Source of the DNA: Arenibacter certesii DSM 19833
GTDB taxonomy: Bacteria > Bacteroidota > Bacteroidia > Flavobacteriales > Flavobacteriaceae
DNA length: 64,000 nt
Direction of reading: 5' to 3'
NCBI RefSeq assembly: GCF_000429545.1
Contig: NZ_AUCB01000033.1
Coordinates: forward strand, 1 to 64,000
Every line of letters begins with the position of its first letter. The stretch's first letter is position 1. This document shows positions 1-64,000 of this stretch, piece by piece. Below the pieces are notes generated by a model. The model did no database searches. It was not told the DNA's origin and was given only the letters and a program-made list of their open reading frames with translations. A program made the translations under genes and the position numbers.

Positions 1-676
1 CAAGGAGTTTAATATCAAAAGATCATTCGCTTCCATTAGTTTTTGGTCCCACTCCATCAGGCTCATCATATCGAACATGCCCTCGGTAACGATCAGCCTA
101 CTGTTTCCGTTCTGGAGGTGAGTGACGTCTTTTGGGGAGCTGGAATTCTTATAGTATTTGTTCCGCAATTCCCAACCTCCGGAGCTGTTCGCTAAGCCTA
201 GGGCGAAATACATCTTGTCCTTAAACCTATAATGGACTTCCTTGCACAGTTTTCTGGCGGTTAATATGGAGATCCCTCTTTTCATTACATATTCCCCTAG
301 CGCAAAATGGCTCAGTTCCTTAACATACTTAATCTCGATCTTATCCTGTTTATCTTCTTTAAAAAGTGGCTGCTGAAAAGAAAAAGAGTTTTGACCGTTT
401 TGTAGCCATTCCAATGTTTCCCTTACCGATGTTTTGTTGACCAGGCAAATAAGATCAATTACATTTCCCCCTTTCCCTATGCCGTGGTCGTACCACCGGT
501 TCAGTTTCTTGGAGACTTTAAAAGAGGCTTGGGTTTCTGAGCGGAACGGACTCAGGAACCAAGCTTCTTTATCAGATTCTTTGGTAGGAAAGTGCCCGAG
601 TTTTGCCAGCGCTTTTTCGATGGGAAAAGCTCGGGCTCTTTCACACGTCAGCTTAATGGTTCTTTCTTTTTTCATC
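1..676 (-). CDS. CHC2/Toprim DNA primase-like protein of a mobile element (3' part beyond window)
   Basis: The reading frame is open from an ATG at 676-674 to the window edge, giving 225 visible residues; the C-terminus is missing. Residues 40-54 (FLSPFRSETQASFKV) and the following WYDHGIGKGGNVIDLI resemble the degenerate CHC2 zinc-finger region of island primases. Residues 194-206 (LIVTEGMFDMMSL) match the first Toprim motif, with E198, G199 and D202. Such proteins make primers for replication of integrative or mobilizable elements. The VapE-type ATPase and HTH gene lie upstream on the same strand, separated by a repeat-rich gap. The family call rests on motifs only, and which end of the element lies to the left is unknown. 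Confidence 0.82.
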
Positions 677-703
677 AGTTAATTCTTTTTTTTCGTTTTC
701 TCT

Positions 704-884
704 TACCTTCTTACCTAAGTCCCTGTTCATAGGGGATGAGAGCTAGGGTAGGTTGTTTTTTCATCTTACCTATCTTACCTAATAGGTAGGATAGGTAATA
801 CCTAGGTAACTTGGGGTTAATACATCTTACCTAAGGAAGCTCCCGCAGTTAGGGCGGTCATGGCCTGTTAGGTAACTAGGTAAG
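704..884. repeat. Iteron-like cluster of TTACCTA / TAGGTAA motifs
   Basis: In 181 bases the 7-mer TTACCTA occurs at 712-718, 767-773, 776-782 and 828-834, and its complement TAGGTAA at 793-799, 804-810, 870-876 and 878-884. Near-copies are seen at 704-709, 784-789 and 800-805, and TACCTAGGTA at 800-809 is a perfect palindrome. The cluster fills the gap between the VapE-like gene and the primase-like gene. Dense short repeats next to replication genes are typical of iteron origins or of multi-site operators. Which one applies here is inference. Confidence 0.85.
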
Positions 885-900
885 TAGAATTGCACTTTTT

Positions 901-2094
901 CTACAGTTCTAATTCCCAAGGACCTTTGGAAAACACAGATTTGGCCAGATATCCATAAACCTGACGTTCGGGATGTTTCACCCGTTGGAAGTTGAACCCC
1001 GATAAGGCGCGTCCTAGATTTACTTGGCTCAGCCTTACATTTAAGCCGCTTAACTTCACCAATACATCCGAGGCGGTCACGAAATCGTTCATATCATTTG
1101 ATTTTTTATAGTATTTGGAAATCAACTCTTCCTCGGTGGTCAATTTGGTGTATTTTTTATTACGTATCTCGTTCTCCTTAATATCCGTTAGCGTGAGTTC
1201 CGGGTTGAAGTTTGGGTCAGAGTAAGCGAGGTGGTAGGCCTGGACCCAGACGTTCTTTATTTTCACTTCCTTGGAGTAGGAGAAATCAATTTTATCCATT
1301 AGTTCAAAGCATAACCAGCGTACAGATCCAGTCTCATCATTTAGAAAGGACGACATATTGGTAGAACCCAAAAACGAACAGATCCTGGGTAGGGTAGTAT
1401 TTTTTCGGTCATAGGGCAGGCGTTCGTTAATGAAGGTCTTGGAAAAGAAGGCTTTCAGGGCATTCACGTCTTTTTTGGTCAGCACGGCCAATTCGTCCAA
1501 GTTGTAGAGGAAGTTCCGGCACAACTGGATCCTAGCATCCTTATCATTACTGATGTCCTCCGCCATATAATCAGCGAGTTCTGGGGGACAGATAAAGCGG
1601 CACCAGGTAGATTTCCCCGAGCTCTGTCCCTTATGGCTTATGATCAAAGCTTGTTTGTTGAAGTAGCCCGGTTCTAGGGCACATTTTATGGCACGGACCA
1701 ACCATTTTTTTAAATGGTAAAGAAAAGCCTCATCATCATAGGTGGGAACGTAGGACGCCAGTTTTTGAATATAATCTTCTCCATCCCATTTGGGAAGGGA
1801 TTTAAAGTAGGCTTTTATAGGATTGTATTTGGGGATGAGTTCTGACCGGATCAGGATTTCTAGTTTCCCAGTACTGATATCGACACCAGCTTTGGCAAGT
1901 TCAATAATGAGGGAATTGAGGTTCAGATAGGACCATTGAGCTCGTTTCTTGAACGATATCTGGAAATCATGGGATATCTCATTGTACATAATATCGTACT
2001 TCCCTTCCAAGTATTCAATGGTATAATCGTAGATCGTCTTTTTCTTGGCATCCTCTACCTTGTAAAGCTGCCCCCGATGGTCACCGACAATCAT
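901..2094 (-). CDS. VapE/virulence-associated E family P-loop ATPase (island replication helicase-like)
   Basis: The protein has 397 residues. Residues 156-163 (GQSSGKST) form a Walker A, 195-201 (FLYNLDE) a Walker B, and SFLGSTN at 240-246 a sensor-type asparagine motif. This arrangement is that of the VapE / primase-C-terminal helicase families carried by phages and genomic islands. The N-terminal 100 residues resemble the domain that precedes the ATPase in Bacteroidota members. The ATG overlaps the stop of the upstream HTH gene in ATGA, so the two are translationally coupled. It probably unwinds the element's origin together with the primase encoded downstream. The biochemical role is inferred from the family. 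Confidence 0.85.
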   Translation of the reverse strand: MIVGDHRGQLYKVEDAKKKTIYDYTIEYLEGKYDIMYNEISHDFQISFKKRAQWSYLNLNSLIIELAKAGVDISTGKLEILIRSELIPKYNPIKAYFKSLPKWDGEDYIQKLASYVPTYDDEAFLYHLKKWLVRAIKCALEPGYFNKQALIISHKGQSSGKSTWCRFICPPELADYMAEDISNDKDARIQLCRNFLYNLDELAVLTKKDVNALKAFFSKTFINERLPYDRKNTTLPRICSFLGSTNMSSFLNDETGSVRWLCFELMDKIDFSYSKEVKIKNVWVQAYHLAYSDPNFNPELTLTDIKENEIRNKKYTKLTTEEELISKYYKKSNDMNDFVTASDVLVKLSGLNVRLSQVNLGRALSGFNFQRVKHPERQVYGYLAKSVFSKGPWELEL

Positions 2095-2378
2095 GGCCGT
2101 CTATTTTTGAAAGTATGCCTCAGAGCCTCGTTCTCAATTTCGGCCTTGGATTTTCTACTGTTCTGTAGGAGCCAATTGTTCAGTTTCCTTTTTTCAAAGA
2201 AAATCATTTTCCCGTTGGGCTTGGAGTGGGGAATAGTCCCGGAAGAAGTCAGTTTGTAAAGATAGCTTCTCGATATTCCAGTATAGTCACAGGTTTCCTC
2301 AAAAGTTAACACCTCTTTATGGGCAGTTAACAGTTTTTCCAAACGATCTAAGCGATCAAAAATTAAAATAGTGTCCAT
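2091..2378 (-). CDS. AlpA/excisionase-like helix-turn-helix protein
   Basis: This 95-residue protein has a MerR/AlpA-type winged HTH (HTH_17) at about residues 24-72: LTFEETCDYTGISRSYLYKL, followed by an SSGTIPHSKPNGK wing and FFEKRKLNNWL. Proteins of this form regulate or excise integrated elements and commonly precede the VapE and primase genes in Bacteroidota islands. An ATGA overlap couples it to the VapE-type gene. The upstream gap contains inverted and direct repeats that could be its operators. Whether it acts as excisionase, as transcription factor or as both cannot be told from sequence. Confidence 0.85.
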   Translation of the reverse strand: MDTILIFDRLDRLEKLLTAHKEVLTFEETCDYTGISRSYLYKLTSSGTIPHSKPNGKMIFFEKRKLNNWLLQNSRKSKAEIENEALRHTFKNRRP

Positions 2379-2988
2379 TTGTTTCTCTTTTAAGATTAAG
2401 AAATGAACAAAAGCGCTTTTGTTTACCTTCTATAGGTTTGTTAAAATAAAAGTAAAGAATTGATTGGGTGAAAGCCATGAGAAACACCAATAGTTATCCA
2501 CAACCAGTTGGCTCATAGTATGATGTGTCATATTACACCAAATGATAGTAAAGGAATTTTCATCTAATTTTATTTGATATCACAAAACATCAAATGATAC
2601 CAAATGCTATATTGTTCAAATTCTTGTTTTTAGGAGAAAATAGAGTTATTAACAATTGAAAACGAGGAAATTGGTGATTTGAAGGTGGAGAAAACGCAGA
2701 TTTTGTGATTTGCTAGGAGCACCAAGTACATTATTATATGTCAATTTTTTGAAATTTACTTCAAGGTTTGTGGAACTTTATGAATATTAAACCATCTGAC
2801 TTTTAGGAAAACCTACACTTGATCCAGTTTAGGGGCATGGGAAAGATCAATACGATCGAAATATTATGGACCAAAAAGAAAGTCTACCATAAGTCAGCCT
2901 AAATTTACCCTTGCTAAAAACGGCTTATATGGATGCTATTTCGTAAAATTTGAGCTTGGGCAACGGTAATCGGAGTTGGCAACTGACT
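2379..2988. other. Gene-free stretch with DnaA-box-like site and AT-rich repeats
   Basis: No convincing reading frame is present. A perfect TTATCCACA, matching the bacterial DnaA-box consensus, lies at 2494-2502. AT-rich sequence follows, with CAAATGATA repeated near 2539 and 2591 and an inverted repeat at 2572-2595. The part from 2750 to 2988 shows nothing recognisable. The stretch probably contains the promoter and operators of the HTH-VapE operon; an origin function is possible but unproven. Confidence 0.55.
2572..2595. repeat. Perfect 7-bp inverted repeat upstream of the AlpA-like gene
   Basis: ATTTGAT at 2572-2578 and ATCAAAT at 2589-2595 are separated by 10 bases. Further CAAATG half-sites flank it. 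The size and spacing suit a dimeric HTH regulator, and the site lies about 200 bases upstream of the HTH gene. Its function as an operator is a guess. Confidence 0.45.
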
Positions 2989-3306
2989 TTATTTCGTCCG
3001 TTCTATTTTTATTGGGTTTTGTCGCGTATCAAAAACGTCATTTATTTCAATTCGGTTTTCTTTAATGTTTATCCAATAAATGACTTTATAATTTTTATAG
3101 ACTAAATATCTGAATTCTTGTTCTCTATCCTTTAGAAGCTCTTCGAGTTGTCCGATTTTCGGTTGTTTTATTAGCTTTAAAGTCTCATTGTAAATTCCGT
3201 TAACGAGATTTTTTGCAATTCGGGTTCCTGCTTTTTCACGATAGTACCTATAAATTTTTTCGAGTTCTTTTTGAGAAAAATCAGTCCAAAATAATTTTAA
3301 CTCCAT
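2989..3306 (-). CDS. parE: RelE/ParE-family toxin
   Basis: The 105-residue length is typical of ParE/RelE toxins. The visible features are an N-terminal beta strand then helix hairpin (WTDFSQKELEKIYRYYREK), the FRYLVYKNYKVIYWI strands and the C-terminal VFDTRQNP, all characteristic of the ParE branch. The start overlaps the end of the antitoxin gene by 10 bases, the usual antitoxin-first order. ParE toxins poison DNA gyrase, while RelE toxins cut mRNA; the C-terminal motif favours ParE. The likely role is stabilising the island. The target is not proven by sequence. Confidence 0.9.
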   Translation of the reverse strand: MELKLFWTDFSQKELEKIYRYYREKAGTRIAKNLVNGIYNETLKLIKQPKIGQLEELLKDREQEFRYLVYKNYKVIYWINIKENRIEINDVFDTRQNPIKIERTK

Positions 3307-3539
3307 TTATCAATTTTGGCCTTTAATTCACTCGCTTCAATTAGTCGCCCATTTTTTGAATCTTCCATAGATTGGTCGATCCGAGAATTAAATTCCTCAA
3401 TTGTCATTGGTTTAAGATCTTCGTGTCCAGATTGTTGGTTTTCTTTCTTCAAGATTTTTTCTAAACGTGAAATAACCTCTTCACTTTGAATTTTTAAAAA
3501 TTCTTGAATAAGTGCTAATTTTCTCGTTTGTAAATCCAT
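3297..3539 (-). CDS. Antitoxin of the ParE-type pair
   Basis: This protein has 80 residues, is mostly helical and is strongly charged. The C-terminal half (MTIEEFNSRIDQSMEDSKNG ... LKAKIDKW) resembles the toxin-binding tail of Bacteroidota antitoxins that accompany ParE. The order and the 10-base overlap with the toxin support the assignment. The N-terminal part (residues 1-35) is predicted to be a helical coil and could dimerise or bind DNA. No classical ribbon-helix-helix signature is obvious. Autoregulation of the operon is expected from the family. Confidence 0.8.
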   Translation of the reverse strand: MDLQTRKLALIQEFLKIQSEEVISRLEKILKKENQQSGHEDLKPMTIEEFNSRIDQSMEDSKNGRLIEASELKAKIDKWS

Positions 3540-3876
3540 TTTATTTAGCTTTTAATCAAAGATACAAAATTATCAATTTGAGTTATCATTTTTTGAATTG
3601 CAGAATTTTTCAGCCAACGGTTCGGCTCGTACGCTCAGTGCGGGATCAGCACGCGATTACCTTTACCAGATCAAGCAATTGGACAAAACGAACCAAACCG
3701 TAACCTTTCAAATAAAGAACTATAGGAAGGGAGGTGGAAAAGATCAGCTTAGCTATTTCGGAGAGTCCCAAAACCGACCGATAACACTGGCACAAAACGA
3801 ACCGAAATACTCACCTGGAAGTAATTCTTTATTTTATCTACTAATTCATTGTCTGCTTCTATTTAAAGGTAGAGCA
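3540..3876. repeat. Gene-free stretch with a 12-bp direct repeat
   Basis: ACAAAACGAACC occurs at 3683-3694 and 3792-3803, 109 bases apart. The complementary core GGTTCG is at 3619-3624. The section 3610-3660 is visibly richer in G and C than the island around it. Open frames on the plus strand here have no recognisable content and odd composition, so I do not call a gene. It may be a scar of an earlier insertion or a recombination site between cargo genes. Confidence 0.5.
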
Positions 3877-4332
3877 CTATTCGCTGGTTTCTTTTTTAAG
3901 ATTAACAATTTGGTTTAGAATATTTTCACCAATCCCAATTAATGTGAGTTTTCTTAGAGGATCTAATCCCTCAATGTAATATATATTATCGCTTTTATTA
4001 TTTCCACAAAGAGTTAAAGTGTTCAAATTCGTTTTAAATCTTGTTAATTGAACTTTTCCGTCTTCAACAAACGATTTGCTCAAAATATTTAATGTGTCAT
4101 TTTCATATCCTGTATCATACTCCTCTGAATTTTGGAAACGTGAAATTATAATTTTATCGGTTGAAAACTTTAGAATTGTTGGAAATTCTTGGTAAGAATC
4201 CTCATCCACAACGAGTAAAATTTCATCCGGTAAAACTGGAATATATTCCAAGTCGGCAAAATCCTTGACTTTATATCTATCACAACCTGTTATTATGATT
4301 GAGATTAGTAATATGTAAATAATTTCCCGCAT
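3877..4332 (-). CDS. Small putative lipoprotein, function unknown
   Basis: The protein has 151 residues. A hydrophobic start (MREIIYILLISIIITGC) ends in a lipobox with the acylated cysteine at position 17, so the mature protein should be anchored in the envelope. The remainder is a mixed alpha/beta domain without motifs that I recognise. It stands alone between the toxin-antitoxin pair and an HNH-like gene, with gaps on both sides. Nothing indicates its function. Confidence 0.65.
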   Translation of the reverse strand: MREIIYILLISIIITGCDRYKVKDFADLEYIPVLPDEILLVVDEDSYQEFPTILKFSTDKIIISRFQNSEEYDTGYENDTLNILSKSFVEDGKVQLTRFKTNLNTLTLCGNNKSDNIYYIEGLDPLRKLTLIGIGENILNQIVNLKKETSE

Positions 4333-4553
4333 AGATCTTATATTTCCCCAAACCTCAATTAATGTAATAGCAAATTCTTAAACCCTCCTTTTTAGACCTT
4401 TTTTACTGGCCTCTACCGAGTTGTTTAAAGTTTTGATCTTAAAACTTTGTACTACCTGGTATTTATCCATTTAATATTCGGATGAATACGTTTGTATTTG
4501 AATGGCCCTAACCGTTTTATACACGGAGGAGACACCTGTTCAATTAGTTTCAG

Positions 4554-5327
4554 TTATTTTTTCAATATAGATTTTAAAAAATCTAATTCTTTCCCGTTCG
4601 GCAAATGCAAAACTGTCATTTCTCCATTTTCTTTTAGCATTGTTCTGGTCAAGTATTCAGGTAATTTATGATGAGATGAGTTTACATAAAACATAAATTG
4701 AAAACTGTCCAATAAAAAAACGTATCCATTTAATCCGTTCTGAAATCTTACCCGTTTCGGTTGTCCGATTAGGTTTTTCCAGCTATTTTCCGTCCGTAGA
4801 AAAGAAGTTATCATAATCGGATATTCCGATTCTTTTGGTATTATGTTTTCATATATTAATTTCCTTAATGTTTCTTCGTGTTTTTCACCTAAATCTACAT
4901 CCATGAAAATTTTTCGGTCGGTAATTGAAGCTCTCCATAATATAGAAAGAAGAAATAATTTCATTTTACCATAATCAATATTTTTGCAAATTGAATACTC
5001 AGCTCCGTCATTGGGATTCTGATAGTTTCTGCAAATTGGTGCAATTTCTGGGTCAAGATCCCTTCCGTACATTGATTTTTGCGCGTATTTTTCATAATTA
5101 GCACCTATTATTCGATTATCACAATCTTCGCAAAGTATGTTCTTGTCAAATTCGCCTGTTTGGATTTTTTTAGAACGACTTATGTCCGTATCTAAATTAT
5201 AACTCATTGCATAAAAGATGTTGTTTTCATCCTTAATTTTGTTATACATAAATTCAGGGATGATGTGTGCCTTAATCAGTTTCTTTTCCTTTAAACATAA
5301 TCTACATTTACCCATATTTAATTCCAA
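4554..5327 (-). CDS. HNH-like zinc-binding protein
   Basis: The protein has 257 residues. CRLCLKEKKLIKAHIIPEFM (C8, C11, H21) and later CEDCDNRI form the two halves of a treble-clef finger with an HIIP motif, as in HNH-like proteins of accessory islands. The remaining 180 residues show no further motif. An alternative ATG twelve bases downstream (MGKC...) fits the family start equally well. Proteins with this head are often labelled HNH endonuclease, but the full catalytic set of histidine and asparagine is not clear here. A role in defence is possible but is inference. Confidence 0.65.
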   Translation of the reverse strand: MELNMGKCRLCLKEKKLIKAHIIPEFMYNKIKDENNIFYAMSYNLDTDISRSKKIQTGEFDKNILCEDCDNRIIGANYEKYAQKSMYGRDLDPEIAPICRNYQNPNDGAEYSICKNIDYGKMKLFLLSILWRASITDRKIFMDVDLGEKHEETLRKLIYENIIPKESEYPIMITSFLRTENSWKNLIGQPKRVRFQNGLNGYVFLLDSFQFMFYVNSSHHKLPEYLTRTMLKENGEMTVLHLPNGKELDFLKSILKK

Positions 5328-5874
5328 GGTTAGGATTTAGCAACAAACTACACTATCTCTATATTCTCAGTAACTAATATAAGAGTTATTTCATAAAAAC
5401 CACCAGTGTGTGTGTGTGTGTGTGTGTGTCTAAACAGCACTACAATAATTCTCAGTCCCTTTGTTGTTTATTTTCACATTGAATATTTAAGTATTCATTC
5501 ACTGAAGTAGTTCTATATTATTATATCAGCTCTTTCGTTATTATTCTAGGAAATCTCCTAACTGGTCACTATAATATCTTGGATTATATATAGTAATAGT
5601 CAAAATATTATCCGTCACATTATCATCTGATGAAAATCTTAACAAGTATACTCTTATAAAGATGAGTGAAAGATTTTTTCACAATAATGTATTTCCTTGA
5701 AAAAAGTACTAGATCTTAATGGTTATACCAGTATTAATTTTCACAGTGCAGGATTACGGTCATATGCGGAATTTTAGACCTTTTTTGTTTAGGAACTGTA
5801 CATAGTAATTCATATAAATCGCTTTTGAACGAACGGGTCCCTCCTCCCATTAGCTTGGCAATGTCAAGTTCAAT
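5328..5874. other. Gene-free AT-rich stretch
   Basis: No supported reading frame is seen. Apart from a GT microsatellite near the left end, the sequence is AT-rich and without clear hairpins or promoter-like motifs. Confidence 0.5.
5406..5429. repeat. (GT)12 dinucleotide microsatellite
   Basis: Twelve uninterrupted GT units lie about 80 bases upstream of the start of the HNH-like gene, which reads leftward. Such tracts change length by slippage and can alter promoter spacing. No phase-variation role is demonstrated. Confidence 0.95.
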
Positions 5875-6711
5875 TTAAAAATATAAAAGTTTCCTTTCAC
5901 AAAGAAATTGCAAAGAATTATCTATACAAGTTATTTGTTGAATCCAATGGCCAAATTTATTGTATTGATATTCATAATTCCTGGTCCAAGGTTCATTTGA
6001 GATATTCGATTCAGATTTTATTAAACCACCACCATTATATGTATATAAACAATAATTAGATGGATTAAATTTGTCTTCAGTCTCTTTCACTTCACCATCC
6101 TCGTTATATTCTAGATCGAAATTAAAACTTTTAATAACTTGATTGTTTTTATTTAATTCAGATATATACACTTCTTGATATTCTCTACTGGTATCACGAA
6201 TTTCTTTAATTATATTATCGTACCGTAATGTTTGATGAAGGTACCACTCATCTATTGTGACAAATTTTTGTTCAACACATCGAATACCTTTTTCATATAT
6301 GTGATGTATTTGCCTGGTTCTTTCATATGTTGTATTAATAAACTCTCGAATGTGTTCTACGAAATTATTTTTGTCTTTATAAATCACATTATTTTCCCTC
6401 GATAAAGAATTAGTTTCTTTGTTTATTTCAAGGATTTTAGTAAGTCTATTCTGCTTATCATATGAATATTTGTATAATGATCGTGGATGAAGGTTAACGA
6501 TATGTATTAATTTGCCTTTCTTATTATAAAATGCCTCAAAACTTTCAGATGTCGCTTGTAGCTTACCTTTAGGTTGCTTAATTATCGAAACAAAGGGATA
6601 GAAGGTTTGTTGACTAATATATTTTAACCCTTTAATATAGCGGTTTTGAAATTTTCTATAACCTTCGTATGAATACATGTTACTTCTTTTTTCGCTTTGT
6701 AATCTCTCCAT
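5875..6711 (-). CDS. YD-repeat-like protein of the island, function unknown
   Basis: I choose the ATG at 6711 (MERLQ...), giving 278 residues; the frame is open upstream to 6801, but that extension is hydrophobic and unlike the rest. The body carries several short beta-strand units of the YD/RHS type: YSYDKQNRLTKILE, YTYNGGGLIKSE and YEYQYNKFGHWIQQI. Similar units occur in RHS shells and in a family of Bacteroidota secreted proteins that decode as text-like YxYD repeats. No toxin domain and no signal peptide is visible. It may be a fragment of a longer gene. Confidence 0.55.
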   Translation of the reverse strand: MERLQSEKRSNMYSYEGYRKFQNRYIKGLKYISQQTFYPFVSIIKQPKGKLQATSESFEAFYNKKGKLIHIVNLHPRSLYKYSYDKQNRLTKILEINKETNSLSRENNVIYKDKNNFVEHIREFINTTYERTRQIHHIYEKGIRCVEQKFVTIDEWYLHQTLRYDNIIKEIRDTSREYQEVYISELNKNNQVIKSFNFDLEYNEDGEVKETEDKFNPSNYCLYTYNGGGLIKSESNISNEPWTRNYEYQYNKFGHWIQQITCIDNSLQFLCERKLLYF

Positions 6712-6930
6712 ATCACCAAAACGCTCTCTCCGAACAGTCCACCAAACTGATAAAAAAATTAGGTTGAAGTAACAAAAAAGTTGTACTTCAAAAATCAACA
6801 CAAACCCAAGGCAAGTCTGCGGAAATAAGACTCCGTAACAAACATTAAGAAGAAGGCTTTCCCAAAAGAAACCGATACCGTCAACAAGATATTTAGCCCT
6901 GTCCTATCGACTGGCTGGATACTAGTATTT

Positions 6931-7398
6931 TTATTTTTCAAATAGAGTAGGAATTGTAATTAAATTCATTTTTATTTTTTCTTTAATAAGGTCAAATTTC
7001 AATGAAACTAGTTCAGGGTCATTGAATTTCCCAAAATCTTTAAGTTCTTTTGTGAATATTGCTATTGCACGTGTTGTAGATTTGTCAATATCAAAATCAC
7101 CAGGTTCTAATAAAATCTCTGTTGTAGCTAATGCAACGCAATGAAAGAACAATTTATCCCAAAAGTCAGAATTACTTTTTTTTAATGTAAAGTATAAATC
7201 TTCCAATTCTAATTCTGCATTTAATGAGAAGTAATTTATAATCGACGAAGTAATTAAGTCAGATTTTTTCCTGATATTTTTAATTTTATTTCTATTTATA
7301 AAATTGTTATTCAGAAGGTTGTAATTATTTTGATATGAACTTATATTTCTGTGACAAAATTCCATAAGGTTTTCGCCTGATATGTTATTCCAAATCAT
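6931..7398 (-). CDS. Hypothetical helical protein of the island
   Basis: The protein has 155 residues and is largely alpha-helical, with no transmembrane segment and no motif I recognise. Regular codon use and length suggest a real gene. It sits between the YD-like gene and small orphans on the same strand. The start at 7398 is the first ATG; a later one (MEFCHR, 7365) is possible. No function is proposed. Confidence 0.5.
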   Translation of the reverse strand: MIWNNISGENLMEFCHRNISSYQNNYNLLNNNFINRNKIKNIRKKSDLITSSIINYFSLNAELELEDLYFTLKKSNSDFWDKLFFHCVALATTEILLEPGDFDIDKSTTRAIAIFTKELKDFGKFNDPELVSLKFDLIKEKIKMNLITIPTLFEK

Positions 7399-7578
7399 AT
7401 TTAATTTATCGATTTTATGGTTTGACCCTTATAAAACAAGAGTATTCTATTATATTTTAGAAGGAAGTTTCCACCTTCCACTCTCACGGAACCATTCATG
7501 ATAGTATCCAATCATATGGCTCTTCTACTGTAATATACAAAAATAACTCAACCTTTTTTCAAATTGGCAGGCTGTACA

Positions 7579-7827
7579 TCAAATTAGATACTCCCTTTTC
7601 TCCACTCTCATTAGAGGAGCTTCATCACTACTAAGGGATAATCCGTCCCTGTGCCAACCATCGCTATTCTGTTTCCAATTTATGAAATTATTCATTTTGC
7701 TTTGAATCTTGTCATAGGTTCCCGAGTTCCATAAGTATACCCAAATAATGGTCATGTCTTCTAAATTACGCTTACAGCTCCAGCCAAAAAAGATGTGACC
7801 ACTGGATGGTATTATAATGATTGTCAT
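7579..7827 (-). CDS. Small hypothetical protein
   Basis: This frame of 82 residues is rich in tryptophan (five) and has no recognisable domain. It could be a genuine small gene or the remnant of a larger one, because the flanking gaps are long and the composition is uneven. Only frame length and strand agreement with the neighbours support it. Confidence 0.3.
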   Translation of the reverse strand: MTIIIIPSSGHIFFGWSCKRNLEDMTIIWVYLWNSGTYDKIQSKMNNFINWKQNSDGWHRDGLSLSSDEAPLMRVEKREYLI

Positions 7828-7940
7828 ACTTCAAATACTTTTAATAGAAGGTAGTTTTGTCGACACTCAACCAGAGATTTATGCGCATTCATCTCCATTT
7901 GGGTATTCTTAACATATTAGAGTATTTTAGCCGTAGTGAT

Positions 7941-8288
7941 TTACCCGTTCTTATCATTGAAAAGATTCAATAACTCTCTTTGAGAATCAATAATATGATT
8001 TCTTAAGACGTGTAAAGCTCTTTCCTGAATTTTTCCGAAACTTTCAGAATCTAAATTACCATAAGCAATGTGCGGAACTTCAAGGTCTAGTGTAGTAGAT
8101 AAATTGGAATCATCTTCTCCATAATAAATTATAAAAACGTCAGAACCTCTCATATGTATTTGTAAGGAGTGTTCAATGTTTTCAATGTATTCCCGGGAAT
8201 AAACTTCAGGAATTTTAAAAGTAATTTTTTGTGTGTTAGGATTAAAATCTAATAAAGTTGGGATGTAAAGTTTTCCAAGTTCAAACAT
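7941..8288 (-). CDS. Hypothetical protein of the island
   Basis: This acidic protein has 115 residues: beta strands in the first half (ITFKIPEVYSREYIENIEHS, then VFIIYYGEDDSNLSTTLDLEV) and a C-terminal helix. No signal peptide or membrane segment is seen. The balanced composition suggests a real cytosolic protein. I do not recognise the family. Confidence 0.5.
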   Translation of the reverse strand: MFELGKLYIPTLLDFNPNTQKITFKIPEVYSREYIENIEHSLQIHMRGSDVFIIYYGEDDSNLSTTLDLEVPHIAYGNLDSESFGKIQERALHVLRNHIIDSQRELLNLFNDKNG

Positions 8289-8548
8289 TGCTTATGAATT
8301 TTATATTATCTAAATATTTATTAGGAGTCAAAAACTCTACTTTTATATGAAGATAATTTTTCTATTAATTCTTCGGATTAATTATTTCTTTTTGTTTATG
8401 ATATGTATCCATTTTTTTCATATGTGTTTTTATTTAGTTTTTTACTCCAAAGCTAAATACATATGATATAGCAACTTTTTAAATATACAAGACCATTCGA
8501 TTTAGCCATAAACTTCTCATTACGTTTTGATTTTGTTACCACCAGTAT

Positions 8549-9256
8549 TTATATTTCCCTTCTCTTAATTAGTTCTTCATATTGATAAACCAAGTGATAC
8601 AAGTAGGTTATAAACGCATCAAAAAAGTCAATAGCTTCTTTCGCATCTTGTTGATTGACAATTTGGTCATGTGAATGTGCTCCGTTGTTTCCAATTAATC
8701 TCAATTCATTAGCCCAATTATAAAGAGTATTCTCTAAAATTCCTTTAGTGTTTAGATTTTTCAATTTGTTTGCTAGATTACCCTTTATTTCTCCCTTATC
8801 AATACAGATTGCTTCTATACCTTTCCGACACATTATTACGCAAGCGTCATAAGCATGCGCACGATAACATTTTAAGGCTTCTTTATATGGATTATATACA
8901 ATTTCAGGACAACTTTTAATTGCTCTGTTTTCTGTATTTGGAAACAGCTGTAATTCGTTTGTAAGAAAATCATCTCCTTCAACGATTCGGTAATTTTTTT
9001 CTTTTAAGAATGGATTCTGGCATTTTAAGCACTTGCTCAATAAAACTTCCGTAACATATCCAGACAAATCTTCAGTAACAGTTTCGTCGGAAGCATATGA
9101 GTAAACTATTACGGTCTCAACTACTGAGTTACAAGTTGGGCAGAAATTCATTTCCTTAAACTCGTCGACTTTAGTTTCTTCCTTATTCATTTTTGAAATT
9201 GGTGGTAAAGTAAGGACATGAGTATAATTATACATGTCCATCAATTTTATCAACAA
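8549..9256 (-). CDS. DUF4145 domain protein with N-terminal zinc ribbon
   Basis: The protein has 235 residues. CPTC and CLKC pairs in the first third form a zinc ribbon. Residues about 120-225 (YKEALKCYRAHAYDACVIMC ... GNNGAHSH ... AKEAIDFFDAFITYLYHLVY) match DUF4145, a HEPN-like helical domain often found alone or fused to restriction or helicase proteins. The NGAHSH segment is the conserved part. It is the last gene of the island before the tRNA. A role in nucleic-acid-directed defence is plausible from the family but not shown. The start could lie further downstream (MNKEE at 9187). Confidence 0.75.
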   Translation of the reverse strand: MLIKLMDMYNYTHVLTLPPISKMNKEETKVDEFKEMNFCPTCNSVVETVIVYSYASDETVTEDLSGYVTEVLLSKCLKCQNPFLKEKNYRIVEGDDFLTNELQLFPNTENRAIKSCPEIVYNPYKEALKCYRAHAYDACVIMCRKGIEAICIDKGEIKGNLANKLKNLNTKGILENTLYNWANELRLIGNNGAHSHDQIVNQQDAKEAIDFFDAFITYLYHLVYQYEELIKRREI

Positions 9257-9547
9257 CTAATATAAGCCTTTATTTTAATAAAGTGGCTCTCCAATAGTTG
9301 CAAAACCCACCCAATACCAGAGCTCTGAAATACATTGGATTTAAGAAGAACCTTAATGCCACAACTTTCTGACTTGATCCTTGATCCACCACTTCTAAGA
9401 AAAAAATTTATCCCAAATCGAATTCACTGGCCCTATTTGTACTAAAAACAGCTTAATTGACAGAATAAATTGTTAAAACTCAAAAACTATGCACAAACTA
9501 TGCACAATTTGGAAGTTTTGCTTTTTTACGGAAAGTCCTAAAATGAC
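9257..9547. other. Island end region between DUF4145 gene and tRNA
   Basis: No reading frame is convincing. The part next to the tRNA contains a tandem 11-bp repeat and then the tRNA terminator. There is no integrase gene here, although this is where one is usually found in a tRNA-targeting element. Confidence 0.5.
9485..9506. repeat. Two tandem 11-bp repeats near the tRNA end (possible integrase arm sites)
   Basis: AACTATGCACA is repeated head to tail at 9485-9495 and 9496-9506, a period of about one helical turn. The repeats lie about 75 bases from the 3' end of tRNA-Arg, inside the island. Paired direct repeats at this distance suit arm-type binding sites of a tyrosine recombinase. That role is inferred from position. 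Confidence 0.6.
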
Positions 9548-9574
9548 GAAAACCCCAGTGTTTACTGAGGGTTT
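9546..9574 (-). terminator. Terminator hairpin of tRNA-Arg
   Basis: Read on the minus strand, AAACCCTCAGT and ACTGGGGTTT pair around a 4-base loop with one bulged base, followed by TTTTCGTCATTTT. It begins eight bases after the tRNA discriminator. The form is common after flavobacterial tRNA genes. Confidence 0.75.
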
Positions 9575-9581
9575 CCGGTGG

Positions 9582-9655
<74 letters not shown>

Positions 9656-9690
9656 ATTCGCTATGGATAAATAGTCATCTTTAGCGGCTG

Positions 9691-9723
9691 CAAATATACA
9701 ATTAACATTAGTTATTGCGCAAA
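9691..9723 (-). promoter_or_regulatory. Bacteroidota-type promoter of tRNA-Arg
   Basis: On the minus strand TATATTTG (9698-9691) matches the -7 consensus TAnnTTTG exactly, and TTTG (9723-9720) lies 21 bases upstream as the -33 element. The tRNA 5' end is 36 bases downstream. The match follows the known consensus of the primary sigma factor in this phylum. Confidence 0.7.
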
Positions 9724-10010
9724 TTTATTTGCGAAAAAAATACCAAGCCATTTAATGTTAATTTTAATTGACCATTAAACCCTTATCCGTTATAAGGAAA
9801 TAGGCATTATTTCATCAAACAAATACAATTCAAATCCTTTGTGACTCAATAATTTACAACAACCCCTTTCACCACCATTATTTTTCTACCATAGTAATTT
9901 ACCCAATAACATTTTTTACTTCGACATATAGATTTATATGACTTTTTCTTCATAAATTAATATCTTCTATGCTGCAGGACATTCAAATTCGTAAATAAAG
10001 AAGTCATCAG

Positions 10011-13000
10011 ATGATTACAAATCACCTCAAAGTTTTTGCAAACTACCTACTTCTTTTTTGTTGCCTATCAGCCCATTCCCAAAAACAAGTTTCATTCCGT
10101 CAATTATCTGTTAAGGATGGATTATCCCAAAACTCTGCCATTTCTATTACTCAAGATCAAGCAGGGTTCTTATGGATTGCTACCCAAGATGGATTGAATA
10201 AATATGATGGAAGAAGCTTTACAAAATACAACCTCTACTTTAAGGATATTACCAATACTACCTATAGTAAATTAGGAAAGGTGTTTGTAGATAGTCAGGA
10301 GGAGTTGTGGACTATCCCCATATCGCAAATCCCGCATAAATTAAACAAATCCAATAACAAATTTGAACCGATTATAGGGATAGTAGATGCCAGTACCATT
10401 TTTGAAGACCAGCAAAAAAATCTTTGGTTCGGGAGCTATACTACTGGCCTCTATAGACGCTCCTTCATCACCAAAAAGATGGAACAAATACTAACTCCTG
10501 ATCTGGTTAGTGCTATTAACGCCATAACCCAGGACAAAGTAGGCAATCTATGGCTTAGCTGTGAGAAGTATATTTTAAAATTAGACCCTTCACAACCAGA
10601 AAAGTTACACTACTATTACCCTGATGGGCAAAATAATTCTAAGACCAATTATAGCTTTATTCTTTTTGATCATGAAAACAATCAGTGGATTGGGACCTTT
10701 GGGGGTGGAATTTGGTATAAGGAGCCGGAAGAAACCCAATTTAAAAGACCTGATATCTTTATTGATGATGTTAACAACAGCCTCAATTCTATATATGTGA
10801 TAACCATGCTACTGGATTCTAACGACCAATTATGGATAGGCACCTATGGGGATGGGCTTTTTAAAATTGACATTGCACAGAGTCAATTAAATCAATACCT
10901 ACCCGAAAAACATAATCCAAAAGCCATTCAGTATAAAGATATATTAAGTATATATGAAGACTATACCGGAACACTATGGTTTGGAACAGACGGTGCAGGG
11001 ATAAACTATTACGACGCCCAATTGGAAAAATTCAACTCCGTAATCAATTTTCAAACTCCAGAGAATATAAATATAGATGTCGTAAGATCTATAGCCCTAG
11101 ATGCCCAAAATAATGTCTGGATTGGAACAAGCGGAAAAGGACTATCTAGGTATTCACCAAAAAAAAATAAATGGACAACCTATCAGACAGATAATAAACA
11201 AGGACTTAGATCCAATAGAATAATGAGCCTGCTCAGTGATAATGACGGGGAACTTTGGATTGGAACGCAGGAGGGCGGACTACATATCATGGATGTAAAT
11301 GAGCAGATTATTAATTATCCAACCCTAAAAAGTCTAGAAGATATTACCGTTTGGTGCATACTTAATGATACTTATATAGATAAATGGATAGGGACACGAG
11401 AGGCCGGACTCTTTAAAGTCAATAAAAAGCAAGGGGTTATAAAAAGATTTGAAAAAAGTAACTCTAATAATGGACTTCCTTCCAACAATATTAGGGCAAT
11501 TGTAAAGGAAGCTGGTCAATTTCTATGGGTAGGCACACAAGACAACGGAATTTGTAGAATAGACTTAAAAACCAACACTACAACAACCTACACTCATGAT
11601 GCTAATAACAAATACTCTCTCGCCAGCAATCAGATAAAATCTTTGTATTATAACGATAAGGGTATCTTATGGATTGGCACTAACGGTAGTGGGCTAAGTG
11701 CCTTTGATATTGTTAACAACAAATTTTATAATTATACCACTAATGAAGGACTGGCCAATGATGTGATCTATGCCATATTGCCCGATGAACAAAATAATCT
11801 ATGGTTAAGCTCCAATAGAGGTATCACCCAGTTTTATGTGCCCGACAATCTGGAAACGAAACCTAAAATTGTCAATTATACCAATTACGACGGACTTGCC
11901 ACGGAATTTAATACCGGAGCCTATTTTAAGGCAAGTAATGGTAACCTATATTTTGGCGGATTGGAAGGCTATTATTGGTTTAATCCATCGGACATAGAAA
12001 TTAGTGAAGTACTTCCGAGAACAGTAATTACGAAATTTGAAGTTTATAACAACTCTAAACCCCTTATCCCCAATTTAAAACTTAACTATAAACAAAATAC
12101 AGTTTCGTTTTCATTTGCAAGTTTACAATTCTCTTTGCCTGTTAAAAATCAATATCAATTTCAACTCGTTGGTCATGATGAAGATTGGATCCAATCCGGT
12201 AATGAGAATAGTGCAAGATATACCAACCTACCTCCAGGGGATTATACTTTTAGGGTTAAATCTAGTAATTATGACGGTATTTGGAACAAAAAGGAGGCTT
12301 CCTATAACTTTACTATCAATGATCCTTGGTACCTTACTAATATCGCAATTGGTATATACATTCTATTCATATGCATTACTATTTACTTGATATATAGATA
12401 TTTTAAGTGGAGGTGGAATATGAAAATGCAACTGAAATTTGAAAGACAGGAAACGGAAAGGCTCAAGGAGCTCAATGATTTTAAAGCCACGTTATATTCC
12501 AATATATCCCATGAATTTAGAACTCCCTTAACCCTCATAACGGGACCAATTAAAAAACAACTGGAAAATAATCCAACCCCCAGTCTAAAAAAGGACCTCA
12601 ACTTGGTGGATAAAAACACCAAAAGGCTATTAGATCTTGTCAACCAAATGCTGGAATTGAATAAGTTGGATACAGGTTCTTTAAAATTAAATCCAGAAAA
12701 AATCCAATTGAGTGGTTTCATCCAATCACAACTCGAACCCTATGAATACCTAGCCAAAAATCGTAAGCTAGTATTTTCACACTCCTTGGGACCTATGCCT
12801 TTAGTATTAATAGACACAGATATTTTAGAAAAGATTATTGGCAATCTACTAAGCAATGCCATAAAATACACTTCATCCAATGGACATATAATCTTTACCG
12901 CAGCGGTTTCAGAAACCAATAACTTAGTAATAATCGTAACCAACGATATAGACAAGGTATTGGAAGAAGATACCAATAAACTTTTTGAAAGATTTTTTCA

Positions 13001-13961
13001 GGCTAATCATACGAATGAAGGAACAGGAATTGGGCTTTCTTTGGTTAAAGAATTGGTAGAACATCTACAAGGATCTGCCACTGCCTTCTACGCTAATGAC
13101 CGTAAAAAAATAACCTTTAAAATAGAAGTCCCGATTCATATTATTAATGAAGATGAAATTAGCGAAGGAGCTGTTTCACCGATCAAGGAGATTGTACCCA
13201 TTAACACAGATTCACAAAAAAACCAGCCGTTAATTTTATTAGTAGAAGACAATGCCGATCTCCTAAATTTTATGGTATCCCTTTTAGAGGGTAAGTATAA
13301 GATACTCACATCAAAAGATGGCGAGACTGGTATTAATATGGCACTTAAAAAGATTCCGGACCTTATTATTACAGATCTTATGATGCCTAAAAAAAATGGG
13401 ATAGCACTATGCAATCACTTAAAGAGTGATGAAAAAACCTCTCATATCCCAATAATAATGCTAACGGGAAAAACAGGTCCAGAAAATGAAATAGCTAGTT
13501 TGCAAAGTGGTGCCGAAGAATTCATAACAAAACCATTTAACCCAAAAACTTTTCTAGTAAGAATAGATAATATTATAAACACTAGAAAAAAACTTAGAGC
13601 ACACTACAATAAGAAGAATGTTTTTACACCAAAAGATATTGCCTTTACCACTACCGATGAAAAATTCTTATTAAAGGTTGAAACCATTCTGAATACCCAT
13701 TTACAGGATTCAAATTTTACAGCAGAAAAATTTAGCCAACTAGTGGAAATGAGCAGAATGCAGTTACATAGAAAACTTATTGCCTTAACAGGATATAGCA
13801 CTACTGCATTTATACGGTTAGAACGATTAAAACAAGCACAAAATCTTTTAAAAAAGCCTGGGATAACCGTCGCAGAAATTGCCTATACTACCGGGTTTAA
13901 TTCGCCCTCCTATTTTATTAAATGTTATAAAAAAACCTTTGGAAAAACTCCTATGTCCTAA
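10011..13961 (+). CDS. Hybrid two-component system sensor/regulator (SusR-like, AraC output)
   Basis: The protein has 1316 residues. In order they are: signal peptide (1-23); two-propeller periplasmic sensor with many LWIGT-type units (about 30-660); Y_Y_Y domain (about 690-755); transmembrane helix (about 770-792); HisKA with the phosphorylatable H834 (SHEFRTPLTL); HATPase (N box NLLSNAIKYT, G2 GTGIGLSL); receiver with D1122 (ITDLMMP); and an AraC DNA-binding domain up to the C-terminus (AEIAYTTGFNSPSYFIKCYKKTFG). The usual HATPase G1 box DxGxG is replaced by NDIDKVLEED. Such proteins usually sense oligosaccharides and control a neighbouring uptake locus. Here the downstream genes encode OmpA, CHAT and secreted proteins instead. 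Confidence 0.95.
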   Translation: MITNHLKVFANYLLLFCCLSAHSQKQVSFRQLSVKDGLSQNSAISITQDQAGFLWIATQDGLNKYDGRSFTKYNLYFKDITNTTYSKLGKVFVDSQEELWTIPISQIPHKLNKSNNKFEPIIGIVDASTIFEDQQKNLWFGSYTTGLYRRSFITKKMEQILTPDLVSAINAITQDKVGNLWLSCEKYILKLDPSQPEKLHYYYPDGQNNSKTNYSFILFDHENNQWIGTFGGGIWYKEPEETQFKRPDIFIDDVNNSLNSIYVITMLLDSNDQLWIGTYGDGLFKIDIAQSQLNQYLPEKHNPKAIQYKDILSIYEDYTGTLWFGTDGAGINYYDAQLEKFNSVINFQTPENINIDVVRSIALDAQNNVWIGTSGKGLSRYSPKKNKWTTYQTDNKQGLRSNRIMSLLSDNDGELWIGTQEGGLHIMDVNEQIINYPTLKSLEDITVWCILNDTYIDKWIGTREAGLFKVNKKQGVIKRFEKSNSNNGLPSNNIRAIVKEAGQFLWVGTQDNGICRIDLKTNTTTTYTHDANNKYSLASNQIKSLYYNDKGILWIGTNGSGLSAFDIVNNKFYNYTTNEGLANDVIYAILPDEQNNLWLSSNRGITQFYVPDNLETKPKIVNYTNYDGLATEFNTGAYFKASNGNLYFGGLEGYYWFNPSDIEISEVLPRTVITKFEVYNNSKPLIPNLKLNYKQNTVSFSFASLQFSLPVKNQYQFQLVGHDEDWIQSGNENSARYTNLPPGDYTFRVKSSNYDGIWNKKEASYNFTINDPWYLTNIAIGIYILFICITIYLIYRYFKWRWNMKMQLKFERQETERLKELNDFKATLYSNISHEFRTPLTLITGPIKKQLENNPTPSLKKDLNLVDKNTKRLLDLVNQMLELNKLDTGSLKLNPEKIQLSGFIQSQLEPYEYLAKNRKLVFSHSLGPMPLVLIDTDILEKIIGNLLSNAIKYTSSNGHIIFTAAVSETNNLVIIVTNDIDKVLEEDTNKLFERFFQANHTNEGTGIGLSLVKELVEHLQGSATAFYANDRKKITFKIEVPIHIINEDEISEGAVSPIKEIVPINTDSQKNQPLILLVEDNADLLNFMVSLLEGKYKILTSKDGETGINMALKKIPDLIITDLMMPKKNGIALCNHLKSDEKTSHIPIIMLTGKTGPENEIASLQSGAEEFITKPFNPKTFLVRIDNIINTRKKLRAHYNKKNVFTPKDIAFTTTDEKFLLKVETILNTHLQDSNFTAEKFSQLVEMSRMQLHRKLIALTGYSTTAFIRLERLKQAQNLLKKPGITVAEIAYTTGFNSPSYFIKCYKKTFGKTPMS

Positions 13962-14099
13962 GATTATAACGATCCCAGACTAAAAGCGTTACATCAGTAC
14001 TATCTTCTGTTACATACAACCTACTTTTCTTCAAGCATATACTAGATCTTAGATTCAGCAAATACAGATCAATTTTTGATCTCCTAAAATTAGTATGAA

Positions 14100-15419
14100 A
14101 TGAAAGCAATTAAATTAGGTTTAAGAATATCTATTTTTCTACTCATCTTTTCCCTTAGTAACAGTTTATGCCACGCACAAATTCTTAAAAGATTAGGGAA
14201 ACGTGTTGAAAGAGCAGCGGAAGAAGCGGTAATAAGAAAGTCAGAACAAAAGGTCTACCGTGAAACAGGAAAAGTAATGGATACCATTCTAGATGGTAAA
14301 AAGGGGAATAAGAAAAAAAACAAAGGAAATAATTCTACCAAACAAGAAGAGAATGAAGTTAATGAACCCCAAAATACTTCAGGGAAACCTACCGAACGAA
14401 ATGGTTTTGGGGTGTATAGCGATTTCACCTTTGTACCAGGAAATAAGCTATTATTTTACGACGATTTTGCAGTTGATGCACTTGGCGACTTCCCAGCTTT
14501 GTGGGAAACCAACGGTTCTGGGGAGGTTGTAAACATAAGTAACTCAGATGTAAAGTGGCTTTCCCTTGTGAGACGTTCAGGATATACGCCTACCATGGAG
14601 AACACATTGCCTGAAAATTATACCATAGAATTTGATTTGACCAATAACGGCTATGGTGCAGGAAAACCTGGCAGTAAAATATATTTTGCATTCTTAACAA
14701 AGAAATCCTATTCCATGGGTAGCGCGGGAACAATTGCCGATTTAGAAATCTTACTTTCTCATAACGGTTTTAGTGTACGAAATATTGAAAATTTTGGAGG
14801 CGAAGTAGAAGTCAAAATTGGCAATCGTATTGACCGAGAAATTAAGGAATACTTAAATGAAACAGTACATGTTTCCATTGCAATAAATAAAAAACGATTG
14901 CGTATCTGGATCAATGAAGAGAAAATGGTGGATTCTCCTAATATTATACAGGCAAACATTGGGAGGTATTTTTTAATTCAGGTAATGGATGTGTTACCAG
15001 AAGAAGGTCATTTCGTAGGCGTCTCCAACTTTAAAATTGCGGAGTCTACAGAGGATCTACGTTCATTATTCCTGAAGGATGGTAAATTTAGTACTACAGG
15101 AATATACTTTGATACCGCCAAATCTACCGTAAAAAAAGAATCCTACGGAATACTATTGGACATCGCTAAATTGCTACGCGATGATGATTCCATTAGTCTG
15201 CAAATTATTGGACATACCGACAATAAAGGGGAAGAAAGTTATAACCAAACTTTATCAGAAAATAGGGCAGCAACGGTAAAGCAACTTCTTATTCAAGAGT
15301 TTGGAATACGTGAAGATCGTCTGCAATCTATGGGAAAAGGTGAATCAGAAGCCGTAGATGATAATTCCACTGAAAAAGGTAGAGCTAATAATAGAAGATC
15401 AGAATTCATTAAGCTGTAA
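14100..15419 (+). CDS. Secreted OmpA-family protein with lectin-like middle domain
   Basis: The protein has 439 residues: a signal peptide (1-26, ending near CHAQ), a lysine-rich low-complexity linker (about 65-100), a middle beta-sandwich-like segment (about 115-320; FYDDFAVDALGDFPALWETN, YTIEFDL, LRIWINEEKMV) resembling a concanavalin-type fold, and a C-terminal OmpA domain (about 335-439). The OmpA part has the peptidoglycan-binding hallmarks GHTDNKGEESYNQTLSENRA and NNRRSEF. It should tether to peptidoglycan and display the middle domain in the periplasm or at the outer membrane. It lies 138 bases after the hybrid regulator and 76 bases before the CHAT-like gene, so co-regulation is likely. 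Confidence 0.9.
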   Translation: MKAIKLGLRISIFLLIFSLSNSLCHAQILKRLGKRVERAAEEAVIRKSEQKVYRETGKVMDTILDGKKGNKKKNKGNNSTKQEENEVNEPQNTSGKPTERNGFGVYSDFTFVPGNKLLFYDDFAVDALGDFPALWETNGSGEVVNISNSDVKWLSLVRRSGYTPTMENTLPENYTIEFDLTNNGYGAGKPGSKIYFAFLTKKSYSMGSAGTIADLEILLSHNGFSVRNIENFGGEVEVKIGNRIDREIKEYLNETVHVSIAINKKRLRIWINEEKMVDSPNIIQANIGRYFLIQVMDVLPEEGHFVGVSNFKIAESTEDLRSLFLKDGKFSTTGIYFDTAKSTVKKESYGILLDIAKLLRDDDSISLQIIGHTDNKGEESYNQTLSENRAATVKQLLIQEFGIREDRLQSMGKGESEAVDDNSTEKGRANNRRSEFIKL

Positions 15420-15495
15420 TTCTAATATAGAAGCAATAAAAACCAAATACATCGTCCGAAATACAAAATAGGACTTCATACTAAGCGATAAAACT

Positions 15496-17355
15496 ATGCG
15501 ACACGTATTTCTATTCGTCCTATTGTTGATTTTGTTTTCGAGTAACCAAAGCAAAAAAGAAAAATCAATCGCCGTCAATCAGATCTTGGAGGATTTCTCC
15601 AAAATGCCCGATTCCGTCATCCTAAAAGGGTTTGCCATCTTAGATACCATTCAACTAAAATCAGTGGATGAATTGGTTAAAGAGCTTCAGCAAATTCCGG
15701 GACTTAAAGAAATAGGCGTTGGAAACGAATTATTGAGTTTCAGGCTTAAAGGCGGCCCCACTATGTTAATTAAACTCAAGGAATTTTCCTCCTTAACTAA
15801 AGGTGGTACAGCTAGTACTGCTTTCCCACCGCTTATGATTCTTAATACTATCAAAGAAGATAGTAAGGCCAATGTGGTGGGTGCAGATAGAGGCGAAAAC
15901 AGACAAAATAAAAAAGCATTGGTACTTGCCCCATATGCTTGGGAGTTTGGGCAGACCGATGACCCTTTAATACCATTAAAGAAGTTGCCCAAAAATAGAA
16001 ATTATAAAGGGGGAGTCAACTACAAGGCTAATAAAACTAAGACACAACAAAATATAACACTGGAAGATTATTTATCATTTAATGACTATGATGTGGTGCA
16101 CTTAGGAACACATAGAGCAGAGATTTGTAACCTTATGGGATACGAGGTTGAAACCACTAGTAATTGCCATTCTTATATATCCTCAGGAATAACCTATAAA
16201 AAAGAAGATCGGCAGGAGTTAATCGATTATATTAAAAATAAAAACATTAGAGGCATTTCGTTTTCACCTGGCGAACTCTTTTTTATACCTGAGTTTTTTG
16301 CAAGTGCTTATCCAAATGTAAACAATAAGCTTTTTATTCTTAGTGCCTGTCAATTAGGCCAAAGAGGAGATTTAGAGATTACATTTAATCAAATTTTACA
16401 AAATGCCCAGCTTTTTTATTGGCATAATACTGTTTTTGCTGAAGATGCTTTAAAGGCTTTTAGTTTTATGTATGATCGAATGTTAGAATATGGGGAAACT
16501 GCACCCTTAGCTTTTGAAAATACTCCATACCAACTGAAAGAGAATTTACGCACTTATGAAAATGATGAAAAGAGAGGTGATTCTATTGAAGTGAACACCT
16601 ATTTAAAAATGGCTACCAAAGGAAACGCCATGCATATAATAGAACCTGTTAGCTTTTTAGATTCAAAAACAAAGAAAGAATTACAGGAAGGTGTCGTCTA
16701 CCCCTTTGAGGGCATCTTAGAAGACGAAGTGGCAGAAGAGGCTAGTTTTACCATAGAATTTTTGGGGTACACTACACAAGAAATAGAAGCAGAAGGTATG
16801 ACCTTCTCGTTAAATGTAGATGGTAATACGGTTTTAGACCATGTTTCCTTTCTTCCCAATACAGATCCTTACGATAATATAGAAGTAGAATCAGGCAAAA
16901 ACAACAAAACCACTATAGTAACATTTAAGGGGGTGAATTTAAAAAAAGACCTGCAAAAAAACAGTACGGTAAAACTGGAAGCGCTTTTTCACTTAAGTGA
17001 AGAAAACTATGGGGTTCAAATTATCAATGTATCTACAGGAAGTTCAGATATGCGGATTGTTATGAAATCACCGGATGGGACGATAAATATGTTTTTTGAT
17101 GCGGATAACTACGGTCTTAAAATGACCCATCCGGCAGAGAACGCAACACTTTATTCAGACGAGGAAGGCTACATCTATATGAACGCTCCAGGTAAAGGCT
17201 GGATGAAAACAAAACTGACTCAAATGTTCAGTGCCATGGCAAAACACGCACCAATAGATATCGATTTTATGGCCTTGGAGACAAAAAAAGGATCTGTTAT
17301 GCACAAAATTGCTGCCTTCGCCGGAGAGATAACCATATCTAGACTAGAAACCTAG
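15496..17355 (+). CDS. Secreted CHAT-like (caspase-fold) protein
   Basis: The protein has 619 residues. A hydrophobic N-terminus (about 1-18) suggests export. The region 135-340 has the layout of a CHAT/caspase-like domain: a strand VLAPYAWEF, then DYDVVHLGTHR with H202 and H206, and later KLFILSACQLGQ with C285, the expected His/Cys pair. The C-terminal 240 residues look beta-rich (IEFLGYTTQEIEAEGMTFSL and similar). CHAT proteases are usually cytosolic and paired with effectors; an exported one beside an OmpA protein is uncommon. Proteolytic activity is inferred from the His/Cys pair only. A possible frameshifted extension follows the stop. Confidence 0.75.
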   Translation: MRHVFLFVLLLILFSSNQSKKEKSIAVNQILEDFSKMPDSVILKGFAILDTIQLKSVDELVKELQQIPGLKEIGVGNELLSFRLKGGPTMLIKLKEFSSLTKGGTASTAFPPLMILNTIKEDSKANVVGADRGENRQNKKALVLAPYAWEFGQTDDPLIPLKKLPKNRNYKGGVNYKANKTKTQQNITLEDYLSFNDYDVVHLGTHRAEICNLMGYEVETTSNCHSYISSGITYKKEDRQELIDYIKNKNIRGISFSPGELFFIPEFFASAYPNVNNKLFILSACQLGQRGDLEITFNQILQNAQLFYWHNTVFAEDALKAFSFMYDRMLEYGETAPLAFENTPYQLKENLRTYENDEKRGDSIEVNTYLKMATKGNAMHIIEPVSFLDSKTKKELQEGVVYPFEGILEDEVAEEASFTIEFLGYTTQEIEAEGMTFSLNVDGNTVLDHVSFLPNTDPYDNIEVESGKNNKTTIVTFKGVNLKKDLQKNSTVKLEALFHLSEENYGVQIINVSTGSSDMRIVMKSPDGTINMFFDADNYGLKMTHPAENATLYSDEEGYIYMNAPGKGWMKTKLTQMFSAMAKHAPIDIDFMALETKKGSVMHKIAAFAGEITISRLET

Positions 17356-17548
17356 AGCCAAGAAAATTAGTGGCGGTATTGGCACAGAAAAGACAGTTTT
17401 TATTGTAGATGGTAGGCTTACCATGACTTTTGATAATCAAAAAAGATTAGAATCTATAGTAGAGGGGACTACAAGTATTAGGTATTATTATGAAGAACAG
17501 CAGATAGTAATGCCAAATGCACAAATATTTTCAATGCCGTCATTTTAG
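17348..17548 (+). pseudogene. Coding-like fragment after the CHAT-like gene (possible frameshifted tail)
   Basis: A frame open from 17348 to a TAG at 17546-17548 encodes a peptide with coding character (KKISGGIGTEKTVFIVDG, RLTMTFDNQKRLESIVEG), but the only ATG is at 17423. It overlaps the last codons of the CHAT-like gene in another frame. A single indel near 17350 would extend that protein by about 65 residues. It may also be the remains of a separate lost gene. The rest of the gap to 17674 shows nothing. Confidence 0.45.
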
Positions 17549-17674
17549 AAAACCAAAAATGGAATTGAAACAGAAATTTACAACATGATATAATACATAA
17601 TTATTCCAATTATAAAGTGGTTTAAACTAACATGAAAAATCAATTATCGGATTAAGAACCAGAAAATAAAACGT

Positions 17675-18073
17675 ATGAAAAAGCAAATTAGCCTTCTAAT
17701 AGTTCTCCTACTTTTTTCCATGACCATGATAGGCCAAATGCATTTTATAAACAATGACAACCACGGTAGTTTTCCGAAGATTGAGATCAATAATACCTCC
17801 ACTACCCTATTCGCCAAAATCGGAGAAAACACGAAGCCTTGGTTACATTGGAATGAAGTACCTAAAAACATTGAGAGCGGTAAAGGGCATTCTAAATTTA
17901 AAATGATTGTCTACAACAATGATGGTATTGCCAATAGAACCTTTGAAATATCCTATACCATTCATTATGGCCAAGCTAACACTGCTCCTAAGGCATATAT
18001 TAAAGCTAGCTACCTATACCGAGATAAAAGACCCAGTAAAATATTGGAAGAACATTTTACATTAATCCCCTAA
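17675..18073 (+). CDS. Small secreted protein, function unknown
   Basis: The protein has 132 residues, with a clear signal peptide (MKKQISLLIVLLLFSMTMIG, cleavage near residue 21). The mature part is a beta-rich domain (FPKIEINNTSTTLFAKIGEN, FKMIVYNND, FEISYTIHYG). No cysteine or catalytic motif is seen. It follows the CHAT-like gene on the same strand, so it may belong to the same exported set. No family recognised. Confidence 0.65.
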   Translation: MKKQISLLIVLLLFSMTMIGQMHFINNDNHGSFPKIEINNTSTTLFAKIGENTKPWLHWNEVPKNIESGKGHSKFKMIVYNNDGIANRTFEISYTIHYGQANTAPKAYIKASYLYRDKRPSKILEEHFTLIP

Positions 18074-18277
18074 CCAAATAGAAGTATGGAAAATAAATAA
18101 AACATTTTATTATCTGAAACCCCAAATTAGATGCCCCCTAGATCTTAATGTGAAAATCGTTTTATGAGTTTCCAACCTTTAATGGGTGTGCTATATCAAT
18201 TGCAGCTACATTCGTTTATCCCTTACATCACAGTACGACATATAAATTACGCTTTTAACTTATAAACTATACATATC

Positions 18278-19000
18278 ATGAAAAAATCACTTCTTATAAT
18301 AATCCTCTTGTCCATTGAATTTATTACCGCTCAATCCGTGGCCAAGGTAGAAAAGTATCCGCTAAAGGCTATGGATCTAGTACTATTTTCCTTTGGCGTG
18401 GAGCATCCTATAACCATTGGATCTATTGCCGATTCTGGGGAAATACATTTCAATCTCCCAAAAGATCTCACTTCTATTAATGATGAAGTAAAAGCAAACT
18501 TTATGTCTGATGCTATCTTTACCTTGTTTTCTAAGTGCGATAATAATTATGATAGACTATCAGAGGATGAGAACATTGAAGCTGTTAATGGCGGATTTAT
18601 TTCATTGAGTACCCAGGGTAATCCCTATTCAGGTTTACTATATATGATTACCGATGATGCTCTATTGCCATGGTTAGAAGACTCCTATTCTAATAATGCC
18701 GTAATTGGATCCTATTATGAGGTGGTCTATGTTGCATCGGACTTTAATTACCAAGGACAGTGCAATGCCACCATCTCCAATACGGAAAATGACACCATCG
18801 AAACTTTATACACTTATGACATAAATCTAAAAGTCGGATTTAACTTTATTGAATATAAGATTGAAAGTGTGGTAGAACATCAAATACCAAGCATGTACGA
18901 AGAAGATGTGTACGACAAAATAGCTAAGCCTAGTAAAATAACCGTGACTTCCTCCACAACTACACCGCAAAACACCAAGTGGATTGGTAAATACTTTTAG
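18278..19000 (+). CDS. Secreted protein, function unknown
   Basis: The protein has 240 residues and starts with a signal peptide (MKKSLLIIILLSIEFITAQS, cut near residue 18). The mature protein is acidic and mixed alpha/beta, with two cysteines about 65 residues apart that could form a disulphide. I recognise no domain. It lies third in a run of exported proteins downstream of the hybrid regulator. The gap before it (18074-18277) holds no gene. Confidence 0.65.
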   Translation: MKKSLLIIILLSIEFITAQSVAKVEKYPLKAMDLVLFSFGVEHPITIGSIADSGEIHFNLPKDLTSINDEVKANFMSDAIFTLFSKCDNNYDRLSEDENIEAVNGGFISLSTQGNPYSGLLYMITDDALLPWLEDSYSNNAVIGSYYEVVYVASDFNYQGQCNATISNTENDTIETLYTYDINLKVGFNFIEYKIESVVEHQIPSMYEEDVYDKIAKPSKITVTSSTTTPQNTKWIGKYF

Positions 19001-19170
19001 ACTAGGAATTGAAGACGTACTACAGCAAGATTTAAAATTAGCGAAGAAATAAACCCCGATTAACTCTCTCATTATCAATACATAATAAATAATTTTAAAA
19101 AATATTCACTTTTACGGTAGGGTTATTGCAATGGTAGTTGTTTCAATACAAACAATTAAATAATAGTAAA

Positions 19171-19959
19171 ATGACTACAGACAATCGAAATGTTTTTTCG
19201 AACGTAAAAAAATCCATCTTAGTTGCAGGGATGGGAATTCTTGGAATGCTAACCGTGGTAAGTTGTGAAAAAGACAATGATTCAACCACAACCAAACAAG
19301 GTAAAGTAGCGATCAGTGCAAAAGGGAAAATTACCAATCCAAATGGGAGCTCATCCAAAACGGCAAAAGAAGTAGGCCCTAAGATTGTGTTGAGCGACTT
19401 TTTAATCAACCTAAAAGAGTTTGAATTAGAGCTCGATCTTGATTATGACGATGATGAGAACGAACAATGGGATAACGATGGCTTCTATGGCTATGAAGAT
19501 GAGATAGAACTTGAAGGTCCGTTTGAACTTGATCTTTTAAGTGGAGAAATCTCCTTTATCAATATTGACGTTCCTGTAGGAACCTATGAGGAGTTAGAAT
19601 TCGATATTGATAAAAGCACCGATACTAATAGCGAAATGTTTGGTAAATCCATATTGATTAAGGGTACCATTGACGATGTTCCATTTAGCTTTTGGCACGA
19701 CTTTGACGAAGAATTAGAAATTGATTTTGAAGATTCCCAAAAGAAAATTGAAATCGTTGAAAGTCAGACAAATCTAACCATTCAGTTTGACCTAACGCAA
19801 CTTCTTTACGGTGTAGGTGCAGTAGATCTTTCCCAAGCTGTTGATGGCAATAACGATGGTCTTATCGAAATAAGTCCAGAAGACCAAGATGGTAACAATG
19901 AAATTGCTGATCAGATTAAAGAGAAATTAAAAGACATTATAGATTTATTGGACGATTAA
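19171..19959 (+). CDS. Acidic lipoprotein (DUF4382-like architecture, tentative)
   Basis: I choose ATG 19171 (MTTDNRN...), giving 262 residues; the frame extends upstream to 19138. A membrane-anchoring start ends in a lipobox (LTVVSC), the cysteine being followed by EKDNDSTT. The mature part is very acidic, with a DDDENEQWDNDG stretch and a DGNNDGLIEISPEDQDGNNE segment that resembles calcium-binding loops. Beta-strands such as GEISFINIDVPVGTYEELEF recall DUF4382-type lipoproteins, which bind unknown ligands at the cell surface. A strong terminator follows. Surface location is likely; function unknown. Confidence 0.7.
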   Translation: MTTDNRNVFSNVKKSILVAGMGILGMLTVVSCEKDNDSTTTKQGKVAISAKGKITNPNGSSSKTAKEVGPKIVLSDFLINLKEFELELDLDYDDDENEQWDNDGFYGYEDEIELEGPFELDLLSGEISFINIDVPVGTYEELEFDIDKSTDTNSEMFGKSILIKGTIDDVPFSFWHDFDEELEIDFEDSQKKIEIVESQTNLTIQFDLTQLLYGVGAVDLSQAVDGNNDGLIEISPEDQDGNNEIADQIKEKLKDIIDLLDD

Positions 19960-20003
19960 CCTACTTCAGTATAATTATTTATAATAAAGTTCCCCAAATT
20001 TTT

Positions 20004-20053
20004 AGCCAAAATAGATCCTCGCAACTTTGTGAGGCATCTATTTTGGCTTTTTT
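20004..20053 (+). terminator. Rho-independent terminator after the acidic lipoprotein gene
   Basis: AGCCAAAATAGAT (20004-20016) pairs with ATCTATTTTGGCT (20036-20048) around an inner stem, followed by a T run. It separates this gene from the convergent rtcB. Confidence 0.9.
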
Positions 20054-20129
20054 ATGAACATTATTCTGAAAAAAATAGAGATACGTACAAGTTATAATTA
20101 GCCTTAAACCTGATTAAACCTGACAACTC

Positions 20130-21290
20130 CTATCCCTTTACTACGGCCAATGGCTGTAATTCTATTTGTATATCTACCAAATCCTGCTGATTTGCCATTA
20201 CCTCTTCTATATTTTTATATGAACTAGGAGCCTCGTCCAAATCGTTCCGGTGCCTAATAGCATGCAGTATCCCCTGTTTCTCTAATGCTTTGCTCTCTTT
20301 CTTAAGATCTAATTTCTTACGCGCCTGCGCTCTACTCATTACCCTTCCTGCGCCATGCGAACAGGATTCAAAAGAATGCACATTTCCTTTCCCTTTCACT
20401 AGGAAAGATTTAGTGCCCTGAGACCCCGGAATCATACCCCACTCCCCTTCTCGCGCCCTAGTAGCTCCTTTTCTATGTACAATAACTTTCTCCCCAAAAT
20501 GGGTTTCTATAGATGCAAAATTGTGAGGCTTATTGATGAAGTCCGTAAACTCCACCTCAGGCAGAATATCCTTAAATGCCAACTCGGTACGCTCCATCAT
20601 CAGTTTTCTATTAGCAAGAGCAAAGTCAATACAATAATTCATCTCATTCCAATACAGCTCATAATCTTTATCGTCTTCTGATAAGTATGCCAAATCCATT
20701 GGCACCTTATTATCCGATGCCTTATTCTTAGCCTGAGCTAATTTATTATAGTGATTTGCTACGGTAAAACCAATATTCCTGGAACCCGAGTGAATCATTA
20801 TCCAAATATATCCATCAGAACCCTTTTGAATTTCCAGGAAATGGTTTCCTCCCCCCAATGTTCCAATTTGATAAAGAGCGTTTTCATATTCCTGTTCCAC
20901 TATAGGAAGTTTCCCCTTAATTTCTGGCATCCACGAGTTATCTTGGGGACTGCTATGACGCTTATACCCCACCGGAACCGACTTTCGTATAAGGGTCATT
21001 ATTTTCTTAAGATCAGTGGTTTCCAAGTTGGTTAAATTGGTCCGTAAGGAACACATACCGCAGCCAATATCTACTCCCACGGCATTGGGAATAATGGCTC
21101 CCTTGGTAGCCAAAATGGCCCCAATAGGCATGCCGTACCCTTGGTGCGTGTCTGGCATAATGGCAATATGTTTATATGCAAAAGGGAGATTGGCCAAATT
21201 ACGGGCCTGTGCCAGCGCTCCTTCCTCCATTTCTCCTTCTTCTAACCAAATCTTTATCGGCAATTTCTCTGTTGTTATTTTAGTCTTCAT
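20130..21290 (-). CDS. rtcB: RtcB-family RNA ligase
   Basis: The protein has 386-388 residues, the shorter bacterial RtcB form. Manganese and guanylation motifs are present: MPDTHQGYGMPIG, AVGVDIGCGM (metal-binding cysteine), GGGNHFLEI, HSGSRNIG, and SHGAGRVMSR with the histidine that accepts GMP. RtcB joins 3'-phosphate or cyclic phosphate ends to 5'-OH RNA, acting in RNA repair after nuclease damage. No archease or rtcA gene adjoins. I place the start at MKTKITTEKL; an alternative ATG lies two codons upstream. The gene converges on the previous gene across a terminator. Confidence 0.95.
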   Translation of the reverse strand: MKTKITTEKLPIKIWLEEGEMEEGALAQARNLANLPFAYKHIAIMPDTHQGYGMPIGAILATKGAIIPNAVGVDIGCGMCSLRTNLTNLETTDLKKIMTLIRKSVPVGYKRHSSPQDNSWMPEIKGKLPIVEQEYENALYQIGTLGGGNHFLEIQKGSDGYIWIMIHSGSRNIGFTVANHYNKLAQAKNKASDNKVPMDLAYLSEDDKDYELYWNEMNYCIDFALANRKLMMERTELAFKDILPEVEFTDFINKPHNFASIETHFGEKVIVHRKGATRAREGEWGMIPGSQGTKSFLVKGKGNVHSFESCSHGAGRVMSRAQARKKLDLKKESKALEKQGILHAIRHRNDLDEAPSSYKNIEEVMANQQDLVDIQIELQPLAVVKG

Positions 21291-21296
21291 AGTCAT

Positions 21297-21698
21297 TTTC
21301 GTTTAATCAATTCCCTTTCATTTATGCCCCATTACAATAAGGCTTCTTTCCAAAATTTAATATGTAACTGATTGCACCACCAAGATTTCTGTATATCAAG
21401 TGATCGTTAGTGTATTACACATTAAACAATATAGCTATATTTTAAAGTACACAAAATAGTTGGGATAATTTATATTCTCTGTAATACAATGCCCCCCTTA
21501 AATCCTCCATTAAAAAGAGTCACGTTGATTGCAGATGTGATTTAAAGCGCTTAATTTTAACGCTGTCCGTGAGTTTGATAATATTTATTAAAGCGGAAAC
21601 GCCTACCTCACAATTACAATCTGTCTGACCTTTTTTTGGGTCCGGATTACACATAATTATACAGCTCATATATTAAAGCAAAATTTACCCATATCGGT
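21297..21698. other. Intergenic stretch between rtcB and mgtE
   Basis: The two genes diverge from here. No reading frame or clear hairpin is seen. The segment must hold both promoters, but no exact TAnnTTTG with a -33 partner stands out. A ykoK (M-box) riboswitch was considered upstream of mgtE; I could not find its conserved core by eye. Confidence 0.45.
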
Positions 21699-23036
21699 AT
21701 GATCGAATCTAAAATAAACTTCCTGGATATGATCAGGAATAAAGAATGGAAATTAATAAATCGTTCAATTAACGATTTAGAGGCCAATGAAGTAGTTCAA
21801 ATCCTACAAGATATTCCAAAAAGGGAGCAAATTATTCTTTTTAGACTGCTCACCAAGGAAAGGGCAAAAAGAATATTTAAGTTACTTTCTTATTCTGACC
21901 AACTAAATATTATCGAGTTTTTGGGAGAAAACCCGCTTAAGGTTGCTAGTCTTCTAAACGATATTGAACCGGATGATAGAACTTCTTTTTTCAAACAATT
22001 GCCAACGGATGTATCTCAAAGCCTAATCCGATTATTATCTCCAGAAGAGCGAGAGATTACAACCCAACTCCTAAGTTATCCAAAAGACAGTGTTGGCCGA
22101 CTTATGACTCCGGAGTTCGTAGCAGTTAAACCTAACTTCTCCGTCGCAGAAACTTTTGAATATATCAGAAAAAACGGTCAAAACTCGGATACCTTAAACG
22201 TAATCTTCATTGTAAATGAAGCTGGTAAAATGGTCGACGATATCCGAATAAGAAAAATTCTGTTAGCGGCTCCCAATCAACTTATCGAAGAGCTTATGGA
22301 CCATCGTTTTGTCGCACTAAATGCAATGGACGATCAGGAGGAGGCTGTAAAATTATTTAAAGAATCTGATAGGGCTGCCCTCCCCGTTTTGAATGATGAA
22401 GAAATACTTATAGGTATCGTGACCTTTGACGATATAATGGACGTAGAAGAATTAGAATCCACCGAAGATTTCCATAAATTTGGATCGATAAAAGGTGCTA
22501 TTACTGATCCCATTAAGGCCAAAGTTTTTAACTTATATAAAAATCGGGTGGGCTGGCTTTTTGTACTCGTTTTTATGAATGTCTTTTCCGGTGCTGCCAT
22601 GTCCGGTTTTGAAGACGTTATCCAATCCTTTGTTCCCTTAGTGTTCTTTTTACCCCTACTAATCGATAGTGGTGGAAATGCTGGTTCACAGTCTGCTACC
22701 CTAATGATTCGATATTTAGCGGTAGGCGGCGTAAAATTAAGCGATTGGCATAAGCTTGTAGGAAAGGAATTTATTGTCTCATTTCTCTTGGGAATTACTA
22801 TGGCTGTAGGGGTAGCCGCGATCGCAAGCTTCCGAGCTCCAGAAATAATAATCGTAGTTGCGCTCTCTATGATTTTAACAGTAATGATAGGTAGCTTGAT
22901 AGGCCTCTTATTACCCTTTATATTTACAAGATTAAAATTAGATCCAGCCACCGCCAGTGCACCTTTAGTTACTTCTTTATCTGATATCTGTGGTGTAATA
23001 ATATATTTTTCAATTGCAGCATGGTTCTTAACGTAA
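21699..23036 (+). CDS. mgtE: MgtE-type magnesium channel/transporter
   Basis: At 445 residues this is the normal length for MgtE. The N-terminal superhelical domain (about 15-130), a CBS pair (about 130-250; VGRLMTPEFVAVKPNFSVAE and DRAALPVLNDEEILIGIVTF) and a five-helix membrane domain are all present. The last contains PLLIDSGGNAGSQSATL, the family's ion-pore signature, and a final PLVTSLSDICGV segment. It imports Mg2+ and closes when cytosolic Mg2+ binds between the CBS and N domains. It is transcribed alone. Confidence 0.97.
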   Translation: MIESKINFLDMIRNKEWKLINRSINDLEANEVVQILQDIPKREQIILFRLLTKERAKRIFKLLSYSDQLNIIEFLGENPLKVASLLNDIEPDDRTSFFKQLPTDVSQSLIRLLSPEEREITTQLLSYPKDSVGRLMTPEFVAVKPNFSVAETFEYIRKNGQNSDTLNVIFIVNEAGKMVDDIRIRKILLAAPNQLIEELMDHRFVALNAMDDQEEAVKLFKESDRAALPVLNDEEILIGIVTFDDIMDVEELESTEDFHKFGSIKGAITDPIKAKVFNLYKNRVGWLFVLVFMNVFSGAAMSGFEDVIQSFVPLVFFLPLLIDSGGNAGSQSATLMIRYLAVGGVKLSDWHKLVGKEFIVSFLLGITMAVGVAAIASFRAPEIIIVVALSMILTVMIGSLIGLLLPFIFTRLKLDPATASAPLVTSLSDICGVIIYFSIAAWFLT

Positions 23037-23090
23037 GTAGTGCTAGAGTAAGCTTCTTAATAAGTATAGCTAATTAAAGCAATGGATTTT

Positions 23091-23546
23091 TTATTTATTT
23101 TCTAATCGCTTAATCATTTTTTTCATTTCAGCTATCTCCTTTTCCTGTGCTTTAATAATCTGCTCCGCCAACTGTTTCACCTCTGGATCTTGTATGTTGG
23201 CACGACCACTAGTAAGAATAGCAATGGAATGATGAGGTATCATCGCCTTCATCCATTTTATATCGTTGATCGGACTTTGTTGGCGAACCAAATAAGTAGA
23301 CAAAAACATCAGTAGAATACTTCCCAAAATTATGCTTGTGTTTTTCATTCTATTAGGATACATATTCAACATAAATAACAGCATAATAATTGCCATTCCC
23401 CCTATCCCTATTAAGGTCATGTACATTCTTGTCCAGCTAAAATATACATGACTGAATTCATACGTATTAAAATACATGGTTATATACATAGATATGGCTG
23501 AGCATATTAACATTAAAATAAAGTTAGTATAATTTGAATTTTTCAT
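23091..23546 (-). CDS. DUF305-related membrane protein
   Basis: The protein has 151 residues with four hydrophobic segments in the first 100. The tail contains WMKAMIPHHSIAILTSGRAN followed by QDPEVKQLAEQIIKAQEKEI, the DUF305 signature with an HH pair that can bind metal. Members are common in Bacteroidota and are sometimes linked to copper or stress. The gene is convergent with mgtE and precedes a run of envelope and stress genes. Role not established. Confidence 0.85.
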   Translation of the reverse strand: MKNSNYTNFILMLICSAISMYITMYFNTYEFSHVYFSWTRMYMTLIGIGGMAIIMLLFMLNMYPNRMKNTSIILGSILLMFLSTYLVRQQSPINDIKWMKAMIPHHSIAILTSGRANIQDPEVKQLAEQIIKAQEKEIAEMKKMIKRLENK

Positions 23547-23620
23547 AACAAAGGATTAATAAGATTCATCACATTTCAGAAACGATTTATCTTGATTCAA
23601 AACTTAGTTGTGGTTACTAT

Positions 23621-24040
23621 TTAATAAATGGTCCACAACCCAGGTGTAGCCAATTCCAATAAATGATTGTCGGGGTCACGGAAATAAAGGCTTGTCCCCC
23701 CGCGTTCCCATTTATATTCACTTTCAATCTCAACCTTATTTTTAGTTAACCATTCCTTCCACGGAAAAAGGTCAATTTCCGAAATACAAAACGCGAGATG
23801 CAGATTTCCAAATCCATCATGTGGTGGAATGATGCCCCCAGAACTACTACTGCCTTGGCTTGCTGAACCTTTTTGAAAAAGAAGCAGAACTTGTTTGTTA
23901 AATATATTTAAAGCACAAAAACTTTGGTTTTCTATAAGAATGTCAATATTGAAAATAGCTTTATAAAAGTCTATTGAAACCTGTAAATTAGAAACATAGA
24001 GAGCGGTTTCTAAAACTCCTTTCACTTTTAAAGTGTCCAT
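23621..24040 (-). CDS. VOC-superfamily protein (glyoxalase/bleomycin-resistance fold)
   Basis: The protein has 139 residues. It contains the paired beta-alpha-beta-beta-beta modules of the vicinal oxygen chelate fold: ALYVSNLQVSIDFYKAIFN at the start, HLAFCISEIDLFPWKEWL in the middle and LYFRDPDNHLLELATPGLW at the end, where a glutamate ligand is conserved. Such small proteins bind divalent metal and act on or sequester small molecules. The substrate cannot be deduced. The neighbours are stress-type genes. Confidence 0.88.
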   Translation of the reverse strand: MDTLKVKGVLETALYVSNLQVSIDFYKAIFNIDILIENQSFCALNIFNKQVLLLFQKGSASQGSSSSGGIIPPHDGFGNLHLAFCISEIDLFPWKEWLTKNKVEIESEYKWERGGTSLYFRDPDNHLLELATPGLWTIY

Positions 24041-24159
24041 AATATTTATTATATATATTGACTATAACTAAAATAACGTACAACGGCATTTTTATGGAGG
24101 GGAGATAATCTAACAAGTATTTGATAAAAGCGGTACCCTGATGAGACCCTTTCACCTAT

Positions 24160-24816
24160 TTATCTATTTTGAAACTTAGAATCATCAAATTGCTTGTGAC
24201 GGTAAAAATCTTTTTCTTCGGATTCTAATGGAGGTTCAATAGCTTCATTTCCGGCGTCGTACCAATCAAATTTATCTATAGGAATATCTTCCTTACCATT
24301 TTTAAGGATAGGCACTTGGTCTTCATCTATGCCATCTAAGAAGCTATTATCTGTCCCGACTGCAGGTTCTTCCACATATCGCCTTCGGAAAGAATTGAGC
24401 ACATCACTCTCATAATCCTTCTCAATTATTGTATTGGGTCTAATTCGCTTAGTTTCAGCAAAAGTTTGGTGATCTATAATTTCTGTGAACACGTGTTTTT
24501 TTACCGTGTCAATATCTACCAAACCAATGGGAATAATTATATGATTCTCCCCCTCCTCATTAATATATTCGCGAGTTTCCAAATTGGCAGACCTCCTATA
24601 AGGATCATGGTTGGCATCAATTATAGATGCGTCAACCTCTACATCTAAATAAACTACCCGCTCAGTTTTTTTATTTACTAAAAGATTGGTTACCGTGCCA
24701 ATGGTTCTTAAAGCAGCGTCCTTAACTGGCCAACCATGCACGTTGGTATAATTAGGATCTACTTTATAATCCGACAACTCACTTAAATAATACAAATGTT
24801 TTTCATTAGTTTTCAT
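24160..24816 (-). CDS. PRC-barrel domain protein
   Basis: The protein has 218 residues. The first 120 (YYLSELSDYKVDPNYTNVHG, WPVKDAALRTIGTVTNLLVN, RVVYLDVEVDA) form a PRC-barrel as in the H subunit of photosynthetic reaction centres and the RimM family. The C-terminal 60 residues are acidic and disordered-looking. In Bacteroidota such proteins occur with general stress genes. The small membrane-protein gene upstream is only 19 bases away, so the two form one operon. The molecular function is unknown. Confidence 0.88.
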   Translation of the reverse strand: MKTNEKHLYYLSELSDYKVDPNYTNVHGWPVKDAALRTIGTVTNLLVNKKTERVVYLDVEVDASIIDANHDPYRRSANLETREYINEEGENHIIIPIGLVDIDTVKKHVFTEIIDHQTFAETKRIRPNTIIEKDYESDVLNSFRRRYVEEPAVGTDNSFLDGIDEDQVPILKNGKEDIPIDKFDWYDAGNEAIEPPLESEEKDFYRHKQFDDSKFQNR

Positions 24817-24835
24817 AGTGTTACACTTTTAAGAT

Positions 24836-25078
24836 TTAGGAAATCATTGTTTTCTTATTCGTATAGAAATACATTAAATTTCCATTTAATACATCATCTT
24901 CAGTACACTCACCTGTACTATTCTCTATCTGTTCATCATGTCCGATATGTGGTTTATCATCCTCTATATTAACGTTATCAGAATAAACGAATAAATATAC
25001 GATTACTGAAATTATTATTACCAAGACTACAATCCAGGGCCATATAGGGCTTTTCTTTTTAATTTTTATTTCTGCCAT
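24836..25078 (-). CDS. Small single-span membrane protein
   Basis: The protein has 80 residues. The lysine-rich N-terminus (MAEIKIKKKSPIWPW) is followed by one transmembrane helix (about 14-34) and an acidic tail. The first 35 residues closely resemble the N-terminus of the 28878 gene product (MAKIKSSTKIPVWTW and a similar helix), so the two are paralogues in that part. The tail is much shorter here, and a truncation is possible. It is the first gene of the pair with the PRC-barrel protein. Confidence 0.7.
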   Translation of the reverse strand: MAEIKIKKKSPIWPWIVVLVIIISVIVYLFVYSDNVNIEDDKPHIGHDEQIENSTGECTEDDVLNGNLMYFYTNKKTMIS

Positions 25079-25486
25079 TGTTCACGGTTTATTAGATTTC
25101 ATACTTTTAGGTTATTTGTGACGTTCCAGCTTTAGCGTTCAAGTATTATTCCTTAATTAAAATTAGATTATACATTGCAATGCAGTTGACTATATCAAAC
25201 TAATGGTTACCGCAAATGATTAGTTCATTAATATTGGTGGTAGAAAATAGAGGAATTGCATGATTTTTGTTTTATAAGAGTCTTCAATAATTAATTATTA
25301 AATTCACTTTAAAATCTAAAAAGTTTTATTAGCCCCTACTTAAGCAAAAAGCATTAACATTAAGTTATTTTTGAAAAACGTTAAGAATTTATTAAACTCA
25401 ACTTACTTTTACAGCATCATTAGTCAGAAAAGAAGGCAACCACCCTTTGGATAATGAGTTTTATTATTTTATATAAATTTTAATAT
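25079..25486. other. Gene-free stretch between divergent small-protein and AI-2E genes
   Basis: No frame is supported. The sequence is AT-rich. CTTTAGCGTTCAA near 25130 resembles part of the short degenerate repeat described at 28.6 kb, but too briefly to call a copy. Two promoters should lie here. Confidence 0.4.
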
Positions 25487-26548
25487 ATGGATGGGATCAG
25501 CTCAAAAACTATTAGGCAACTCGTAGTATTATTAATGATTACCTTTTTAGGAGGCCTTATTTTTGTGGAGATGTTGCCTTACCTATCCGGTGTGCTTGGG
25601 GCCATAACCATTTATGTGCTTATAAAAAGGCCAATGGCCTATTTGGTGAACCGAGGTTGGAATAGAAATTTAGCAGCTGGAACTCTAATGCTTGCTTCCT
25701 TTTTAGTAATCCTTGTTCCGGTTGCTGGCGCCATAATGATGTTGGGCAATAAAATAGGAAAAACAGTGGCCAATTCCGAAAGGGTAGTGGAAGCTTTTAA
25801 ATCGGAATTACAAATTTGGGAAGACCGATTAGGGTACGATATTTCCTCACAGATAGATGTATCTGCAATTTCTAAATGGTTATCCGAAAATCTACAAGGC
25901 TTTGCTGGGGGCACATTTGACATGTTTATGGCGATTACCATTATGTATTTTTTCTTGTACTATATGCTTACGAACCGAAGGGAACTACGTGAAGCACTCT
26001 ACGCCTATATACCCATAAAATCACACAATCTAAAAATTATAGGCGTTGAAACCCGTGAAATGGTTCGCGCCAATGCTATTGGAATACCTTTGGTAGCCAT
26101 TGCACAAGGTATAATTGCATTAATAGGCTTTTACATTTTTGGTATAGAGAGCCCAATTTTCTGGGCGGTGATTGTAACCATTGGATCTATGGTTCCATTT
26201 ATCGGAAGCTTTCTTGGTACCATCCCAGTCTTTATTCTTGCGATGTCTAACGGAAATGATTTTCAGGCATGGGGAATTTTAATTTATGGAATAGTAGTCA
26301 TCGGCCTTACTGATAATATTATTAGATTGTTTGTACTACAGAAATTAGACGATGTACATCCCTTAATAACGCTAATTGGAGTTATTATAGGAATCCCGCT
26401 TTTCGGGTTTATAGGATTAATATTCGGACCCTTATTAATTAGTTTATTTTTAGTTGTTGTACGCATTTACAAAATAGAATACGGGACCGAAGGAGACGCG
26501 TCACTTGCTGTAGAGCAAGAATTAAACCCATCTACTCCCAACAAATGA
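25487..26548 (+). CDS. AI-2E family transporter (TqsA/YdiK-like permease)
   Basis: At 353 residues it has the usual length. About eight membrane helices are visible in the expected layout: two N-terminal pairs, an extracytoplasmic helical segment (about 85-150) and the C-terminal set with GSMVPFIGSFLGTIPVFILA and HPLITLIGVIIGIPLFGFIG, LIFGPLLISL, which are family signatures. The family name comes from export of autoinducer-2, but most members have other or unknown substrates, including Na+/H+ exchange. It lies among stress genes and is transcribed alone. Confidence 0.93.
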   Translation: MDGISSKTIRQLVVLLMITFLGGLIFVEMLPYLSGVLGAITIYVLIKRPMAYLVNRGWNRNLAAGTLMLASFLVILVPVAGAIMMLGNKIGKTVANSERVVEAFKSELQIWEDRLGYDISSQIDVSAISKWLSENLQGFAGGTFDMFMAITIMYFFLYYMLTNRRELREALYAYIPIKSHNLKIIGVETREMVRANAIGIPLVAIAQGIIALIGFYIFGIESPIFWAVIVTIGSMVPFIGSFLGTIPVFILAMSNGNDFQAWGILIYGIVVIGLTDNIIRLFVLQKLDDVHPLITLIGVIIGIPLFGFIGLIFGPLLISLFLVVVRIYKIEYGTEGDASLAVEQELNPSTPNK

Positions 26549-26593
26549 TATACAATTCTAAAACCTAAAGAAGATCCTTATAAATTTAACACT

Positions 26594-26800
26594 TTAAGGA
26601 TTTTGGACGTCAGAACCGAAAAATGCTCCGGAAATAGTAATTCCAATAACTATAAGGATTAATGCAACCAGGATAATGATAAATCCAGTTTTAGTGATGT
26701 TGGTTTTCTGAAAAATATAGTTCTGTTTTGGATCTTTTTCTTCCTTAAGCAATTCAGTATCCTCAACTCCTTGTTTTTTGTCAATAATTTTTTTATCCAT
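26594..26800 (-). CDS. Small tail-anchored membrane protein
   Basis: I start at ATG 26800 (MDKKIIDKKQG...), giving 68 residues; the frame is open ten codons upstream. A charged lysine- and glutamate-rich N-terminal half is followed by one hydrophobic helix (about 42-62) near the C-terminus. No family recognised. It is one of several very small membrane proteins in this stretch. Confidence 0.6.
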   Translation of the reverse strand: MDKKIIDKKQGVEDTELLKEEKDPKQNYIFQKTNITKTGFIIILVALILIVIGITISGAFFGSDVQNP

Positions 26801-27095
26801 AATTACAAATTTTAAAGGTGTAATACTCAAAAAGTATTGATGATAAATTTAGGAGCAAAATAAAGATTTGATGCATTCAAAAGAATATATTATTATCGAT
26901 ATCGATCATGGAGTATAAAACCCATTTTCCCGTAAATTTGGTTATGTGGACAAAGGGATAACTTATAGATCATACAACTGAAACTTTAATTTTGCAGAAT
27001 TGAGGCGCCATCCTTCTAATCCATTATTAATTAAGTCTGATTATTCTTAATGTAGAGAAGCACTTTTTTTTAAATATGAATGTAGAACTTTATTT

Positions 27096-27638
27096 CTACT
27101 CTTTTTTCCGTTCTAGGTCATTCTCATCAGCAGCCAATGGATGATCAGCAACTCCCATTCCTACTATTTGAATTAAGTTCACTACGGTATTATACAGTAA
27201 GAGTACAACAACTATTAAGGCAGCACTTAATACGCTGGAAACCCCTAAGGAGAGGTAATAAAGAATATTAAACCAATTATTGGGCACATTATCCGATTCG
27301 GTAATGGGTAAATTAAACAACAGGAAAGTTATAACAGCAGCAATAAAAATTATAGTATCTAGTTTAGCAATCCGAAGCACATCTTTATAAAACTCCATTT
27401 TAAGCTCCGACCTAGAGCTTGAACTAAGACTCAACAAGGTTAAAAGCAAAGCCAAAATAGTTGCCGAGGCCAATGCTATTGTATTACACAGTGTATTCAT
27501 TCCATCTAAAGAACTTTTTATTAATTCTTTAGCTTCATAACCACTTAATCTTCCTAACATGATAGTTCCTAAAGCGATGACCATCATGCTAATGAATCCA
27601 CCAATTATAGCCCGCTTTGTGTATTTATCCAACTTCAT
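27096..27638 (-). CDS. Four-helix membrane protein, function unknown
   Basis: I start at ATG 27638 (MKLDKYTKRA...), giving 180 residues; the longer frame to 27698 adds a cysteine-containing leader that fits poorly. Four transmembrane helices are visible (about 10-30, 50-72, 88-108, 130-155), with a short acidic tail. Similar proteins of unknown role are common near stress genes in marine Flavobacteriia. It is followed on the same strand by the response-regulator-only gene's terminator-free gap, and no operon partner is clear. Confidence 0.7.
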   Translation of the reverse strand: MKLDKYTKRAIIGGFISMMVIALGTIMLGRLSGYEAKELIKSSLDGMNTLCNTIALASATILALLLTLLSLSSSSRSELKMEFYKDVLRIAKLDTIIFIAAVITFLLFNLPITESDNVPNNWFNILYYLSLGVSSVLSAALIVVVLLLYNTVVNLIQIVGMGVADHPLAADENDLERKKE

Positions 27639-27753
27639 AACTTCTATTTTTGTATTACATTTATGACCCGGAAAACTACATTCCACTCCTATAATCACCT
27701 ACAATACAATTTACTAAACCTACTCAGAGGCTAATGGACATTGGTTAGACCTC

Positions 27754-28203
27754 TTAATCCCTATCTTCTTTAATTATATAGGCTTGTTCAAATTCCGACT
27801 TGTAAATGGATAATATTCCTTGCTCTATTAATCCCTGAAGGCTTTTAAAAGAAGATGGTTTTTGTAAATATTTATTTGCTCCTTTTTTTCGAAGTAAATT
27901 AATTTTATCATAATCCATATATCCCGAATATATTATAATAGGTATTTCAGCAAGTCGGGGCTCATTACGGATATCTACGAGACACTCCTCCCCTGTCATC
28001 AACGGCATATTTAAATCTAGAAATATCAAATCAGGTAGTGGCGCATCATTTTCCAATAATTTCGCCATCAAATCAACCCCATTGTCAAAGGTTTTTGTCT
28101 CTGTTTCAAGCAAAATCTCATCAATTGCTTCCAAAAAGAGCATCCTATCATCCTGGTCATCGTCGGCCAGAAATATCAATAGTTTTTTAGCAACCAAAAG
28201 CAA
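27754..28203 (-). CDS. Single-domain response regulator
   Basis: The protein has 149 residues and is a stand-alone receiver. Acidic pocket DDDQDD at residues 14-19, phospho-acceptor aspartate in LIFLDLNMPLMTGEEC, and the later threonine/serine (IIIYSGY) and lysine (YLQKPSSF) positions are all present. No output domain is attached. Such CheY-like proteins in Bacteroidota pass phosphate from hybrid kinases or act through protein binding. No kinase gene is adjacent. Confidence 0.93.
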   Translation of the reverse strand: MLLVAKKLLIFLADDDQDDRMLFLEAIDEILLETETKTFDNGVDLMAKLLENDAPLPDLIFLDLNMPLMTGEECLVDIRNEPRLAEIPIIIYSGYMDYDKINLLRKKGANKYLQKPSSFKSLQGLIEQGILSIYKSEFEQAYIIKEDRD

Positions 28204-28841
28204 TTCAATTAAACAAGTTAGTATTTATATTAATCCAAGCCAACAAATCAATAAGGTCCTTACAAAACACCTATAAATCTGTACGTCTAAAACAGCTCGT
28301 CATTACACTAAATTCAAAAAAAGGACAGTGCAACTAGGAAGTGTTTTATCAGGTAATAAATATAACTTGTTATAACAGGTTTAAATACCTCTAACTGAAG
28401 ATTGATTAACCGTATCGCATTTTTATAGCATTTTAATTTCCATTACATACACCTTTACCACTATACCGCAGTTTCGGAGTTTGTTCCCTTAAAGAATAGA
28501 AATCCTAGTTCTAAAAAATTGAGTCTTTATCCTAAATCGTCTTTTACCCTTTTACCCTGGTGCTGATATAGTTAAGTACTTTAAGGCAAGCCGTATGCCA
28601 TTTAACGTTCACTACCCTATACTATTTGAAGCATACCTGAACGGACAGGGCAAGCAATTGTTGGAGCGTTCAAATCCACTTAATTAATAAATAGGTAACA
28701 TATTAAAATTCACCTAGTAATTTATTAGGGTAATTATAGAATGGATAGGATTAGCCCTTTTAAAAATAAGAGGTTAGTTTCACTGTATGCAATGTAATTT
28801 TCATTCGGCTTAAAAGTTACCGTATAACCAAACTCTAGAAA
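28204..28841. other. Intergenic stretch with a 30-codon ORF and degenerate repeat copy
   Basis: The only coding-like piece is a 30-residue frame at 28595-28687 (MPFNVHYPILFEAYLNGQGK followed by QLLERSNPLN). Related but broken versions of its 3' part occur near 34.04 and 36.3 kb. Otherwise the stretch is AT-rich with no recognised element. Confidence 0.45.
28595..28687 (+). repeat. Short coding-like repeat, copy A (LNGxGK tail)
   Basis: This is the best-preserved of three similar pieces. The core CTGAACGGACAGGGCAAGCA is followed by TTGTTGGAGCGTTCAAATCC. It is open from ATG to TAA (30 codons). The other copies, at about 36291-36333 and 34041-34080, contain changes that break the frame or diverge. 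It could be a real tiny gene, or the 3' remnant of a multiplied gene. Confidence 0.5.
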
Positions 28842-28877
28842 TTGTATCGGATTTTATCCTTCAAAAAAATTAAAACA

Positions 28878-29501
28878 ATGGCGAAAATTAAATCGTCCAC
28901 CAAAATACCAGTGTGGACATGGTCTGTACTTTTATTAGTGGTGTTGTTACTTGTTGCATACATGGCTTTTACAACGGATAAAATGAATAAAGAGAGTACT
29001 ATGCCTGCCGTAGTGTCGGATGTATCCCTAAAAAAAGAGATTAAAGAAAATAATAATTCCCAATTTTCTAAATCTGCAGAAGAAACAGCAATATATCTTT
29101 CTCTCTTAGGAGATAGGCAGCAATTAGGATCGGACCCTAATTATACCAGAAGTGTAATGGTCCAATTAATTAATATGGTTAGAACAACTGCCCTAGAATA
29201 CCATCTAAAAATGGACGATAAGCTCGAAACTTTAAAAGAAAGCTCCCTAACCATAAGGAATAACACAACGGCGTCTAACCTTATAATTCATATTAACAGT
29301 GCGGGTAAAGAGGTAAGCGAGGTTATTACCCAATTACAGGTGCAAAAGTTTCCAGACCTTTCTAAAGAAACAGAAAGAGTCCATAGAGCTGTGAATAAAA
29401 TAGATCCTACGATAGCATTAAAAGATCAGAAAGAAGAGATAAAAGAATTCTTTGTGAGCTGTGGTGATGCCATTAAAAAAATGGACCTCAGCAGAAAATA
29501 G
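28878..29501 (+). CDS. Membrane-anchored helical protein, function unknown
   Basis: I start at ATG 28878 (MAKIKSSTK...), giving 207 residues; the upstream 12 codons look non-coding. One transmembrane helix (about 14-33) follows a basic N-terminus with PVWTW, nearly the same as the start of the 24836-25078 product. A long helical periplasmic domain follows (about 60-205) with SLTIRNNTTASNLIIHINSA and a C-terminal coil, in the style of periplasmic stress adaptors such as CpxP-like proteins, though no hallmark is present. The next gene starts 31 bases after it. Confidence 0.7.
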   Translation: MAKIKSSTKIPVWTWSVLLLVVLLLVAYMAFTTDKMNKESTMPAVVSDVSLKKEIKENNNSQFSKSAEETAIYLSLLGDRQQLGSDPNYTRSVMVQLINMVRTTALEYHLKMDDKLETLKESSLTIRNNTTASNLIIHINSAGKEVSEVITQLQVQKFPDLSKETERVHRAVNKIDPTIALKDQKEEIKEFFVSCGDAIKKMDLSRK

Positions 29502-29532
29502 ATAATATAACCATGAAGTAAATAATTACAAT

Positions 29533-29793
29533 ATGACTAAGCAGAAAAAAGATTTCCCAGACGACCTAGAAAATGATAACATTAATAATAAAGAGCCTCG
29601 AAATTTAAATCAATATGATACTCCACGAGAGAAATGGAACGATATTCAAGAAGAATATTTAAAAAAACATAAGGAAATAAATTTAGAAGACCTCTACTTT
29701 GAGGCTGGTGGTTTTGAAAGAGTTGTGGAAAAAATAGCTGAAGTGAGAGGGATTTCCATAAGTGAAGTACGTAAAGAAATAGAAGAATGGTAG
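29533..29793 (+). CDS. Small acidic protein, function unknown
   Basis: The protein has 86 residues and is highly charged. The second half (WNDIQEEYLKKHKEINLEDL ... RVVEKIAEVRGISISEVRKEIEEW) reads as two helices forming a CsbD-like or general-stress type small protein. No membrane segment. It lies directly after the membrane-anchored helical protein and is probably in the same operon. I do not recognise the family with confidence. Confidence 0.65.
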   Translation: MTKQKKDFPDDLENDNINNKEPRNLNQYDTPREKWNDIQEEYLKKHKEINLEDLYFEAGGFERVVEKIAEVRGISISEVRKEIEEW

Positions 29794-30066
29794 GTTTCAT
29801 TACACGCACCATCCTTGAAAACTTTGTTATAAAACCTAAATACATAGTTAGTACGGTTCTTGACTCCTGTTTATACTATTACCAACTGTCTCAATCATTG
29901 TCAAATATGCACTATAAAAGCAAACTAGCTATGTTGTCGTCAAAAAAATTGCAAATAATATTCATTAACGGCAATTATTGATTCAATTAAGATCGTAGGA
30001 GAGCGGAAGAGCATGTATTTTTATAAAAAATTTTAAGGAAGTCTATTAGCAAAAACATTTTTGACC

Positions 30067-32190
30067 ATGGAGAAAAGTGAGAATGATAAAATAAAGAGAT
30101 TAAAGAGACATACGGTGGATGGAGAAAATCAGCCATTAACCACTCGCCAAGGTCTAAAGGTAAACGATACCAATAATTCCTTAAAATCTGGATCTAGAGG
30201 TGCAAGCTTACTTGAGGATTTCATTCTAAGAGAGAAAATAACCAGTTTTGATCATGAGCGAATTCCAGAGCGTATTGTTCATGCAAGAGGTAGTGGAGCA
30301 CACGGGTATTTTGAACTAACTGAAAGTATCGAGCAATTTTCAAAAGCCGGAATTCTCACCGATACCAATCGTAAAACTCCTGTTTTCGCAAGGTTTTCTA
30401 CTGTTGCGGGTTCCAAAGGATCTACTGATTTGGCTAGAGACGTTAGGGGTTTTGCCGTTAAATTCTATACCCAAGAAGGGACATGGGATTTAGTGGGCAA
30501 TAATATGCCCATATTCTTTATACAGGATGCCATGAAATTCCCAGATTTGGTGCATTCCGTAAAACCAGAACCTAATAAAGAGATTCCCCAGGCCGCGTCT
30601 GCCCATGATACTTTTTATGATTTTGTTAGTTTGGCCACAGAAACACTGCACAACCAAATATGGGTTATGAGTGATAGAGCTATTCCCAGGAGCTTAAGAA
30701 TGATGGAAGGCTTTGGGATTCATACCTATCGCTTGATCAATAAATCAGGTGAATCCCATTTTGTAAGATTTCATTGGAAACCGGTGTTGGGTGTGCATTC
30801 TGTAACATGGGATGAGGCAGTAAAAATAAGTGGTGCCGATTCGGATTTTCACAGAAGAGATTTATGGGACGCAATTGATTCGGGTGAATTTCCTCAATGG
30901 GAATTTGGAGTTCAAATTATCCCTGAAGAAGACGAACATAAATTTGAATTTGACCTACTAGACCCCACAAAACTTATTCCCGAGGAAATGGTTCCCGTTA
31001 AGATTATTGGTAAAATGACCCTAAATCGGAATCCAGAGAATTTTTTCGCAGAAACGGAGCAGGTAGCCTTCCTTCCGGGAAATATTGTCCCTGGAATAGA
31101 TTTTTCAAACGATCCATTGTTACAAGGTAGGTTATTTTCATATCGCGATACCCAACTTTCGCGCTTAGGAAGCCCTAATTTCCATCAAATTCCCATTAAT
31201 CAGCCAGTGGTAGATGCTCATCATAACCAGCGAGACGGCCAAATGCAGATGAATATCCCTAAAGGGCAAACCGCCTATTTTCCTAATACATTGGGTGGCG
31301 GATGTCCGTTTTTATCTAAAATATCAGAAGGCGGATTCTCCTCCTATGAAGAACGTATTGATGCCAAAAAGATAAGGACCCGAAGTAAAAGTTTTAGCGA
31401 TCACTTTTCTCAGCCTGCCCTCTTCTACCGCAGTTTAGCCCCATGGGAACAAAAACACGTAGCAGATGCCTATTCTTTTGAATTGGGAAAGTGTACGCAT
31501 ACCCATATAGTACAGCGTATGCTATGGTTAATACAACAAATAGATGAGGACTTGGCGGAAACTGTCTCGGCAAATTTAGGAATTGCGATACCTGAAAGCA
31601 TAGAACAACCTATCAATCAGGCAATTGGAGCTGATAGTAATGTAGAAGATTTTCAACCCGGCCCCAAGATAAATTACTTGGACAAGTCCGCTGCATTAAG
31701 TCAGGCCAATACAAAGTTTAAGAGTATAGCAACCAGACAAATAGCAGTATTGGTATCGGATGGTTTTAGCGAATCCGACTTTAGTGATATGAAATCGGCA
31801 ATACAAAAAGAGAAAGCGCAAATTAAATTGATAGCTCCTACAGGAGGAACAGTTAAAAGCGATTCCAATAAGGAATATAAAATTGACGCCTCCATAACTA
31901 CCACCGAGAGTGTGCTCTATGATGCCGTATATATCCCCGGAGGAAATAAATCGGTCAATGAACTTATAAAACACGCCAAATTCATAAAGTTTATAAACGA
32001 AGCACTAAAACACTGTAAAGCGATTGCAGTTGATAATGAAGGCGAACAACTATTGGATAGAACATTTGGCAAGGACTTTAAAGCAGATAAGGCGGTACTT
32101 ATCAATGGTACAACCAAGGAATTTATTGAAGCTATTGCAAAACATCGAAATTGGGATAGAATGGATAAGGTGGATAATATCCCTGTCTAA
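30067..32190 (+). CDS. katE: Large-subunit monofunctional catalase (HPII type)
   Basis: The protein has 707 residues from ATG 30067. Catalase core: RIPERIVHARGSGAHGYFE with the distal histidine, DLVGNNMPIFFIQDA with the asparagine, and RLFSYRDTQLSRLG with the heme-ligand tyrosine. From about residue 560 a class-I glutamine-amidotransferase/DJ-1-like domain follows (IAVLVSDGFSESDF, AVYIPGGNKSV), which marks the clade-2 large catalases. It decomposes hydrogen peroxide, typically in stationary phase. It is central to the stress-gene region. The TTG two codons upstream is a less likely start. Confidence 0.97.
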   Translation: MEKSENDKIKRLKRHTVDGENQPLTTRQGLKVNDTNNSLKSGSRGASLLEDFILREKITSFDHERIPERIVHARGSGAHGYFELTESIEQFSKAGILTDTNRKTPVFARFSTVAGSKGSTDLARDVRGFAVKFYTQEGTWDLVGNNMPIFFIQDAMKFPDLVHSVKPEPNKEIPQAASAHDTFYDFVSLATETLHNQIWVMSDRAIPRSLRMMEGFGIHTYRLINKSGESHFVRFHWKPVLGVHSVTWDEAVKISGADSDFHRRDLWDAIDSGEFPQWEFGVQIIPEEDEHKFEFDLLDPTKLIPEEMVPVKIIGKMTLNRNPENFFAETEQVAFLPGNIVPGIDFSNDPLLQGRLFSYRDTQLSRLGSPNFHQIPINQPVVDAHHNQRDGQMQMNIPKGQTAYFPNTLGGGCPFLSKISEGGFSSYEERIDAKKIRTRSKSFSDHFSQPALFYRSLAPWEQKHVADAYSFELGKCTHTHIVQRMLWLIQQIDEDLAETVSANLGIAIPESIEQPINQAIGADSNVEDFQPGPKINYLDKSAALSQANTKFKSIATRQIAVLVSDGFSESDFSDMKSAIQKEKAQIKLIAPTGGTVKSDSNKEYKIDASITTTESVLYDAVYIPGGNKSVNELIKHAKFIKFINEALKHCKAIAVDNEGEQLLDRTFGKDFKADKAVLINGTTKEFIEAIAKHRNWDRMDKVDNIPV

Positions 32191-32312
32191 AAATAGTAAC
32201 CTTTGTTATTCAACACTTAAATGTAAATCAAATAGAAATTAAAATATATACAATAAGAGGGAATTAGTTCCTTTAAAATTAACCTTAAATATAAACCAAA
32301 ATTCGAAACATT

Positions 32313-32468
32313 ATGAGAGAAATAGTATGGATTATCGTAGCAATTTTAATTATTGGCTGGTTAGTAGGTTTTACCGTTTTCCCCGATATTGGAGGTATTA
32401 TACATCTTCTATTAGTAGTAGCTGTAATACTAATCGTTTACAAATTAGTAACGGGAAGAAGTGTTTAA
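32313..32468 (+). CDS. lmo0937-like (DUF5670) small membrane peptide
   Basis: The protein has 51 residues, MREIVWIIVAILIIGWLVGF then a short loop and a second helix ending in KLVTGRSV. Two hydrophobic helices separated by a glycine-rich turn (PDIGGIIHLL) and the basic end match the lmo0937/DUF5670 family of stress-induced membrane peptides. It lies between katE and a strong terminator, so the two may be co-transcribed. Confidence 0.85.
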   Translation: MREIVWIIVAILIIGWLVGFTVFPDIGGIIHLLLVVAVILIVYKLVTGRSV

Positions 32469-32485
32469 AACACTTCTTTAATCAT

Positions 32486-32526
32486 AAAAAAGGTTCCAAT
32501 AAATTTTGTATTGGAACCTTTTTTTT
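32486..32526 (+). terminator. Rho-independent terminator after the DUF5670 gene
   Basis: AAAAAAGGTTCCAATA pairs with TATTGGAACCTTTTTT around a short loop and runs into a T tract. The symmetric A/T flanks make it likely to work in both directions. Confidence 0.95.
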
Positions 32527-32770
32527 ATGGATAGATCAACCTAGACCTACCCACATGATTTAATTACCTTAAAATATTCACTGACAGATAGGCTATAGTC
32601 TTAAATGTCTCCAACAATTTAGAATCTTCCTTTAGGATTAAAATATTATTTTTTTAAGGGCATCCACTCTTGTTAACTATTTAACTTTAATAAGGAAATA
32701 TACAAGGTGATTTCCAACCCATTAAAAACGCCTAAGGAAAGCGTATAATATGTTTCTTAAAAGAAAAGTC

Positions 32771-33784
32771 ATGGCAAACAAAAGAAATCAGGTTAAAGAA
32801 ATTGATGATTCCGCAATGGTTATTTCTAGGAAGAAACGTGGTAGGGGCTATTGCTTTTATGATGAACACGGGAATAGAATTTCTGACAAAAAATCACTAA
32901 AAAGATTGCGTAACCTGGTAATCCCTCCTATGTGGACAGACGTTCAAATATGTCGTTTTAATGATGGTCATATCCAAGCAATTGGAAGGGATGCCAAAAA
33001 CAGGAAACAATATATTTATCACTCCGTTTTTGAAAAGCAACAGCAAGAAGAAAAGTTCAAACGAATGATCGCGTTTTCTAGTAACTTGACAAAAATCCGT
33101 AAAAGAGCATATAAAGATCTATACGCTAAGGGTTGGAGTAAAAACAAACTCATTGCTTTAATTATATTGCTCTTAGACGAGTACGGGATCAGAATTGGCA
33201 ATAAAGAGTATAAAAAACAAAACGATTCTTATGGATTGACCACCTTAAGAAGAAAACACTTATCCATTGAAGATGATGGACTGCTTCTTTCTTTTAAGGG
33301 TAAGAGCAATCAGGAACAGGAAGTTTATATTAATCATCCAGAATTGGTTCCATTTATAACTAAGGCCGCCGATCTTCCGGGCTATGAAATTTTTAGGTAC
33401 CGAGATAGTAATGGCAACTACCATGATGTGGACAGTGATGATGTTAATTCTTACATAGGAATGTATATGTCTTCCGAATATAGCAGCAAAGATTTTAGAA
33501 CTTGGGCAGCAAATCGCTTAGCGGTTGAATTTTATCCTATAGCCCTGAATGACCAAAAAAAAGGAGGTAGAAAGAAGTTTAGCAATATCGTTATTAAAAT
33601 GGTGGCCTCGGAATTAGGCAATACACCAAGTGTTTGCAGAAATTATTACGTACATCCCACTATTTTCAAAAAAATTGACGAAAAAACCATACCCAATCCC
33701 AATCCGTTCCGGAAAACCAAAAGTGTATTTTCACTTTCGGCAAGTGAGAAATTAGCTCGGGAGATTATCGCTACAGACACTTAA
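32771..33784 (+). CDS. Type IB DNA topoisomerase (poxvirus-like)
   Basis: The protein has 337 residues from ATG 32771. The N-terminal domain has GYCFYDEHGNRISDKKSLKR and IPPMWTDVQICRFNDGHIQA; the catalytic domain has IGNKEYKKQNDSYGLTTLRR, the DFRTWAANRLA motif, and the active-site tyrosine in VCRNYYVHPTI. This is the bacterial topoisomerase IB plan, which relaxes supercoils of both signs through a 3'-phosphotyrosine. The usual histidine near FRTW is not obvious at the expected place. In Bacteroidota the gene is often found among DNA-protection genes, as here. Confidence 0.92.
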   Translation: MANKRNQVKEIDDSAMVISRKKRGRGYCFYDEHGNRISDKKSLKRLRNLVIPPMWTDVQICRFNDGHIQAIGRDAKNRKQYIYHSVFEKQQQEEKFKRMIAFSSNLTKIRKRAYKDLYAKGWSKNKLIALIILLLDEYGIRIGNKEYKKQNDSYGLTTLRRKHLSIEDDGLLLSFKGKSNQEQEVYINHPELVPFITKAADLPGYEIFRYRDSNGNYHDVDSDDVNSYIGMYMSSEYSSKDFRTWAANRLAVEFYPIALNDQKKGGRKKFSNIVIKMVASELGNTPSVCRNYYVHPTIFKKIDEKTIPNPNPFRKTKSVFSLSASEKLAREIIATDT

Positions 33785-34233
33785 ATTTTATGAGAATGAA
33801 ACTTTCCCTTTGTAAGTTTAAATTCATATTATAAGAAACAACATCCTATTGTTTCCTTCCCAAAATTAGCACAAAAAATGATTGGTAAAAAAGGTGTTTC
33901 AATCTATAGATAATAGTTAATCATCAAAATTCACAGCACCATAATATTAATAGCTGTAAACAAAGACAGATCTAACATATTTAAAAGCAGGACATATAAA
34001 ATTGGCCTTGATTTGATACTCTGAATATCATTCTCTCCTCTGCTTGAATGGAAAGGGACAGGCATTTCTTGAAGCCTTCACATCTTATTGGGTGGGTTAA
34101 AATGTTATTGAGTTAAAAGTAAAATTTTCTGGAATCATAAAGATGAATCAATCTACCTAATTTAGGGTTATAATTAAAAGTAATTAATATTAACCTACTA
34201 GGCCTTAATGGTCTAATTTAAATTTAAAATATT
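33785..34233. other. Intergenic stretch with diverged repeat copy C
   Basis: No gene. Around 34041-34080 the sequence TGAATGGAAAGGGACAGGCA followed by TTTCTTGAAGCCTTCACATC resembles the repeat at 28.6 kb and decodes as LNGKGQAFLEAFTSYWVG before a stop. The rest shows nothing recognisable. The csbD promoter must lie close to 34200. Confidence 0.45.
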
Positions 34234-34425
34234 ATGAACAAGGATCAATTAGAAGGAAAATGGAAACAAGTAAAAGGTAAGTTTAAGCAAAAGTACGGTG
34301 ATCTTACCGATAATGACCTTACCTATACAGAAGGTAAATTTGATGAAATGATGGGTCGCCTGCAAGAAAAGACAGGAAAGAAAAGAGAAGAATTAGAGGA
34401 TCAAATCGACGAGTGGAGTCGCTAA
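34234..34425 (+). CDS. CsbD-family stress protein
   Basis: At 63 residues this is a textbook CsbD protein. The start MNKDQLEGKWKQVKGKFKQK and later GKFDEMMGRLQEKTGKKREE contain the paired G-K-W/K and G-K-L motifs of the family. CsbD proteins are small, highly charged and induced in general stress; their molecular action is unknown. It is monocistronic, closed by a strong terminator 24 bases after the stop codon. Confidence 0.97.
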   Translation: MNKDQLEGKWKQVKGKFKQKYGDLTDNDLTYTEGKFDEMMGRLQEKTGKKREELEDQIDEWSR

Positions 34426-34448
34426 ATTTTCATCCCAAATTATTATTG

Positions 34449-34480
34449 CACCCTCACCTAATCGTGAGGGTGTTTTTTTT
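34449..34480 (+). terminator. Rho-independent terminator after the csbD-like gene
   Basis: A perfect 9-bp stem, CACCCTCAC with GTGAGGGTG, six-base loop, then eight T residues. Confidence 0.97.
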
Positions 34481-34688
34481 ATCTATATGGTAGCCGCAGA
34501 AGTAGTTAGAGACAACAATTTCAATTAGCTTTTTAAGTTAAAAATCTATTTTATTGAGTACAAACATATTATGCATCCATTCTATCTTTAGGGTATACCA
34601 AACCCTATACCATTCTTTTATAAACCGCTTACTGAAACTCTAATTTAATGGGTAAACAACAACTATATGTAAATTAATAATATAGACC

Positions 34689-35135
34689 ATGCTAGAAGTA
34701 GATACCTATAACGAAGTGTTGCAATTCAGCTTAAAAATCGGGGTGGCAATGGTGTCTGGCCTATTAATTGGGTTGGAAAGAGAATTTAAAGGCAAACATG
34801 CGGGATTGAAGACCAATACGTTAGTGTCTATAGGTGCTGCCGTATTTGTACTTATATCACTTAGATATCAAGGAGAACCAAATGTAGACATTACTAGGGT
34901 ACTTAGTCAAGTTATTATAGGAATCGGGTTCTTGGGAGGAGGAGTAATATTACAAAAAGAGAATAAGGTTAAGGGACTTACTACTGCTGCCACTGTTTGG
35001 TGTAGTGCTGGTACGGGTTGTCTTGCAGCCACAGGAATGTTTATGGAACTAGCAATATTAACCATATTAGTAGTTCTCATCAATATAGGTTTTGGTTATA
35101 TAGATTCCAATATTGAAACAATTAAAGAAGATTAA
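34689..35135 (+). CDS. MgtC/SapB family membrane protein
   Basis: The protein has 148 residues with four or five helices. MVSGLLIGLEREFKGKHAGL, KTNTLVSIGAAVFVLIS and IGFLGGGVILQKENKVKGLT followed by TAATVWCSAGTGCLAATG match MgtC/SapB throughout. The short form lacks the ACT-like cytosolic domain of Salmonella MgtC. Members act in adaptation to low magnesium or acid stress and can control F-ATPase. With mgtE it is one of two magnesium-linked genes in this window. Confidence 0.95.
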   Translation: MLEVDTYNEVLQFSLKIGVAMVSGLLIGLEREFKGKHAGLKTNTLVSIGAAVFVLISLRYQGEPNVDITRVLSQVIIGIGFLGGGVILQKENKVKGLTTAATVWCSAGTGCLAATGMFMELAILTILVVLINIGFGYIDSNIETIKED

Positions 35136-35156
35136 TACAACTGAAACTTTTTTAGC

Positions 35157-35321
35157 TTACCCACTCATTAACATCAATAATGCAATTACTATAAGGATTA
35201 CTGTAATCACTGCTATGATCGCCCAAGGAAATCTTGTTCTTGGTACATTCGTAGTTTGATTACTCACTCCAGCATCGTCTTTTTGTTTAGTTGGCATCGG
35301 AGCGCTTTCGCTCGCCTTCAT
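35157..35321 (-). CDS. Small tail-anchored membrane protein
   Basis: A 54-residue frame from ATG 35321 to TAA 35157: MKASESAPMPTKQKDDAGVS, then a polar linker, the basic PRTRFPW boundary and one hydrophobic helix ending in LLMLMSG. It is convergent with the MgtC-like gene at 21 bases. The basic-aromatic boundary before the helix resembles the 24836 and 28878 gene products. Supported only by composition and layout. Confidence 0.6.
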   Translation of the reverse strand: MKASESAPMPTKQKDDAGVSNQTTNVPRTRFPWAIIAVITVILIVIALLMLMSG

Positions 35322-35516
35322 GTATTCTTTATTTCTACTTTACATGATATTAAGTATTACAATTTAAAATTCAATGCTAGCTATATGACTTTCAACAATA
35401 AACACCTCATATTTAAAGCAATAAGCTCTTAATGGAATAGCTCCTATGCTATTTAAGCAAATAACCATGGTGAAAACCTATAACTGATTTTCACCAAAGT
35501 TATATGATCCTAATGC

Positions 35517-36002
35517 CTAATTATTCTTCTTCCATTGTTCATATGAGGAATATTGCTCATCAGATAAAATTTGTTTCAATTGTCTTTCCCTTTCACTAGA
35601 AATCGTACCCATCATTTTTCCATTAGGAGCGTTACGCTGCTTGTCTTCAAATTCTTTAATAGCGCTTTCCAATCGTTTAATTTGGTTGTCAGTCATATTT
35701 AACTCTGTATACATTTTAGCAAAATCTTCTTTGGTAGTTATTGGAACTTCTAGGGATGCAGAATTTACATTCACATTAGAACCTGTTGATCCATTATACC
35801 CTTGAACTAGATTGGTTGTATTATCTTCCTCCACCACTTCCTTTTCAGAAGCTTTTGAAGATTGTGCAGCTTGCGATCCTTTAGTTGTAGCCATATTCAT
35901 AGATTCTTTTTTCTGTGCATTTTGAGTGGCTTTACTAGATTTACACCCAATTTGGGCCATTAGAGCGAAAGAGATACCAAGAACTAAAACATATTTTTTC
36001 AT
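35517..36002 (-). CDS. Putative lipoprotein with helical tail
   Basis: The protein has 161 residues. A signal with lipobox (LMAQIGC, cysteine at 20) is followed by a serine/glutamine-rich low-complexity linker (about 22-80). A helical C-terminus follows (FAKMYTELNMTDNQIKRLES ... QLKQILSDEQYSSYEQWKK), similar in style to periplasmic Spy/CpxP or DUF4890-like stress proteins that count on LxxEQ helices. Outer envelope location likely. Function not known. Confidence 0.75.
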   Translation of the reverse strand: MKKYVLVLGISFALMAQIGCKSSKATQNAQKKESMNMATTKGSQAAQSSKASEKEVVEEDNTTNLVQGYNGSTGSNVNVNSASLEVPITTKEDFAKMYTELNMTDNQIKRLESAIKEFEDKQRNAPNGKMMGTISSERERQLKQILSDEQYSSYEQWKKNN

Positions 36003-36389
36003 TACTTCCTATTTTTAAATTGTTCGAACTATTTTTTTTAAAAAGGTAGAATAATCTAGGCACTCCGATGAATGGTAATGGATTAAAAATTAACTGTTTT
36101 ACGTAGGTGGCCTAATAAGTTATATAGTTGGAGGCTTCTAAGAATTATACATTTCTTTTAAACCATTAAGGAAGCAAATTGAAATGCCGGAATTTCAATC
36201 AGTTTCTAATAAGTTATATTACACATTATTCCATGACAAGGTAGACCATAAGACATCAGAAGAAAAAAATTTAATATTTTATTACCCGCCTTAATGGAAC
36301 AGGCAAGTAAACGTTGGAGCATTCAAACCTCACTTAGTGATTAAATTTCCAATCCAAAAAGATAACTATGGGACTATTCATATTATTAC
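36003..36389. other. Intergenic stretch with degenerate repeat copy B
   Basis: No gene. At about 36291-36333 TTAATGGAACAGGCAAGTAA and CGTTGGAGCATTCAAACCTC align to the repeat at 28.6 kb with small indels that break the frame. It lies in the opposite transcriptional context from copy A (neighbouring genes on the minus strand). Confidence 0.45.
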
Positions 36390-36836
36390 TTACCCTTCGG
36401 GATAAAGGGTTCTTAAATAATAAATTGAAAGTCGTGCTGACTCTACTTTTAGGAGATGGTTTCTTAATGTATGACGGATTTTAGGTAATAACTTATTGGA
36501 AAGAAGCAGGTTACAAATTTCAATTATTTTGAAGTCAGTATCTAAAAAATCCCTATCCCTACAAATAGTACAGTTTAAAACATTTTGACCATATAAGTTT
36601 ATATGCCTTTGATAAAGCTCTTCTAACCTCTGACCATGATTACACTCACCATCTCCCACTTCAATGGTTAATTCTATATCCGTTATAAAATCTAGCCTTT
36701 CAAAAGCCCTTTCCTCCAAAAACTTTTTTAACATAGGGGATTGGGCTCTCATTGCCGCATTAACATATTGAAGTTGCGAATAAGCATATAGTTTGTTCAA
36801 TTGTTGTAGCCAGGTATATAAAATCCAGTTCTGCAT
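36390..36836 (-). CDS. Helical protein, ferritin-like (DUF2383/DUF892 style), tentative
   Basis: The protein has 148 residues, essentially all alpha-helical, with four long helices (about 5-30, 33-60, 66-85, 110-145) and several glutamate and histidine residues. The size and helix pattern recall small ferritin-like stress proteins such as DUF892 or DUF2383, but the metal-binding ExxH pattern is not clear. One CxxC (CTIC, near residue 90) is unusual for those families. Placed as the last member of the stress-gene stretch. Confidence 0.5.
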   Translation of the reverse strand: MQNWILYTWLQQLNKLYAYSQLQYVNAAMRAQSPMLKKFLEERAFERLDFITDIELTIEVGDGECNHGQRLEELYQRHINLYGQNVLNCTICRDRDFLDTDFKIIEICNLLLSNKLLPKIRHTLRNHLLKVESARLSIYYLRTLYPEG

Positions 36837-37204
36837 CTCAATAATTTTATATAAAACTACTATTCCTCAGAAAGACAAATCTTCTTTAATGATTTAAAAT
36901 GTAACTCAATAGATCATAAAATATAGAGTTCAACAGATTTGGGCACATTGAAAATAAAAATAGACCTCTATTCCTATCACACCAAAACCTCTTTATATTT
37001 AGATCAGCGATCCTAATTGCACTAAGTATATAACTGTAATGGTTTAGCAGCGTAACGCATAAGCCATAATAAGGGTATGAGGTTGTTTCGGTTAACAAAA
37101 TATCGGAACAGGTTAACTACTTATTTAATTTGACGGTACTTTTTCACTCCAGGTAAGTATATACCTCAACTAGTACCATAGGTCTAATTAATAAAATACT
37201 AGTA
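36837..37204. other. Gene-free stretch upstream of the sbnA-like operon
   Basis: A 70-codon minus-strand frame has no coding character. The operon promoter should be here, but no exact -33/-7 pair at proper spacing was found by eye. Confidence 0.4.
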
Positions 37205-38209
37205 ATGATAGCATTAGAAAAAGAGATTAAGATTGCGAATAATATTGTTGATACCATTGGAAATACGCCCTTAGTAAAGCTGAACAGACTCTTCAACAAT
37301 TCTACCTATAATGTTTATGGAAAGTTAGAATTGTCCAACCCCAGCGGAAGTGTTAAGGATCGTACTTCCATGTTTATCTTACTGGAAGCGCTAAATAATG
37401 GAAAAATTCAGCCAGGACATACCATTATTGAATCTAGTTCAGGCAATATGGCCTTAGGGCTTGCTCAGGCGTGTCTTTACTTCAATTTAAAATTGATTGT
37501 AGTTGTAGACCCCCATATCAATCGGCATACCGAAAAGTTATTACTCACTTATGGGGCTAAAATAGAGTACGTACAGACTCCCAATGAAAAGGGTGGGTAT
37601 TTAGCTGCCAGACTAGAAAAAGTCCAACAACTACTAAAACAAATCCCTAATAGCTATTGGTCCAATCAATATGGTAATCCAAATAATCCACTTGCCCACC
37701 AAAACACCATTACAGAAATCTTAAATTCTCTTAACGGCAAGGTAGATTACCTATTTATGGCAGTAAGTACTTGTGGTACAATTATGGGATGTGCAGATTA
37801 TATAAGTGAAAATAATATCGAAACGAAGATTATTGCCGTAGATGCAAAGGGGAGTGTGCTATTTGGCGGTCTTCCCGAAAAAAGAATAATTCCAGGTCAT
37901 GGCGCCAGTGTGCGTTCACAATTTTTGGACACCTCCAAACTTTGGGATCATATGGAAGTGAGCGACCTAGATTGTGTGCGGGGTTGTTGGTCTCTTTTAA
38001 AAGAAGAGGGAATTCTCTGTGGCGGTTCTACAGGGGGAGTAATTTCTGCAATTAAAAAATACGAGGCCCATATTCCAGATAATAGCAATTGTGTTTTACT
38101 CTTAAGCGATCGGGGTGATCGCTATCTAGATACCATTTATAATAAAGATTGGTTAGCTACGAAAATTGAAGGGGTTAAAAACGTACTATACCCCATAGGA
38201 GGATGGTAG
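37205..38209 (+). CDS. sbnA: SbnA-like PLP enzyme (cysteine synthase fold; diaminopropionate pathway)
   Basis: The protein has 334 residues. Fold-type II PLP enzyme: the Schiff-base lysine K51 in SNPSGSVKDRT, the ESSSGNMALGLA loop, the phosphate-binding GTIMG-type turn (STCGTIMG) and GGSTGGVISA. The sequence pattern, such as RHTEKLLLTYGAKIEYVQTP and the GHGASVRSQFLD block, follows SbnA rather than CysK. SbnA joins O-phosphoserine and glutamate to N-(2-amino-2-carboxyethyl)-glutamate, the precursor of 2,3-diaminopropionate. Overlaps the next gene by 7 bases. The partner dehydrogenase SbnB is not present here. Confidence 0.8.
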   Translation: MIALEKEIKIANNIVDTIGNTPLVKLNRLFNNSTYNVYGKLELSNPSGSVKDRTSMFILLEALNNGKIQPGHTIIESSSGNMALGLAQACLYFNLKLIVVVDPHINRHTEKLLLTYGAKIEYVQTPNEKGGYLAARLEKVQQLLKQIPNSYWSNQYGNPNNPLAHQNTITEILNSLNGKVDYLFMAVSTCGTIMGCADYISENNIETKIIAVDAKGSVLFGGLPEKRIIPGHGASVRSQFLDTSKLWDHMEVSDLDCVRGCWSLLKEEGILCGGSTGGVISAIKKYEAHIPDNSNCVLLLSDRGDRYLDTIYNKDWLATKIEGVKNVLYPIGGW

Positions 38210-40041
38210 AACGAGACAAGATAAAATTAGGTGATGATGCCCCTCTTACAATTGGAATCATAGGATTTGGGCCTAAAGGCCTATATGGCTTAGAAAATCT
38301 ATTGGCGCAGATTAGGAATTCAAATACTAAAGCCCCAATTTCTATCCATTTATTCAATAGAACAGCTTTTTTTGGGTCTGGGGATATCTATCGGCAAGAT
38401 CAACCCGAATATCTCATTATGAATTACGCCAATCATAATATCAAATTTAATTCCACCAATGGACCCCAATTTCTTCCTTCGGAAATAGATGATTATGTGC
38501 AATGGTTATCAAAAAGAGAAGAGAAGCCAGAGAATAATATCCGCAATTTATTTTCCTCAAGAGCCTCGGTAGGCAAATACCTTTCCTACTGTTTTAAAAA
38601 ACTTTACCACTATCTTCCCAACAATGTGAAGCTTACCACGCACGTTAAGACTATTACGAAAATACATAAAAGTGATAGTGGTTATACCTTGGAAAGCGAG
38701 GATGAGGAAGACCTACTCTCCAGTTTAAAATTTCATAAGGTATTAATTACCACTGGCCATTATTCGTACAGAACCGATAAACCTCCCCATCAGGAAAAAT
38801 TGACCGGGTATATCCATTTTGTCTATCCGGTGGAGCAACTTGGACAAATACTACCAAAATCCAAAGTGGCCATCAAAGGAATGGGACTAACCTTTATAGA
38901 TACGGCACTTTCTCTTACAGAAGGTCGTGGAGGGATCTTTAGTGAATTGCCCAATGGTTACCTAAAGTATAAAGCCTCCGGAAAGGAACCTCTAAAAGTA
39001 TATCCATTTTCCAGAACAGGATTGCCGATGATTCCTAGAAATGGCTCTCAGGATGTACAGATTATCCCCCCAGAGGTTATCAAGTCAGTTTTGAACCCAG
39101 CAACTTTAGCTAGACCCTGTAGTTTTATGAAAACGGTTCTTCCTAAGATAAAAAGGTTATGTTATTACGCTTTCTATACTGCCATGTTTGAAGAAAAGAA
39201 TCAAGAATTAATTTTTAGCGAAGATTTTTCCGAAATTAAGCAACAAGTCGCACATTTTCATTTAGCATATCCTAACCTACCCCCATTTTCTTGGGAGTAT
39301 CTAGAAGATCCATTTCACAGTAAACAATATCCAACCCATGATTATATTTCGGACTATATAAAAAACCTAATACAGGAAGCGAAGCTCGGTGTAGGAAAAA
39401 GCCCGTTGATGTCCGCCGTATCAGTTTGGCGCCAAATAAGCCCAATTTTTAATAGCATTTATAGTTTTGGAGGACTAGATGCACCATCACAGCATAAATT
39501 TGATTCGTATTACTTTGGACTATTTAATAGGCTTGCTTATGGTCCTCCCCTACAGAATGTCCAAAAGATATTAGCCCTTCAAGAGGCAGGGATTATTGAC
39601 TTTACCTATGCGAAAAATACCAGCTGTACCTATGATCCCCATTCACAAGTACACGTTCTTAATCACGCCAATAAAAAAGAAACAGTAACCTATATGATCA
39701 ACGCTAGGATACCTAGAGCCACAGAAGGTGAAGATCACAGAGGTTTGTTTTATAATTTAATGGAGAATGGCATTGTCCGTCCTTATACCAATAAGACCAA
39801 TGGTTATTATAAACCTGGATATATAGATTTAAACAAGGAGGGAAATCCTTATAGTAAGGATGGGAAAATTAACAAGGATATAGCCTTTTATGGAACTCCT
39901 ACTGAGGGGATAACTTTTGATAACGATACCCTTTCACGGGAAAGAAACAATTTTGCTACCCAATGGGCAAAGAATATTATAACGGAAATTAGGCTGAAAC
40001 TTGACAGCCGTAAACATATAAAAACAGATGAAATATTTTAA
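38203..40041 (+). CDS. FAD/NAD(P)-binding protein of the sbnA-like operon
   Basis: The protein has 612 residues. The dinucleotide-binding start IGIIGFGPKGLYGLENLLAQ is followed by FNRTAFFGSGDIYRQDQPEY, LIMNYANH, the shape of the pfam NAD_binding_9 family. A second nucleotide site (KVAIKGMGLTFIDTALSLTE) is at about 225. Some members act as oxidoreductases in natural-product or amino-acid pathways. Lying between an SbnA-like enzyme and a decarboxylase, it could take the place of SbnB and oxidise the coupling product. That role is inference. Overlaps both neighbours. Confidence 0.8.
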   Translation: MVERDKIKLGDDAPLTIGIIGFGPKGLYGLENLLAQIRNSNTKAPISIHLFNRTAFFGSGDIYRQDQPEYLIMNYANHNIKFNSTNGPQFLPSEIDDYVQWLSKREEKPENNIRNLFSSRASVGKYLSYCFKKLYHYLPNNVKLTTHVKTITKIHKSDSGYTLESEDEEDLLSSLKFHKVLITTGHYSYRTDKPPHQEKLTGYIHFVYPVEQLGQILPKSKVAIKGMGLTFIDTALSLTEGRGGIFSELPNGYLKYKASGKEPLKVYPFSRTGLPMIPRNGSQDVQIIPPEVIKSVLNPATLARPCSFMKTVLPKIKRLCYYAFYTAMFEEKNQELIFSEDFSEIKQQVAHFHLAYPNLPPFSWEYLEDPFHSKQYPTHDYISDYIKNLIQEAKLGVGKSPLMSAVSVWRQISPIFNSIYSFGGLDAPSQHKFDSYYFGLFNRLAYGPPLQNVQKILALQEAGIIDFTYAKNTSCTYDPHSQVHVLNHANKKETVTYMINARIPRATEGEDHRGLFYNLMENGIVRPYTNKTNGYYKPGYIDLNKEGNPYSKDGKINKDIAFYGTPTEGITFDNDTLSRERNNFATQWAKNIITEIRLKLDSRKHIKTDEIF

Positions 40042-41482
40042 AGGCAACGCGACAGATGGACTTACACCAATAACGTCGGCATGGATGCATAACCTATTTA
40101 AAGATGGGGAGCTATTAAACCAGCTTATTGCACAATATGGTTCACCGGTAAACCTGCATAACCTTTCTTCTTTTGAGAAGAACATTGAAAAATATAAAAA
40201 CGTATTCGAATCTCGAGGTCTTCGACATCAGATTTATTACGCTAGAAAAGCAAATAAATCTAGAGGACTCGTAAAACATGCTCTAGAATCGGGAATAGGA
40301 GTAGACACAGCAAGCTATAAAGAATTATTGCAATCCTTGGAACTGGGTGGAGATAGCCAAAGCCTAGTATTGACTTCCGCTATTAAGACAACCAATCAAA
40401 TTGAACTTGCCTTACAAAACAAAATTACCATAATACTGGATAATTCCGATGAATGTAACCTAATCAATTCCATAGCAAAAAAATTAGGCATTAAGGCGGA
40501 TGTAGGAATTAGGGTTAGCGGGTTTTATGTAAACAAACAAAAGCTGTACAGCAGATTTGGATTTGATATAGATGAAGTTATCCCTTTCACAATCAAACAC
40601 GTAGGCAAAGATAAAGAGTTAGCTAATTTAAACTTAACAGGATTGCATTTTCATTTAGATGGTTATTCTACCGAACAACGCGCACTAGCCTTATCATCAT
40701 GCATTTCTCTTGCTAACCAATTAAAGCATAATGGGTACCCCATTACTTTTATTGATATGGGTGGAGGAATATTAATGAATTATTTGGCCCATGAGCAAGA
40801 ATGGATAGATTTTGATTATAAGTTAAGAGAGTCCGTCCAGAATGAAGATGCCAGTATTACGTTTAATGGTACTGGATTGGGATATGAAATGGTGGATGGG
40901 AAGTTAAACGGAAAACTGAATACATACCCCTTTTTCAATAGCATTTATGGGGTAGATTTTTTAAATGAAATCTTGGATTATAGGGATTCGAACAATGATA
41001 TGAACAATACTGACCGATTAAAATCTGAAAATATTGAAATTAGGATCGAACCAGGGAGATCATTACTGAACCAAACCGGTATTACAGCCGCCAAAGTAGC
41101 TCATAGAAAAAAAGATTCCAAAGGGCAATGGTTAGTGGGACTTGAAATGAATATGTCTCAAATGATGAGTTCTAGTGCAGATTTTCTGTTAGACCCTTAT
41201 ATCGTTTACCATAATTTCCCTGAAGATTCAGATGAAGTACAGGTATATTTTACTGGAGCCTATTGTCTAGAAAGGGATGTTCTTCTTAAAAGAAAGATTA
41301 CCCTGCCTAAATTACCAGAACGGGGTGATATAGTCATGTTTATTAACACCGCTGGTTATATGATGCATTTCTTTGAAACCGAAGCCCACCTATTTGAACT
41401 ATCCAAAAATATAATGTTTAAAGAGAATTCTCCTAATCTAAACGATTTAGATTTTATTGAGGATAGTCTAATAACAAAGTAA
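40028..41482 (+). CDS. Group-IV PLP decarboxylase (Orn/DAP decarboxylase fold, Y4yA/SbnH-like)
   Basis: The protein has 484 residues. Alanine-racemase-type barrel: K74 in YYARKANKSRGL is the PLP lysine, followed by SGIGVDTASYKEL, then HFHLDG and IDMGGGIL, GRSLLNQTG. The C-terminal beta domain has the catalytic cysteine in GAYCLERD and MHFFETEAHLF. The length and motifs resemble the Y4yA-type PLP-dependent enzymes and SbnH, which decarboxylates a siderophore intermediate. It overlaps the upstream gene by 14 bases, and a terminator follows. The substrate is unknown. Confidence 0.82.
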   Translation: MKYFKGNATDGLTPITSAWMHNLFKDGELLNQLIAQYGSPVNLHNLSSFEKNIEKYKNVFESRGLRHQIYYARKANKSRGLVKHALESGIGVDTASYKELLQSLELGGDSQSLVLTSAIKTTNQIELALQNKITIILDNSDECNLINSIAKKLGIKADVGIRVSGFYVNKQKLYSRFGFDIDEVIPFTIKHVGKDKELANLNLTGLHFHLDGYSTEQRALALSSCISLANQLKHNGYPITFIDMGGGILMNYLAHEQEWIDFDYKLRESVQNEDASITFNGTGLGYEMVDGKLNGKLNTYPFFNSIYGVDFLNEILDYRDSNNDMNNTDRLKSENIEIRIEPGRSLLNQTGITAAKVAHRKKDSKGQWLVGLEMNMSQMMSSSADFLLDPYIVYHNFPEDSDEVQVYFTGAYCLERDVLLKRKITLPKLPERGDIVMFINTAGYMMHFFETEAHLFELSKNIMFKENSPNLNDLDFIEDSLITK

Positions 41483-41529
41483 GGTGTAAACCCCACAAAT
41501 AATACATCACATTAAAGTTGAATTATAAA

Positions 41530-41574
41530 AACTATCCCGTAAAAGCAACTTTTACGGGATAGTTATTTCTTTTA
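41530..41574 (+). terminator. Terminator of the sbnA-like operon
   Basis: A perfect 16-bp stem, AACTATCCCGTAAAAG with CTTTTACGGGATAGTT, loop CAA, then ATTTCTTTT. Confidence 0.93.
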
Positions 41575-41617
41575 CTGGACTTGAAACATTTTATTTAGCA
41601 TTAATTAAAATACCTCC

Positions 41618-42016
41618 TTAATTGTTATAATTCACCATCCAATTAATTCCAAATTTGTCCGTACATCTTCCAAAATACCCCCACTCCCGTTCTCTAAAAT
41701 TATGATGAACCCTTCCACTCTTAGAAAGTTCACCAAACATCTCCGAAGCACTTTCCTTACTATCCATATCTACACTCATGTGAATCTGATTACCATGATT
41801 AATAGGGGTGTCAGGAGAGGCATCATAAGCCATAACATGAATGTTTTTCCCCTTTAATTCCGCATGTTGCAATTTATCTCGATAAGAAGAAGGAACGTCA
41901 ATTTTTTTATCCTTATAGGATTGTTTGTTTATAATATCCGCCTCAAATAAATCGGCGTAAAAATTTAATGCTTCTTGGCAATTACCGTTAAAGGCTAAAT
42001 AGGCTTGAATTTTCAT
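41618..42016 (-). CDS. PhnB/YjdN-type VOC protein
   Basis: The protein has 132 residues. MKIQAYLAFNGNCQEALNFY, then AELKGKNIHVMAYDASPD, QIHMSVDMDSKESASEMFGE and GYFGRCTDKFGINWMVNYN follow the PhnB/3-demethylubiquinone-methyltransferase-like VOC subfamily, which ends in a conserved FGxxWMV segment. The enzyme activity of these proteins is generally unknown. The gene is convergent with the sbnA-like operon, separated by its terminator. Confidence 0.92.
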   Translation of the reverse strand: MKIQAYLAFNGNCQEALNFYADLFEADIINKQSYKDKKIDVPSSYRDKLQHAELKGKNIHVMAYDASPDTPINHGNQIHMSVDMDSKESASEMFGELSKSGRVHHNFREREWGYFGRCTDKFGINWMVNYNN

Positions 42017-42545
42017 ATAGCTTAATTTTCTGATTTATAGTTTCATTGAATACTACTTTTACCATTCTGCGAAGCTGCAGCATACTAATGGTAATTTTCA
42101 TTCCATCTTCCTCTAAAACATCCATCATTAGGCTAGAGGTTAACTAAGATGCTGCATCATGTAGAATTTATATAAATCTAAGAATGCTATTGCATTTTGT
42201 CCTTCGCAAACGGTTTAAAATTTAACGCAATTGCTAAAATCTCCCTTCTCCTCATACTAAAAAGTAGATTGCCGAACAGAAATTGAATAACCTTAACAAG
42301 CCATATAATTTTAGACAATTTAATAATGGTGCAGGGACGATGTGCTATTGGAAACCAATTTTTATATTCCAGGAAATTATTCTAATTTTCCTTTTTTCAT
42401 AAAATAGTTGAGTGGCATTCTAATAAGGCGAGATAATTGGGCTTGTTTAATTTTATGTTGAAAATAGGCATCCTAGCGACTGAAGCGGATAATAGAATGC
42501 ATCCAGATTAAACTAAATAGTAAAACATAAATAATAAAAAAAGAC
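42017..42545. other. Gene-free stretch
   Basis: No reading frame with coding character, no clear hairpin and no recognised RNA. Must contain the promoters of the two divergent flanking genes. Confidence 0.45.
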
Positions 42546-42950
42546 ATGGAAAAATCGAAACGTTTTCAAAAAGGTATGGAGGTTATACGGAAATATGAGG
42601 ATAAATCTGAAAATCCGGCCTACTCTATCACCTTTGAGAGTTTAATGGATTTAGACCCTGAGTTGGAGAATTATATTGTTGAATTTGCATTTGGGGATAT
42701 ATATTCCAGAGAAGGATTATCCCATGAGAAAAAAACACTGATTACCATATCATCCTTAGTAACACAAGGATTAGAACCCCAGTTAAGATTACACATTAAC
42801 ACAGGTCTTACTATTGGTATTACCCCAAAGGAAATAGTGGATGCCATAATCCACCTACTTCCCTATGCTGGTTTCCCACGAGTTTTGAATGCTTTAAATG
42901 TGGCAAAGGCAGTTTTTGTCGAAAGAGAAGTAAATGTAAAGGAGGAATAG
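42546..42950 (+). CDS. Carboxymuconolactone decarboxylase family protein
   Basis: The protein has 134 residues. LENYIVEFAFGDIYSREGLS, KKTLITISSLVTQGLEPQLR and HINTGLTIGITPKEIVDAII form the CMD fold. The redox CxxC of AhpD-like members is absent; a TQG/RLHIN pattern is there instead, as in the YurZ-type or lactone-decarboxylase-like group. The substrate is unknown. It is transcribed alone and is followed by a long palindrome. Confidence 0.92.
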   Translation: MEKSKRFQKGMEVIRKYEDKSENPAYSITFESLMDLDPELENYIVEFAFGDIYSREGLSHEKKTLITISSLVTQGLEPQLRLHINTGLTIGITPKEIVDAIIHLLPYAGFPRVLNALNVAKAVFVEREVNVKEE

Positions 42951-43022
42951 GATTATTGTTCTTTTAGCAGTGCTTCTCATACAATACGATGTATTGGAAG
43001 TAAATACCAGTAAAACGTTTTA

Positions 43023-43057
43023 ATTATTCCTGCATTAATTATTAATGCAGGAATAAT
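43023..43057. repeat. Perfect 17-bp inverted repeat
   Basis: ATTATTCCTGCATTAAT and its exact complement are separated by a single base. It lies 73 bases after the CMD stop. No T tract follows, so it is a poor intrinsic terminator in either direction; a cruciform or protein site is possible. Confidence 0.9.
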
Positions 43058-43996
43058 ATTGAAAATAATAAGTAATAAAAAAGAAACTACTGAGTACTAC
43101 TCACTAAGCTAACACGTAGGCAGCTCAAATGAGTGGTTTGTATAAAAAATAAGTCGTTCACGAACCTCAACAATTAAAGTAGGATTTTAAGTAAATATTC
43201 TCCATTTTGGGAAACTTGCAAATCATCGCGAGCGGCACCATAAACCCATCTATCCTAAGTTTCAAATCATAATAATTATTGAAGGCATCCTTTATAAAAC
43301 TGATATAGTCCCAATTCGTCTCCATTATCCTCGATGGGAGCTGTAAGTTTTCAAACCTCTTTTTCCTTTTACCGTCAACCTTTCACATCCCTTCAGATTT
43401 ATCATTTTCACCTTATGCTCAGAATCCAGAAGGAGAAAAACTACCGGCGCTAGATCAAAATAGCGCTGTATTCGAGTCTTTCTTCTTGAAGTTCCTCTGC
43501 TTTTCCAAATTCAGGGGCATCTTGTATGGATCTCCAGCACTGTAGCCTTTCTTCATTTCATTTTCTTTTACAACACCTTGAATTAGAATTTTAAGTGGGG
43601 TTCCACTTATTCTAATTAATTGCAGATCAATCGGTAGTAGGGTACATGATTTAAACGCTTCTTTTAATTGTAAATAAAACGAACGTCATCCCTCCTCGGA
43701 TAAATAATAGGAGAAGCGCCCCCCATTATAATGTCCCAATTCCTTCTACAGTACATTACAACCGGTATCGTTAAGGTTATTAATTATCCCCTTTTCGTGC
43801 ATAATTTAGTAAGCTACAGGCTGGAATAAAAGAACTTGCACTCTACTTATTATTACCCTATCTTCGATAGGATAAAGATGCCTATACCTTATACGCTTTA
43901 GCAATGATGACCAGGGCAATAAGGTAACTTTCCACTGGCATTTGTGTTTACCACAACTACTTTTTTTTGATAACTTAAATAAAAAATAGAATAATA
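43058..43996. pseudogene. Gene-poor stretch with possible decayed coding remnants
   Basis: No intact frame. On the minus strand, between 43200 and 43600, short coding-like runs are interrupted by stops and shifts: one frame reads ETNWDYISFIKDAFNNYYDL, and others MINLKGCERLTVKGKRG and DPYKMPLNLEKQRNFKK. This is compatible with an old inactivated gene, but I cannot name the family. The last 200 bases show nothing. Confidence 0.3.
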
Positions 43997-44797
43997 ATGC
44001 AGTTAAAAGATAAAACAGTTTTAATAACAGGGGGAGCATCTGGTATTGGTAAAATTATGGCCAGATTGATGTTAGAGCGCAATGCAAAAGTGATAATTTG
44101 GGATTTTAATCAAGAAAATACCGAAAAAACAATCTCTGCCTTTTCAAATTTGGGGGTTATTTCTGCCTTTAACGTAGATGTTTCCAAGAGTAAACAAATA
44201 CAAACCGTTGCAAAAGAAGTGAAAGAAATTCATGGAAGTATAGATGTTCTTATCAATAATGCAGGAATAATTGTTGGTGAATATTTTCATGACCATTCCA
44301 CAGCAGATATAATTAAAACAATGGAAGTTAATGCCAACGCTCCTATGTTAATTACAGCCGAATTTTTAAAGGATATGATCAATAGAAATTCAGGTCACAT
44401 CTGTAATATAGCCTCATCTGGTGGTCTTATTTCTAACCCTAAAATGTCGGTTTATGCTGCAAGTAAATGGTCGTTAATTGGATGGTCGGATAGTTTACGA
44501 CTGGAAATGAAACAGATGAATAAGAATGTGAACGTAACCACTGTTATGCCGTATTATATTAACACTGGAATGTTTGATGGTGTAAAGTCAAAAATACCAA
44601 TTCTAGAGCCAGAAGCTACTGCCCTAACCATTATAAAGGCAATAGAAAAAAATAAAAAAATGCTGACTATTCCCGGATATATTTATAAGGTGACTAGGTT
44701 AGGACAGGCAATTATGTCAATTAAGATATTCGACTGGTTTGCAGGAAGTGTTTTAGGGATTTATAAAACCATGGAACATTTTACCGGGCGTAAGTAG
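43997..44797 (+). CDS. Short-chain dehydrogenase/reductase
   Basis: The protein has 266 residues, the classical SDR length. The NAD(P) site is TGGASGIGKIMA; NNAGIIVGEYF is the second motif; the catalytic serine (NIASSGGL) and the YAASKWSLIG Tyr/Lys pair are intact. D57-type acidic residue after the second strand (IIWDFNQENT) suggests NAD preference. The C-terminal 40 residues are hydrophobic and basic, suggesting weak membrane association, as in the retinol-dehydrogenase-like group. The substrate is unknown. Confidence 0.95.
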   Translation: MQLKDKTVLITGGASGIGKIMARLMLERNAKVIIWDFNQENTEKTISAFSNLGVISAFNVDVSKSKQIQTVAKEVKEIHGSIDVLINNAGIIVGEYFHDHSTADIIKTMEVNANAPMLITAEFLKDMINRNSGHICNIASSGGLISNPKMSVYAASKWSLIGWSDSLRLEMKQMNKNVNVTTVMPYYINTGMFDGVKSKIPILEPEATALTIIKAIEKNKKMLTIPGYIYKVTRLGQAIMSIKIFDWFAGSVLGIYKTMEHFTGRK

Positions 44798-45041
44798 TAT
44801 GATATTAAAATTATTAATTATTAAAAGAGAGAATCTGATGAATTAAATACCAGGACTAATAACTTGGCCCAAGAAAAGGAGGACTCCTTCATTAGGCCAT
44901 CTTTTAAATCATTAAATTACTTCGTATTCTCCCTTCAATTCACACCTTCTGTTATTAAACTCTAGTTAAAATATTTTTTTGAACATGGAATTATATCTTC
45001 TGAAATAAGCCAAATACTCTGTAAACAGGAAAAAACTTATT

Positions 45042-45884
45042 TTACTCATTTGCGTCGTTCGATTTTATATACACGTCCATTTGAGGGAAGGGTATGGTAA
45101 TATTATTTTCATTAAACTTGGTGTTAATAATTCTACGAATATCACTTTTCATCCTGTCTGAACCAAAAATTGTACTACTATAAAAAAGCACTTGGAAATC
45201 TAAGGACGAATTTCCAAAATTCTTAAGTCTTGCTTCAACCAACTTTGTATTATCCACATCTGGATGCCCTTTGGCACTTTCTTCAAGAATTTTTATGACA
45301 AATTCTACATCACTTCCATAACTAACCCCAACATCGATCCTAAAACGATTTAGATTGGATTGATGACTCCAATTAATAACCTTATTTGTGGTAATTAAGG
45401 AGTTGGGAATAATAATTGAAATATCGTCTGTGTTTAATCCTTTAGAAGTACGTAGGCCAATCTCCTGTATTTTGACAATATCTCCATCAATTTGCAAAAC
45501 ATCTGAAATCCTAATCGACCTTTCGGAAAGCAAAATTATACCAGAAATAATATCATTAAAGGTTTGCTGTAATCCAAGTCCAATACCAACTAACAATGCG
45601 GCGGAACCAGCAATTAATAGCGTGACTTTAACTCCTAAAGATTCCAAAATAAAGCCGAAAGCAATTACCCAAAATATATATTTTATTATTTGGTATAAAG
45701 AATAGGTGTTTCCTTCATTAAATTGCTCCAGGTTTCTCCTCCGAAACATAGATTTTTTAATCAGCCATAAAATAAACCTAGTTATAATTATAATTAGAAA
45801 TGCTATTACCAGGCCAACCACTTTCAAATTATATTTTCCAACGCTTAACAGCTCAAATTCTAAAAATTTTTCCAGCAGTTCCAT
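45042..45884 (-). CDS. MscS-type small-conductance mechanosensitive channel
   Basis: The protein has 280 residues from ATG 45884 (MELLEKFLEF...). Three membrane helices; the pore helix AALLVGIGLGLQQTFNDIIS has the family's A/G packing; then the beta domain (RISDVLQIDGDIVKIQEIGL, ISIIIPNSLITTNKVINWSH) and the C-terminal alpha/beta part. It releases solutes under osmotic downshock. The frame is open 13 codons upstream, but that extension is less likely. Confidence 0.95.
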   Translation of the reverse strand: MELLEKFLEFELLSVGKYNLKVVGLVIAFLIIIITRFILWLIKKSMFRRRNLEQFNEGNTYSLYQIIKYIFWVIAFGFILESLGVKVTLLIAGSAALLVGIGLGLQQTFNDIISGIILLSERSIRISDVLQIDGDIVKIQEIGLRTSKGLNTDDISIIIPNSLITTNKVINWSHQSNLNRFRIDVGVSYGSDVEFVIKILEESAKGHPDVDNTKLVEARLKNFGNSSLDFQVLFYSSTIFGSDRMKSDIRRIINTKFNENNITIPFPQMDVYIKSNDANE

Positions 45885-45923
45885 AGTAGTTAATTTAAGG
45901 GCAATTATTTTATATAGGAGCAA

Positions 45924-46436
45924 TAACGATATATCGGATCATGGAGGGATCAAATCCTTAAAAGCTATTATGCACACTTCGCAACAGCAGTATGCTTTGT
46001 TATAACTTTTTTATATAGAAGCAACCGGGAAGCTTCGAGGTTTAAGATTGTAGGGATATTATAAAAATACGTAAACCATCTGACTTAGCCCGAAGCTTAT
46101 TTTGTTTATTTGCATGGACAAACATGAATATGGTAAGTACAGAATGGCTTTTAAAGCTTTCCAACAGTTCCAGATAGGATTAGGGTCAATTAGTTCATCC
46201 TATACTACGCTAACGATAATTTCTCTGCCAACATGGGCTGATTCCTTCATAGCAGAAATCAAAGAACCTTGAACCTAAAAGGAATTAGAAAATTACAGAT
46301 GATATTTAGGAAAATGCATAAAACAAAAAACACCGTAAACCAATTGGCAGACGGTGCTTTGTTTCCACTTGAAAACTTTTTGAACAAATGCTCCAATAGT
46401 TTGAAATTCTGAGATACGCTGATCCCAAAATCTTAT
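45924..46436. other. Gene-free stretch with a minus-strand terminator
   Basis: No frame is supported. A terminator hairpin for the gene at 46437 lies at 46321-46364. The rest shows no recognised element. Confidence 0.5.
46321..46364 (-). terminator. Rho-independent terminator of the small secreted-protein gene
   Basis: On the minus strand CACCGT and ACGGTG, extended by partial pairing of the A/T flanks, enclose a 14-base loop and are followed by a T-rich run (TTTTTTGTTTT). Confidence 0.75.
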
Positions 46437-46940
46437 CTACACATGTAGTTTCAGTCTTTTATTTTGTCCATTCCGTTGCAGCCACACCTTATATATAGCT
46501 TTGGTTTTCCTACCATTGGAATACGAGAGTTCATAAGAGTTTCTCATTATATAGTAACCTTCATACCTACGCCATATACTATTACGAACCGATGCTGGAA
46601 GACTAATGTTATCATACTTTTCTGAAGTATTTATAATATTTCCACTATTATCATAGGTTGCACGAATCGTTCCGCTACCCTTTTTAAAAGTAATCTCATA
46701 AAAAGTCGCCTGCGGATCCGCCCATTCGTACTTTTTAGGGTCAAATTCTGCTGCACTATTTTGAAGACTCTTTACAAGTCCCGAAGGGGAATTTTCTTGT
46801 GCTATTAAGAAATACGCGCTATTTCTAGGCGTTATATAATTTTCCTCCAATAAAAGCTCCACTATTACCTCATTAGCATTATGTGGGTACAAAAGGTTGG
46901 TAAGACCTAAAAGAGATAGACCGATCAATAATTTTTTCAT
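46437..46940 (-). CDS. Secreted protein, function unknown
   Basis: I start at ATG 46940 (MKKLLIGLSLL...), giving 167 residues. A signal peptide is cleaved near residue 18. The mature part has WADPQATFYEITFKKGSGTI and RATYDNSGNIINTSEKYDNI, SLPASVRNSIWRRYEGYYI, which resembles the PepSY-like/DUF2874 beta-lactamase-inhibitor-like fold of secreted Bacteroidota proteins. This similarity is by eye only. The gene is followed by its own terminator. Confidence 0.65.
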   Translation of the reverse strand: MKKLLIGLSLLGLTNLLYPHNANEVIVELLLEENYITPRNSAYFLIAQENSPSGLVKSLQNSAAEFDPKKYEWADPQATFYEITFKKGSGTIRATYDNSGNIINTSEKYDNISLPASVRNSIWRRYEGYYIMRNSYELSYSNGRKTKAIYKVWLQRNGQNKRLKLHV

Positions 46941-47017
46941 GATTAACAATTATTACAGTTACTACAAATTAAAAGCGTCGTGGTTTCTTAATGGCTCGTT
47001 ATTTTAGACAGATGTTA

Positions 47018-47740
47018 TTATCCTTTTTTTTCAATTTTCGCACCTGTGGACAAATCTTGATGAACAATGGTGGCATCACCCTTATAAAACAGCATACTGT
47101 TTCCCCTACCCTTAATATCTATGGTTTTTGATACAGAAAGATAGGAATTGCTATTTCCCGATAAATCAATCTTTAGGACCTCTACTGCTAAACCGTAATC
47201 GGTTAGTTCGGAATTTCCAGAGAGGGTTGCAGACATATTTTTTGTAGTTCCGGTCAGTTCTACCATGCAATTCCCTTTAGCTTTCAAGTCCAAGAAATTA
47301 GTAGTTAAATTTCCGGAGAACCACACGTTTCCAACTAGATCAATTTTCAGTTTCTGGGCATACAAAGAATTTTTAAGGAGTAATTTTGAATTTCCAGATG
47401 CTCTAAAATCAGTAATATTCTTAGCACTGATCATCACATTTAGAGTTTCCTTTCCCTTAATTTTATTGATGTGATTAAGTTTAATATGTAACCTTTCGCC
47501 TACAAGGGTTAGACCGATATATTTATGAAGATTATCATTAGCGGTAACTACAACTTTCTCTTCAATATCCGAAAACACAATAGTTACATTAAAATTATCT
47601 GATACTTCTACGGCAGTAAAGCCTGATAAGGAATAGGTTCTTGGGGTAACCTCTTGGGATGCGGTCACAGATTCCTTGGTGCAAGAGACCAAAATAATGG
47701 ATAAGGTCAGGATGTAAAAAATTTTTGAGCACCTTTTCAT
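47018..47740 (-). CDS. GIN-domain (DUF2807) lipoprotein
   Basis: The protein has 240 residues. A lipobox (LSIILVSC) precedes a domain rich in beta-helical rungs: FTAVEVSDNFNVTIVFSDIE, then LNVMISAKNITDFRASGNSK, LKIDLVGN, MSATLSGNSEL, LKIDLSGNSNSYL, KGRGNSMLFYKG. The repeating SGNS/GN turns are the hallmark of the head-GIN domain. Such proteins sit on the outer membrane and have unknown ligands. The gene's ATG overlaps the TGA of the upstream small gene. Confidence 0.92.
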   Translation of the reverse strand: MKRCSKIFYILTLSIILVSCTKESVTASQEVTPRTYSLSGFTAVEVSDNFNVTIVFSDIEEKVVVTANDNLHKYIGLTLVGERLHIKLNHINKIKGKETLNVMISAKNITDFRASGNSKLLLKNSLYAQKLKIDLVGNVWFSGNLTTNFLDLKAKGNCMVELTGTTKNMSATLSGNSELTDYGLAVEVLKIDLSGNSNSYLSVSKTIDIKGRGNSMLFYKGDATIVHQDLSTGAKIEKKG

Positions 47741-47961
47741 TTGTCATGAACTTTAAGGATTACGTTTTCTTTCTTCAGGTTCCGTAACAAATAGTGCAGG
47801 TATAACCTATATTCAATTCGCTGCCCGAATTGATATAACCTTTGTTGGACTTTTTTCATTTTTTGCTTATTTATAAAATTAAAATCGTGTGATATAAGGT
47901 ACTGTGCATGTGATTTAGCATGTGTATTCATTAAAGGAGAAATCGTCTGGACTGCGTCCAT
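47737..47961 (-). CDS. Small basic protein coupled to the GIN lipoprotein gene
   Basis: The protein has 74 residues, is basic and appears helical. Its TGA overlaps the ATG of the GIN-domain gene by an ATGA junction, which argues that it is translated. No signal peptide or domain is recognised. HKx-rich composition (FNFINKQKMKKVQQRLYQFG) could contact nucleic acid or membrane, but this is speculative. Confidence 0.5.
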   Translation of the reverse strand: MDAVQTISPLMNTHAKSHAQYLISHDFNFINKQKMKKVQQRLYQFGQRIEYRLYLHYLLRNLKKENVILKVHDK

Positions 47962-48278
47962 TTATTTCTTATACTATCTTTAGAATTTAGAAAGGATTTG
48001 TTTTTTCTACCTTCCAATAGTGACTTGTAACTGCTGTTGAATGCGCTCATTATTTTATATTTTTTTGGGTTAAGACTATAGGATCAAAGGTCGGATGAAT
48101 ACCGACTTCCCACAATCGCCCAAGTATGTGAAAATGAGTAGAAAAGCGTATTAAAACCCCTTTATTTCATCCACATAGTTATGTGATTTGAGGATTAACA
48201 GCCCATAAATAATTTGGCTTATTTTAATAACTGTGAATCAAATCTTTATGTAATTTTAATAGTGTAAAATGAGGCCTT
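47962..48278. other. Divergent intergenic stretch
   Basis: No gene. A near match to a Bacteroidota promoter (TTTG at about 48187, then ATAATTTGG 19 bases later, one base short of TAnnTTTG) precedes the kinase gene. It is a candidate only. Confidence 0.35.
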
Positions 48279-51200
48279 ATGGGTTTAAGAATGCTTTATT
48301 GGATGTTAATCGTCCAAAGCTATGTTTTTGGACAACACACCTATGTCTATAATCGCTACTCAGTTGCAGATGGGCTCAATACAAACAAGGTAAACTGCGT
48401 TTGGCAAGACGAGAAAGGATTTCTTTGGATAGGTACTGAGGTAGGTATCCAGCGATTTGATGGAAGAAAGTTTGTTTCTTTTAGGGACAATAAGCATCGA
48501 CTTCCACCCAGTCTAGGAATCAATCAAATACTAGGGGGCGAAAACGGTACACTTTGGCTGGTACAAGGATCACAGATAGGTAAGTTTAACACCTATTCAT
48601 TTCAGTATAGTGATTCGCCTATACTAACCAAAGGAGCACTACCTCCTAGAAATGAATATAAACTTTTTAAGGATAGTAAGGGTAGGGTATTTCTATGTGC
48701 TTACAAATACGGACTATTATGGTATAATCCCGATATGGCCATGTTTGTTGATACGGATGTTCCAATTAGGGTGCCAGAAGGTTGGGGTGTAAATGGAGTA
48801 TATGAGGATATAGGTACGGGGGATTTTTTTATAACTAGTGATAGAGGGCTTGCGATGTATAACGGCAATACTGGCGAGCTCCTTTACAATGGAAATAATC
48901 CAAGCGCTATTCCCCTCTTTAATCAACAAGCACTTCCAAATGCAAATGGTTTTTTAAAAACCAAAGACGGTACATGGTGGACCACCTATTGGGATTATGA
49001 TCCATTAAAGCAAGGATCGGTTCTATTACATTACGATCCAGTACAAAGTAAAATGTTGTCCGATACCATTGGAAGCAATTCCAATCTAGATTATGTATTT
49101 CTAAATCAGCAATTGGAAACCAAAGAGGGACAAATTTGGATTGGAGGCGCCAATTCTCTACTCAGTTATGAAAATGACCTAAACGGTTTTAAGCAGCAAA
49201 TCATGACCCCGCCCATGGAATTCGGTCTAAATTCATATGACATTCGACATCTTTTTGAAGATCGAGAGGGTAACATCTGGGTAAGCACTGAAAATGGACT
49301 TTATGTAGTTAACCCCAATTTAAAAGAGGTATTTAATCTTGTGATCATAGAAATATTAGAAAAGGAATCGGCAGTAAATTCCCTGTTGGAAACCCAGAAC
49401 AAAGAGAATTGGATTGGTACTTGGGGTAAAGGAATCCTCTTTTACGATGCCAACTTTAAACAATTAGAAGGCGACCCTTACACCAACATGGAGAAAGCCG
49501 ATTTTGAAAAATATGGGAAAATATGGAGTCTTTGTCAACATAGTTCTTCGGGTAGTATATGGGCGGCATCACAAGGTGGCACCTTAGCCGTTTTAAATCC
49601 AGATACTAAAAAGACCCAGCATTGGTTGTTGCCCCCTATTTTTGAAAAAAGTACGGTTCGCCAAATTAAGGAAGATTTAATGGGAAACTTATGGTTTGGC
49701 ACTCAAGGAGGGCATCTAGTTAAATGGGACAAAAGCAACTCCATTTCCGATTCTTCCTTTCAATTGGTTCATAATTTCAATACCATCATCTATCAACTCT
49801 TTTTTGATCAACAAGGGCGTCTTTGGGTAGGTACCCACAAACAAGGCGTATATGTTATAAATCCGGAAAGTGGTAGCATCCTGTTCCACTTTGATAAGGA
49901 ATTCTGTGATAGATATTCCGTATTGGACAATTCCATTCGGGACATTCAGCAGTACAATGATAGTATTTTCTTTTTAGGCTCCGAAGTACTCAATATTTTA
50001 AACCTACAATCTGGATTGGTAAACCGGATAACTGCCTACGAGGGGTTAAACGGTTCCAAGGTATCGCAGATGTTGATAGATAAAGAAGGAATACTATGGA
50101 TGATAACGAACAATGGCCTAAGTAGTTATAATTACAGCAAAGAAAATATAAGTTCGTATAACAATCTCCATGGAATCATTTATGGGGAAAGGACTAATGC
50201 GGCTAAATGGAGGATGAATAATGGGGAAATATGGTTTGGTGGTGATGACGTGGTTTTCGGTTTCGATCCAGAGGTTCTAAAACATACCGAAAACCCGCCA
50301 AGAGTAACCCTGACCGATTTTAAGTTGTTTAACCAATACGTCCCATTGGATTCACTACTATCCAAAAAAATAATAAAATTAAAACCTCACCAAAATTCAT
50401 TTACGATCTATTTTTCTGCTTTGAATTTTAACCAGCAGCACAAGCTCCAGTATTATTATCGAATTCCAGGCATTAATTCGGATTGGGTTAGAGCTGAAAG
50501 GGAATTAGCAGCCAATTATACAACGGTACCTCCAGGGGACTATACATTCGAAGTAAAATCTCGAAATCTGCAGGGGATAGAATCAGAAACGGTAACAGCA
50601 GTCAGTTTGAAAATTCTGCCTCCCTTTTATGCCTCTTGGTGGTTTATCTCGCTTTTTACAATCGCTCTATTAAGCCTTACTTATCTTATATACAAACTAA
50701 GGGTTAACAAGCTGCTAGCAGTGGAAAAACTCCGCAACAAAGTGGCTAGGGACCTTCATGACGATATGGGCTCTACTTTAAGTACAATAAATATTTTAAG
50801 TTCCATGGCTAAGAGTAAAATGGTAAGCGACTTGATAGCAAGTAGTGAATATCTAACCAAGATTACTGATAATAGCCAGCGAATGATGGAGGCAATGGAC
50901 GATATTGTCTGGAGCATTAAACCGAATAACGACAGTATGAGTAAGGTGTTAGCGAGAATGCGAGAGTATGGCACTGGAGTGTTAAAAGCGAAAGACATAC
51001 AGTTCGATTTTCGGATTGATGAAGGTATCAATACTCTTAAAATAAATATGGAGGCACGGCGCGATCTATTTCTTATTTATAAAGAGGCTATCAATAATTC
51101 TGCCAAGTACTCTCAAAGTGATCACGTTAATGTTGCTATATTCTGTCGAGGAAAAAGGTTATTCATGGAAATTAAGGATAACGGTATAGGCTTTAACGTA

Positions 51201-51377
51201 GACCAAGCAGATTCTGGCAACGGTCTAGAAAATATGCGGAAAAGGGCACAAGCGCTAAAAGGACAATTCCATTTACTAAGTTCGTCACAGAACGGTACCG
51301 AAGTAATATTGAACATACCAATTGATACTATAACATCCACATATTTAGGTGATATAAAGGATGGCTTACTTCCTTAA
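48279..51377 (+). CDS. Propeller-sensor histidine kinase (HisKA_3 type)
   Basis: The protein has 1032 residues. Signal peptide (1-18), two-propeller sensor with LWIGT-type units (about 25-660), Y_Y_Y domain (about 700-760), transmembrane helix (about 785-805), HisKA_3 with the phosphorylatable histidine in VARDLHDDMGSTLSTINILS, and HATPase with NN, DNGIGF and GNGLENMRKRA. This is a NarX/LytS-type kinase that senses an external ligand. The partner regulator starts 21 bases downstream. The next gene, a large repeat lipoprotein, is a candidate target or neighbour. Confidence 0.95.
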   Translation: MGLRMLYWMLIVQSYVFGQHTYVYNRYSVADGLNTNKVNCVWQDEKGFLWIGTEVGIQRFDGRKFVSFRDNKHRLPPSLGINQILGGENGTLWLVQGSQIGKFNTYSFQYSDSPILTKGALPPRNEYKLFKDSKGRVFLCAYKYGLLWYNPDMAMFVDTDVPIRVPEGWGVNGVYEDIGTGDFFITSDRGLAMYNGNTGELLYNGNNPSAIPLFNQQALPNANGFLKTKDGTWWTTYWDYDPLKQGSVLLHYDPVQSKMLSDTIGSNSNLDYVFLNQQLETKEGQIWIGGANSLLSYENDLNGFKQQIMTPPMEFGLNSYDIRHLFEDREGNIWVSTENGLYVVNPNLKEVFNLVIIEILEKESAVNSLLETQNKENWIGTWGKGILFYDANFKQLEGDPYTNMEKADFEKYGKIWSLCQHSSSGSIWAASQGGTLAVLNPDTKKTQHWLLPPIFEKSTVRQIKEDLMGNLWFGTQGGHLVKWDKSNSISDSSFQLVHNFNTIIYQLFFDQQGRLWVGTHKQGVYVINPESGSILFHFDKEFCDRYSVLDNSIRDIQQYNDSIFFLGSEVLNILNLQSGLVNRITAYEGLNGSKVSQMLIDKEGILWMITNNGLSSYNYSKENISSYNNLHGIIYGERTNAAKWRMNNGEIWFGGDDVVFGFDPEVLKHTENPPRVTLTDFKLFNQYVPLDSLLSKKIIKLKPHQNSFTIYFSALNFNQQHKLQYYYRIPGINSDWVRAERELAANYTTVPPGDYTFEVKSRNLQGIESETVTAVSLKILPPFYASWWFISLFTIALLSLTYLIYKLRVNKLLAVEKLRNKVARDLHDDMGSTLSTINILSSMAKSKMVSDLIASSEYLTKITDNSQRMMEAMDDIVWSIKPNNDSMSKVLARMREYGTGVLKAKDIQFDFRIDEGINTLKINMEARRDLFLIYKEAINNSAKYSQSDHVNVAIFCRGKRLFMEIKDNGIGFNVDQADSGNGLENMRKRAQALKGQFHLLSSSQNGTEVILNIPIDTITSTYLGDIKDGLLP

Positions 51378-51398
51378 CTTTACTTTAAAAATAAGCTG

Positions 51399-52031
51399 AT
51401 GATCAAAGTTTTACTCTATGAGGACAATCCACAATTCCGTGAGGGACTTACCATGCTGATCGATGGGAGTACTGGTTTCAGCGTTTTGGCATCCTATAAA
51501 AATTGTGATCATGTTAAGGAGGAGGTAGAAAAATGGAAACCAGACGTAATTCTACTGGACATCAATATGCCTGGAACGGATGGTTTGGAAGGTCTAAAAA
51601 AAATAAGGCAGTTTAATACAGTGGCCAAAATATTGATGCTGACTGTATTTGACGATAATAAGAACGTCTTCGAGGCAATTAGAAACGGGGCAGATGGCTA
51701 TTTGCTAAAAAAAACTCCGCCTGCAAAACTGTTAGAATACATTCAAGATGCAACCGAAGGTGGCGCACCTATGACCTCATCAATTGCGGCACAAGTGCTC
51801 AAGATGTTTCAGGAAACGCACCAAGTGAAGTATCAAGAATATAATCTGAGTGAGCGTGAAAATCAAGTGCTGCATCTTTTGGTAGAAGGGTACAGTTATA
51901 AAATGATTGGTAATGAACTTTTTATTGCCATTGATACAGTTCGATCACATATTAAAAAAATCTACGAAAAATTACATGTAAACAGTAAGAGCGAAGCTGT
52001 GGCGAAAGCATTTAGAGATAAATTAATCTAG
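51399..52031 (+). CDS. NarL/LuxR-family response regulator
   Basis: The protein has 210 residues. Receiver: DN at 9-10, phosphorylatable aspartate in VILLDINMPGTDGLEG, LTVFDDNKNVFEA and LLKKTPP. Output: LuxR-type HTH at about 145-205 (LSERENQVLHLLVEGYSYKM, IDTVRSHIKKIYEKLHVNSK). It is co-transcribed with the propeller kinase and is its probable partner. Target genes are not visible; the downstream repeat lipoprotein is one possibility. Confidence 0.97.
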   Translation: MIKVLLYEDNPQFREGLTMLIDGSTGFSVLASYKNCDHVKEEVEKWKPDVILLDINMPGTDGLEGLKKIRQFNTVAKILMLTVFDDNKNVFEAIRNGADGYLLKKTPPAKLLEYIQDATEGGAPMTSSIAAQVLKMFQETHQVKYQEYNLSERENQVLHLLVEGYSYKMIGNELFIAIDTVRSHIKKIYEKLHVNSKSEAVAKAFRDKLI

Positions 52032-52268
52032 TTTAGTTTAAATACTAACTCTTGGCAGTTCCATACTGCTAGCACTAATAGCGTTGATATTTCTGGCGCT
52101 ACTCAATTTCACTAACTATCAATTCCACATATTCATGCTATTGCAAGCATAGCAATACTACACTTCCTTTATACTGATAATTATTCATGCCAATAATTGG
52201 ATGAGGCATTACCAAAATTTTAAATAGTTAGCATCTCTATATTTAAAATCAAAATCAGTACATATAAA

Positions 52269-54353
52269 ATGAAAACAAAACTGTTTTACCTATCAATTTT
52301 CTTAGTGATCCTTTTTGCATGTGAGAAGGATGACACTATTGACACACCCATGAACACGCTACAAGCAAAGGCCGGAAATTGGAACAATGATCAATTGTTT
52401 ACCGGGCAGGTTATTATCTTAAACGGGTCTCACTCTAAAGACAAACAAGGCAAACCATTTAAATATTATTGGAGATTTAAGAACAAGCCTTTAAATAGTT
52501 TATCATTAATGGAGGATGAAAACACAATGACGCCAAAGTTTACTCCAGACACAGCAGGAGTTTACCAAATTGAGTTGAAAATTTACAATGATTCTTTTTA
52601 TGATGTGGATGAGGTCTCGCTTATGGTTAAAGAAAAAGATAATCCTCCATTACAAGAGATGGTCATAATTGATGCCGATATTAATGAGGATACCCATTTC
52701 CCAAACATTTTTGATGATAATAGTAAAATTGATTATTTAATTACAAATGATATTCATGTTAAGGGCAATCTTACTATCGCTCCTGCGGTTACTATGGCAT
52801 TTGAAACGGATAAAGGGTTGTTTGTTGATGCCTCAGGATCAATCATAGCTGTGGGAGCACTGGAAGGTCCAATCGTTTTAACTGGAAAGATGAAAATTCC
52901 GGGGTACTGGAAGGGACTTGTCCTTAATTCTAATTCATCTTTAAATTTGCTTGAAAAGGTAACCATAGAATATGGAGGCAGTTCCGCTGCTCAGGGATTA
53001 GAGGAGGCTGCAAATTTAGCACTGGATAACGCCAATACCGCAAATCTCACTTTAGTAAATACCAAAATCCAACACAGTGCCGGATTTGGTGTACTTGTTG
53101 AAAGAGGAACAAAATTGAATTTACGCTTAGGAAATTCCATTAACAACAACCAGAAACCAATGCTGCTACCTGCCTCACAATTGGGAATTCTTAGTGGGTT
53201 GACTGAATTTAATGAAAATACCTCCTCATCTATCTGGGTCCAAGGGGATCGGGTAAATAATACCGAAATCTCAAATTGGATATGCCCTCGGTCCACCTCA
53301 AGTATGCCCAACTACGATATCTCCTATCTTATTATGGGCAAGATAGAAATTGCTTCTGGGGTAGTAATCAGTGAAGGCGTAGATTTTCGTTTTTTAAATA
53401 ATGCCGAGGTAGAAGTAACTCCCTCTGGATTCTTAACTGCAGTTGGGACACAACAAAATCCCATTAAGTTTCAGGGGTTAGAGAATCTTAGTGGTTATTG
53501 GAATGGAATAGCCATCAAGTCAAACAGCAACAATAATCAGCTGAAGCATGTAGAAGTTTATAATGCAGGGAATTCAATTATGGATGGCTTTGCCACTAAA
53601 ACAGCTATTGCTATAGATGGAGAGAATAAAGCCCGTTTATCTATATCTGACTCCAAAATTTCCGAGAGTGGTGGGAGCGGATTGTTACTGGAAAATAGTA
53701 CACACCTAGATGGCTTTAGTTTTGTAAAGTTTGTGGGAAATAGAGAAGCAGCGGTCACTATGTCGGCGAATCATGTAGCTAAATTAGCAAACGCTCCAGC
53801 CCTAGAATTTATTAATAATGGACATAATGGATTCGAGATTTACGAATCCATACTTTTAAACCAGAACGAATCTGTATGGCCCGCCCTAAATTTTAATGCT
53901 AGCTATCTAATAAGTGGTAACCTATCCATACAATCTGGGCTAAAAGTACTTCCCGGCGCCCTATTTAAGCTCGCGGAAGATAAGATGATAGGTATTTTTC
54001 CCAACGGGTATTTGTATGCCAAAGGCACCAATACACAGAAAATAGTTTTTACAGGGATAAAAGAAATAAAAGGCTATTGGAATGGAATCCAATTTCAATC
54101 AGACAGCCCCAAAAATGTGATGGATTTCAACGAAGTGAACTATGCAGGTAAATCAGAAATGCCCAACATTTCCAAAATAACTGCTATAGGGCTAGATGGA
54201 GATAACCTTGCCAACCTAACAATTACCAACTCCAAAATAGCTCATGGCATGGGCTATGGAATTGTTGTGGAAGATATTAGGGCCAGTATAAATAGTGATT
54301 ATGATATGGTTAATCAATTTGAGGATTTATCTCTGGGAAATACGTATAGATAA
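52269..54353 (+). CDS. Large lipoprotein with three beta-helix-like repeat blocks
   Basis: The protein has 694 residues. Lipobox at VILFAC (cysteine about 18). Residues about 30-125 form a PKD/immunoglobulin-like domain. Three blocks of about 195 residues follow, each beginning with a GYWKG/GYWNG segment (near 212, 409 and 602) and an ...VxxEYGG / VEVYNAG / VNYAGKS turn, each with SxIxxxxGxG repeats typical of right-handed beta-helices. Such proteins are displayed at the cell surface and bind or cut polysaccharides; no catalytic residue is clear here. It lies 237 bases after the regulator gene. Confidence 0.85.
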   Translation: MKTKLFYLSIFLVILFACEKDDTIDTPMNTLQAKAGNWNNDQLFTGQVIILNGSHSKDKQGKPFKYYWRFKNKPLNSLSLMEDENTMTPKFTPDTAGVYQIELKIYNDSFYDVDEVSLMVKEKDNPPLQEMVIIDADINEDTHFPNIFDDNSKIDYLITNDIHVKGNLTIAPAVTMAFETDKGLFVDASGSIIAVGALEGPIVLTGKMKIPGYWKGLVLNSNSSLNLLEKVTIEYGGSSAAQGLEEAANLALDNANTANLTLVNTKIQHSAGFGVLVERGTKLNLRLGNSINNNQKPMLLPASQLGILSGLTEFNENTSSSIWVQGDRVNNTEISNWICPRSTSSMPNYDISYLIMGKIEIASGVVISEGVDFRFLNNAEVEVTPSGFLTAVGTQQNPIKFQGLENLSGYWNGIAIKSNSNNNQLKHVEVYNAGNSIMDGFATKTAIAIDGENKARLSISDSKISESGGSGLLLENSTHLDGFSFVKFVGNREAAVTMSANHVAKLANAPALEFINNGHNGFEIYESILLNQNESVWPALNFNASYLISGNLSIQSGLKVLPGALFKLAEDKMIGIFPNGYLYAKGTNTQKIVFTGIKEIKGYWNGIQFQSDSPKNVMDFNEVNYAGKSEMPNISKITAIGLDGDNLANLTITNSKIAHGMGYGIVVEDIRASINSDYDMVNQFEDLSLGNTYR

Positions 54354-54433
54354 CATTTTCTGATCTAAATCATTAGGTAAATAGAGGCTCAAATTTCATT
54401 GATGAATTATTCATTACTTAACAATTATACTTA

Positions 54434-54703
54434 ATGAAAACAAGGCTTAAATTAGGCATAGTATGAATAGGCTTTTTGGCATTCAACCTCAGTTTTGCAC
54501 AACTACATACAAAAGAAAAAGAAGGCATCCTCTCTGATATGGGTAGGGTTCTAGTAAAAAGGTATGTGGCACCAGAGAAGACAGCGGTTATGAAAACGAG
54601 AATCAATCTTTATTTTTCAGAAAGTAAATACGATTCCATAACCCATGGGTATCAATTTGCATTACGTCGTACAAAAGATTTGAAAGAATTTTCAATCCTT
54701 TAA
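54434..54703 (+). pseudogene. Secreted-protein gene with an in-frame TGA in the signal peptide
   Basis: From ATG 54434 the frame reads MKTRLKLGIV, then TGA (54464-54466), then IGFLAFNLSFAQ, the rest of a normal signal peptide, and continues to a stop at 54701-54703 (89 codons plus the internal TGA). The TGA most likely replaces TGG (Trp). No selenocysteine element is visible. The C-terminal part also looks short, so the gene is probably inactive. An internal start (ATG 54476) would lose the basic signal region. Confidence 0.6.
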
Positions 54704-55502
54704 AGAAATACATTCCAAAAGTTATGCCTAATATATCAAAATGAGGTGGACTCCCCAAGTTTAGAGGCGTCCATGATCCATTGGGCTGGTAGCCAAACTA
54801 TCCAAATTTATGATCGATTACATTCTTTATTTTACACATCAATATTCCGTTCCGTTTTTAAAACTATTTTAATGGATCAGTACATAAATCTTTGAAAATT
54901 GTGCCCCATATTCTTTAAAACTCTGCTTCTAATTAAATATATGTTTCATTATGAATTGTTACTGCCATATCCCTTGGCAAAAAATTCGCAAGGAACATCT
55001 TTTATTGGTTAGTTATTAATTAAATCTATATTGTTAACAACACCAAACTAGTGAACAAATAAAACAAATACACCTAAAGTACAACCGTTTAGAAGAAGGA
55101 CCACCGTTGAATACCAAAGCCTACTTACGGATCACCATTGGGAAAAACGCCCGAATCTAAAGATCAAACAGCTATCGTAACAAGTCGGATTCGGCTCGCA
55201 AACATTACTGGATTAAATTATTCCCTGGACCCTAACTTTACAAGATTATGTTCATTAATTTGGGACCTTTGGATTTTATTACCTGGAGGGAAAACTAAAT
55301 ACTCACCGGGGCATCTGGAACAAGAAAGGGCTATCTTAAACTGGCACTGGCATAGGGACACCAAACATACATAATGGAACGGAAAGAGCCAGTTAAAAAT
55401 AGTTATGAAAAAGACTAACAGTTATTTTTAATAGTATAGCAATATCATTTAATTATTACTGTTTCCTCCGATAGCACTGGCATGGTAATTCCGAAATAGC
55501 CA
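54704..55502. other. Gene-poor stretch with possible remnants
   Basis: No intact gene. One plus-strand frame near 55085-55160 reads EEGPPLNTKAYLRITIGKNA before a stop, vaguely like the N-terminal arm-binding part of tyrosine recombinases; the 78-codon frame at 55138-55374 has no recognisable content. The evidence is too thin to call an integrase remnant. Confidence 0.3.
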
Positions 55503-57038
55503 CTACGTTAAATCTGAATTTATATTGGTTGCCTTATCTCTTAAATTGATGATAAATTCTGAAGGAGATAATTGAGTAACATTTTTAAAACTGGCTGAAA
55601 ATTTACTATGTGACGAAAAGCCACATTCTTCTGCTAAATAACTAATTTTATAATTTAAGTAGTCAGGGTTAGTTTTTAATTTATTGACAACATAATTAAT
55701 TCGCAGCTCGTTTATATAGTGATTATAGTCTGTATTCTTATTATTTTTAAGTACCTGTCTTAAATATTTAGAATTACTGTTTATAAATCCTACTAGTGTA
55801 GAAAACGACATATTTTTATCTAAAAAATAATTTGAATCTTCAAACTCCTTTAATTTATTTAAAATATGCTTTTCGGTTTCTTGAGACATATAATTTTTTT
55901 CTTCAACTATTTTAGTTAAAGTTTCAACATTGCGAGGTGTATTATTAACTGATATACCTTGAAAATTACTTATGCCCAGCTTACTTCTATAATAATATAC
56001 GCCTAAAACGAAAATAATTCCCAATAAACTAGCGCCAAAAAAAAGTGCAGATGAATTTTTAAATTTTATACTATTCTCTTTTTCTTGAAGTCTCTCTATT
56101 AGTTTGTTAGCAATATTTTTTTGAGTTTGTCTAGCTATGTTAATTAATTTCTCTCTTTTTTCGCTAAATAATATAAAATTGTCATCCTCATTTGTAGCCC
56201 TATAGTAGTCCATTAAAGCTTTATAAACCTCGACTTTTAGATTATAAAAGTTTGAAGTTTCCGCTACATCTAATCCTTTTAGATAATAGATATGCGCATT
56301 TTCAAAATCATCTTGATACTGATAGGTAGCTCCTAAACCATTATAAATAAATCCTTTTAATGGACTTTTCGGATTTTGAGAGTTTTGAAGGTTTTGTAAT
56401 GCGAGGTCAAAGTAAATAAATGCAGAGTCCGGTTTTTTCAGTAATAGATAGTTTTTTCCAAGTAACTCGTGAGTTGTTGCCAAATGAAAATTAGGATCAT
56501 AATTTTTGTTTAGTTTATTGAAAAATTCTATCCCTTGTTTTAAATATATAATTGCATGTACATGATCTCCCGTTTCCATGGCATAATATGCCAATTCTTG
56601 CTGAAGGTTTCCCTGGAATCTCAAAGCGTCATTTTTGCTTTTTATTTTTTTACTAGCTTCTATTGCTTTTTGTAATGCTCTTTTTCCAGAGGACGTGATT
56701 CCATTTTCCCTGTACAAAGTAGAAAGCAATCCATTAAATCGTGCTATATATATGTAATTCTCACTTAAACTAAATAATCCATCTGCTTGTTCAATAACCT
56801 TTATAGCCTCGCTTGTTAGGCCATTTTGTCGTAAAATAGATGCTTTTAGCATTAGAGCTTTAGCTTGCTCAATTTGATTGCCAGAAATTTCATATAAATA
56901 GTCAGTGGTTACTAAAGCTGTAACTGGTCTGGTCGATACTAAATTACGTGTTATCTTATTATAGATACTATCAAATTCAGAGTTTTGTGAAAACGATGTA
57001 ATCCAAGTAAATATTAAAATTAAAGTTGTCCATTTCAT
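55503..57038 (-). CDS. TPR-membrane-AraC transcription regulator
   Basis: The protein has 511 residues. A signal sequence (1-18), TPR-like helical repeats (about 40-290; AYYAMETGDHVHAIIYLKQG, IEFFN and similar), one transmembrane helix (about 325-345) and a cytoplasmic AraC-type DNA-binding domain at the C-terminus (about 400-500; ISYLAEECGFSSHSKFSASF, KNVTQLSPSEF). This architecture is specific to Bacteroidota and links periplasmic or peptide sensing to transcription. The gene is single and faces away from the exopolysaccharide-like operon. Confidence 0.93.
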   Translation of the reverse strand: MKWTTLILIFTWITSFSQNSEFDSIYNKITRNLVSTRPVTALVTTDYLYEISGNQIEQAKALMLKASILRQNGLTSEAIKVIEQADGLFSLSENYIYIARFNGLLSTLYRENGITSSGKRALQKAIEASKKIKSKNDALRFQGNLQQELAYYAMETGDHVHAIIYLKQGIEFFNKLNKNYDPNFHLATTHELLGKNYLLLKKPDSAFIYFDLALQNLQNSQNPKSPLKGFIYNGLGATYQYQDDFENAHIYYLKGLDVAETSNFYNLKVEVYKALMDYYRATNEDDNFILFSEKREKLINIARQTQKNIANKLIERLQEKENSIKFKNSSALFFGASLLGIIFVLGVYYYRSKLGISNFQGISVNNTPRNVETLTKIVEEKNYMSQETEKHILNKLKEFEDSNYFLDKNMSFSTLVGFINSNSKYLRQVLKNNKNTDYNHYINELRINYVVNKLKTNPDYLNYKISYLAEECGFSSHSKFSASFKNVTQLSPSEFIINLRDKATNINSDLT

Positions 57039-57540
57039 TGTAATTAAAAATCCCGAGCTTATATATTAAATCGATATTAAATTATAATTTATAGAATCAG
57101 ATCTAAACAATCAGTAAATATATAGTATTAATGACGTTTTCAAACTCTGATTCTGTGCAATACTTTCGTGATTGAAGTAATTATATTTATAAAAAATAAT
57201 TTCGATAATTACAATTCAGATCAATTTAGCGTCTTTATGGTCTTACATTTCTTTGGGTGTGAACGATAAAATTTTAAGAAAAAAAACGTTTAAAGATATT
57301 TTACATCATCTGCCGAATTATAGTAATCCTCGAAAAAGGGTGCGCAGAAAGGATTCACACTAGGAAGCTGAAGATTATATAAAAGCACCTTTTAGTAAAA
57401 TTACTCCGGCAATCGTTAAAAAGGCATGGAAATCCTAATGGTTATGCGATAAAAAGATTTTCTATATCAACAAGGTATTTAGCAAGCTAATCCAACTAAC
57501 CTTATAGGTTCTCACTTCTCCATAATTGATTTTAACAACG
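57039..57540. other. Gene-poor stretch before the decayed membrane gene
   Basis: Around 57290-57440 a plus-strand frame reads DILHHLPNYSNPRKRVRRKD, a stop, then EAEDYIKAPFSKITPAIVKK. It looks like the remnant of a coding segment with one stop. No family is identified. Confidence 0.3.
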
Positions 57541-57552
57541 AATAATATATCA

Positions 57553-58010
57553 AAGATGTTCAATTTTAAAAATGCTTTAGGCATGTATAAAACATCTATT
57601 CTAATTTGGAGACCTGTTACAGCCTTTATAGTAGTATTAGTTTACCAATTAATTGGAGTTGATAAGGGTGAAGCATCAGCTCTAGGATGTTTTTGCATTA
57701 GTAGATTTAAACGCTTAAATAGCTGTAGAGATTAATGACCTACCTTATGCTCTTATACCTACCTCTTTCGGAACTTTACTAAACCAATTTGATCCATTAC
57801 AAACCGGAGAAATTGCGGGATTAGTAAGTAGCATATTAGTATTTATCGGTACGGATTTTCATCAATCTATATACCATTATATAGAATGTACATTTTTAGG
57901 AGAAAGGAAAGATTATAACGGCCAATCGGTACATATGCGGTTTAATAAACCGTCTATTGGTTATTATCATCATTTCCCGAAATTCTATCTACTATCTAGT
58001 ATATTCTAGC
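57553..58010 (+). pseudogene. Decayed membrane-protein gene
   Basis: The first part (MFNFKNALGMYKTSILIWRP then VTAFIVVLVYQLIGVDKGEA) breaks near 57690; a shifted frame continues with DVFALVDLNA, a TAA, and then IAVEINDLPYALIPTSFGTL, LNQFDPLQTGEIAGLVSSIL and so on to a TAG at 58008-58010. One frameshift and one stop separate the pieces, and both parts have hydrophobic helices. The product would be a membrane protein of about 150 residues. Family unknown. Confidence 0.5.
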
Positions 58011-58269
58011 ATACTGCAAAGTTTACATTAAAATAGTAATCAATCAATGAATTACTTAACGAAATCGGAATTTTCCTTATCACCAACTTTATTAATTATA
58101 AGCTTATATTTCCTGGTATGATAATGAAACAACGTTTATTACACTGAAAGATTCACACAAAATCATCCTTAAATTAACTACCATTTGGAAAATAGGTGCT
58201 TTTTTTATAAATCGATTGATTTCACTAAAATTTAAAAAAACTGGAATAATTGATTATATAGAAGTTGGT

Positions 58270-58770
58270 CTATGAAGCCTTATCAAGATAATAGGCGTTA
58301 TTATTCTCCTTTCCCTCTACGATATGTTCCCATTCTCTGTTTTTTTCTAATTGGAACAACTCTTCGTAATCTTTAGGGTAGTGCGAGTCAGGCACCACAT
58401 TTACATCAAACACTAATTCTATTTTATCTCTATTGGCTATATTTCCATAAAGGGTTATATAATGCTTAACATATCCTACATTTTTATTGCTATTGTAGGA
58501 TAATAACAGGCGACCTTCTCCCCCTGGAGGAATAGTTTTTATGGATGATCTTTTAGAAGTAATACAACCACATGAAGTCATTAGGTCGGAAAGAATAAAA
58601 GGGGAATTGCCCGTATTCTTGATTTTAAAAACCACATTCAATCCTTGACCTTGCAAAACTGGGTAATAGTGTCTATTGTTATCAATTATTTTGAGTGTAG
58701 TTTCTTTGTCCTTCACCTCACAGCTTAGAATAGTAGACATTGTTAATAATAATAAAACTAAATTTTTCAT
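58270..58770 (-). CDS. DUF1573 lipoprotein
   Basis: The protein has 166 residues. Lipobox at STILSC (cysteine about 17). The DUF1573 domain shows VVFKIKNTGNSPFILSDLMT, SCGCITSKRSSIKTIPPGGE and LLLSYNSNKNVGYVKHYITL, with the conserved SCGC. These domains are immunoglobulin-like, abundant in Bacteroidota and thought to act in envelope assembly. It is the last gene of the exopolysaccharide-like operon, five bases after the DUF4838 gene. The C-terminal 40 residues after the domain are acidic. Confidence 0.93.
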   Translation of the reverse strand: MKNLVLLLLTMSTILSCEVKDKETTLKIIDNNRHYYPVLQGQGLNVVFKIKNTGNSPFILSDLMTSCGCITSKRSSIKTIPPGGEGRLLLSYNSNKNVGYVKHYITLYGNIANRDKIELVFDVNVVPDSHYPKDYEELFQLEKNREWEHIVEGKENNNAYYLDKAS

Positions 58771-58775
58771 AATAT

Positions 58776-60914
58776 TTAATTTATCTCAATTTCATCTAAA
58801 GCGATAGTATTTCTACCGATCGATTTTTTAATTCTTAGTGTTAATTTTTCAGTTTCTAACAGATCTATATCCATCTCGCATTCGGCAATTCCCTTATGTA
58901 TAGTAAAATGCCTCTCTGTATACGTTTTAATTAATTTACCATCTGAATACAATTCGATTTTTTCGGGTGGATAAAACCTATGTTTTTTTAAAACCAGAAA
59001 TCGTAGTTTAATTGTTTTCGCTTTTTGTACTTCTTGTGTTCTAAAACTAAAATGGGTAGAATCCGTGCTACTAATGTACCATCCCTGCTGATAATCAGTT
59101 GTAAAACCTGGTAAGCCATCATTTAATAGGTAGGTTTCATCATAGTCACGTTCTGACTTTGAAACTAACTCTATAGCCGTTCCCTTCAATAAATTTTTGT
59201 ATCCTTTTCCAAATAGTAGGTTTTGCCACGTGTCATAATAGGTTTTTAGACTACCGTCTACTTCTCTATAATTGTTCAGATCCGTGTATTTCTCATGGTT
59301 TTTAAGAATTAAGATCCATTCTTCAAGTTCTTGCCTGGTAGTTGTCTTCCTATTATTAAGGTGGAAGCCCAACTCACTATTTTGTCTAGCATAAGCTATT
59401 TGAAGCCTTGTAAATGACAATGCTGTATATAACTTATTGAGTTTATCCTTTTCAATTCCATACGTCTTTGGAATAGCTACCTTTAGATTATTATAAAAAT
59501 CTACAAAATGATCTGAATCAAAGTGCGTATTTAGATTATCTCTCATACCACCATACATAGGGTAGGCTTTGCTTGAAGTCTGAAAATTCTCTTCAATTTC
59601 TAGATAATACTTAGTCAACAATTGATGATTTCGAGGATAATTCCTTTGAAGAAACCTTCTGCTCAATCTAGCAACATCAATTTCTACATCCATCATTAAT
59701 GCAGCTGAAATAAATGTTTTCAAGTCGTCAAAGGAAGAATAGTCATAACCACTTGCATTGAGGAAAATTCCTTTCACATTGTGTTTCTTAAAAAAACGTA
59801 ATTGATTTTGCAATCCGAGAAGTACGGGAACAGGCGTTAAATAATCATCAAAATTTGCCGCATAATCCCATAAATATATAGCAGGTGATTTTTCTTCCCA
59901 CAATCTCAGCTGACTTATAAACTTTTTTGTAGCTGGCTGTTCTTCATTTAAAGAAATGCCCCTGGGTAATTCTACCGTACTAATAAAGACCCCAGTATTA
60001 CGGGGCAATTTGTGTTTTGGAGGCTCAATTGTTGTCCGATAGGCCGAGGTATAAAAATAATGTTGAGGAAAGCGTTGTGCCAATTTATCAATAAATCTTG
60101 TTACGGCTGGTGTGGCATTGTTTGTAGTATTTCCAATAGTAACACAATTGTCACAAGTACAAACCAAGTCATTGTCTTGTGGCATTATCATAAAGCGGTA
60201 ACTAAATGATGTGCCATCCCCAAATTGATCAATAATATATTCGTATGTCGAGTTCTTCAATGTAGTAGAAGAGAAGCAAAATTGTTCCGTCGAAATTCGG
60301 CCCCCTTCAACTCGAGCGTAAATATCTTTATTTGCTCCATGGGTAACTACGTTTCCCAGATTATGCCCCCACAGGCCCCAATCAGTATCAACATTATTCG
60401 TACCAATAATAGAACCATAATCTCTTTCAAGGTTAGGTAGGAAGTGTGGTTCTCGATAAGAAAAATCAAAATTTCTACATTCTGTATTAAATTTGATTAT
60501 ACTAGGTGGAAGATCACTTACCGAAAATCGATTGTCCTCCTGAGCTATAACATCTATTAATTGATAAATTATCCAAACAGCGATTTTTTCACTTTGAAAT
60601 CGAATAATTGTTCTATTTGGAAAGTCCTCAATACAATAATCATGGTCTAAATCAGTTGCAAGGTGAAATTGAATAATTCTATTTCCTTGCGGGACTTTAT
60701 CCAAAGGTTTGTTTTCCCAAAATTGTACAATTGATTTATCTTGGCTACGTTTCAATAGATGACTGTATGCATAAGCAGCCCATTTCTCGCTTCCATTTTC
60801 TTCGATTGCATTTATAAGGTAAACCTTAGCTTTTAAATTAGAATTTGCCCAAGAAAAACTCCCTACCCACATAAAAAGAAAAACAATACTCTTATAAAAA
60901 TTAAAATGCCACAT
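58776..60914 (-). CDS. DUF4838 glycosidase-like exported protein
   Basis: I start at ATG 60914 (MWHFNFYKSIVFLFM...), giving 712 residues; a nearby ATG at 60926 is possible. A signal peptide leads. The central part (about 160-470) matches DUF4838: GLWGHNLGNVV, CTCDNCVTIGN, RFPQHYFYTSAYRTTIEPPK and IYLWDYAANFDDYLTPVPVL, a TIM-barrel related to alpha-glucuronidases. The last 110 residues form a beta-sandwich resembling a carbohydrate-binding module. It overlaps the end of the upstream OMP gene by 14 bases, so they are coupled. It may trim or bind the exported polymer. Confidence 0.85.
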   Translation of the reverse strand: MWHFNFYKSIVFLFMWVGSFSWANSNLKAKVYLINAIEENGSEKWAAYAYSHLLKRSQDKSIVQFWENKPLDKVPQGNRIIQFHLATDLDHDYCIEDFPNRTIIRFQSEKIAVWIIYQLIDVIAQEDNRFSVSDLPPSIIKFNTECRNFDFSYREPHFLPNLERDYGSIIGTNNVDTDWGLWGHNLGNVVTHGANKDIYARVEGGRISTEQFCFSSTTLKNSTYEYIIDQFGDGTSFSYRFMIMPQDNDLVCTCDNCVTIGNTTNNATPAVTRFIDKLAQRFPQHYFYTSAYRTTIEPPKHKLPRNTGVFISTVELPRGISLNEEQPATKKFISQLRLWEEKSPAIYLWDYAANFDDYLTPVPVLLGLQNQLRFFKKHNVKGIFLNASGYDYSSFDDLKTFISAALMMDVEIDVARLSRRFLQRNYPRNHQLLTKYYLEIEENFQTSSKAYPMYGGMRDNLNTHFDSDHFVDFYNNLKVAIPKTYGIEKDKLNKLYTALSFTRLQIAYARQNSELGFHLNNRKTTTRQELEEWILILKNHEKYTDLNNYREVDGSLKTYYDTWQNLLFGKGYKNLLKGTAIELVSKSERDYDETYLLNDGLPGFTTDYQQGWYISSTDSTHFSFRTQEVQKAKTIKLRFLVLKKHRFYPPEKIELYSDGKLIKTYTERHFTIHKGIAECEMDIDLLETEKLTLRIKKSIGRNTIALDEIEIN

Positions 60915-63711
60915 TGATATTAACATAAAGATTATAAAGGTTTTTGTATTGATTCTCCGAATTAAGTCCTCCGGCTTTATAATTGTACCAAGTGCCTAAT
61001 ACACCTCCATAGAGATTTTTATACAGATTCCACTGATATCCAGCACCTACCATCGTATTGAGCACTGAAAAACCACTATATAACTGATAATCAATTAATT
61101 CAACATCTGGTGATGAACCAAGGCTTCCGACCACGGTGAGATAGTTTTTGGGAGAATATAAAAAGTAACGAGCATCTAAGGAAAAGTTATACAACCAGTT
61201 TTCATCTAGAATTAGGCCGTTTAATCGCATATTCAAACGAAATTCATCCCATTCCTTACTAACACCTCCCACTACGTTATACAATTCCTTATTGGATGCC
61301 TTGATATCAGATATATCTTCGGAAAGTTTTCTATACCCCACCCCTACTTCGTACTGCACTCCATTAAAAAATTTAAGGTATCTGTAGAAGGAGGCATTAA
61401 AAGTGATATCTGGAAAAAATTGGTTGGCAGATGCAACATTCAATAATGTAGATGATCTGTCATTCCAATCCCGTAGCCATTCGCCTTGTACCTGGATTCC
61501 TTTTCCAGAAGGTCTACCAGCATAATTTACTCTACCTGTATAAGTGTCTCTATTTTCTAAACGGCTGTATTCTATTGCGGATAAGGTATTCATAGAAAAT
61601 TTATCTGCGTGGTTGCTTCCTAAAAGATTTAGACTTAATTGGTTCTTATAACTTTTATATTTTAGATAGTTCAGTCTCTTTATAAAAGCGTCAGACTCTA
61701 CAATGGAAGGCTCGTAATATGATTGGTAATGATAAGCCGAATCGAACTTTTTTACTTTCTCATATGCCAATCCTTTTATATATTTTAACGATTTATTCAT
61801 AGGAGAATAAATCATTGCCGTATCAATCTTCTGAATTGATACTTCACCCAGATTATTTTCAATTAAGTCTAGAGTGTACTTTTCAGTCAACTGGGTAAAA
61901 GCATTTATAAGGTGCTCGTTGTAAGGATTAGCTTTTAGCTCTAAAAATAAGGTATTGTAAATTTCTGCATATTTTTCAATATCCGCATATTGTGCATCAA
62001 TTTCCGCTAATTTTATCTTAAAAAATAAATCTTTTGGAAAACGATCCGCTCCCATTTGAGCATAAGCGTGCATCGCGTTTTTATCACCTGTTAAATGAGT
62101 AAATTTTATGGCGTAATGGTAAGCAGACTGATAATGAGGATCTACCTCCAACCATTTCTTTATAAATTTTAAAGCTTCTTTATAACGAAAATCATGGTTC
62201 AGATTATTTATGATTTGTATTACCATATTTGCATATCCATCAAGATTTCTACGCTTCTCTTCACCCTTTGAGAAGGCAATAGCTTGTTCGTAAGCGGAAG
62301 TAGCATTTTGATAATCTTTTTGTTGGAAATAAAGATCAGCTCTCTTAACAATTAAATCTTTATTGTCCGGTTCCAAAAAATCCAATTCATTTAAAGCTTT
62401 TAAAGCTTCATTATAATTTCCTTGAGCTAGTGAGGCATTAAAAATTGATGTTTTAGCTATTCTTTTAAGCATATTGTCACTATGCAAACTAACCTGCTCC
62501 CATGCATTTATAGCTTCAGAATAACGTTCCTCAACCATATTATCTTTTCCCTCTTGAAGCATAATTTTCACGTAAGCCTCTTTAATATCGGAATCCATAG
62601 GGTAAAGAAAAAAAAGCTCTTTGGTCAGTGAAGCTACTTTAGGTTCATTACGCATTAGGTTGTAAATGGCTAGTTCTTTAACTGAAAGTTCTTTTGAACC
62701 TCCTACTACCTGCCGATGTTTGTTCAATAAATTCAAGGCTACTTGATACTGTTGCTTCCCCAAAGCATCATTAAACACATATGAAAAAGCTTCGGTGTCC
62801 CCTAAATTTCCCAAAAACACCTTACCATACAACACTGCAGGATCACTTTCCTTTGCATGCCTAGCAGCTTCCTTTAGGTAATAATTATACTGATCTTGCA
62901 TTGCATTTTTTTGCAGAAAGGTTAGCAATTCGCTATATCGATTTTGATCCGCCAAGATTCCTGCTTTTTTAAAAATAAGCATAGTACTTTTCGGGAATTG
63001 TTTTAAACCACGTTCTACATAGGTCAATGCAACGTATGCGTCCCCCGCCTTAAGATGATCGTTCACCACATCTATGTAATAATCTTCCCTTTGAGTGTCT
63101 TCCTTTAAGAGCTTTTTGCTCAAAGCAATTGCTTCGTCTAATTTCCCTTCTATCCTGCTATAATGTGCCTCCACTTCCAAACCGTAGAGATAGTCCTTTT
63201 TTAATTCATTGTCTTTGGGGTAAATTTTACTTATCCGTTCTCTAAGTCTATTGGCCTCAATATGATTGTTTTGCAACTCATACAGTTCAATTTTTTTACT
63301 CCAAAGTTCACGCCAGTATGGTTTAATCTCTAAAATCTCATTTACATAGCAGATAGCACTGGAATAACGTTTAGACTCCATCTCCACGTTAACCAAAATC
63401 TGTTTGGCATCAATGTTATTGGGATTAACTCCCAAGGCGCGATTTAGATTGTATCGAGCTTTATCGAGCTGGTTTTTATTATAGTAATATTTTCCTGAAA
63501 GCATTATTAGATCACTATCCGATGGATATACTTTCAAACCCTCATGAATTGTGTTTTTACCAGCTTCCCATTCACCACTTTCAAACTGTTTCTTTACTTT
63601 GCCTACAAAGTCTAATCTATTATCTAAGCTTAGTTTTGCCTGAGCAGTAAGGGTACTATTTATGCATAGTGAAATGAGGATAAGTATCCCCCCATTAATT
63701 CTACTTTTCAT
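60901..63711 (-). CDS. TPR protein with C-terminal YaiO-family outer-membrane barrel
   Basis: The protein has 936 residues. A signal peptide (1-24) is followed by at least fifteen TPR-like repeats (about 35-650; ARYNLNRALGVNPNNIDAKQ and DYQNATSAYEQAIAFSKGEE are typical). The last 240 residues alternate short beta strands and end in the aromatic YNLYVNINVAF, the C-terminal signature of a barrel inserted by BAM; the block LSAIEYSRLENRDTYTGRVN, GIQVQGEWLRDWND fits the YaiO family. The layout matches PgaA-like polysaccharide exporters (TPR plus barrel). It lies 32 bases after the glycosyltransferase gene. Confidence 0.9.
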   Translation of the reverse strand: MKSRINGGILILISLCINSTLTAQAKLSLDNRLDFVGKVKKQFESGEWEAGKNTIHEGLKVYPSDSDLIMLSGKYYYNKNQLDKARYNLNRALGVNPNNIDAKQILVNVEMESKRYSSAICYVNEILEIKPYWRELWSKKIELYELQNNHIEANRLRERISKIYPKDNELKKDYLYGLEVEAHYSRIEGKLDEAIALSKKLLKEDTQREDYYIDVVNDHLKAGDAYVALTYVERGLKQFPKSTMLIFKKAGILADQNRYSELLTFLQKNAMQDQYNYYLKEAARHAKESDPAVLYGKVFLGNLGDTEAFSYVFNDALGKQQYQVALNLLNKHRQVVGGSKELSVKELAIYNLMRNEPKVASLTKELFFLYPMDSDIKEAYVKIMLQEGKDNMVEERYSEAINAWEQVSLHSDNMLKRIAKTSIFNASLAQGNYNEALKALNELDFLEPDNKDLIVKRADLYFQQKDYQNATSAYEQAIAFSKGEEKRRNLDGYANMVIQIINNLNHDFRYKEALKFIKKWLEVDPHYQSAYHYAIKFTHLTGDKNAMHAYAQMGADRFPKDLFFKIKLAEIDAQYADIEKYAEIYNTLFLELKANPYNEHLINAFTQLTEKYTLDLIENNLGEVSIQKIDTAMIYSPMNKSLKYIKGLAYEKVKKFDSAYHYQSYYEPSIVESDAFIKRLNYLKYKSYKNQLSLNLLGSNHADKFSMNTLSAIEYSRLENRDTYTGRVNYAGRPSGKGIQVQGEWLRDWNDRSSTLLNVASANQFFPDITFNASFYRYLKFFNGVQYEVGVGYRKLSEDISDIKASNKELYNVVGGVSKEWDEFRLNMRLNGLILDENWLYNFSLDARYFLYSPKNYLTVVGSLGSSPDVELIDYQLYSGFSVLNTMVGAGYQWNLYKNLYGGVLGTWYNYKAGGLNSENQYKNLYNLYVNINVAF

Positions 63712-63743
63712 TCTTAATTTATATTACTATGGAAATTAGATAG

Positions 63744-64000
63744 TTATGCTTTTTGTGAAGTTGTGCCAATTATTTCGGTGGGGGTTGATTTTGAGTAACC
63801 TTGACGAGTCATTTTTCCCCATTTAAATTCCTTTAAGAAAAGAAATTCCAAATAACCTTTCAAGCTGAAAATAACGATTAAAGGGTGGTAAAATAGTGCT
63901 TCCAGGGAAGAGAAAAATATGAGCCAAAGATAGTCAGTGTAACTTCTATAAACCTTTTTCACAGATAAGTCATAAGAAATGGTAATAAGTGAAATAGTAA
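63744..64000 (-). CDS. C-terminus of a membrane glycosyltransferase-like protein (5' part beyond window)
   Basis: The frame is open to the window edge without a stop, so the true start is beyond 64000; 85 residues are visible. They include two hydrophobic segments and LEALFYHPLIVIFSLKGYLE, then KWGKMTRQGYSK and a polar end. In Bacteroidota family-2 processive glycosyltransferases (BcsA/PgaC-type), the last helix is followed by just such a YHP...LKGY...WGKMTR tail. Its place before a TPR-YaiO barrel gene supports a polymer synthase. The catalytic domain itself is not in view. Confidence 0.7.
   Translation of the reverse strand, partial: TISLITISYDLSVKKVYRSYTDYLWLIFFSSLEALFYHPLIVIFSLKGYLEFLFLKEFKWGKMTRQGYSKSTPTEIIGTTSQKA

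Follow-up and report, generated by a model that had tools for sequence, protein, structure and literature searches.

Which pathway is served by an SbnA-type gene that is followed, with overlaps, by genes for a flavoenzyme and a PLP-dependent decarboxylase? The question is raised by a locus of Arenibacter certesii DSM 19833, which we analyzed within a stretch of 64,000 nucleotides, called the window here. The features considered are as follows, in window positions.

36837-37204, no strand: intergenic stretch of 368 bases 5' of the trio, between divergent genes
37205-38209, plus strand: SbnA-type ORF, 334 aa, ATG start
38203-40041, plus strand: FAD/NADP enzyme of the FzmM/CreE superfamily, resembling class-B N-oxygenases and predicted to catalyze step 2, 612 aa, ATG start
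40028-41482, plus strand: Y4yA-like amino acid decarboxylase of PLP fold III, predicted to act last, 484 aa, ATG start
41530-41564, no strand: terminator-like hairpin with a 16-pair stem, which the consensus scan lists for either strand

The trio at 37205-41482 is a real, conserved, and self-contained pathway module. The SbnA-type and flavoenzyme frames overlap by 7 nt and the flavoenzyme and decarboxylase frames by 14 nt. With a divergent gene on one side (36390-36836, minus strand) and a convergent gene on the other (41618-42016, minus strand), the unit stands without a synthetase or transporter, in agreement with the sequence-only reading, which had noted that no NIS synthetase or transporter adjoins. 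The hairpin lies between convergent genes and probably marks the end of the trio transcript. Its promoter is presumed to lie in 36837-37204, a stretch in which we found neither TTG-N17-23-TAnnTTTG nor TAnnTTTG, which we take to be the flavobacterial promoter element.

A flavoenzyme query matched 9 of 60 genomes, including that of A. certesii, and the full trio was recovered from 5 of the 17 other genomes of the genus. Three of the matches (G027, G028, and G047) are distant and have no SbnA or decarboxylase gene within ~1.5 kb. Within the phylum, the decarboxylase query matched 10 of 395 genomes, again including A. certesii; leaving out one truncated match (G392), the trio is present in seven of the eight others compared, with SbnA and the flavoenzyme fused into a protein of 952 aa in L043, and the eighth (G103) lacks the flavoenzyme. 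A single-protein search of genome contigs returned no relative, and relatives were found by a profile search. In the profile scan of named genomes, the flavoenzyme profile alone was used and the best 80 of 139 relatives were taken; the presence of SbnA and decarboxylase genes played no part in the selection. All three genes occur in order at 75 of these best 80 loci, with one gene cut by a contig end and counted as present at four loci (L078, L081, L084, and L086; at L084 the SbnA end lies at the contig edge). They are three separate genes at 67 of the best 80 loci, where the intergene gaps do not exceed 30 nt in 61 and 63 cases; as the longest ORF starts were used, overlaps between the genes are upper bounds. 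The exceptions retain SbnA and the flavoenzyme without a decarboxylase (L125 and L136), carry only remnants of SbnA (L128 and L141, the former also with a decarboxylase remnant), or have the flavoenzyme alone (L117). Given the 5 of 17 congeners and the 75 of 80 loci, this clustering is not due to chance.

The module is spread over many bacteria of the sea and of soils, and most of the 80 loci belong to Bacteroidota. The few records from other phyla comprise Balneolaceae, two Chloroflexota, an Opitutales MAG, a Thalassovita MAG, and plasmids of Sulfitobacter and Tsukamurella, together with an Acidobacteria MAG that has no decarboxylase, MAG assignments being as recorded. The plasmid trios have the same sbnA-FAD-Y4yA order. 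That of Sulfitobacter is distant (29% identity for the FAD protein, 41% for SbnA, and 36% for the decarboxylase), and that of Tsukamurella has a flavoenzyme that is only partly annotated and carries R rather than K in the GPK motif.

At seven of the best 80 loci (L073, L074, L079, L080, L083, L091, and L101, from Zunongwangia, Mesonia, and Salegentibacter) SbnA is fused to the flavoenzyme. Together with L043, these single reading frames point to consecutive steps catalyzed by the two enzymes. In a model of the L073 fusion both halves are well predicted (mean pLDDT 88.1), with a pTM of 0.67 that leaves the relative position of the two sites unsettled.

The first enzyme is, by its sequence, of the SbnA type, as had been proposed. 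It passes the cut-off of the SbnA model TIGR03945 (405.6 vs. 349.95 bits), misses that of the CysK model (202.8 vs. 350.95 bits), and likewise misses those for CysM and cystathionine beta-synthase. The best-matching solved chain is 5d84, SbnA of S. aureus (E 8.8e-74). Residues R132, Y152, and S185 are reported to make the binding selective for O-phosphoserine (PMC12414870). All three are present in the window protein, and in an alignment of trio SbnA proteins (rows below 280 aa and duplicates from contigs already under a name left out) they are kept in 79, 79, and 78 of 80 rows, respectively. The full set is incomplete in rhizobial y4xP and in three CysK-like proteins that A. certesii itself encodes. 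S185 is no unfailing mark of SbnA, position 185 being G in annotated SbnA proteins from Sandaracinus, Cutibacterium, and Deefgea. In a quick-search tree with SH-aLRT support only, rooted on the three CysK-like proteins of the A. certesii genome and leaving the inner branching unresolved, trio SbnA proteins group with SbnA of NRPS, PKS, and NIS clusters and apart from those CysK-like proteins. The grouping with cysteine synthases that the sequence-only reading had named as evidence against itself was thus not seen, and cut-off, residues, and tree all speak against CysK. Based on family score and signature residues, the first enzyme would very probably make N-(2-amino-2-carboxyethyl)-glutamate (ACEGA) from O-phosphoserine and glutamate.

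The third enzyme matches Orn_Arg_deC_N (PF02784) with 102.8 bits. Its K74, H209, GGG245-247, EPGR341-344, and C413 do not vary among the 14 trio members aligned; these we take to be the catalytic lysine, the phosphate-site motifs (GGG and EPGR), and the C-terminal cysteine of PLP fold-III decarboxylases. Based on the invariance of these motifs the enzyme is predicted to be active, and several of its plasmid relatives are annotated as Y4yA family. A reading of the first enzyme as a cysteine synthase, and of the trio as an ordinary operon for sulfur or lysine metabolism, is extremely unlikely. The similarity to the CysK and LysA models is significant, but both cut-offs are missed (148.1 vs. 297.9 bits for LysA), the genome encodes a separate protein above the cysKM cut-off, and trio SbnA branches with SbnA. 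We therefore rejected the cysteine synthase assignment.

The second enzyme, which matches the FAD-NAD(P)-binding family PF13454 with 101.7 bits, has a single solved sequence match at E values up to 1, the aspartate N-hydroxylase 8cp2 (E 6.9e-31). An AlphaFold2 model built from 38 rows (pLDDT 90.0, pTM 0.89) superposes on 8cp5 with Z 35.2 and an rmsd of 2.5 over 558 residues at 22-23% identity, and 8cp5 and 8cp2 both align at Z ~35 over 558-559 residues, nearly the whole length. The other structures listed reach Z values of at most 19.2 over ~290-400 residues, the next entry scoring 19.2 over 318. As modeled, the flavoenzyme shares the three-domain class-B N-oxygenase fold of FzmM, the only full-length match among the structures listed. 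The likeness to FzmM/CreE extends to the cofactor sites: G9, G11, and N62 (FzmM numbering) are present in all 87 trio-type flavoenzyme rows, and G226/G228, which form the second dinucleotide motif, are shared by all 38 rows compared. Two of the sulfate-binding arginines of FzmM are also mostly kept (R266 in 81 and R409 in 63 of the 87).

The substrate side differs. FzmM holds aspartate by Arg13, Arg276, Arg416, Arg577, and Asn413 (PMC10404684). The letters of the window flavoenzyme aligned to positions 13, 276, 413, and 416 are K, I, P, and N, a comparison confined to these four positions because R577 lies beyond the end of the reference letters. Lysine occupies position 13 in 87 of 87 rows, a count partly selected for by one search pattern that contained GPKG; position 412, R in FzmM/CreE, is S in 59 rows, position 413 is P in 46 and N in 4, position 416 is N in 56, and R is outside the six commonest letters at both 276 and 416. 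In the comparison that gave the window letters, one row (G007) has R at 416. With these entry-chamber residues mostly replaced, we rejected the plain reading as an aspartate N-hydroxylase. The enzyme may work like an FzmM-type N-oxygenase, and, as most aspartate-binding residues are lost, it is unlikely to be an aspartate hydroxylase.

The proposal that the FAD protein replaces SbnB stands as far as position is concerned, a flavin/NADP enzyme being encoded at the usual place of SbnB; that it acts in place of SbnB is something we infer. Compared with the SbnA/SbnB diaminopropionate module of staphyloferrin B and NRPS clusters, the trio shares an SbnA identified by score, residues, and tree, and differs in having no SbnB above cut-off, a flavin/NADP enzyme and a decarboxylase directly 3', and no adjoining NIS or NRPS gene. 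SbnB (TIGR03944) is above cut-off in none of 13 trio genomes, the best score being 102.8 vs. 326.9 bits. Weak sub-cut-off matches in 11 of the 13 make an unrecognized SbnB-like enzyme possible. In Deefgea, sbnA, sbnB, and a PF13454 gene stand in a row, an arrangement indicating that a flavoenzyme of the superfamily can accompany rather than replace SbnB; the Deefgea flavoenzyme falls outside the trio clade in a quick-search tree with SH-aLRT support only.

In clusters that pair a Y4yA-type with a cysteine-synthase-fold gene, the redox gene is of octopine-dehydrogenase type (pNGR234a, Bradyrhizobium) or of ornithine-cyclodeaminase type (Agrobacterium vitis, M. avium); on a Mycobacterium intracellulare plasmid, a Y4yA gene lies near a cysteine-synthase-fold gene and the annotation shows no redox gene between the two. 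The sequence-only reading had likened the trio to the rhizobial y4x/y4y genes, and this holds in part. The end genes are common to both, and in the pNGR234a operon (y4yA-y4xP-y4xO-y4xN-y4xM), too, a Y4yA-type gene is grouped with a redox gene and one for a protein of cysteine-synthase fold. There, however, the middle enzyme (y4xO) is of octopine/nopaline dehydrogenase type, an IucA/IucC synthetase (y4xN) and an MFS gene are present, and y4xP, with S and G at Y152 and S185 of SbnA, lacks two of the three SbnA residues. Counterparts of y4xO and y4xN are both missing from the window unit, and IucA/IucC also from the genome. The role of the y4x genes has been called enigmatic still (PMC3973906).

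The redox genes of these related clusters and the SbnA-flavoenzyme fusions suggest that the flavoenzyme acts on the SbnA product, which we regard as probable. It would oxidize ACEGA with NADPH and O2, most likely at the bridging secondary amine, releasing 2-oxoglutarate and leaving diaminopropionate (Dap) or an N-oxygenated form, and would thereby stand in for the NAD-dependent SbnB. FzmM works on a primary amine and action on a secondary amine is assumed here, and our confidence in this exact chemistry is low. From family and gene order, the decarboxylase would then remove the carboxylate to give a C2 diamine, ethylenediamine or N-hydroxy-ethylenediamine; that it acts on a Dap-type carboxylate is likely. 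The whole route, from SbnA and ACEGA through oxidation by the flavoenzyme to a C2 diamine, is offered tentatively, its chances falling a little short of even. The product probably serves within the cell and, judging by the gene neighborhood, may help to protect it against stress.

Alternatively, N-oxygenation would be the purpose of the pathway. The flavoenzyme, like FzmM, would then oxidize Dap or ACEGA repeatedly at an amine, to a hydroxylamine or nitro compound, and what is left after decarboxylation would be an N-oxygenated C2 amine or would supply nitrite or NO. We consider this rather unlikely. The only full-length fold match among the structures listed, FzmM, makes nitrosuccinate (PMC10404684), and other members of the family are encoded beside a pcaB-annotated gene or a nitronate monooxygenase. 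The nitrosuccinate lyase FzmL has a pcaB-type annotation, and several nitrous-acid pathways use N-hydroxylases (PMC7347517). On the other hand, the aspartate chamber is mostly lost, so that iterative oxidation cannot be assumed, and among the recurring neighbor families listed, inspected by eye, there is no pcaB-like gene and no nitrosuccinate lyase partner.

The oxidation of ACEGA followed by decarboxylation also has to be weighed against routes to iron or metal chelators. As the sequence-only reading had proposed, we searched for NIS synthetases elsewhere in the genome. IucA/IucC was found in none of the 13 trio genomes (that of A. certesii and 12 others), the same search being positive in 2 of 14 control genomes, and a siderophore was dropped as the main reading on this ground. 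Of the products suggested by the sequence-only reading, a new amine is plausible, and a metallophore is possible, without support from neighboring genes. One version would have the decarboxylase act on ACEGA to give N-(2-aminoethyl)-glutamate or a relative, tailored by the flavoenzyme into an aminopolycarboxylate metallophore. ACEGA does resemble chelators of the EDDS and aspergillomarasmine type. Against this stand the failure to find a NIS synthetase in any of the 13 trio genomes and the neighborhood. Families assigned by eye to the SusC/TonB type and the ABC ATPases recur around the trio in 4-5 genera, yet 2-3 of 40 control regions have them as well, so that no transporter is specific to it; we judge this version improbable. 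It is slightly more improbable that the trio supplies a precursor to a siderophore or peptide assembled elsewhere in the genome, as SbnA/SbnB do for staphyloferrin B. SbnA with SbnB does occur in NIS and NRPS clusters on plasmids and in Bacteroidetes clusters, where sbnA/B is an abundant feature of secondary metabolism (PMC9248904). Against this role are the same IucA/IucC result and the lack, by eye, of an assembly-line gene among the recurring neighbor families listed.

The surroundings of the trio vary. No fourth gene common to most loci appeared among the recurring neighbor families. SDR genes, the neighbor family met most often, were rejected as a fourth operon member; they accompany the trio at 18 of the 80 loci and occur in 5 of the 40 controls, which is no enrichment (p 0.14). 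Ten of the 80 loci, all from Maribacter or Arenibacter, have a VOC/glyoxalase-like gene near the trio, which we read as shared synteny. Four stress families, catalase HPII, DUF421/YetF, DUF2383, and DUF892, occur within ~10 kb of the trio in 14, 17, 14, and 5 of 80 loci, respectively, and in none of 40 control regions, taken from nine trio genomes; for DUF892 alone p is 0.13. When BON, MscS, and TopoIB are counted too, such a neighbor is present at 40 of 80 loci, from 26 of 40 genera, vs. 1 of 40 control regions, a post hoc count given that the seed families were chosen after viewing the same loci; BON and MscS on their own are not enriched (5 of 80 vs. 1 of 40 each). When families were chosen from half of the genera and tested on the other half, over 20 splits, the association shrank to a median of 66% of test loci vs. 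32.5% of control regions (median p 0.0012), with p 0.10 in one of the eight split-half results listed. Among the 13 trio genomes, one catalase gene lies within 10 kb of the trio (that of A. certesii) and one more at ~22 kb, and no DUF421 gene lies within 10 kb. Based on this shrinkage and these counts, a stress role is a lead and not a result. Unlikely as a whole is the idea that SbnA, an FzmM-like N-oxygenase, and a decarboxylase form a widespread new pathway to an N-oxygenated C2 amine, located in stress-gene islands and serving in protection or signaling. No paper on the trio was found in the literature searched, a set with most subscription journals outside it.

SbnA is known to carry out the first half of diaminopropionate synthesis in siderophore and peptide antibiotic production, and is mostly interpreted jointly with SbnB. 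Here it pairs with, and at times is fused to, a flavoenzyme whose closest solved relative makes a nitro compound of aspartate. A decarboxylase then follows with no assembly line at hand, which makes the three enzymes a target for reconstitution and possibly a source of a new metabolite. An annotated sbnA is thus not always the marker of a siderophore or a Dap-containing peptide.

Within the window, a catalase gene of the long, HPII type and a gene for a bacterial DNA topoisomerase IB lie at 30061-33784, approximately 3-7 kb from the trio on its upstream side. The 5' region of the window contains the following features:

901-9655: VapE-like protein, HTH_17 protein, ParE-like toxin and DUF4145 protein, adjoining tRNA-Arg
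9579-9655: tRNA-Arg

Based on this gene set and the adjoining tRNA-Arg, 901-9655 looks like an element integrated at a tRNA gene.

In other genomes, SbnA-like (450 aa), Y4yA-like, cysteine-desulfurase-like and phytoene-desaturase-like genes (the latter two names assigned by eye) occur together in locus L047 (3880-9520); this set has no trio-type flavoenzyme and is perhaps a different pathway with a start in common with the trio. An Agrobacterium vitis plasmid (L025, 2283-11411) carries a set of ParB-like, OCD (ornithine-cyclodeaminase type), Y4yA-like and cysteine-synthase genes, adjoined by genes for PEP mutase, a cytidylyltransferase and a CDP-alcohol phosphatidyltransferase.

Flavoenzyme genes are also present in other clusters. 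Consecutive sbnA, sbnB, PF13454-type flavoenzyme and thrH genes on a Deefgea plasmid (L023, 3457-7894) could encode a pathway to N-oxygenated diaminopropionate, and a single cluster on a Staphylococcus epidermidis plasmid (L001, 1679-12089), comprising LeuA, TauD, cupin, MFS, LeuC, LeuD, flavoenzyme and aminotransferase genes, is apparently a biosynthetic set. Two copies of the trio-type flavoenzyme (L128, 9615-11861; L141, 8287-10703) each adjoin shrunken remnants of SbnA, Algoriphagus antarcticus having a complete trio (L094) in addition to its L128 copy. At L128 and L141, the flavoenzyme outlives its partner genes.
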